Below are positions 1-28,090 of a stretch of DNA of 28,090 nt, piece after piece. The stretch lies in IMG/VR virus record IMGVR_UViG_3300030333_000717, positions 8,243 through 36,332 of that record; one strand, given 5' to 3'. The translations under genes were made by a program, and so were the position numbers. Below the pieces are notes generated by a model. It was not told the DNA's origin, made no database searches, and saw only the letters and a list, made by a program, of their open reading frames with translations. Numbering within the stretch: the stretch's first letter is position 1; each line of letters starts with the position of its first letter. Source of the stretch: a virus.

Positions 1-1
1 T

Positions 2-253
2 GAAGAAACACCTGAAGTAGCGGAAGACGAAGTAGTAACTGAAGAAGAAGCTGAATTAGCAGATGTTGGGCCTCAATACTCTATAAGTGGCAAGCCTTTA
101 TTTGAAAATAAAGAGTCAATATTCCAAACACAGGAAGAAGACGATCTTGATTTTCTTAATTTAGAGTCAAACCCCTTCGTACCGTACAATAGGGGTGGTA
201 TAGTTAAAGATTATGCCATTAATACATTAATTGACATTCTGAGGAATAAGTAA
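2..253 (+). CDS. C-terminal end of an acidic virion-block protein (5' end outside window)
   Basis: An open frame runs in from the left edge and ends at TAA 251-253, overlapping the next start codon (TAATG). The visible 83 residues are strongly acidic at first (runs of Glu and Asp), then end in a short Gly-Gly hydrophobic patch (YNRGGIV) and an amphipathic helix. Similar Gly-Gly patches recur in the next genes, which ties this fragment to the same virion module. No fold or function is recognisable. The start and full length lie outside the window. Confidence 0.6.
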   Translation, partial: EETPEVAEDEVVTEEEAELADVGPQYSISGKPLFENKESIFQTQEEDDLDFLNLESNPFVPYNRGGIVKDYAINTLIDILRNK

Positions 254-1161
254 TGTTTGACAGTATTTTAAAATACTTTGGTGGTGGCGATAAAGGTAAA
301 GGATGGCAAGGGATTTTAGCCGCTGCGCTTGGACTAGGTGCAGGGTATGATTCCTATAAAGAGGCTAAAGAAGCGCAAGACGCATTTAGAAAGCGTCCTA
401 CCTCTGGTTACCAAGGAGTAATTCCAGAATATACAGCGTACAGAGAACGTGTTCCTGTAAGTGACATAAATCGTAGACCGGGAAGTTCAGGACGGCGTTA
501 CTTTACAGACATGGAATTTGTAGGCACGCCAGAGTACGTAGTTCCTACCATACCCGAAGGAGCTTCGGACGAGACCATAGCCGACTTAAATGAGCAAGCT
601 CGTGCCGATCAACAAGCAGGTTTAGATGCGCTATTACAAGGCGTGCGGGAAAGAGCACAAACACAGAAAACAGACTTAGCCGCAGCTAACCTCGGCAACC
701 CATACCGTCAAGTTAATACTCCCTACGCAACAACTCCTGTAGCTGCTACACCAACAAATATAACCCCAACTTACCAACCTACAGCCCATAACGATATATA
801 CGATGTACTAAACAGGCTTGTAGAACGGTCTAAGATAACTCCTTATGGCACTACAACTACCGTATCCGATACGCAAAATGTAGTACAAGCCGCAGGTGGT
901 GGTCTTATGGGAACGTATTTAGCAGGTAAAACTGATGGAATGGCAGATCAGATTCCTGCACGAATAGATAACAGACAGGAAGCAAGGTTAAGCGATGGAG
1001 AGTATGTAGTTCCCGCAGATGCAGTAAGCCATTTAGGTAATGGTAACTCAGATGCAGGAGCTGAAGTTCTGAAAAACATGATAGCGAGAGTACGAAAGGA
1101 ACGTACAGGCAACCCTAATCAAGGAAAAGAAATTAACCCTAACAAGATACTTCCGGCATAG
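253..1161 (+). CDS. putative virion structural protein with Gly-rich 'LSDGEYVVPAD' module
   Basis: This 302-residue protein starts at the ATG inside a TAATG overlap with the upstream gene, so the two are probably translationally coupled. Residues 1-35 include a Gly/Ala hydrophobic stretch. The middle is low-complexity and rich in Thr, Pro and Gln. From about residue 213 there is a conserved-looking module: GGGLM, then DGMADQIPARIDN, then LSDGEYVVPADAVSHLG, followed by a basic helix. This module (Gly-Gly patch, 'sD.iPA.LSdGEyViPAd', helix) is seen in many marine phage virion proteins of unknown role. Its place ahead of the giant polyvalent protein supports a virion or tail-associated job. I do not recognise a precise function. 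Confidence 0.6.
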   Translation: MFDSILKYFGGGDKGKGWQGILAAALGLGAGYDSYKEAKEAQDAFRKRPTSGYQGVIPEYTAYRERVPVSDINRRPGSSGRRYFTDMEFVGTPEYVVPTIPEGASDETIADLNEQARADQQAGLDALLQGVRERAQTQKTDLAAANLGNPYRQVNTPYATTPVAATPTNITPTYQPTAHNDIYDVLNRLVERSKITPYGTTTTVSDTQNVVQAAGGGLMGTYLAGKTDGMADQIPARIDNRQEARLSDGEYVVPADAVSHLGNGNSDAGAEVLKNMIARVRKERTGNPNQGKEINPNKILPA

Positions 1162-1169
1162 GTAATAGT

Positions 1170-2009
1170 ATGGCTACAGTAAATCAACCCGCAGGCGTAG
1201 AGTCTTCCTTAGCTAACTGGGCAGGAGAATACGTTACTGATTATTTAGGTAAGGGTAAAGCTTTAGGCGAGCTGCCTTACACAGGCTATGAAGGCCCACT
1301 TACCGCAGGCCCATCTGGACTTCAAGCCAAAGGTTTTTCAGGGTTAGCTAGTTTGGCGTTACCTACAGGAGCTATGGGTGGGTTCAAATCTCAATCGTTT
1401 AATGCGCCGGGAACTGCTACTAGGTATATGAATCCATATTTAGAAGCGGCATTAGAGCCTCAACGAGCTGAAGCTATTCGACAAGCAGATATAAAGGCAG
1501 CCCAAAACCGCGCTCGAATGACACAGGCAGGGGCATACGGAGGTTCTCGCCAAGCAATTTTAGAAGCAGAAGCTGACCGTAACCTGATGCGAAATCTTGC
1601 AGATATAACAGGCAAAGGGTATTACGATGCTTTTGACATAGGTAGAGATCAGTTTAATACCGAACAAGACCGCAGTATGGAAGCGCAAGACATGACTAAC
1701 AGATATGGTCTTGATGCTATTCGGAATATATTAGATGCGGGTAGAGAAGAACGAGGTATAGAAGCTGAAGGGATAGCCGCAGATATAGCGCAGTTTGAAG
1801 AGGAGAGGGACTTTCCGTACAACCAATTACAATGGATGCAAAGTCTGCTTAGTGGAATGCCAGTAGCAAGTAAAACTATGACCTACACGCCTGAAGACCC
1901 TTTCTCGGCGGGGCTTGGTTCAATGGGCGGTCTTATGGACATACTCAAAACGTTTAACTTGATCCCAGAGCAACTTTCGTCTGCTCCAACGGAAGAGGAG
2001 GATGACTAA
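1170..2009 (+). CDS. putative virion/internal protein, Ala/Gln-rich
   Basis: This 279-residue protein follows the previous stop by 8 bases. Residues 1-90 are Gly/Ala/Pro-rich with aromatic residues. Residues about 90-210 are strongly helical and charged, with the segment QNRARMTQAGAYGGSRQA followed by EAEADRNL and ITGKGYYDAFDIGRDQFN. The 'GAyGGSRqa.le.e' segment is typical of a family of marine phage proteins encoded near internal-virion or tail genes. The C-terminus (SSAPTEEEDD) is acidic. The stop codon overlaps the next start (TAATG), again suggesting coupled translation. The exact role is unknown; an internal core or tail-tube-associated protein is my inference from context. Confidence 0.6.
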   Translation: MATVNQPAGVESSLANWAGEYVTDYLGKGKALGELPYTGYEGPLTAGPSGLQAKGFSGLASLALPTGAMGGFKSQSFNAPGTATRYMNPYLEAALEPQRAEAIRQADIKAAQNRARMTQAGAYGGSRQAILEAEADRNLMRNLADITGKGYYDAFDIGRDQFNTEQDRSMEAQDMTNRYGLDAIRNILDAGREERGIEAEGIAADIAQFEEERDFPYNQLQWMQSLLSGMPVASKTMTYTPEDPFSAGLGSMGGLMDILKTFNLIPEQLSSAPTEEEDD

Positions 2010-3805
2010 TGGCTATAGGTACAGTTAACGAAATAGTAGATGCGTATAGAAATAATCCGGCTCCGTTGGCCGAACGGTATGGCGTAGAAAAGCAACTTGT
2101 CGATTTGCTTGCGCTTCAACAAATTAATACAGAACAACAAGCTATAGCTAACCAGATGGATATGGATTTACAGCAACAGGCTATAGCAAGTGGACAAGGT
2201 GTAGATATAGCTCAACAAACTGCACAGGAAACTTTAGACCTTACTTCTAGTAATATGATGCGGATGGCAGAAAATGCAGGGTTAGGGGGTCTTATTAACC
2301 AACGCAATTCTGAAATGGCTGCCGCAGGTGGAGGCATGTTACGGCGTGGAGGTTTAGACCACATTCCTAGCAACATTCAGAAGATGTCTAGTGGTGGCAT
2401 CATAGCTTTTGCAAACGGAACTGAGGACGATGTAATAGATTCGAGCCGTTTAATAGGGCAGAACAACCCCTATAACATACGGGATTATGGTCAAAATTGG
2501 GAAGGGCAAGTTGGTTCTACTGAAGGTTTTGTAGATTTTGATAACTTATATTCTGGGGTTCGTGCTGCCGATAAGTTGCTAGATAATTACCCTGAACTTA
2601 AAGGTATAAGTACTATTAGAGAGTTAATTGCTACTTTCGCTCCTGCTAACGAAAACGATACCGAGTCTTATATAGATTTTGTATCTGAAACTATAGGCAT
2701 TCCTGCCGACCAACCCATAAATTTAGACGACCCAAGTGTAAGAGATTCTGTTTTAAGAGCTATGGGTAGAATGGAAAGCGGGTTTCAGTATGACCCTAGT
2801 ATGTTAGAAGGGACGGATCGCGCCCGTACATCTGAAGAGATAGTTGCCAGTGACGTAGGAGAATCCCAACCAGATGCTTTAGCATTACCCTCTATTTCAA
2901 GTAGTGTAGCAGATACCCAAGAGAATGTTTTAGCAGAGGTGGGTAGAGGAATACTTGGCGTTTTAGGAGATAGTTTAACTCCTGATGGCCCTACTCGTGA
3001 GGAAATAGAAGCTAGTGGGGGAGTTTTAGATGCCGCAGGAAACGTGATAGGAGCGCTTGATCCTAAGCCTCTTTCTTCTGACCCTTTTGACCCTACTAAC
3101 GAACGTTTTACAGAGATGGCAAACCTTAATAAAGAAACTTTGGGTGAAGGAAAAGGAGAGTCCATAGAAAACCAAATTTTAGATTTGTTTGCAGGAAGGC
3201 GTGACAATACCCGTCCTGACAGTCTAAGTCCTGAAATGAATCAGGCGATGGTAGAAGGTATTACTGGCGTTCCTAGTGAAGTTTTTGCAGGAGAAGGTGA
3301 AGGAGAAGGTGAAGGAGAAGGTGCTAACACTTTACCACCTTCAAAACCTGCTGTACGTGGCCCTGATTGGGATAGATTTATAGCAGGAGCAACCGCAGGT
3401 GGTGGAGCAACTTCAGCTTCTGGAGCCTTACGTAGTTTTGCTCAAGGTACACAAGCTTACGATCAACTACGGTTTGGTCAAGTAGCTGCCTTACGTCAAA
3501 TAGATGCTGACTTACAAACAGCTTTGCTTCGCTACCAACAGGCTTTAGATACCGCCGAATTTAATGGCATAGTAGACCAAATGATTGAATGGAGAAATGG
3601 ACAAGAATATAGCGATTTGATGGCTGCTTTAGATGGAATGCCAGATGGCCCTGCAAAACAAGCTCTAGTAGACCAGATAGAAGTAAAACAAGCTAGAGTT
3701 ATGAATGAGGCGGTAAAGGCAGCTATGAGCAAAAGTGTAGGTTCTGGACAAGGGGTAACTGCTTCTGGAATTGCTCAAATCCAATCAACACCATATTCGT
3801 CTTAG
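2009..3805 (+). CDS. putative virion protein with SGGIIAFANG patch and Gly-Glu repeats
   Basis: This 598-residue protein starts at an ATG in a TAATG overlap, with a good Shine-Dalgarno (GAGGAGG) about 8 bases upstream. The N-terminal 90 residues are Gln/Ala-rich helices. At about residues 108-137 sits GGGMLRRGGLDHIPSN, then MSSGGIIAFANGTEDD, a glycine-flanked hydrophobic patch of the kind repeated in this block. The middle is acidic and largely disordered-looking, with a (GE)n run near residues 428-438 encoded by a 12-bp DNA repeat. The C-terminal 150 residues return to Ala/Gln-rich helix. No enzyme motif was found. Position directly before the 2087-residue protein supports a virion role. Confidence 0.6.
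   Translation: MAIGTVNEIVDAYRNNPAPLAERYGVEKQLVDLLALQQINTEQQAIANQMDMDLQQQAIASGQGVDIAQQTAQETLDLTSSNMMRMAENAGLGGLINQRNSEMAAAGGGMLRRGGLDHIPSNIQKMSSGGIIAFANGTEDDVIDSSRLIGQNNPYNIRDYGQNWEGQVGSTEGFVDFDNLYSGVRAADKLLDNYPELKGISTIRELIATFAPANENDTESYIDFVSETIGIPADQPINLDDPSVRDSVLRAMGRMESGFQYDPSMLEGTDRARTSEEIVASDVGESQPDALALPSISSSVADTQENVLAEVGRGILGVLGDSLTPDGPTREEIEASGGVLDAAGNVIGALDPKPLSSDPFDPTNERFTEMANLNKETLGEGKGESIENQILDLFAGRRDNTRPDSLSPEMNQAMVEGITGVPSEVFAGEGEGEGEGEGANTLPPSKPAVRGPDWDRFIAGATAGGGATSASGALRSFAQGTQAYDQLRFGQVAALRQIDADLQTALLRYQQALDTAEFNGIVDQMIEWRNGQEYSDLMAALDGMPDGPAKQALVDQIEVKQARVMNEAVKAAMSKSVGSGQGVTASGIAQIQSTPYSS
3290..3323 (+). repeat. 12-bp in-frame tandem repeat encoding Gly-Glu
   Basis: The unit GGAGAAGGTGAA occurs about 2.8 times in a row, in frame, giving a Gly-Glu run in the 598-residue virion protein. 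Nested 6-bp similarity (GGAGAA/GGTGAA) suggests growth by slippage. Copy number may vary among relatives. Confidence 0.85.
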
Positions 3806-3814
3806 GGAAACATA

Positions 3815-6800
3815 ATGCCTTACGCTAAAGTCCCCCTTGATAACGGAGAGTCAATACAGTTTTATGTTCCTCAGGGAATGAGTCCTGAACAAGCTACGTC
3901 TATAGCCCCTACTATGTGGCAATATCAGCAGCAGGGTATAGATATTATGGCTCCCCCACCACCTCCTGAAAAAACTATATTTGGGTTTGGTGAAAAAGGT
4001 GCAGGGCGTGCAGGGGAAATACCTAAAGGTATTGCCTCAGGAGGAATAGGGCTATTAGGGTTAGGTGCAGAAGGTATTGCTACTTTATTAAGTGACGCTT
4101 TAGACGCTGACCCTGACAACCAAGAAGCTTTTGTTGATCTTATTCGAGCAGGTACTGAAACACTTCAATCTCCTTTTGCCGCTAAGTATGGTTATGAAGA
4201 TAGCCTTACAAGAAAACTTTCTGAAGGTTTAGGTTCTACTTTACCTTTTTTAGCTTCAGGTTTTGGTGGGTTAGGTGCTCTAGCAAAAGGTACGGCGTTA
4301 GCAGGATCAGCAGGAGCGGGTGCAGCAGCACAGCGAGCTAGAGATGCAGGAGCTACCCAAGAACAAATACAACAAGCTGCCTTACGTGGGTTGCCTGTAG
4401 GTTTAAGCGAAATAGCAATGCCTTTTGGTGCAGCTAAAGTTGTCAAAGCTTTAAGAACCCAAGCTAAAGCAGGGGAAGAAGTTGCTCAAACCGCATTAAG
4501 AAGAATAGGCCGTATAGCTTCAGCAGGAACGGGCGAAGGAGCGCAAGAAGCAGCCGCTGAGATTGCTCAGAATATGATTGCTCAAGATTTGTATGACCCT
4601 GAAACAGGTACGTTTGCAGGTACTGGAGAATCATTTGGTATAGGTGCAGGAGTGGGTGGCATCATTCAAGGGCTACTAGAACTGGCAATTCCGGGCCGCA
4701 CTAGAACTCCTAGTGTTTCAGGGACTGACGTAGATACAGACGCTCCTGAAGGCGGCACTCCTCCAGTTGCTTCACCTACTGAACAGCAAGACCTGTTTGA
4801 TGACCTACCTGCGGGAGCCACCCCTACCACCCCTACTGGTACTATCCAAGAACAACTAGGGCTTTTTGACGCGCCATCGGCTGAAGAACTTCAGCAACAG
4901 TATCCCGCTGCGTTTAGTATACCCCTTGAAGAACTAAAAAAAGAACGCACTACACTTGAAAGTTTAAATATCCCTGACGAAGCTACTTATGATGCTATTG
5001 TAGCTGCACGAACTCAACGTGCTACAAGCGATCCTGCACAAGGTACTTTAGATTTAACTCCTGCTGAACAACCTGCTGAACAACCTGCTGAACAACCTGC
5101 TGCCAAACCAAAAGATAAAGGTAAAGGTAAAGGTAAAGGGTCTGCAATCCGGTTAGATGATGACGGAAATGTAATTAGAGTAGATGGCAAGGAGGTTGCG
5201 GAACCCTTAACGGCAGGAGCAAAAGTTTTAAACGAAGGGCCACAACAAGGTGCTTTAGATTTAGAGACTACTGATACGACTACTGATAAGACAGTACGCC
5301 GCGCCTCCATATTCGGTCAACAACCAACCATAAAAAAAGACGACACGGATGCAGGGATGTCCTTGACAGACGGCACAGAACGTATATCTGTAATAGAAGA
5401 TGCCGCTCGTCAATACGAGTCAGTAGATACTTCAGAAGAAGTCGTGGAAGATCAAACAGTTATAGATCAACGAAAAGCAGCTAAAAAACGGGACGAAGAG
5501 GCTAGGGAAAGAAGAGACGCTGCTATAAAAGCAGAAGAAGCTGTAGACCCTAAATCCTTACCAGAAGACCCACAAACAAATCTTTATGAAGAATTTAATG
5601 AAGAAGCTAAGAGGGGAGAAGAAAAATTTGGAAAGTGGCGTTCTAATATAGACACTGAAGCACTTCCCATTGCCGAAAAAGATATTAGTAACCCTATTAT
5701 CGTAGGTTATCAAAATAGCAAACCGCCTAAAAGAAGTAAGGACACAGGAAGGTTTGAAGTTGCAAAATCTCCCACTCCTGAACAAGGAGCAAGAGCTTAT
5801 TTTAGAAACTATAAGAATCCCGCCTCCGCTATTCGTGCTATAGCAGGAGATGTAGCGTTAGACCGAAAGACTAAAATTAAACCCAGAGGTGTTTTTTCCC
5901 GTAAACAAATAGAGACGATGGGAGCTACAGCCCGTCTTAAACACGCAAAAGCAGCAGAAAAATTTATACGAGACAACCTTAGTGCGCCAACAATAGAAGC
6001 GTTAGATGCTCAAATAGAAGATGCTGCTCGTCAATACCAATCAGCCGAGAGCAGGAAACGAAGAGTCACTCCTCAAACCAAGAAAGATACTATAGCCAAT
6101 AGAAAAAAATTGGCGGCTGCAAAAAAAGACACTGATAGACAACTTACAGAAGCGGATAAGAAAGAAAAGAAAGAGACTAAAGCAGGTAAGATGTCGAGGA
6201 TAGCTCAGGCTATACAGAAGGGTAACTTTCAAGACGCTGTATTGCTAGGTGCTAAAAGTAGTGACCCTACAGTTAGTCTAAGTAATCTTGGAAGAAAACA
6301 ACAAGGCAGAGTATGGGATCAATTATTAAATGATAATCCTGAAACCACAGACATACTTGAGTTAGAAAACCTTGACGAAGTTAGTAACGAAGAAATAGAT
6401 GAAATAGTAGGAGTATTAGGAGGGTCTGAATTAGCACTTCCTAAAAATGCTGTTATAGCCAGTACCTTAGAGGTAGCTACGCCAGTTAAAAATGCTATTA
6501 AAGCAGGGGACATAAAGAAAGTTTACGAACTGTTAAGCGAATCTAGTAATCCTTTAATAGCACGAACTGCAAAAGCTGTATTAGAAAATATTGGTACTAC
6601 CAAAATACGTTTTGGGAAACGTCAAGGGCTTGCCGGGTATTTTGACCCTACTAATAACACTATAACGATTGATCCTGATATAGATGTTAATTCTCATGTT
6701 CTTTTGCATGAAGCAGGTCACGCTATAACTTCACACGTAATAGCTAATGAGCCATTAAACCCTGCTGTACGTCAGCTTCAAAAAGCATATGAATACGCTA

Positions 6801-9800
6801 AATCAGAATTGACTAGCGCCTATGGAAGTGAAAGCTTAGATGAATTTGTAGCTGAAGCGCAATCTAACCCACGGTTTAGATCAGAATTAAATTTACTTCC
6901 TTATAAGTCTACTAAAGGAAGGATGGTGACAGTATGGGAAGCCGTTAAACGAGCTTTCCAGAATATATGGAATAGGCTTTTAGGACGACCTCTTGTAGAA
7001 AAACCTACTAACACAAGTAATATAGATCAGCTTATTGAAGCTATAATAAGTCCTGCTCCTGCTAGTAGGGCTGCTCCTATTTTAGCAATGGATGTAAATG
7101 CTCAATTACGTCAACTAGGGGCGCAATCCAGAACAGGGTATTTAAGTAAAGAAGGTTATAAAAAATCTATTGATGTCACTAAAAAATGGCTCAAAGAAGA
7201 TGCTACACCTTCAGCTACACGAAAAGCCCAAGCAATTTTACCCCTCAACGCTTTAGCGGATTTATACACAGAAGAGTTACCATCTGGTTGGTCTTTATTT
7301 AGAACGATACAAGAAAAGGTAGGCGCACGATCAAAGATACTAGCAGAAATAAAAGATACAGGAGCTTCTCTAGCTAAAAAAATTAAACGAGGCACTAAAC
7401 GTGCTGATATTCTTAATGATTTAGTTATTAGAACTACAATGTCAAAAACAGACCCAAGTAAAGATCGAACTACTTATTCTGATTATTGGGCTTATTGGGA
7501 AGAAAACACTGGAAAGAAACGCGATAGTGGGGCGGTTATTTACAAAGCCAAAGAAAAACATTTTACGTCAGCCGAAGCACGTAACGATTGGGTAAGTAAA
7601 AATTTAGATGGGAAGCAAAACGTTCGCGGGGTTCAAAAACGTAATAAGAATGTAGAAAAACTTAAAGAATGGGATGAATTCCAAAAGCTATGGAACAGTA
7701 AAGAGTTTGGTCAGGAAGGTCGTGATGCGTACATAGAATTAAGAGATGCGTATGCAAGTATATACGACAGACTAATGGATACAGTAGATGATCGCTTACA
7801 AGAATTTGATATAGATTCTAAGTTACGTAAAACTATTAGCGATAAAATATTTGAAAAACTAAAAAATAAAGAGCGTATAGAACCTTACTTCCCACTATAC
7901 CGTCACGGCAAACATTGGCTTACTTTTAAATTAAAAGGAGATGCTGAACCTTATAAAATGTTGTTTGACAGGGCGGTAACCAGACAAGGTTTTGTGTGGG
8001 AGTTAGAAAACAATCCTGAGTTTAAAGATAAAGTTGATCTTTCTACAGTTACAACAAGCGATCAAGAATCAAGTTATACGAAATCTGTAGAGAATATGCA
8101 AACAGGAGCAGCGTTTGATATTTTACAAAATCTAAAATCGCAAAAAGCCCCTCAAGAAATTCAAGATTCTATTATGGAAATTATGCTTGACTCTATGCCA
8201 GAGACAAATGTGCTGCAAATGTTTCGTTCGCGTGCTGAAGTATTAGGGCCAGAAGCTGATGCAATCGGTGTGTACAATAAACGTATGCCCGCATTTGCTC
8301 AACAAATAGTAAATTTAGAATATGAAATACCACTAGAAAAAGTTAATCGAAAACTAGCACAAGAAGCTGACGACAGTAAAGACGATAGTGTACGTGCTGT
8401 ATACAAAGAAAATTTCCAACCTTATATAGCTTTTGCTAACAACCCTAACATTAATGATGTAACTAAATGGACAAAATCTTTAGTGTTTGGGGGTACGTTA
8501 GGGATGAACGTTTCTTCAGTTGTGGCTAACAGCACTAACTTGGGTACTGTAGTGTATCCCGTATTATCAGGTAAGTATGGAGTAAAGGAAACAAGTGCTG
8601 CTATGGCAGATGCCTTTGCATTGTATTTTGGCTCTCCTACTAGAAGAAAACGTGTTGGGGTAGGAGCTAAAGAGTTAGACATGGATGTATGGGATGGGTG
8701 GAATCTAACAAATTGGGATTTTTCTAAAGACGCAGATGGCAAATATAACGACCCTAATTTGCCAGACAAATATAAACATCTTGAAGTGTTAGTTGAAGTA
8801 TTAGAACGCCAAGGTCAGGCTAATAGGTCTACGATTGGAGAAATGACCGACCAAGAAAACCCTGCGCGGGGAGGTATGCAACTTTTTAATTTTGCAATGG
8901 GCGCTATGTTCCATCAAGGAGAACGAGCCAACCGTCAAATAACAGCTATTTCTTCGTTTAATTTACAGTTAGATAAAAAGTTAAAAGAGTTAAAGAAAAA
9001 AGGAATAACTAAACTAAGGAAAAAAGATTTATATGAGGCTGCTTATAAAGCCATAGAGGAAGTAGAGTTTACTAATAGTGGAGCCATGATAGAAACTGCT
9101 CCTAAAGTAGCTCAAAGTAACTTGGGTAGTATTGCTTTAATGTATAAACGTTTCGGTATATCCATGTATTACCTGCAAGCTAGAACAGCTTATCAAGCCC
9201 TTAAACGCGCAAACTCTCCGGAAGAGAAAAGACTAGCGCGCAATCAACTTTACGGATTATTCGGGGCTAGTGCGCTGTTTGCAGGAGTGCAGGGGATACC
9301 TATGTTTGGTGCGGGTATGTTTCTATGGAACCTATTTTTAGATGATGAAGAGGACGATGCTGAAACAAAAACAGCCCGTTTTCTGGGAGAGGGAATGTAC
9401 TCTGGCCCACTAAACGCCATATTTAATATAGATATAGCTCCTCGTATAGGAATGAATAACCTTCTTTATAGAAATAGACCCAATGAGCTATCTACTTTAA
9501 CGGAAAAAATAATTGAGTTTGCAGGTGGCCCTGCTGTAGGAGTAGCTTACGGTAAAATAATTCAGGGAGGAGAGCTAGTAGCAGATGGAGAAGTCTGGAG
9601 AGGGACGGAAAGAATGCTTCCTGCTTTTGCTTCTGGTTGGATGAAATCTTATCGTTATGCAACAGAAGGCGCACGTACTTTAAGAGGTGACCCCATAACC
9701 GAAGCAATAGATTTACGGGCTATCATAGGACAATGGACAGGTTTTAGTCCTGCTTCATACACAAAACAGCTTGAGTTAAATGCAGTAGAGAAACGTAAAG

Positions 9801-10078
9801 AGCGAAACATTCAGGAACGAAGAACAAAACTTTTGGATAATTTGTACCAAGCAGAGAGAGAACGTGATAGCGATGGACAGCGAGAAGTAAGGGAGGAGAT
9901 TAAGGAGTTTAACAAGAGACATAGAAACTACAGAATTACTCCAAGGACAATAGCGCGATCTTTAGGTCAACACAGACGCACTACAAGAGAAGTGGCAGAT
10001 ACAGGCGGGGTTACTTACTCCAGACGTAATAGACAATCAGTAATCCGCAGAAATTTTGAAGCTTTGGGTATAGAGTAA
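3815..10078 (+). CDS. giant polyvalent virion protein: HEAGH metallopeptidase-like and LPD38-like regions
   Basis: At 2087 residues this is the largest gene here; an AGGGAAAC ribosome site precedes the ATG. Residues about 70-300 are Gly/Ala-rich and hydrophobic with helices. Residues 300-560 are disordered, with Pro-Ala-Glu-Gln repeats, a Lys-Gly run and four QxxLFD/QGxLDL motifs (near 325, 347, 409, 478). Residues 965-969 read HEAGH, a zincin HExxH motif, followed near 1010 by DEFVAEAQSNPRF, as in peptidase domains of large polyvalent proteins. Near 1356 is EPYFPLYRHGKHW. Residues about 1550-1900 look like the LPD38 region, with a hydrophobic helix near 1815-1840. The last 100 residues are basic. 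By family knowledge such proteins travel in the virion and can enter the host with DNA. Ejection and peptidase activity are inference. Confidence 0.7.
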   Translation: MPYAKVPLDNGESIQFYVPQGMSPEQATSIAPTMWQYQQQGIDIMAPPPPPEKTIFGFGEKGAGRAGEIPKGIASGGIGLLGLGAEGIATLLSDALDADPDNQEAFVDLIRAGTETLQSPFAAKYGYEDSLTRKLSEGLGSTLPFLASGFGGLGALAKGTALAGSAGAGAAAQRARDAGATQEQIQQAALRGLPVGLSEIAMPFGAAKVVKALRTQAKAGEEVAQTALRRIGRIASAGTGEGAQEAAAEIAQNMIAQDLYDPETGTFAGTGESFGIGAGVGGIIQGLLELAIPGRTRTPSVSGTDVDTDAPEGGTPPVASPTEQQDLFDDLPAGATPTTPTGTIQEQLGLFDAPSAEELQQQYPAAFSIPLEELKKERTTLESLNIPDEATYDAIVAARTQRATSDPAQGTLDLTPAEQPAEQPAEQPAAKPKDKGKGKGKGSAIRLDDDGNVIRVDGKEVAEPLTAGAKVLNEGPQQGALDLETTDTTTDKTVRRASIFGQQPTIKKDDTDAGMSLTDGTERISVIEDAARQYESVDTSEEVVEDQTVIDQRKAAKKRDEEARERRDAAIKAEEAVDPKSLPEDPQTNLYEEFNEEAKRGEEKFGKWRSNIDTEALPIAEKDISNPIIVGYQNSKPPKRSKDTGRFEVAKSPTPEQGARAYFRNYKNPASAIRAIAGDVALDRKTKIKPRGVFSRKQIETMGATARLKHAKAAEKFIRDNLSAPTIEALDAQIEDAARQYQSAESRKRRVTPQTKKDTIANRKKLAAAKKDTDRQLTEADKKEKKETKAGKMSRIAQAIQKGNFQDAVLLGAKSSDPTVSLSNLGRKQQGRVWDQLLNDNPETTDILELENLDEVSNEEIDEIVGVLGGSELALPKNAVIASTLEVATPVKNAIKAGDIKKVYELLSESSNPLIARTAKAVLENIGTTKIRFGKRQGLAGYFDPTNNTITIDPDIDVNSHVLLHEAGHAITSHVIANEPLNPAVRQLQKAYEYAKSELTSAYGSESLDEFVAEAQSNPRFRSELNLLPYKSTKGRMVTVWEAVKRAFQNIWNRLLGRPLVEKPTNTSNIDQLIEAIISPAPASRAAPILAMDVNAQLRQLGAQSRTGYLSKEGYKKSIDVTKKWLKEDATPSATRKAQAILPLNALADLYTEELPSGWSLFRTIQEKVGARSKILAEIKDTGASLAKKIKRGTKRADILNDLVIRTTMSKTDPSKDRTTYSDYWAYWEENTGKKRDSGAVIYKAKEKHFTSAEARNDWVSKNLDGKQNVRGVQKRNKNVEKLKEWDEFQKLWNSKEFGQEGRDAYIELRDAYASIYDRLMDTVDDRLQEFDIDSKLRKTISDKIFEKLKNKERIEPYFPLYRHGKHWLTFKLKGDAEPYKMLFDRAVTRQGFVWELENNPEFKDKVDLSTVTTSDQESSYTKSVENMQTGAAFDILQNLKSQKAPQEIQDSIMEIMLDSMPETNVLQMFRSRAEVLGPEADAIGVYNKRMPAFAQQIVNLEYEIPLEKVNRKLAQEADDSKDDSVRAVYKENFQPYIAFANNPNINDVTKWTKSLVFGGTLGMNVSSVVANSTNLGTVVYPVLSGKYGVKETSAAMADAFALYFGSPTRRKRVGVGAKELDMDVWDGWNLTNWDFSKDADGKYNDPNLPDKYKHLEVLVEVLERQGQANRSTIGEMTDQENPARGGMQLFNFAMGAMFHQGERANRQITAISSFNLQLDKKLKELKKKGITKLRKKDLYEAAYKAIEEVEFTNSGAMIETAPKVAQSNLGSIALMYKRFGISMYYLQARTAYQALKRANSPEEKRLARNQLYGLFGASALFAGVQGIPMFGAGMFLWNLFLDDEEDDAETKTARFLGEGMYSGPLNAIFNIDIAPRIGMNNLLYRNRPNELSTLTEKIIEFAGGPAVGVAYGKIIQGGELVADGEVWRGTERMLPAFASGWMKSYRYATEGARTLRGDPITEAIDLRAIIGQWTGFSPASYTKQLELNAVEKRKERNIQERRTKLLDNLYQAERERDSDGQREVREEIKEFNKRHRNYRITPRTIARSLGQHRRTTREVADTGGVTYSRRNRQSVIRRNFEALGIE
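5060..5140 (+). repeat. two short in-frame tandem repeats (Pro-Ala-Glu-Gln, then Lys-Gly)
   Basis: CCTGCTGAACAA is repeated three times at 5060-5095, with a partial fourth copy to 5104. About 12 bases later GGTAAA-type units repeat to 5140. They encode a Pro/Ala/Glu/Gln linker and then a basic Lys-Gly run, separating the N-terminal hydrophobic part of the giant protein from its later domains. Confidence 0.85.
5393..5423 (+). repeat. dispersed 31-bp repeat, copy 1
   Basis: This segment matches 6014-6044 at 28 of 31 bases. It encodes IEDAARQYES (residues 527-536) of the giant protein, and the second copy encodes IEDAARQYQS (734-743). The flanks do not match, so only the short motif is duplicated. 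Confidence 0.75.
6014..6044 (+). repeat. dispersed 31-bp repeat, copy 2
   Basis: This is the second copy of the motif at 5393-5423, in the same reading frame and 621 bases downstream. It is followed by a very basic stretch (ESRKRRVTPQTKKD). Confidence 0.75.
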
Positions 10079-10276
10079 ATGAATGAAATTGCCACAGGCC
10101 CAGTAGCCGCAGTGCCTTTAGTGACCACTCATGTAGATCGCAGTAGAGAGGTTGTTCCTGTTCCTACCACAGATCAAACTAAAGTTGTCGAACGTGTAAC
10201 CGTCATAGATACATACGATTGGAGAGGGGCTAAGTCCTCTGTCAGTAAAGAGCATACTGTTAGTTGGTTGGTATAA
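10079..10276 (+). CDS. small protein of unknown function at end of virion operon
   Basis: This 65-residue frame begins with an ATG directly after the stop of the giant protein (TAAATG) and ends just before the intergenic hairpin. It is rich in Val and Thr, with no cysteine, membrane segment or known motif. The tight junction and lack of any competing gene support it being real. It would be the last gene of the rightward virion transcript. I do not recognise a family. Confidence 0.5.
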   Translation: MNEIATGPVAAVPLVTTHVDRSREVVPVPTTDQTKVVERVTVIDTYDWRGAKSSVSKEHTVSWLV

Positions 10277-10278
10277 TT

Positions 10279-10301
10279 AAAAACCCCCACCGAAGTGGGG
10301 G
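10279..10301 (-). terminator. intrinsic terminator for the leftward (minus-strand) transcript
   Basis: A perfect 7-bp GC-rich stem, CCCCCAC-CGAA-GTGGGGG (10284-10301), has a 4-base loop. On the plus strand it is preceded by AAAAA (10279-10283), so on the minus strand the stem is followed by TTTTT. It therefore fits a rho-independent terminator for the long replication transcript ending after the 72-residue gene. On the plus strand no T-run follows it, so stopping the virion transcript here would be less efficient. Confidence 0.8.
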
Positions 10302-10306
10302 CGCTC

Positions 10307-10319
10307 ACCGACCAAGGAG
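10307..10319 (+). promoter_or_regulatory. leader box copy A (orphan, plus strand)
   Basis: ACCGACCAAGGAG matches the leader box found before four minus-strand genes, but here it lies on the plus strand just after the terminator hairpin and has no convincing gene downstream. A GTG nearby opens only a few codons. It may be chance or a remnant. Confidence 0.35.
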
Positions 10320-10344
10320 AGTGGATACTACGGTATAGATTTTA

Positions 10345-10563
10345 TCACACTACCCGCCATATACGAATACCATACTTACCTGATTCAATAGTTATTCTAC
10401 TTACCACTTCGTGTTTTCCTAACTTAGTTACTTCTAAAACTTGTGCGTATGCTTCCTTGGTGTTTATACAGGGGATGAACACAGAAGTTCCTGATAAAAA
10501 CTTATCCCAATCAACGACCATACGTACCCCATCAGGGGATAAATCAGAAAAGCGTATCCGCAT
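10345..10563 (-). CDS. conserved small phage protein of unknown function
   Basis: This 72-residue protein is the last gene of the leftward transcript. Its ATG lies 20 bases inside the end of the primase-helicase gene, with an AGAAG-type ribosome site. The sequence has an Asp-Trp-Asp start (VVDWDKF), a central hydrophobic segment (TSVFIPCINTKEAYAQV) and an Ile-Arg-Ile-Trp end. This pattern (DWd.f..g.SvFiPc..t..a...v and a G.rIWR ending) resembles a small protein found in several marine phages, where its role is unknown. The overlap and family-like pattern make it likely real. An RNA- or DNA-binding role is possible but nothing here shows it. Confidence 0.65.
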   Translation of the reverse strand: MRIRFSDLSPDGVRMVVDWDKFLSGTSVFIPCINTKEAYAQVLEVTKLGKHEVVSRITIESGKYGIRIWRVV

Positions 10564-13444
10564 CTTCTTCTATAGATAACATGTCTTGTTGGGCTTCTGC
10601 TTGGTCGTTAAGGTGTGCATCTTCCCAGTTGATCGAAAGTACTGTAATAGGGGGTAGGGTTATAGTAGTGCCTTTACCCATGCGTATCTTCTCCTTCTTG
10701 CCGTTAAGTTCATTAGTGGCAAGCTCAACCATAGCGTTATAGTTAAGCTGCTGTTGAACACACCAGTGTTTAAAAGGCTTGACCATCAGATACAACCGCC
10801 CTACATCGTATTCGTGTCTGGCTACCCAGTTATAGGTAGGCATTTGTTCTGCCGTAAGGAGCATATTTAAACCATCTTCTCCCTTACGAGCATCATCTGT
10901 GCTCTTTATGCGTAGTACCCCTCTTATGTTCTCACTGTAGTACTGAGCGATAATCTCCGTAATACTAATGTCCATCTCTTTCATGTCTAACCTAAGCCCC
11001 CTGAGTCTGCCTATTGTCCATTTGAGTAAGTTATTTACGTCCCAATCAATAAGCCCTAAGTGTTTGGCAATCCGTACACCTGTAATGACCGCTCCAGTTT
11101 TTGCTGCCCATATGCGGTTTTGAGGGGTGAGATTAGCTTCCCGAATAATCTTATCCGTAGTTCGCTCCAGTAAAGTTTTTACTTCCGTCTTATGTTGGAG
11201 AACGTACTGAATATACATTATCCCTGCGTGACCATAGTTTTCGGCTAGGTTCTCGTTTAACTCGCGTGCAGCTATAGCTTCCTCGGAAGAGAACAGTAAC
11301 TGAGGTGTACGCTGTTCCAGTACCCTTTGTGTCTCTCCCTTGGGTTGAGCTTTAACAGAACTAATCTTTTCTAATAAACTGGAGTTGCCTGAAGTTCCTA
11401 TAAGAAGGCTCCATTCTTCCCCTCTATACCGTTCTTGGTTGTTTCTCGTAGTCTGCCGATTACGTTGTTTCCCTGCTGTTACCCTGTATACAAAGTCACT
11501 CATAGGTTTGGCGGGTACGTTAGTAATCTCATCCACATACACAGGTAAGTTTTTGTACACTTCTGCTCGGTTCCACATAGAGTTAGTAGTATCGTCTCCA
11601 TCCAACACGAGCTTTTTATGGTTACCCCATACTGTAGCACCACCCCACTGTCCTGTAGTCTTACCGAATCCTGAGTCACCGCTAGTTATATGGTATATAC
11701 CCCCTGCAATGTTAGGAACAAACTCCATTAGGGGTGCGCCAAAGGCTAACCCAAACATAAATTGATGTACTTCAAACTTAGGTTTGTTATAAAACTCTGT
11801 AATTTTCTTCCACCCTTCCAATGTGCCTTTAGGTTCAAAGAAGTTAAAGTATTGGGCTGTTGCTGTAGATGGGGGGTTTTCTTTGATGCTATCAGCAAAG
11901 ATTTCTTTGTCTCCCACCACAAAAGATTTATGGTCAGAAGTCCATCCGAATTGAGTTTTAGCAGGGATTTCATCGTGAGTTTCAATAAGTTGCCTCACCC
12001 ATTTTGCTACGTATCTCATAAGCCTATCCACTTCAGTGGGCAATAAGAATATGTCATTCATACCCATTTCTTTACGGAACTCTTCTTTAGAAGATAATGA
12101 TGTGCCTACTATCGCAAACTCTCGTACACCTTCTCTTATAGTGTGATGTTTAAATACATATGTTGGCCCTTTTACAGGGTCGCGTAAACGTTTCACCAAG
12201 TACAAGTCTTGGCGATATATCTGTTCTTCTACAGGGTCACCCTCTTTATCCTTCTTTCTTATGTATACACCCCCTCTAGCTCCCCTAAAATAAGGATGTG
12301 GGTACTTTGGTATAACGTGTTTCTCTACGTTAGTTAAACCTGACGGACTCGAAACCTCGTCTGTGTCGTCCTCAAGAGAGGGAGTCTCAGCGTATACAAT
12401 GTTATCTTCTTCAGTGGCTTCTCGAATCTCCATACCTAATACGATAGGAGATTTTATTTTCCCTTTGTATCTACAGCCTTCGCAGAGACTTGGGTTGTTG
12501 GCTTCAAAAGTTTCACATAAATGTGGGTAGTCAAGAGACTCTACTACCTTTTCTGTTTCTTCGTATGAATAGTCAGGGTAGTTCTCTGAAATAGCATGTA
12601 CCGCTTCTTTGCCTTCCTTACACCGTTTTGCTATGGATAAAGTACTTACCCACTCAGGATAAGATAAGGTAGAGGCATTCTCGATAGCGTTCTTTATCTG
12701 ATTGCATCCTCTCCCTTGGCCTGTCTTTTCTAGTATCTTTCCAAAACTTTTGTTGTATGTGCTCTCAAACGCTTCTATACGTTCCTTATCTTCAGCTAGT
12801 AATTTCTTATCCTTGTTCACGCTAATGATAGGTACACCCCCAAGCTTTTCGGCAAACACTTCTAAAGAAGTGATCCCGTTTAAAGGGCCACATAAATGTA
12901 CATCGGCAGGAGGAGTAGCTTTAAAGTTATGAGTATACGGTACTCTAAGTATTCGGGCAGCGTCTGCTGTAACAACAGGGTCAGCGTGCAATCCATGTTT
13001 GGCACACGCGCCTTTTAATCGTTCAGCTACAGGCATCCACTCACTAGAAGTACACTCTTTATCTAAAGCCCAATAGACATGCAGCCCTCTGCCAGAATTA
13101 ACTACCGCAGTAGGTTTTGGTAAGTCATAAAACTCACAAAATGCCCGCAATGCTTCAGCAGCTTCTGTTTGTGTGGGGTATGGCTTACCTTCCCCACAGT
13201 CTAAATCTAAAAAGAAAGACTTCAGAAAAGAAGAGTGTTCCGCCCTTCGTGAGTGTTTGTTGAACGTACTTAAAGCAAAGTACGTATCATATCCTTCTTG
13301 GTCAAAGTTAAGTGCCGAATCAACTACCGAATCTATAGTGTCATAAAATTTTTGAACTGTTACGTTGTCTTTAGTTCGTATACCTAATACACAATAAAAC
13401 CCTTGGTCACTCAGCACCGTACTTAGAAACTTTTTAGTTTCCAT
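10544..13444 (-). CDS. primase-helicase: AEP-like primase region plus DUF927-type ATPase
   Basis: This 966-residue protein joins two replication functions. Residues about 70-170 look like an archaeo-eukaryotic-type primase: FFLDLDCG (Asp80, Asp82), SGRGLHVYW (Ser117-His122), and RILRVPYTHN near 164-173. Around 308-324, H-x-C and C-x2-C followed by GKIKSPIVLG resemble a zinc-binding link. The helicase part has Walker A GDSGFGKT (589-596), Walker B VYVDE (635-639) and a DUF927-like polar segment after it. The likely role is priming and unwinding at the phage fork; no separate DnaB-like helicase is visible in the window. It starts at ATG with AAGGGG upstream and follows the ssDNA-binding gene. 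Primer synthesis itself is inferred from motifs. Confidence 0.82.
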   Translation of the reverse strand: METKKFLSTVLSDQGFYCVLGIRTKDNVTVQKFYDTIDSVVDSALNFDQEGYDTYFALSTFNKHSRRAEHSSFLKSFFLDLDCGEGKPYPTQTEAAEALRAFCEFYDLPKPTAVVNSGRGLHVYWALDKECTSSEWMPVAERLKGACAKHGLHADPVVTADAARILRVPYTHNFKATPPADVHLCGPLNGITSLEVFAEKLGGVPIISVNKDKKLLAEDKERIEAFESTYNKSFGKILEKTGQGRGCNQIKNAIENASTLSYPEWVSTLSIAKRCKEGKEAVHAISENYPDYSYEETEKVVESLDYPHLCETFEANNPSLCEGCRYKGKIKSPIVLGMEIREATEEDNIVYAETPSLEDDTDEVSSPSGLTNVEKHVIPKYPHPYFRGARGGVYIRKKDKEGDPVEEQIYRQDLYLVKRLRDPVKGPTYVFKHHTIREGVREFAIVGTSLSSKEEFRKEMGMNDIFLLPTEVDRLMRYVAKWVRQLIETHDEIPAKTQFGWTSDHKSFVVGDKEIFADSIKENPPSTATAQYFNFFEPKGTLEGWKKITEFYNKPKFEVHQFMFGLAFGAPLMEFVPNIAGGIYHITSGDSGFGKTTGQWGGATVWGNHKKLVLDGDDTTNSMWNRAEVYKNLPVYVDEITNVPAKPMSDFVYRVTAGKQRNRQTTRNNQERYRGEEWSLLIGTSGNSSLLEKISSVKAQPKGETQRVLEQRTPQLLFSSEEAIAARELNENLAENYGHAGIMYIQYVLQHKTEVKTLLERTTDKIIREANLTPQNRIWAAKTGAVITGVRIAKHLGLIDWDVNNLLKWTIGRLRGLRLDMKEMDISITEIIAQYYSENIRGVLRIKSTDDARKGEDGLNMLLTAEQMPTYNWVARHEYDVGRLYLMVKPFKHWCVQQQLNYNAMVELATNELNGKKEKIRMGKGTTITLPPITVLSINWEDAHLNDQAEAQQDMLSIEEDADTLF

Positions 13445-13457
13445 AGTATCCCCTTAG

Positions 13458-13489
13458 GTGTAAGTGCAAGGTTTCCCTCACACTTACAC
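13458..13489 (-). promoter_or_regulatory. inverted repeat in the leader of the primase-helicase gene
   Basis: Nine-base arms, GTGTAAGTG (13458-13466) and CACTTACAC (13481-13489), flank a 14-base loop. On the minus strand the hairpin ends 2-3 bases before the AAGGGG ribosome site of the primase-helicase. No T-run follows, so it does not look like a terminator. It could modulate translation or bind a protein. Confidence 0.5.
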
Positions 13490-13505
13490 GGTGCATTACT
13501 TATTG

Positions 13506-14252
13506 TTATTCATCGTCCCATTTATCTAAGAGGTTAGTAACTTCCTTAGCCTCTGGTGTAGCAGGGATGATGTCTGCCTTAGGGGTTTTGACCTTAGGTT
13601 CGGCAAATAGTTCATCTGCATCATCTTCTGGTGGTTTAGCAGGTGTAGGTGTTGGAGCAGCCCCATTAGTCACGGGGGCAGCAGAAAAACCATCTGCGTT
13701 TACAAACCCTTCTGTAGCTTCAAAAGGTGAGGAAGAAACCATTTCCGCAAGGTCAATTACCTGTACGGAACGTAACCGTAAGGTTACACCTGTAGCTTTA
13801 GATGAAGGAACTTTATAAGGGATTACGGCTACGGCAATATTTACCGTACTGCCTGTAGTTAATTGAAATCCCTCAGGAAGTTTGTTTACCTTAGCATCGA
13901 ACTGGTCAGGTGCTTTAGTAGGAACACTATCGTATGCTGCCTTAATAGAAGCTTTGCCTACGAAAGTACCGTCCTCTTGCTCCTTAAACGGTTGATCTAA
14001 CTTCTCGTTCCAATCAGCATCACGCTTAGGTGAATTTTTATATTCGGTATTCATAACCTTATATAAATCTTTAGCTTGGTCTGGAGTCATTACAAAATCA
14101 ACTTGGTATGCAGCACCATCGTCTGTCGCTGCACAAGGAACGCTCTTTCCTTTTTCCCCTGCTGATGTATCAAACCTATATGGTCTATCCATTTTAGGAT
14201 AACGTGCTTTCACATTATTAATTATGTGAAACTTATTCTGGTTATTAGCCAT
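13506..14252 (-). CDS. putative single-stranded DNA-binding protein
   Basis: This 248-residue protein has an N-terminal globular half rich in beta-type sequence (KFHIINNVKARYPKMDRPYRFD; VNIAVAVIPYKV; VTLRLRSVQVIDLA) and a long disordered C-terminal third, Pro/Ala-rich and ending acidic (LLDKWDDE). That layout, an OB-like core plus an acidic tail, fits phage ssDNA-binding proteins of the DUF2815/gp2.5 kind. It sits between a zinc-cysteine protein and the primase-helicase, as expected for a replication protein. Its ATG overlaps the upstream stop region by 8 bases, with GAGG upstream. DNA binding is inferred from layout and context, not from a diagnostic motif. Confidence 0.6.
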   Translation of the reverse strand: MANNQNKFHIINNVKARYPKMDRPYRFDTSAGEKGKSVPCAATDDGAAYQVDFVMTPDQAKDLYKVMNTEYKNSPKRDADWNEKLDQPFKEQEDGTFVGKASIKAAYDSVPTKAPDQFDAKVNKLPEGFQLTTGSTVNIAVAVIPYKVPSSKATGVTLRLRSVQVIDLAEMVSSSPFEATEGFVNADGFSAAPVTNGAAPTPTPAKPPEDDADELFAEPKVKTPKADIIPATPEAKEVTNLLDKWDDE

Positions 14253-15012
14253 TGTTTAAGTCCTCATTGTTTGCATAAATAAACCCTTCCTGTACTGCAA
14301 AGGGAGATTTAGATTTACTAGATAATAAAAGTGCTGACTGTGTGGATGGGTCATCTTTAAGTTGCACAGCTACTGCTAGTTCTTCTTCGGTCAAAGGCCG
14401 AACTGGGTTAAACACAAGCCTTGGTAAATTACTAGACTTATCAAAACTTATGTTGGTAACTACCGAAACTAACGGGGCGCTATTGGCGTTAAGATGTTTT
14501 AAGTATGCTTGCATACACATCTTATGTGGGTCTTTTCCAAACACACTTGTAGCGGGTAATTGTAGTTGATAAACCTTAGGGGTAAACCCTTCTTCCTCTA
14601 CAAAACAAAACGCTATTCGTTGATGGAATCTACAAGCCCTGCTGTTACCTTCGCCTGACCCCTTTATATTTTTCTCGCATGTCAGACAGTTATTACTTTG
14701 CTTCTCACCTACCTCTTCATCAGGTCGAGAGTTGCGTGTATCACTAGACCAACATACAGGTTTAGTGTGAGCCTCAGGGTTATATGTATTAGGATAGTAG
14801 GTTCGAGAAACAGGAGCCGCAGTAAGGATTACTCCTTCTACTACAGTACCTTTAATGTTAGAACTTTCTTCTTCTATACACGTAAACACACCATCTCGAA
14901 TACTAATACGATTCGTAAATTCAGGTGTTACCTCAGGCGGTTTGCTTTTTAAACGGGAAATTAACCCTTGATAAAGAGGGTTTAGCTCCTTTTCATTTCC
15001 TTCTTCATCCAT
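14245..15012 (-). CDS. conserved phage protein with zinc-type cysteine cluster, replication block
   Basis: This 255-residue protein has Cys87, Cys109, Cys112 and Cys127 (PVCWSSD, NNCLTCEKN, SRACRFH). They could form a zinc site, with His130 nearby. The spacing and the CLTCEKNIKGSG pattern resemble a family found beside ssDNA-binding proteins in several phages. The rest is beta-rich with an acidic N-terminus. It starts 2 bases after the stop of the HTH gene and overlaps the start of the ssDNA-binding-like gene by 8 bases, so the genes are likely coupled. A role in DNA binding or recombination is inferred from neighbours; I cannot name a function. Confidence 0.55.
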   Translation of the reverse strand: MDEEGNEKELNPLYQGLISRLKSKPPEVTPEFTNRISIRDGVFTCIEEESSNIKGTVVEGVILTAAPVSRTYYPNTYNPEAHTKPVCWSSDTRNSRPDEEVGEKQSNNCLTCEKNIKGSGEGNSRACRFHQRIAFCFVEEEGFTPKVYQLQLPATSVFGKDPHKMCMQAYLKHLNANSAPLVSVVTNISFDKSSNLPRLVFNPVRPLTEEELAVAVQLKDDPSTQSALLLSSKSKSPFAVQEGFIYANNEDLNNG

Positions 15013-15014
15013 GT

Positions 15015-15281
15015 CTATTCGTCTTCGTAGTATTCAGAAAATAAATCTAGTTGCTGTGCTGCTTCTTCACTTGGCTTGGGGATAATATCTGGTTCGATCT
15101 TCCCATTCTTTAGCCCTGAAATAACTTCAGCGATACAGAAACGATATGTATTACCTACTTTTATGTAGCTCTCTTTAGGTATCACCCCACTCCGCACCCA
15201 ACTTCGTACAGTAGTTACGGCTAAAGAAAGATGCCCTGCTAGTGTTTCTATCGGTACATATTTGTCTTCACACACATTCAC
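15015..15281 (-). CDS. MerR/excisionase-type HTH protein with C-terminal QLDLF clamp-binding motif
   Basis: This 88-residue protein has a winged-helix excisionase/MerR-like core at residues 8-58: YVPIETLAGHLSLAVTTVRSW, then GVIPKESYIKVGNTYRF. That is the HTH_17 pattern, in which the second helix reads bases and the wing follows. After a short linker the tail holds QLDLF at 77-81, matching the consensus QL(S/D)LF by which bacterial proteins bind the DNA polymerase III sliding clamp. Its start overlaps the upstream stop (ATGA). No integrase is visible, so a lysogeny excisionase role is unlikely; a regulator or replication-accessory protein fits better. HTH assignment is firm; clamp binding is a motif-based inference. 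Confidence 0.75.
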   Translation of the reverse strand: MNVCEDKYVPIETLAGHLSLAVTTVRSWVRSGVIPKESYIKVGNTYRFCIAEVISGLKNGKIEPDIIPKPSEEAAQQLDLFSEYYEDE

Positions 15282-15685
15282 TTTTTTGCTCTCCTTACAG
15301 TTACCGTGTACTGGCTATCACAGCGTAACCCTGCGGGTAAAACCTCAGGATTATCTTCTAAAAATTGTCTCATGTTGCCTTGATGAATCCGTTTCTCTAA
15401 CAATTCAGGAACTCCGTGTTCCATTATGACTTTATTAAGAGCAGACCAATCCGTAGTAGTGTAGCGTCTACGCTCTTGGCGGTAGAACTGATGACCGTCC
15501 ATAGTAGTGCCACTCTTACTGCCACTATTAACTAAATGCTGTTGTATGATTGCATCTAGTTGATCTAAATCCTCGTTAAGAGCTTCCTCTTCTTCTTTGA
15601 AACGTTGAGATAGCTCACGTTTTGCTTCGCGTACCTTTACATACATACGCACTGCCTTATCGACAGGTATATCATTTGCTTCCAT
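15278..15685 (-). CDS. conserved helical phage protein, Gp157-like in layout
   Basis: This 135-residue protein has a charged N-terminal coiled-coil (residues about 10-52: VRMYVKVREAKRELSQRF, then EEEALNEDLDQLDAIIQQHL), a short beta part (SGTTMDGHQFYRQERRRYTT) and an Asp-Trp-led helix (TDWSALNKVIMEHG). A helical arm followed by 'G..fy......' strands and 'Dw......' recalls small phage proteins near nuclease, ssDNA-binding and helicase genes, some called Gp157-like. Ribosome site GGGAG lies 7 bases before the ATG. A sigma70-like promoter sits just upstream, so this may be the first gene of a sub-operon. No catalytic motif is visible. Confidence 0.6.
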   Translation of the reverse strand: MEANDIPVDKAVRMYVKVREAKRELSQRFKEEEEALNEDLDQLDAIIQQHLVNSGSKSGTTMDGHQFYRQERRRYTTTDWSALNKVIMEHGVPELLEKRIHQGNMRQFLEDNPEVLPAGLRCDSQYTVTVRRAKK

Positions 15686-15713
15686 ATTACACTCCCACTG
15701 TGTTAAGAAGCTG

Positions 15714-15742
15714 AGTATAGTGCTATATTATTTGTTATTCAA
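15714..15742 (-). promoter_or_regulatory. sigma70-like promoter for the HTH/SSB/primase sub-operon
   Basis: On the minus strand, TTGAAT (15742-15737) and TATACT (15719-15714) are separated by exactly 17 bases of A/T-rich DNA. They match the -35 consensus at 4 of 6 and the -10 at 5 of 6. The site overlaps the end of the SNF2 helicase gene and lies about 30 bases before the 135-residue gene. It could drive that gene through the primase-helicase. It is supported by consensus only. Confidence 0.45.
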
Positions 15743-17273
15743 GCAATTCTTTGTATAAGTCTATTATTTTTGTGTGTATGTTTATTTTGCTATCGAGAAG
15801 TGTGTATACACGTTTCTCTACGTTAGAACCTTCTAGCTGAACCACCGTACATTTATGCGTCTGTCCTGACCTATGTACTCTAGCGTTTGCTTGAGCGTAT
15901 GTTTCTAGCGAAGGTACTGGCCCCCACCATACGACTGTATTTGCGGCTGTCAGTGTCACTCCATGTGCGGCTGCTTGGGGTTGTATCACTAATACTTGAG
16001 GGTTATCTGTCTCTTGGAATCTTTTGAATATGTCTGTTCGGCGGCTTGCTGACACATCCCCTTTAATCATTTCGGTAGGGATACCATCTTCAATAAGTTT
16101 CTCAGAAAGAATTTCAATAACGTGTTTGAAAGGGACGAACACCAATACTTTTTGTGTTGTCTCGTCAATAACCTCACGTAGAACTTTGTATCTGTTTTTA
16201 ATATCAAACTCTACGGTTTCGCCCGAATCGCTATACACTGCCCCACAAGATATTTGTAATAGCTTATTCATGTTTACAGCCGCATTAGCTGCTGTTATTT
16301 CTTCCCCTGCTGCTACAGTTACCATCTTACGTTTTAGTACGTCATAATAAGTTTGCTGCTGCCGCGTAAGTTGAATTTCGCGTTTAGTATACGTCATTGG
16401 GGGTAGGTCAAGGCATTGGTCTTTAGTGAACCTTATGGCAGGTTGAAGGGCATTAAAAACAGTATCCGTCGCTGAGTCTTTTGGAACCCACTTGAACTGA
16501 GTAACTTTGTGCATTACTAACTCACGGAACCCACTAAAAAACCTTGGTACATTTCGTGGGTTAATAAGTTTGGCTAGGCCGTATGCGTCTACAGGAGACT
16601 GTGCTGCGGGTGTACCTGTCATCATCCACAGCCATGTAGAAGGAGCCATCAACGAGTTAAGAGTCTTCCACCTTTTAGATTGAGCGTTTTTATAATGCGT
16701 AGCCTCATCAGCAATTATTAAATCAAACCCTCCTTCTTCTATCTCGTCTTTAATAATCTCTACACCATCATAGTTTATGATAACGTAGTCTGCTCCGTTG
16801 GCTATGATCTCCTGACGTTTACGTTTAGAACCATGAGCAATATCGACAGTACGGTGCATAGCAAACTTGAACAGGTCGGAACGCCACGCAGAATCCATAA
16901 TAGATAGGGGGCATATAATCAGGACACGGTTTATAACCCCTTGTTTTAAAAGGAAATCTGAAGCCCATATAGCAGAAGCTGTTTTACCTGTTCCTTGTTC
17001 GTTAAAGCAAAAAGCTCGTTGGTTTAAAGTAAGAAATGCTGCCGTAAGTTTTTGATGTTTAAAGGGTTTATGCTGACCGCCCCATGCGTACTGCCCCAGT
17101 ATAGGTGAAGGTACGTCTCGGATGTTTAAGTTTTTTAAAACGCGAGACTCGTCTACCCCCCACTTCACAAGGACTTCATTGTTCCGTAGTTCTTTACTCT
17201 TGGGTATGGCGGTAGTTATAGCTTCAGGAGTACGTACTCGTAGCAATAAAGCTTTATTTTCTACAATCTGCAT
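15735..17273 (-). CDS. SNF2-family (superfamily 2) helicase/translocase
   Basis: This 512-residue protein has the two RecA-like lobes of an SF2 ATPase. Motif I is NEQGTGKT (91-98). Motif II is IADEAT (DEAT at 189-192). Motif III is MTGTP near 218. The second lobe carries VLVFVPFKHVIEIL, then QPQAAAHGVTLTAANTVVWW (motif V) and ARVHRSGQ (motif VI). HRSGQ and the overall order are typical of SNF2 proteins, which move along double-stranded DNA. Phage members usually sit beside recombination and replication genes, as here. Its length fits a compact phage member without extra domains. It starts immediately after the stop of the small basic gene. Its exact substrate is unknown. Confidence 0.88.
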   Translation of the reverse strand: MQIVENKALLLRVRTPEAITTAIPKSKELRNNEVLVKWGVDESRVLKNLNIRDVPSPILGQYAWGGQHKPFKHQKLTAAFLTLNQRAFCFNEQGTGKTASAIWASDFLLKQGVINRVLIICPLSIMDSAWRSDLFKFAMHRTVDIAHGSKRKRQEIIANGADYVIINYDGVEIIKDEIEEGGFDLIIADEATHYKNAQSKRWKTLNSLMAPSTWLWMMTGTPAAQSPVDAYGLAKLINPRNVPRFFSGFRELVMHKVTQFKWVPKDSATDTVFNALQPAIRFTKDQCLDLPPMTYTKREIQLTRQQQTYYDVLKRKMVTVAAGEEITAANAAVNMNKLLQISCGAVYSDSGETVEFDIKNRYKVLREVIDETTQKVLVFVPFKHVIEILSEKLIEDGIPTEMIKGDVSASRRTDIFKRFQETDNPQVLVIQPQAAAHGVTLTAANTVVWWGPVPSLETYAQANARVHRSGQTHKCTVVQLEGSNVEKRVYTLLDSKINIHTKIIDLYKELLE

Positions 17274-17543
17274 TTACTTCTTCTTTTTGTAGTTTCGTGA
17301 ACGGTTAGCACTACGGCTTTCAATTCGGTATCCCTGTTTGTTGGAACCGCCTCGACTCAATGCTTTATTATGGCTTACGTCTTTCCCTTCCCTACGGTCG
17401 GCCTTACCGTTCTTATTACGGTCTACCCCTGCTTTATCTACCGCTCGTCTTGCCCTTTGTCTTTCCATTCGGGCTTTGAACGGCTTGCTTCCCACAGGTT
17501 TATTAACTTGTTTCTTGCGATCTTTAGGATTTTTATAAGGCAT
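17274..17543 (-). CDS. small basic HNH-like phage protein
   Basis: This 89-residue protein is extremely rich in Lys and Arg. Its C-terminal half reads GKDVSHNKALSRGGSN, then RIESRSANRSRN, which resembles the 'DvdH......GGsn...N....s...NrsR' skeleton of HNH endonuclease cores. One of the usual histidines is not evident, so it may be a degenerate, non-cutting DNA-binding version. AGGAG lies 6 bases before the ATG. It sits between the PD-(D/E)XK nuclease and the SNF2 helicase. Similar small proteins are common in phage replication blocks. Function is uncertain. Confidence 0.6.
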   Translation of the reverse strand: MPYKNPKDRKKQVNKPVGSKPFKARMERQRARRAVDKAGVDRNKNGKADRREGKDVSHNKALSRGGSNKQGYRIESRSANRSRNYKKKK

Positions 17544-17544
17544 A

Positions 17545-18219
17545 TTATCTCCTACCGTTATGAGGACATTCAGTTACTACGCAGTGTGCTCTACATAAAC
17601 CTGTTGGTCTAGGGTTCCACACATCTACGTCATAGGCTTTCTCTAGTTTAGCGTATTCTATTAGCCACTTTTGCCACATCTCCGATTCCTGATCTATGGT
17701 ATAAGTGTCCTTTATAAAGGCGTTACATATAACAAAGAGTAAACCCCCCTTTACTTTTTTCACTTCAGGGAAATGTTTAAATGTAGCCAATGCCATAAGT
17801 TCTAGTTGGCCTTTATCTGCATACTTAGCTGACTTCCCTGTTTTGTAGTCTATTACTTTAGCAGTACCTGTTTTCCTATCTAATATAGTAAGGTCAGCTA
17901 CTCCTCTCCACCATACGTTCTCGTCAAAAAAACCGCATGGCTCCAGATTAGCAGTTAGCCCCATCCTGTATTCGCAAAGCTTTTCGCCTTCCATAGCGTT
18001 GAGCCTATCAAGGATGTCTTTGGCAAACGTAAAGCGGGGGTCAAGTTCAGAATCAGTGCCGTCTATGTAGTGTTCCGCAGCAGTATGAAATTCTGAGCCA
18101 TACGTCATCGCACGCGAAGTAGGCTCCGCGTAATCTTTAGCTACCTTGAGGTGGTAGTATTTTTTAGGGCATTGGTCGAAGCTTTTTATACTGCTAAAAG
18201 ACCATGCGGGTTTTTCCAT
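17545..18219 (-). CDS. PD-(D/E)XK nuclease with Fe-S-type cysteines (Cas4/RecB-like)
   Basis: I place the start at the internal ATG giving MEKPAWSFSS, 224 residues. GGAG lies about 10 bases before it and the family homology begins there; the longer frame to 18306 adds an unlikely Arg-rich stretch inside the polymerase gene. Nuclease motifs are His45, RGVADL (Asp109), IDYKTGK (Asp124, Lys126) and Gln138. Cys17 (DQCPKKY) together with Cys209, Cys213 and Cys218 at the C-terminus match the one-plus-three cysteine layout of AddB/Cas4-type 4Fe-4S clusters. The role is probably processing DNA ends in replication or recombination. It overlaps the end of the polymerase gene by 34 bases. Confidence 0.8.
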   Translation of the reverse strand: MEKPAWSFSSIKSFDQCPKKYYHLKVAKDYAEPTSRAMTYGSEFHTAAEHYIDGTDSELDPRFTFAKDILDRLNAMEGEKLCEYRMGLTANLEPCGFFDENVWWRGVADLTILDRKTGTAKVIDYKTGKSAKYADKGQLELMALATFKHFPEVKKVKGGLLFVICNAFIKDTYTIDQESEMWQKWLIEYAKLEKAYDVDVWNPRPTGLCRAHCVVTECPHNGRR

Positions 18220-20057
18220 TCCTTGCAATCTCCGTAGTTCTTCCCTATTTGCACATCTCCTGTAAGAGGCAACCCTTCTGCCCATACAGGAACCCACTGC
18301 ATACACTCTTCTACAAAGTATGCAGCAGTATCAACTTCCTTGTTTGGTACACAGCATACCACACTATCATGCACTGTAAGCAATACCTTGTACCTTTTTG
18401 CTATTAAAAGCATTTGTTCGGCCATAATACATCGGGCTATACCCTGACATATGTTCTCTATAGCTTTACCACCATATATCTTGTTCCACCCCCGCCGAGT
18501 TCGGTATACCAACTGCATACCATTTTCATCTTGCTCCACTTTGAGGTTATCGTAACGCATCAATAATCCTGATGGTAAACGTATAGCATTGTATTCTGGT
18601 ACAACCTTAACTATTCCCGGCCTTCCAAGTTCATACGTGTCTCCTTGATACATACCTACAAGGGCTGCCTGTGCCTGTCTCCATAAAGCAGGGATAGCAT
18701 TGTTAGCATCTCTATATACTTTGATAATGCGTTTTGCTTCTTGAGGTTCTACTTCAACCCCAAAGTTTTTAAGTTGGTTTTGGAATTTGACGGCTCCCAT
18801 CCCATACCCTGCACCCAAGATTGTAGTCTTCCCAATGAAACGTTGTTCAGGAGATATATCTTCCACAGGCTTATTGTAAATATCAGAGGCCATTATCTTG
18901 TACACATCCTCTCCTTTCTGGAAAGCTGTCACTAAGGTCTGGTGTTCAGCAAGCCATGCCAATACTCGCGCTTCGATTTGCGCCGAATCCGATTCAATAA
19001 GTGTGTACCCTTCAGGAGCTACAATACAGGACTTCAATACTTTGGCGTTTTGCCCCCTGCTCGGTAGGTTTTGAAGATTGATTTTGTCATACCCTCCCCA
19101 CCTACCTGTGTGTGCAGCGTAGTATTTAATGGGTACAGGAAGTGTGCCTCTACTTGCTATATCTAAAAACTTCTGAGTACGTGTTTCCTCAAGTGTGCTT
19201 TTAAGTCCAATCCTAGCAGCTACTAAGGTTTGTACCTTTGTGTCTTCATGGTCTTGGAGAGCCACAAAATCTTCATCGCTCTTGGCAAACGCAAACGTTT
19301 CTTCTCCAGTACGAGGACTTATTTTGGTAGGGGGGTTAACTCCGAGAGACTCCAATGCTTTCGCAAACTTAGGGTTAGACATAAGTTCGTCTTTGTCTAT
19401 ACCGAGTTGTTTAATGTGTGCTACAAGTTCTTCTTTCTCGTCCTTGATAGACTCAAGATGGTTTGTAAGTTTGGGAATGTCTAGCTCCAACATCGGATGA
19501 GTAAACATCCTCAAAGTCATATCTATGACCTTTAACTCTTTCTTGGGGAAGTTATGTAAGAAACGATTGAATAACTCGTAAGTCAATTCTGTGTCGTTTA
19601 CGCAGTAGTCTCCGTATCGTGCAAGTTCCTCAGATGTAAAGTCACACCTATGTTTACCCGCCGCATTTAATATCTCGTCTCCCTTCTCCCCTATACCGTA
19701 CAGTTCAGCTAGGTTTTTGAGACTTGCACTAACCTCGACACCGTGGATAGCGCGAGACATGCTGAGAGTATCAAACCATACGCGAGGAGATATACCAAAA
19801 AGCCAATGAAGAATAGCCCCATCGAACATGCAATTATGAGCAAGTACAGCACATTCGCTCCAGTTGTAGGAGCGACATACATACTCTTTAAGATCATTGA
19901 AGTCTCCCGACAACCAGTGTGTTTCTCCATCGTTGACCTTTATAGACATCCCAATGACTTCAAATTCAGGATGACGTATGTACTCCTCTGTAGTTAGTTT
20001 CTTTAGTGATATATCTTTATCGTAATAGGTTTCAAAATCAATCGTTATTAGCTCCAT
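18186..20057 (-). CDS. polA: family A DNA polymerase with 3'-5' exonuclease (Leu at the Phe762 position)
   Basis: This 623-residue protein is the replicative polymerase. Exonuclease motifs are intact: Exo I DFET (Asp7, Glu9), Exo II HNCMFD (Asp79) and Exo III YCVND (Tyr151, Asp155). Polymerase motif A is ESDSAQIEAR (Asp357). Motif B is RFIGKTTILGAGYG (Arg406, Lys410, Leu414, Tyr418). Motif C is TVHDS (Asp564). No 5'-3' exonuclease domain is present, as in T7-like enzymes. Leu414 aligns with E. coli Pol I Phe762, a variant frequent in marine viruses. Motif C has Ser where Glu is usual. GGGGAAAC precedes the ATG. The window shows no clamp or clamp loader gene. Confidence 0.95.
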   Translation of the reverse strand: MELITIDFETYYDKDISLKKLTTEEYIRHPEFEVIGMSIKVNDGETHWLSGDFNDLKEYVCRSYNWSECAVLAHNCMFDGAILHWLFGISPRVWFDTLSMSRAIHGVEVSASLKNLAELYGIGEKGDEILNAAGKHRCDFTSEELARYGDYCVNDTELTYELFNRFLHNFPKKELKVIDMTLRMFTHPMLELDIPKLTNHLESIKDEKEELVAHIKQLGIDKDELMSNPKFAKALESLGVNPPTKISPRTGEETFAFAKSDEDFVALQDHEDTKVQTLVAARIGLKSTLEETRTQKFLDIASRGTLPVPIKYYAAHTGRWGGYDKINLQNLPSRGQNAKVLKSCIVAPEGYTLIESDSAQIEARVLAWLAEHQTLVTAFQKGEDVYKIMASDIYNKPVEDISPEQRFIGKTTILGAGYGMGAVKFQNQLKNFGVEVEPQEAKRIIKVYRDANNAIPALWRQAQAALVGMYQGDTYELGRPGIVKVVPEYNAIRLPSGLLMRYDNLKVEQDENGMQLVYRTRRGWNKIYGGKAIENICQGIARCIMAEQMLLIAKRYKVLLTVHDSVVCCVPNKEVDTAAYFVEECMQWVPVWAEGLPLTGDVQIGKNYGDCKEWKNPHGLLAV

Positions 20058-20232
20058 TAAGTTTCCCCAATTTTTTTCTCCATACTCTTTCTCTTAATAT
20101 AGCGTCTTCAAAATTATTACAGGCAATACACCACCACCCTATACGCTCGTTGCGTTCGGTGTTAATAATTTCTTCAGCTATACTCCCACAACGCAAGCAT
20201 TCTTTAATGCTTATATCAGTCTTATCAATCAT
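20038..20232 (-). CDS. small zinc-ribbon protein
   Basis: This 64-residue protein has two Cys-x2-Cys pairs (CLRCG and CIAC, 24 residues apart) flanking a short polar segment with WW before the second pair. That is the layout of a small zinc ribbon. The C-terminus is basic (RERVWRKKLGK). I choose the ATG at 20232, which overlaps the upstream stop by 8 bases; a longer reading from TTG at 20268 has no better ribosome site. The end overlaps the polymerase start by 20 bases, so coupled translation is likely. Nucleic-acid binding is inferred. Confidence 0.6.
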   Translation of the reverse strand: MIDKTDISIKECLRCGSIAEEIINTERNERIGWWCIACNNFEDAILRERVWRKKLGKLNGANND

Positions 20233-20419
20233 CAATACTAAATAGTTTGGTAGGTAAAACACTTTCAAGGATAGGTTTGTGTGTCTCTACAGCTTCGTGT
20301 TTTGGTATCACAACCATTACATTTTTATCCGCATGTACTATGCAGTGCGTTTGCATGTGCAAGTTGGCGAGGTATTCGGCTTCTTCCAGTGCTGCTTTAG
20401 TATCTGTAAATTCAGTCAT
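20225..20419 (-). CDS. small phage protein of unknown function
   Basis: This 64-residue protein has AAGGAG about 8 bases before its ATG. Its start overlaps the end of the upstream 48-residue gene and its end overlaps the zinc-ribbon start, so it belongs to a chain of coupled small genes ahead of the polymerase. It has an acidic helix (TKAALEEAEYLANLHMQ) followed by alternating hydrophobic strands (HCIVHADKNVMVVIP). No motif identifies it. Confidence 0.55.
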   Translation of the reverse strand: MTEFTDTKAALEEAEYLANLHMQTHCIVHADKNVMVVIPKHEAVETHKPILESVLPTKLFSIDD

Positions 20420-20558
20420 CCTTCTTCTCCTTATCTAGTTTAGTTTTAATTATTTCTATTTGGTCGGCTAGGTCTTCTAGTCTCTCCATGAGATATTCAA
20501 CTCTTTGAAGTGTTCGTTCAACATCTTCATCTGTCATTTCTATTATTACTTTCTTCAC
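20412..20558 (-). CDS. short coiled-coil protein, GTG start
   Basis: This 48-residue frame begins at GTG 20558, preceded by GGGGAAGG five bases away. The internal ATG at 20537 has no ribosome site. After KKVIIEM the rest is a continuous charged heptad-like helix (VERTLQRVEYLMERLEDLAD, then QIEIIKTKLDKEKKDD), a likely coiled coil. Its stop overlaps the next gene's ATG by 8 bases. The strong start signal and the overlap support a real gene; the function is unknown. Confidence 0.55.
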   Translation of the reverse strand: MKKVIIEMTDEDVERTLQRVEYLMERLEDLADQIEIIKTKLDKEKKDD

Positions 20559-20598
20559 GTAACCTTCCCCTAAATACCTTCCCCTAAAGAGGGGGAAC
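20559..20598 (-). repeat. tandem duplication of a ribosome-site region, with hairpin
   Basis: On the minus strand TTTAGGGGAAGGTA and TTTAGGGGAAGGTT lie side by side, a near-exact 15-base period, so the Shine-Dalgarno-like GGGGAAGG is present twice before the GTG start at 20558. The first copy also pairs with an upstream TTCCCC to form a hairpin (about 20579-20597). No T-run follows. Confidence 0.6.
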
Positions 20599-20603
20599 TG
20601 GTA

Positions 20604-20873
20604 TCAATGCAACTCATTGGGGGAAGGACGATCAAAGTTTTCCCCAAGCTCTTCTGTTAATTCTTCACACATCTTATAAGCTATTGCTACAACGGAAGGA
20701 TGGTGTTGCCATAACGATATTAGGTCACGAACCATACACCATTGTCTGTCGCTAAGGGAAGCAATGTAAGACATAAGTAACGCTTGTTCCTCACTACGTT
20801 TATCTTTCTCCACCTCTCGCTCTTCTTTATCCCACACTAGATTTCTATATTTATCTGGCAAGTTTTTACTCAT
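20604..20873 (-). CDS. small helical phage protein of unknown function
   Basis: The ATG at 20873 gives 89 residues and has GAGGAG seven bases upstream. A second choice at 20933 adds 20 basic residues (MGRGKVFKRGVGRLNERRLT) and lies 4 bases after the previous stop, with a weaker site. The protein is charged at the start (LVWDKEEREVEKDKRSEEQ), then has a helical hydrophobic core (LLMSYIASLSDRQW, MVRDLISLWQHHPSVV) and an acidic end. I do not recognise a family. Confidence 0.5.
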   Translation of the reverse strand: MSKNLPDKYRNLVWDKEEREVEKDKRSEEQALLMSYIASLSDRQWCMVRDLISLWQHHPSVVAIAYKMCEELTEELGENFDRPSPNELH

Positions 20874-20937
20874 TGTCAGTCTCCTCTCATTAAGTCTTCC
20901 TACACCTCTTTTAAATACTTTTCCTCTACCCATTATT

Positions 20938-21276
20938 CTAACCTCTTTTGCTTTTATTTTTAACTTGGAGCCACCCACGTTTATAAGATGGGTATTTGCT
21001 TTCGTTCATAGTAGGGTCTTGCTTGCGTACTTCTTCGAGAGACGGGCATGATCCATCATCTACCATAGTATGTTTTGGTACTACACGATTAGCAATCCGG
21101 GGCGCCTCCCTTTGAGTGATCGCTACCTCATTAGTGTTTAGGAACGCTAGAAGTTCTTGTTTACTAACAGGCACTTCATATAGCTCACAAGGCAGTCCTT
21201 GTTCTCTCTTTACTTTACGAGCATCGGCTTGTGTACCTGCCCAATGCCCTTGTCCGGTTGTATATAGTTTCATCAT
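20938..21276 (-). CDS. small phage protein of unknown function
   Basis: This 112-residue protein begins ATGATG; AGGAG lies 4 bases before the first and 7 before the second, so the second may be used. The N-terminus MKLYTTGQGHWAGTQADARK looks like a conserved start in small phage proteins of unknown role, and VPVSKQELLAFLN follows as a helix. The C-terminus is basic. Its leader carries a copy of the shared box and, further upstream, a 10-bp-arm palindrome. Function is unknown. Confidence 0.55.
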   Translation of the reverse strand: MMKLYTTGQGHWAGTQADARKVKREQGLPCELYEVPVSKQELLAFLNTNEVAITQREAPRIANRVVPKHTMVDDGSCPSLEEVRKQDPTMNESKYPSYKRGWLQVKNKSKRG

Positions 21277-21280
21277 CTTT

Positions 21281-21295
21281 CTCCTATAGGTCGGT
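21281..21295 (-). promoter_or_regulatory. leader box copy E, before the 112-residue gene
   Basis: On the minus strand ACCGACCTATAGGAG precedes the start by 4-7 bases. The first half matches the shared box and the last five bases are the ribosome site. Confidence 0.5.
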
Positions 21296-21299
21296 GTGG

Positions 21300-21324
21300 T
21301 ACATGTGAATTGATTTCACATGTA
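21300..21324. promoter_or_regulatory. 25-bp inverted repeat, possible operator
   Basis: TACATGTGAA and TTCACATGTA form perfect 10-base arms around TTGAT, in the short gap between two minus-strand genes. It is A/T-rich without a T-run, so it fits a dimeric protein binding site better than a terminator. A related half (TATGTGAATTAATTTC) lies at 25874-25889 beside box copy D. Confidence 0.5.
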
Positions 21325-21328
21325 GTAT

Positions 21329-22465
21329 TTACTTGACAATATCTTCTAGCGGTTCAACAAGGCGGTATATGTTACCTTCATGTTTTACTTCTTTCGGCCC
21401 AACAAATGACGGCTTTACATATATTTGTTTCTGGTAAGATGGGTGGTGTCTGTACTTGGGGTGTTGTAATCTCTTCCAATGACCACGCCTACGGTGAGGC
21501 TTCGGACTAGCGTGCGTACCACCCTGATGTTCTTTCTGTGTTGTGGGCATACGATCTAGTAACAGTACATGTGGCCCTGTAGCGTTAAGCCAAGGGCGTG
21601 TTTTGGTTAGCGTATTGCCACGCCTTTTCTTTGGTTTGGCAGGGAGTACTTCTACTAAATGCTTCTCTCCATATTTTAAATAGTTATTTAGATTGCATAG
21701 AACACGTACTACAGTTACTGCTGTGGCCCTCAGTTCTTCATTCATATCGTCTACCCTGACCTTGTGTGGTGCATCCTGCATATCTTTTCCATAGCGTTCG
21801 TAAAACTCTTCATACCCTTCAACAGCTTCTACTGTAAAATGATTTTTCTCATCTTCTGACTCAGTAATAATTCCACCCCACTCATAACCCCCATGTTTTA
21901 AATGAGCGCATAGAGTTATGGTAGAGAAACGTGCTGTCTGTAGGTCGGCTGATTTTTTTCCAAGATACTTTTGCAATCTAGGAAGGTCTTCGGGTGCAAC
22001 AGAAGATGTGTCTAAGTGACCTCTCATTCCTGAATATATAGAGTGGATAGACTTAGATGGATCATGGACTACATTATCAAAGCTTAAAGACAGTTCACCG
22101 TCTTCTGTATAGTAAGCAGTACCAACAGGGTCGTTATTTATGTAAGCCCAAATATCCACATCACCCTTCCTGTACTGTTCACGCATTTCGGGTGGCATAT
22201 GTTTTGCGTTGGGGTGCTGATAGTTAGCCATTTTCATCATAAAGACAAATTCACTATATGAACCTTCTCGCAAAAGAGCAGGGGGGTCTCCTTTACTAGG
22301 TTCAAAATTAAGTACCTCGTCAGTAAGTAAGTCTCTGTCTCCCATGTAAATTATAGGAAGCGGATTTACTCTCTCTATTAAATGTTTATAGGCAGATATG
22401 GGGTAGGGGCTACAAATATTCCCCTTCATCATAGATTTTAAAATGGGTATATCTTGACGTTGCAT
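21329..22465 (-). CDS. phage protein of unknown function with basic His-rich C-terminus
   Basis: I choose the ATG at 22465 (378 residues) because AGAGG and the shared leader box lie just upstream; the longer frame to 22534 would run through that box. Residues about 1-280 have no recognised motif and look globular with helices. The C-terminus is basic and His-rich: THASPKPHRRRGHWKRL, then IYVKPSFVGPKEV. This 'H.sP.pH.RRGHwr......i.V.p.fVG' pattern occurs in a range of phage proteins of unknown function and may be a nucleic-acid or metal-binding element. Neighbouring genes give no clear pathway. Confidence 0.6.
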   Translation of the reverse strand: MQRQDIPILKSMMKGNICSPYPISAYKHLIERVNPLPIIYMGDRDLLTDEVLNFEPSKGDPPALLREGSYSEFVFMMKMANYQHPNAKHMPPEMREQYRKGDVDIWAYINNDPVGTAYYTEDGELSLSFDNVVHDPSKSIHSIYSGMRGHLDTSSVAPEDLPRLQKYLGKKSADLQTARFSTITLCAHLKHGGYEWGGIITESEDEKNHFTVEAVEGYEEFYERYGKDMQDAPHKVRVDDMNEELRATAVTVVRVLCNLNNYLKYGEKHLVEVLPAKPKKRRGNTLTKTRPWLNATGPHVLLLDRMPTTQKEHQGGTHASPKPHRRRGHWKRLQHPKYRHHPSYQKQIYVKPSFVGPKEVKHEGNIYRLVEPLEDIVK

Positions 22466-22717
22466 ATTGTATTCCTCTTGGTCGGTTAATAAAATGCGTG
22501 CTGCCCCCAACGTTTGCAGACGTGTAGACAACACGACTAACCTTAGCGTGGCTTAACCGTTGTGCGCCGACTATATGAGTATTTTCGGACTCAATGTAAA
22601 TCAAGCCCAAGGAGATAGCCTCACACAATGCAGGTGTTTTTCTTACGCTACGCACCTCCTGCTGACGTAGGGAAGAGGCCGAAACCCAAAGTAAAAAACC
22701 TCTTCCACTGCACAACA
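22466..22717 (-). other. 252-bp intergenic gap with inverted repeats
   Basis: This is the longest gap between convincing genes in the replication half. It holds inverted repeats: GGAAGAGG/CCTCTTCC (22671-22678 and 22699-22706, 20-base loop) and a shorter CGTGT/ACACG pair near 22530, plus the shared leader box at 22473-22486. A 105-codon frame from TTG spans it on the minus strand but runs into the next gene and has no strong start. I see no tRNA shape. A structured leader or small RNA is possible. Confidence 0.4.
22473..22486 (-). promoter_or_regulatory. leader box copy B, before the 378-residue gene
   Basis: On the minus strand ACCGACCAAGAGGA lies 7 bases before the ATG at 22465 and includes the ribosome site. 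It is preceded by ATTA, as in copy C. Confidence 0.55.
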
Positions 22718-23008
22718 CTAACCGCAATCCATTAGTGCCGTGTGAATTTCATCCATGTTATCTTCGTTAATAACTAATGCCAGTCCCCCAGAAGATTCGA
22801 TACGTGACAGTTCACGTTCCTGTAAAGCAGTAGTTGTGTTCTTACCTGCTTTACATTCAATAGCGAAAAATTTTCCTTGGTAGCATCCCACTATATCAGG
22901 TACACCACTACGTCCGTAGCCACCTGTTGCCGGAAAGAAATAGTATGCACCTAGTTCTTTAAGAATGCTAGATGCTTTTTGTTTAACTTTCTTTTCTGGT
23001 GTCATCAT
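22718..23008 (-). CDS. VRR-NUC family endonuclease
   Basis: This 96-residue protein matches the compact VRR-NUC fold of the PD-(D/E)XK nucleases: GYGRSGVPDIVGCYQGKF (Asp38), then FFAIECKAGK (Glu51, Lys53), then T-x2-Q (Gln63). Phage stand-alone members are thought to cut branched DNA such as replication or recombination intermediates, perhaps as oligomers. GAGGAG lies about 4 bases before ATGATG. It overlaps the upstream 91-residue gene by 26 bases. Activity is inferred from complete catalytic motifs. Confidence 0.88.
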   Translation of the reverse strand: MMTPEKKVKQKASSILKELGAYYFFPATGGYGRSGVPDIVGCYQGKFFAIECKAGKNTTTALQERELSRIESSGGLALVINEDNMDEIHTALMDCG

Positions 23009-23258
23009 CTAACTCCTCGTCACCATTCACCTCTAACCAAAATACATTTTGGTTAATTCGTGTGCCTACTTTAGGGACAGAAGTAGGGTGAGGCTCGTTG
23101 GTCATAGATAGAATAGCTATTTTCTCTCTTACCCAATTAGGTAATCCATGAGTATAAACATACCTCTCCTTTACCTTAGGTAATAAAGCATCTAAGCCTA
23201 CGTGCATTACGTCTACTTGTCCGTTCCCTAAAAACTCTACACGTAAATTATTCGACAT
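22983..23258 (-). CDS. small phage protein of unknown function
   Basis: This 91-residue protein starts 11 bases inside the end of the 544-residue gene, with GGAAGG about 7 bases before the ATG. It has beta-like hydrophobic strands (LRVEFLGNGQVDVMHVG), then a helix containing LPNWVREKIAILSM, and an acidic end. No motif is recognised. Overlaps on both sides suggest translation coupled with the VRR-NUC gene. Confidence 0.55.
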   Translation of the reverse strand: MSNNLRVEFLGNGQVDVMHVGLDALLPKVKERYVYTHGLPNWVREKIAILSMTNEPHPTSVPKVGTRINQNVFWLEVNGDEELDDDTRKES

Positions 23259-24882
23259 GGACAGTACCTTCCGCTTCTTTTAATAGGTCATGTATCACAC
23301 TTTCTGGTATATACACTAAAGTTAATAGCCTGAACCATAACCCCTTGTCGGGATGTACGTATTCATTTTCCATCATGGTGTATGCTCCTACACAAGGAAT
23401 GATTCTTGCGTCATTATCCCATTGGTTAGACTTTTCATTCCGTGTTCTCTTACTCATCTCCATGACGTTTAACTGATCGTGTATCTCTGAAGGTAATTTG
23501 TCTGCCGAGTTCACATACATAAACTCAGGTGCGGCAGTACGAGTTCTCCCACTGGATATTCCAAACTTCTCACCATCCCAAGGAGTAAAGTAAACACGAT
23601 CACTATCAGGTACGGTAAACAAAGTAAGGGGAGCTAACCCCTCCTGTAGCTCTACGTTTTCATCATTCTCACGTTTAGCTTCAAGGTACTCTTCTACAGC
23701 ACTCACTGTCTTGGGTGATAATTCATCAGGTTGTAATGGTGTGTTATGTACATACATATGTACAAACTGCTTAAAGGCTTCTTCAACAGGTAGCTTGTAG
23801 TAGTGGTCTTGCATTAAGCGAGCTTGTTTTTGTACCTCTTGCCGTAAAGCCGCTGCACCTTTCTTACTAAGGTTTATCTTTTTCTCGGTCAGCCAAAACT
23901 TTTCCATCAAAGATAATGGAGTAAACGTTTTCTTTATCTGTGTAAGTAACCTACTAGGGTTGGCACTAGAAATAAAACACTCACCTCTCTGCACACGATA
24001 CTCACCATGTTCATATTCTGATTTCTCTCTCATAATACGTGGGGAATAGTAAACCACTTTAGCCCATGATTGCCCTGCCCTGTAATTTGGGAGGTGTTGT
24101 AAGATGCCATAGTTTACATTGGTCTTGGTATCATGCAGCATCACAGTAGTTAAACGCATTCCTGTAACGAACCCTCTACTACCGCATTCGGTATGCTGTA
24201 CTTCTTTCTCTAGCCACCTATCAAGGGTAGCATCTTTCGCCATAGGGTCTGCTTTACGTTTTTCCATAGCCCATTCTGTAAATGCGTCTATGGCATGTAA
24301 CCATCCCATCCTCTTTGTATTGTAGGCTAATTGTGCCTGTATGTGAGGATGTGACTTCTTCAGCTTGGTAAGCATGTCGTACAGCGTCTTGGTTACAGGA
24401 AGTTTATCTACTGTATAGTCGAACGACCCTATAGCAGACCTACACGAACACTGACCATTGTTCCATCTATCAGAACTCACACCTCTATATATGTGGAAGT
24501 GGTAATCAGTGGGAGCTAAACGAGCATGATGCAACTCAGGGTGTGCTAGGCGTTCCCCGATAGGAGTCCGTTCTTCATTGTTCTCCCATCTTCCATACAC
24601 ACTCTCATCATCTACGTTTATCATAGTCCCTACAGGGGCTGTACCAACACGTTCTTGCATCTCACTGAGAGACATAGACTGTCGTAGGTTACCAACATCA
24701 ACAACATCAAACTCTGACCCTGCAATATCCTTATCATAAGTTAAGGTGCGATCAAACAATGGTGCTTCTGCTGATTGATTAAGTTTCTGACACTTGTGCA
24801 TATAACGATCTAGGTCATTATTGTAGTGGTCGTAGTAATACCCATTCACATTGTGGTAGGTGTACTCATGGACTATAGCCAT
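23248..24882 (-). CDS. large phage protein of unknown function beside the MoxR-VWA module
   Basis: This 544-residue protein has the full leader box and AGAGGAG before its ATG. I recognise no enzyme motif. It is polar and Tyr/His-rich at the start (HEYTYHNVNGYYYDHYNND) with HHARLAPTDYHFHIYRG near 117-133. It has a Cys pair (CSC) near 145, then alpha/beta-looking sequence, and a Lys/Gln-rich helical part near residues 330-380. A late segment (LTLFTVPDSDRVYFTP) has beta character. It follows the ATPase, VWA and DUF3150 genes directly, so it may be a partner or substrate of that module, but this is inference from position only. Confidence 0.6.
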   Translation of the reverse strand: MAIVHEYTYHNVNGYYYDHYNNDLDRYMHKCQKLNQSAEAPLFDRTLTYDKDIAGSEFDVVDVGNLRQSMSLSEMQERVGTAPVGTMINVDDESVYGRWENNEERTPIGERLAHPELHHARLAPTDYHFHIYRGVSSDRWNNGQCSCRSAIGSFDYTVDKLPVTKTLYDMLTKLKKSHPHIQAQLAYNTKRMGWLHAIDAFTEWAMEKRKADPMAKDATLDRWLEKEVQHTECGSRGFVTGMRLTTVMLHDTKTNVNYGILQHLPNYRAGQSWAKVVYYSPRIMREKSEYEHGEYRVQRGECFISSANPSRLLTQIKKTFTPLSLMEKFWLTEKKINLSKKGAAALRQEVQKQARLMQDHYYKLPVEEAFKQFVHMYVHNTPLQPDELSPKTVSAVEEYLEAKRENDENVELQEGLAPLTLFTVPDSDRVYFTPWDGEKFGISSGRTRTAAPEFMYVNSADKLPSEIHDQLNVMEMSKRTRNEKSNQWDNDARIIPCVGAYTMMENEYVHPDKGLWFRLLTLVYIPESVIHDLLKEAEGTVHVE

Positions 24883-24888
24883 AACTAT

Positions 24889-24904
24889 CTCCTCTTTGGT
24901 CGGT
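24889..24904 (-). promoter_or_regulatory. leader box copy C, before the 544-residue gene
   Basis: On the minus strand ACCGACCAAAGAGGAG lies 6 bases before the ATG at 24882. The ATTA preceding it is shared with copy B. Confidence 0.55.
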
Positions 24905-24908
24905 TAAT

Positions 24909-25853
24909 TTAAAGTTGTGGTAAAGTTTGTATAACAGCATCTATTTCTTTCTTCGTTGCTAGACGTAACGAACCTGAGGCCCGCAAGGAGTCGGTTGACA
25001 CACTTGCCAGAATACGTTCTAGGTTGTCACAGGTGGTAGCAATCATTGTATCGTTAGTAACGTTCGCTACCTTCAAGGTATGTAGCACCTTCTCTACGTT
25101 ACTCACCAAGGTATCACGAAACCCTGTTGGTTTATCGTGATCGTCATAGTCAATGCGTTGACTAAGATTAGTCAATGGTTCCAGTAATCGCTTGAGTATA
25201 TCTACATTACCTTTCTCTACACGTTCACGTAACTTCTCTTCGTACTGCTCTTGCAGATACTCAAGAGCATCATTGTTTACATCAACACGAAAGTCACCCT
25301 TCTCTGGTAGAGGTAAGTAATCAACTTCTACTCCGAACTTACGCTTCAACGTTTCCCACTCAGGATATAGAGACGCATCATACAGAGCACCCATACGTGC
25401 TTGCTCTTTACTAGCTTCCCAAGCGTATACCTCGCCGAACTCTTCCACCTTATCACGAAACAACTGCTCCCATTCAGATGACTCTTTCATGTACTGCTGT
25501 AAATACATATTAGCAAGTCCACGAATACCGCCATCAAGCCAAGGTATAGTGGATGCTATGTGCCACTCGTAATGATCTGACTTAACTTTCTCGATAGCTG
25601 TAAGCTCTTCGCACTCCAGATACTTAGTAGTCACACTTGCAGCTTTACGTTTAGCCCCTGCATCTGCATTGACTTTGGCTGTCCTCTTCTTATCCTTCTT
25701 ACGGAATGGAGGAATGTGATGGTGTAACTCTACCAGTACCATGCTGCTTGCCAACGTAGGTATGTTACGCGGAACTTCGATTTCTTTTGGAACCTCTGCA
25801 AAGCCTTGATACTCCGCAGACATTACACCGTTTACATCATTTCTTACGCTCAT
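24909..25853 (-). CDS. DUF3150-family protein
   Basis: This 314-residue protein fits DUF3150: a Trp/Pro segment (ASTIPWLDGGIRGLANMYL), a charged helix with FRDKVEEFGEVY, a segment LYDASLYPEWETLKRKFGVE, then VDYLPLPEKGDFRVDV, and a FRDTLVSNVEKVLHTL helix. The YP....LkrkF...v..lPlP..gDFRV core is the family signature as I know it. Such genes are commonly found in phages beside a MoxR-type ATPase and a VWA protein, which is the arrangement here. The biochemical role is unknown. AGGAG lies 7 bases before the ATG. Confidence 0.75.
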   Translation of the reverse strand: MSVRNDVNGVMSAEYQGFAEVPKEIEVPRNIPTLASSMVLVELHHHIPPFRKKDKKRTAKVNADAGAKRKAASVTTKYLECEELTAIEKVKSDHYEWHIASTIPWLDGGIRGLANMYLQQYMKESSEWEQLFRDKVEEFGEVYAWEASKEQARMGALYDASLYPEWETLKRKFGVEVDYLPLPEKGDFRVDVNNDALEYLQEQYEEKLRERVEKGNVDILKRLLEPLTNLSQRIDYDDHDKPTGFRDTLVSNVEKVLHTLKVANVTNDTMIATTCDNLERILASVSTDSLRASGSLRLATKKEIDAVIQTLPQL

Positions 25854-25860
25854 GTTGTAT

Positions 25861-25873
25861 CTCCTATTGGTCT
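25861..25873 (-). promoter_or_regulatory. leader box copy D, before the DUF3150 gene
   Basis: On the minus strand AGACCAATAGGAG lies 7 bases before the ATG at 25853. It is a weaker match than copies B and C in its first bases, but it keeps GACCAA plus the ribosome site. Confidence 0.4.
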
Positions 25874-25880
25874 ATGTGAA

Positions 25881-27164
25881 TTAATTTCCTAAGTCACACA
25901 CAATGGTCTTACCCACAGGTGCAACTACTCTTCTCTTTGATTGAGGAACTACCCATAACACTGGGCAATCCCAATTACCCCAACTCCCTGAGTAAATATC
26001 TCCATCTGTTAGCACTACCACAGCTTGTGGCTGTATCCTGTGTTTACGTAAATACTTCGGTATACAGTCAGGTGTAGTACCACCACCGCCTGTCGGCTTG
26101 GTTAGTTGAACTATCTGGTCTACCTGATCTATCGTGTACGTCTCGACAGGAGTACGTACTTCTGTATCCCAGAACATAATGCTCGTGTTCTCTACTTTAA
26201 GCGTCTTGATGATAGCTACTATATGGGTAAAGAACTTCTGTAAATCCCTAGTCGTGAAGCAACTACCCGATACGTCAGGAGCGAACACTACTGACTCTGC
26301 CATCTCACTAATACCTGAAGGTAAGTAATGCCCTGCTGACAGATACTTGCGGTGCGGTGCAGCCCATGTTGAATACTCGTTACCTGAACACGTTGCTGTA
26401 AGGAACTCACGCATAGCGGCCAGATAGTCTATGTCTGTCTGCAACAATTCCTGTAGCTGTACTGAACTGTTACCCACACCTGTCTTACTGGCTAGTGAAT
26501 TACCTGCACGAATAGCTTCCTCTACGTCTCGATCTACCTGACGCTTCTCCTCATCATCAAGGTCTTTGTAACCTTCCCAATCATGGTTGTCTAGTATCTT
26601 CCCTTGACCTTGACCACCATCGTTGCCATCTGTGCCACCGTTACCATCACCTTTGTCTCGTCGCTGTTGCAGCTTCCAGAATACTTCCTCAAGGTTCATG
26701 TTACGGAACTCCTCACTGACAAGCCCCATATCCTCACCTTTGTGCGGCCCATCCTTGTACTTAGGCATAACAGCAAAGCCATCCTTGGCGTTCTCGTCAT
26801 TAAGCATCAGATTGTTTACATAATCTGCTGCCATCCCTGCTAACTCAGCATCCTTCCTAAACAGATGTTCATAGCACGCCATGTCACGCATAAACTTATG
26901 TGCGTTCTCATGCAGTACCATGTAGCGTAGCTCTGCATCAGTCATGTCATTACAGAAGTCACGCGAGTACCACTCATCTCTGCCGTTAGTCATGGCTGTG
27001 GTTACCATTCGCTCCATCTCATCAGGAGAGTCGGCATCAGTTACTACCTTCTCCCCTATTGCTATCACTCCTGCTTGCCACTGATAGCGTTCGTGGTTAA
27101 CTATCATAAAGATAGCTTTGGTAAGACGTTGCTCTAACGTCAGCTCTTTTGGTTGTATTAACAT
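25881..27164 (-). CDS. HExxH plus VWA-domain protein (DUF2201-like), partner of the MoxR ATPase
   Basis: This 427-residue protein has two parts. The N-terminal domain has LHENAH (His85, Glu86, His89), a zincin-like motif, followed by AADYVNNLML near 112-121. That is the layout of the DUF2201 N-terminal domain. A Gly-rich linker near 172-188 follows. The C-terminal part is VWA-like with a complete metal-ion site: DVSGS (Asp297, Ser299, Ser301), Thr364 in GGGGTTPD, and TDGD (Asp387). AAGGAGG precedes the ATG. Placement directly after a MoxR-type ATPase follows the known MoxR-VWA pairing, in which the ATPase remodels a VWA-bound target. The target here is unknown, and peptidase activity is not certain. 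Confidence 0.82.
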   Translation of the reverse strand: MLIQPKELTLEQRLTKAIFMIVNHERYQWQAGVIAIGEKVVTDADSPDEMERMVTTAMTNGRDEWYSRDFCNDMTDAELRYMVLHENAHKFMRDMACYEHLFRKDAELAGMAADYVNNLMLNDENAKDGFAVMPKYKDGPHKGEDMGLVSEEFRNMNLEEVFWKLQQRRDKGDGNGGTDGNDGGQGQGKILDNHDWEGYKDLDDEEKRQVDRDVEEAIRAGNSLASKTGVGNSSVQLQELLQTDIDYLAAMREFLTATCSGNEYSTWAAPHRKYLSAGHYLPSGISEMAESVVFAPDVSGSCFTTRDLQKFFTHIVAIIKTLKVENTSIMFWDTEVRTPVETYTIDQVDQIVQLTKPTGGGGTTPDCIPKYLRKHRIQPQAVVVLTDGDIYSGSWGNWDCPVLWVVPQSKRRVVAPVGKTIVCDLGN

Positions 27165-27173
27165 ACGCCCTCC

Positions 27174-28090
27174 TTACTTCTTATCTGCTGTAAAAGCATA
27201 GTTGTGAGTTTTGCACCACTCTCTAAACGTAGCGTTAGAGGTACAGATACGTACTATCTTAGGGTATTTAAAGTCGTCAGCACTTCCACCTGTCTTGGTA
27301 GCCACTACACTCTGCATGAACAGACCTTGCATAGCAGGGTGTAGACGTTCAAGATAAGTGAACCAGTTATCTATCCAACTACGTGCAAGCTGACCACCTA
27401 ATGCCCGATACACGATCATGGATTGTGCAGCCATATTGTTACTAGGAACGATTGCACCTAATGGGTTCTTCTCAATGTCTTCAACTGAAGGCAATGAACC
27501 TAGCATGTTCACATAACTGAACAGTGCTTTAGACCCTGCGACACCTATCGTACCCCGCAGCGCAGCAGTTAAGGCAACGTCTGATAACGTATGCTTCTTA
27601 TCTACTATCCATGATGCACGTTCCAAACCACGTAAAGTTAAGAACCCCTGTGCGTTACGCTGTGGGTCTTCGGGATGGAAGATGTAAGGGTTATCCTTAG
27701 GGTCTTTGACTATCTCAAAGGAATTGAATATCTCAGGTGTGTCTTTGGCAAACCCCATAACCGCAGGGCTAATGTTGTTAGGTATGGCATAGTTCTCTAT
27801 CCATTCGTCAGCACCTGCCTTACGCATACGTATTGGTGTATACCTGTCACGGCTATGCGCTTCGAGCATATCACCAATGTTCTCTGCACCTAGGTTAGTA
27901 GTGGCAAAGACAACAGAACCTTTCGGTAATGTATGCTCACCTATCTTCTTCTCTAATGCTACTCGGTTGGCTGCTCGTCTAATTGGTGGAACAGCTTTAC
28001 CTAACTCATCAAACATAAGCACCACTGGCTTCTTATGCTGCAAGCCTAGCTCACTGTTCGGAGCAAAACGCACTATGCCATCATCTCCGA
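27174..28090 (-). CDS. MoxR-type AAA+ ATPase, C-terminal part (5' end outside window)
   Basis: The frame is open to the right edge of the window, so the GTG at 28073 is not the true start and Walker A lies outside. Visible parts are Walker B (VVLMFDELGKA), sensor 1 (VVFATTNLGAEN) and an Arg-rich finger-like segment (SRDRYTPIRMRKA), followed by a helical C-terminal domain. This order matches MoxR-family AAA+ proteins. It is followed by the HExxH/VWA gene 9 bases downstream, then DUF3150. It probably acts as a chaperone-like ATPase with those partners. The loss of the N-terminus prevents a full check. Confidence 0.8.
   Translation of the reverse strand, partial: GDDGIVRFAPNSELGLQHKKPVVLMFDELGKAVPPIRRAANRVALEKKIGEHTLPKGSVVFATTNLGAENIGDMLEAHSRDRYTPIRMRKAGADEWIENYAIPNNISPAVMGFAKDTPEIFNSFEIVKDPKDNPYIFHPEDPQRNAQGFLTLRGLERASWIVDKKHTLSDVALTAALRGTIGVAGSKALFSYVNMLGSLPSVEDIEKNPLGAIVPSNNMAAQSMIVYRALGGQLARSWIDNWFTYLERLHPAMQGLFMQSVVATKTGGSADDFKYPKIVRICTSNATFREWCKTHNYAFTADKK

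Follow-up and report, generated by a model that had tools for sequence, protein, structure and literature searches.

The conserved feature of the phages studied here is, judging by their predicted proteins, a clamp-binding peptide within the replication module, and not the place of this peptide on a helix-turn-helix (HTH) protein. The window that we analyzed (28,090 nucleotides, positions 8243-36332 of an IMG/VR virus record of 36,332 bases) encodes an 88-aa HTH protein whose tail is a well-supported candidate for a clamp-binding motif (CBM) under selection, and we consider it somewhat probable that this tail is a genuine short linear motif for the beta-clamp, through which the phage would engage the DnaN of its host. 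Across the related phages, the CBM is near-exclusive to one small protein per phage, and the carrier changes between clades. That such a peptide is kept on differing small proteins suggests that these phages depend on seizing the host replication clamp. We propose, with a confidence that falls a little short of even, that this PolA-encoding phage family as a whole depends on the host clamp through one movable peptide of the top-affinity kind, gained and lost on at least three, and perhaps six, unrelated small proteins, and that the peptide, rather than its carrier, represents the conserved function.

The gene for the HTH protein begins with a GTG codon, in a four-base overlap (GTGA) with the stop of the 135-aa gene upstream, and the position of this start is identical in the close relatives L001-L003. 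An AlphaFold2 model built from 62 family members predicts a winged HTH at residues 7-58 (pLDDT about 77-90), with the E-H-H-E-E-H order of a winged-HTH fold, followed by disorder from residue 61 onward (pLDDT about 45-49). The top Foldseek matches of this model were Pukovnik Xis (4j2n), BldC (6ama/6amk), RdfS (8dgl), and MerR DNA-binding domains, with a probability of about 1, yet all with E > 0.01. The Pfam HTH_17 match of the window protein (22.3 bits) lies below the cut-off of 27, which is exceeded in the relatives L182 (35.9 bits) and L074 (29.9 bits). Matches to MAD1 (PADLOC, NCBIfam) were discarded, as they are due to the HTH portion only. The original prediction had located QLDLF at residues 77-81 of an 88-residue protein, in a probably flexible tail, and our results agree on all counts, with a real ORF and a predicted-disordered, hence accessible, segment in which QLDLF fits the Q-phi-x-[LM]-[FL] pattern. 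Across the motif-bearing relatives, the spacing between GNTYRF and the motif ranges from 24 to 36 residues. The features of the window are listed in Table 1.

Table 1. Features of the window discussed in the text, with coordinates counted from the first base of the window.
Feature	Coordinates	Strand	Basis or remark
88-aa HTH protein with clamp-binding motif	15281..15015	minus	GTG start, ORF list and relatives
Predicted winged-HTH domain, residues 7-58, excisionase/BldC/MerR-DBD-like	15108..15263	minus	AlphaFold2, Foldseek
Predicted disordered, hypervariable linker, residues 59-76	15054..15107	minus	pLDDT about 49
Candidate CBM QLDLF, residues 77-81	15039..15053	minus	homologue tails, consensus QLxLF / QLxLxF
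Acidic C-terminus SEYYEDE, residues 82-88	15018..15038	minus	acidic ends across HTH family
Window HTH tail peptide			AAQQLDLFSEYYEDE; other candidate tail peptides PVQLELDFNNPDEDA, EEQLEFDFDADVDV
135-aa protein upstream of HTH, without CBM	15278..15685	minus	4-nt overlap with HTH gene
255-aa protein downstream of HTH	14245..15012	minus	no CBM in last 40 residues
gp2.5-like ssDNA-binding protein (SSB)	13506..14252	minus	phrog_112
Primase/helicase (DUF927)	10544..13444	minus	domain matches
SNF2-type helicase	15735..17273	minus	domain match
89-aa very basic protein	17274..17543	minus	HNH-like GKDVSHNKALSRGGSN stretch
PD-(D/E)XK exonuclease	17545..18306	minus	domain matches
Family-A DNA polymerase (PolA)	18186..20057	minus	domain match
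Hjc/VRR-NUC-like nuclease, without CBM here	22718..23008	minus	homologue is CBM carrier in some related phages
2087-aa virion protein	3815..10078	plus	

According to a 2024 review (PMC11139829), canonical CBMs follow the patterns Q-phi-x-[LM]-[FL] and Q-phi-x-[LM]-x-[FL], with the highest affinity reached by QLxLF and QLxLxF; no known pentapeptide binds the clamp more strongly than QLDLF, and LQLELDF was the most abundant peptide in a phage-display screen. The tail had been proposed to match the sliding-clamp-binding consensus, and QLDLF does fit the QLxLF form of that review (PMC11139829). The window clade carries this strongest pentapeptide, and another clade of HTH proteins carries QLELDF. 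We infer that the HTH tail would bind the host DnaN.

Taken by itself, the single QLDLF match in the window is not compelling, given that a canonical CBM arises in 0.7% of shuffles of the window tail (about 0.5-0.7% for window-type tails) and that the window encodes about 30 proteins. A chance resemblance in a low-complexity tail could also draw on the presence of similar strings in the virion protein, but we regard it as highly improbable because the motif is conserved in homologues, belonging to three clades, with the residues fixed and the codons varying synonymously, and because the CBM of the HTH protein and those found on two other proteins are mutually exclusive. As for the virion protein, the strings in question are QQDLF and QLGLF (residues 324-351), in linkers that look disordered, and its relatives carry two QLDLF (G009), QLDLF and QLNLF (G028), and QLELF, QMSLF, or QLGLDL elsewhere (the loci concerned are L213, L218, L225, L231, L257, L262, and L266); were this protein ejected with the DNA, it might be a second clamp ligand.

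Relatives of the HTH protein were collected from IMG/VR, with 43 in the first scan and 90 distinct sequences after wider scans, one of which used a single pattern from a motif-bearing tail (ELDFNNPD) and five from the remaining protein; the number of distinct sequences differs slightly between analyses (90 or 95), and the choice of start is approximate. The CBM is present at the tail in three separate clades among the 90 sequences. In the first, which includes the window protein, the relatives about 90% identical to it (L001-L003) retain QLDLF, and those about 70% identical (L004/L005) carry QQDLF, thereby keeping QxDLF, so that absence from close homologues, which would have spoken against the original prediction, did not occur when the tails were aligned. 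The second clade ends in PVQLEL(D/A/V)(F/L)N.PD.D(I/M/A), which contains a hexapeptide CBM, and the third carries a hexapeptide CBM at the same place in its ending QLEF(D/N)(F/L).AD.D(V/I), with a Phe at position 4 that is outside the strict consensus. The two larger CBM-bearing clades have an invariant Q and each use five of the six Leu codons for Leu-2, and position 5, which is free in the consensus, is occupied by D, A, V, or N; the linkers vary between relatives while the CBM residues stay fixed. With the strict pattern, a CBM falls within the last 40 residues of 45/95 HTH orthologues, about half, a share that has to be read as a biased frequency, as one search pattern was taken from the motif tail. 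The corresponding count is 2/14 for the VRR-NUC orthologues and zero in the remaining nine orthologue sets of neighboring genes.

A group of HTH proteins about 50% identical to that of the window ends in LLELLDEDQ, without a CBM. These tails were considered as degenerate CBMs and were not counted as such. Within this CBM-less group (L006-L033) the ending DLLELLD(E/D)DQ is nearly invariant, and for this reason it probably serves some other conserved partner. On a tree of the SNF2 helicase (104 rows, computed by a quick method with SH-aLRT support only), the three CBM-bearing clades lie apart, with motif-less clades interspersed. Such scatter would reflect either repeated gains or repeated losses of the motif; gain appears to fit better, because the window clade uses the pentapeptide form and the others the hexapeptide form. 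A scan of GTDB, with each species represented by one genome, gave 106 stretches matching a search pattern; none encoded a relative of the HTH protein, and therefore no prophage or host link came from that source. The cultured-phage collection yielded distant homologues only, and those inspected were short, tail-less, and in different gene contexts.

CBMs on other proteins were also sought, both in contigs of phages whose HTH protein has the motif and in contigs of phages whose HTH protein lacks it. Considering the deduplicated stretches where a VRR-NUC or CPxC gene is present, a CBM on either protein was found in none of the 18 phages with a CBM-bearing HTH protein vs. 21 of the 26 others (Fisher p about 3e-8, indicative only, as the rows are related), and 2 of these 21 have a degenerate QFGLPL. 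The VRR-NUC of the CBM-HTH phages has no CBM. Most loci of the LLELLDEDQ clade have QLELPL or QLELPF at the end of a small CPxC...CxxC protein whose gene lies just upstream of polA, and L006 has the degenerate QFGLPL on its CPxC protein; in the EPSIDDDF clade, a CPxC protein ends in QLELPF. In L033, the motif (QLELPL) is on a separate, apparently helical protein of 81 aa. The Hjc/VRR-NUC-like protein has the motif in or near its end in phages with other HTH tails, namely QLELDL (with the HTH tail NVNLDDDY), QLELDF (QGYTDDEDL and GQGYTDEDL), QLEFDF (VTVDLDEDM), QLTLNF (PDYNLDDDI), and QLILDF (TIAEFDDDI), and QFVLDF, followed by about 20 residues, with the tail RGYADDEDL. Lastly, WENIQQEDL phages have QLELPF near the N-terminus of a DUF6378 protein whose gene is directly upstream of polA, and GLNENDDI phages have QLSLAL on a 218-aa protein; these two carriers are weaker, having been found by looking at whole proteins after the tail scan found nothing, and they and the helical protein come from few contigs each.

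A tight-pattern scan of 19 virus records returned tail CBMs on the HTH, CPxC, and VRR-NUC carriers only. The carrier survey, run on genomes that are mostly fragments, covered clades other than ADIDLDDDI, NFDSLDEDQ, and FNINQDDDL. No convincing carrier was seen in the stretches examined from the HALDTDEDV clade, and with one clade in this situation we do not claim a strict rule of exactly one carrier in every genome. The string QIHFSF near the end of the primase of this clade was set aside; it aligns by eye with VLSINWEDA of the window primase, which is well before the protein end. None of the VRR-NUC homologues from six cultured phages, RHph_TM3_14A among them, carries a CBM in its tail, and the stretches examined of KPP25 and RHph_TM3_14A, which have related polymerases, showed no clear tail CBM.

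The absence of a phage clamp gene, on which the original prediction also relied, was borne out for the window, the entire 36.3-kb record, and 41 related records, mostly fragments. No DnaN was detected by PF00712 in the record of the window and 22 related records, nor by PF02768 in 20 related records (42 virus records in all, 41 related and the window's, with one related record in both sets), these models being such that a clamp diverged beyond them would escape detection. The order polA, PD-(D/E)XK exonuclease, 89-aa basic protein, SNF2 helicase, 135-aa protein, HTH protein, (255-aa protein), SSB, and DUF927 primase-helicase is shared by nearly all loci. The 135-aa protein matches a PHROG labeled "minor head protein", yet is always in the replication operon; this label looks wrong, and a partnership with the HTH protein is possible. 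The 89-aa basic protein has no Pfam match and is as much as 85% identical in certain distant relatives, more than its neighbors. In the window and its relatives, the gp2.5-like SSBs terminate in conserved acidic stretches that include an aromatic residue (IIDDWDD, SMFDDD), which is what one would expect of a T7-like recruiting tail. No iteron-like origin repeats were found in positions 10050-28090 of the window, the record being incomplete.

If the tail does bind the clamp, the choice is between two options, recruitment and inhibition. In the first, which we infer with less certainty than the binding to DnaN, a CBM tether independent of its carrier would prevail over host partners in the competition for the clamp groove, bringing the host clamp to a phage replication complex with the family-A polymerase, and in the window phage the HTH domain would add binding to phage DNA. 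We favor such a tether because the polymerase has no tail CBM of its own (none in 106 orthologues) and the carriers are encoded in or beside the polA operon. It is possible, but rather unlikely in our judgment, that the small protein is instead a poison that fills the DnaN groove and shuts off host replication, whatever its fold. The carrier folds are indeed unrelated (HTH, nuclease, CPxC, DUF6378, helical), the phage encodes its own family-A polymerase, primase-helicase, and SSB, and a phage inhibitor of the clamp exists in Gp168 of Twort, albeit acting in the DNA channel. Furthermore, natural clamp ligands carry weak motifs and not, as seen here, the strongest binders, and overexpression of MGPRQLDLF inhibits colony formation by E. 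coli (PMC11139829). On the other hand, the carrier genes are within a conserved replication operon, several carriers resemble DNA-transaction proteins, and the HTH protein, with a conserved core, is retained where the motif is absent, all of which speaks against a poison.

The gp2.5 protein of phage T7 has an acidic C-terminal tail that binds phage replication proteins, and the tail of the HTH protein could conceivably do the same, its likeness to a CBM being incidental. Acidic C-termini are in fact found throughout the HTH family, even without the motif, as well as in the phage SSB. We hold this to be quite improbable, however, as CBMs of both 5 and 6 residues are present, fixed and variable at the positions proper to each canonical form, and different proteins carry the same peptide. 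A coupling of transcription to the clamp, with the HTH domain on phage promoters and the tail on clamps of replicating DNA in the manner of T4 gp33/gp55, also seems improbable. Such a reading would account for a DNA-binding domain followed by a C-terminal CBM on a divergent linker, much as the clamp epitope of gp55 is arranged (PMC2988020), but in sister phages the motif is carried by nucleases and by other proteins that would hardly act at promoters, and no sigma-like or RNA polymerase-binding part was recognized in the HTH protein by Pfam or in the AlphaFold2 model, which has a winged HTH and a disordered tail only. That sister phages have the CBM on other proteins (a nuclease, a CPxC protein, and, it appears, three more) also weakens the part of the original prediction in which the HTH domain specifically links phage DNA to the clamp, whereas the other part, a clamp-binding tail, is upheld by the signs of selection in its homologues.

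To our knowledge, little is established about how family-A-polymerase phages outside the T7 model achieve processivity and take over host replication. A CBM that is kept while its carrier changes represents a rare natural experiment, and points to the host clamp as something that this phage family probably requires repeatedly. It also lends itself to simple tests at the peptide level, and the tails of these phages are naturally selected candidate ligands for the clamp, a recognized antibacterial target.

In the open-access papers examined, CBMs are described for proteins of the host, initiators of plasmids, and the T4 coactivators, along with a single phage inhibitor of the clamp that acts at a different site, and we found in them no account of this HTH family or of a CBM that changes carrier within a phage family. 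The predicted fold of residues 7-58 is that of the excisionase/BldC/MerR-type winged HTH (HTH_17), yet the distant homologues inspected, from phages of Lachnospiraceae and Streptococcus, have a length of about 65 aa, no tail, and other gene contexts. Pol IV (RQLVLGL) and Hda have a terminal CBM as well, and the CPxC carrier has a hexapeptide-type motif, QLELP(L/F), but Pol IV and Hda are host proteins without an HTH domain. Gp168 is also a phage protein aimed at the host beta-clamp; it fills the DNA channel and not the CBM groove (PMC11139829), whereas the CBM of the window protein would imply the groove. T4 gp33 and gp55 are phage proteins with C-terminal clamp-binding segments, the epitope of gp55 being located on a divergent linker (PMC2988020); they target, however, the clamp of T4 itself, gp45, and RNA polymerase, while here the protein is an excisionase-like HTH in a phage where no clamp gene was found. 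TrfA, the initiator of plasmid RK2, likewise belongs to a mobile element, binds DNA, and has a CBM that is directed at the host clamp and needed for replisome assembly (PMC4980987); TrfA, however, is a plasmid initiator of an unrelated family, whereas the phage motif moves between carriers.
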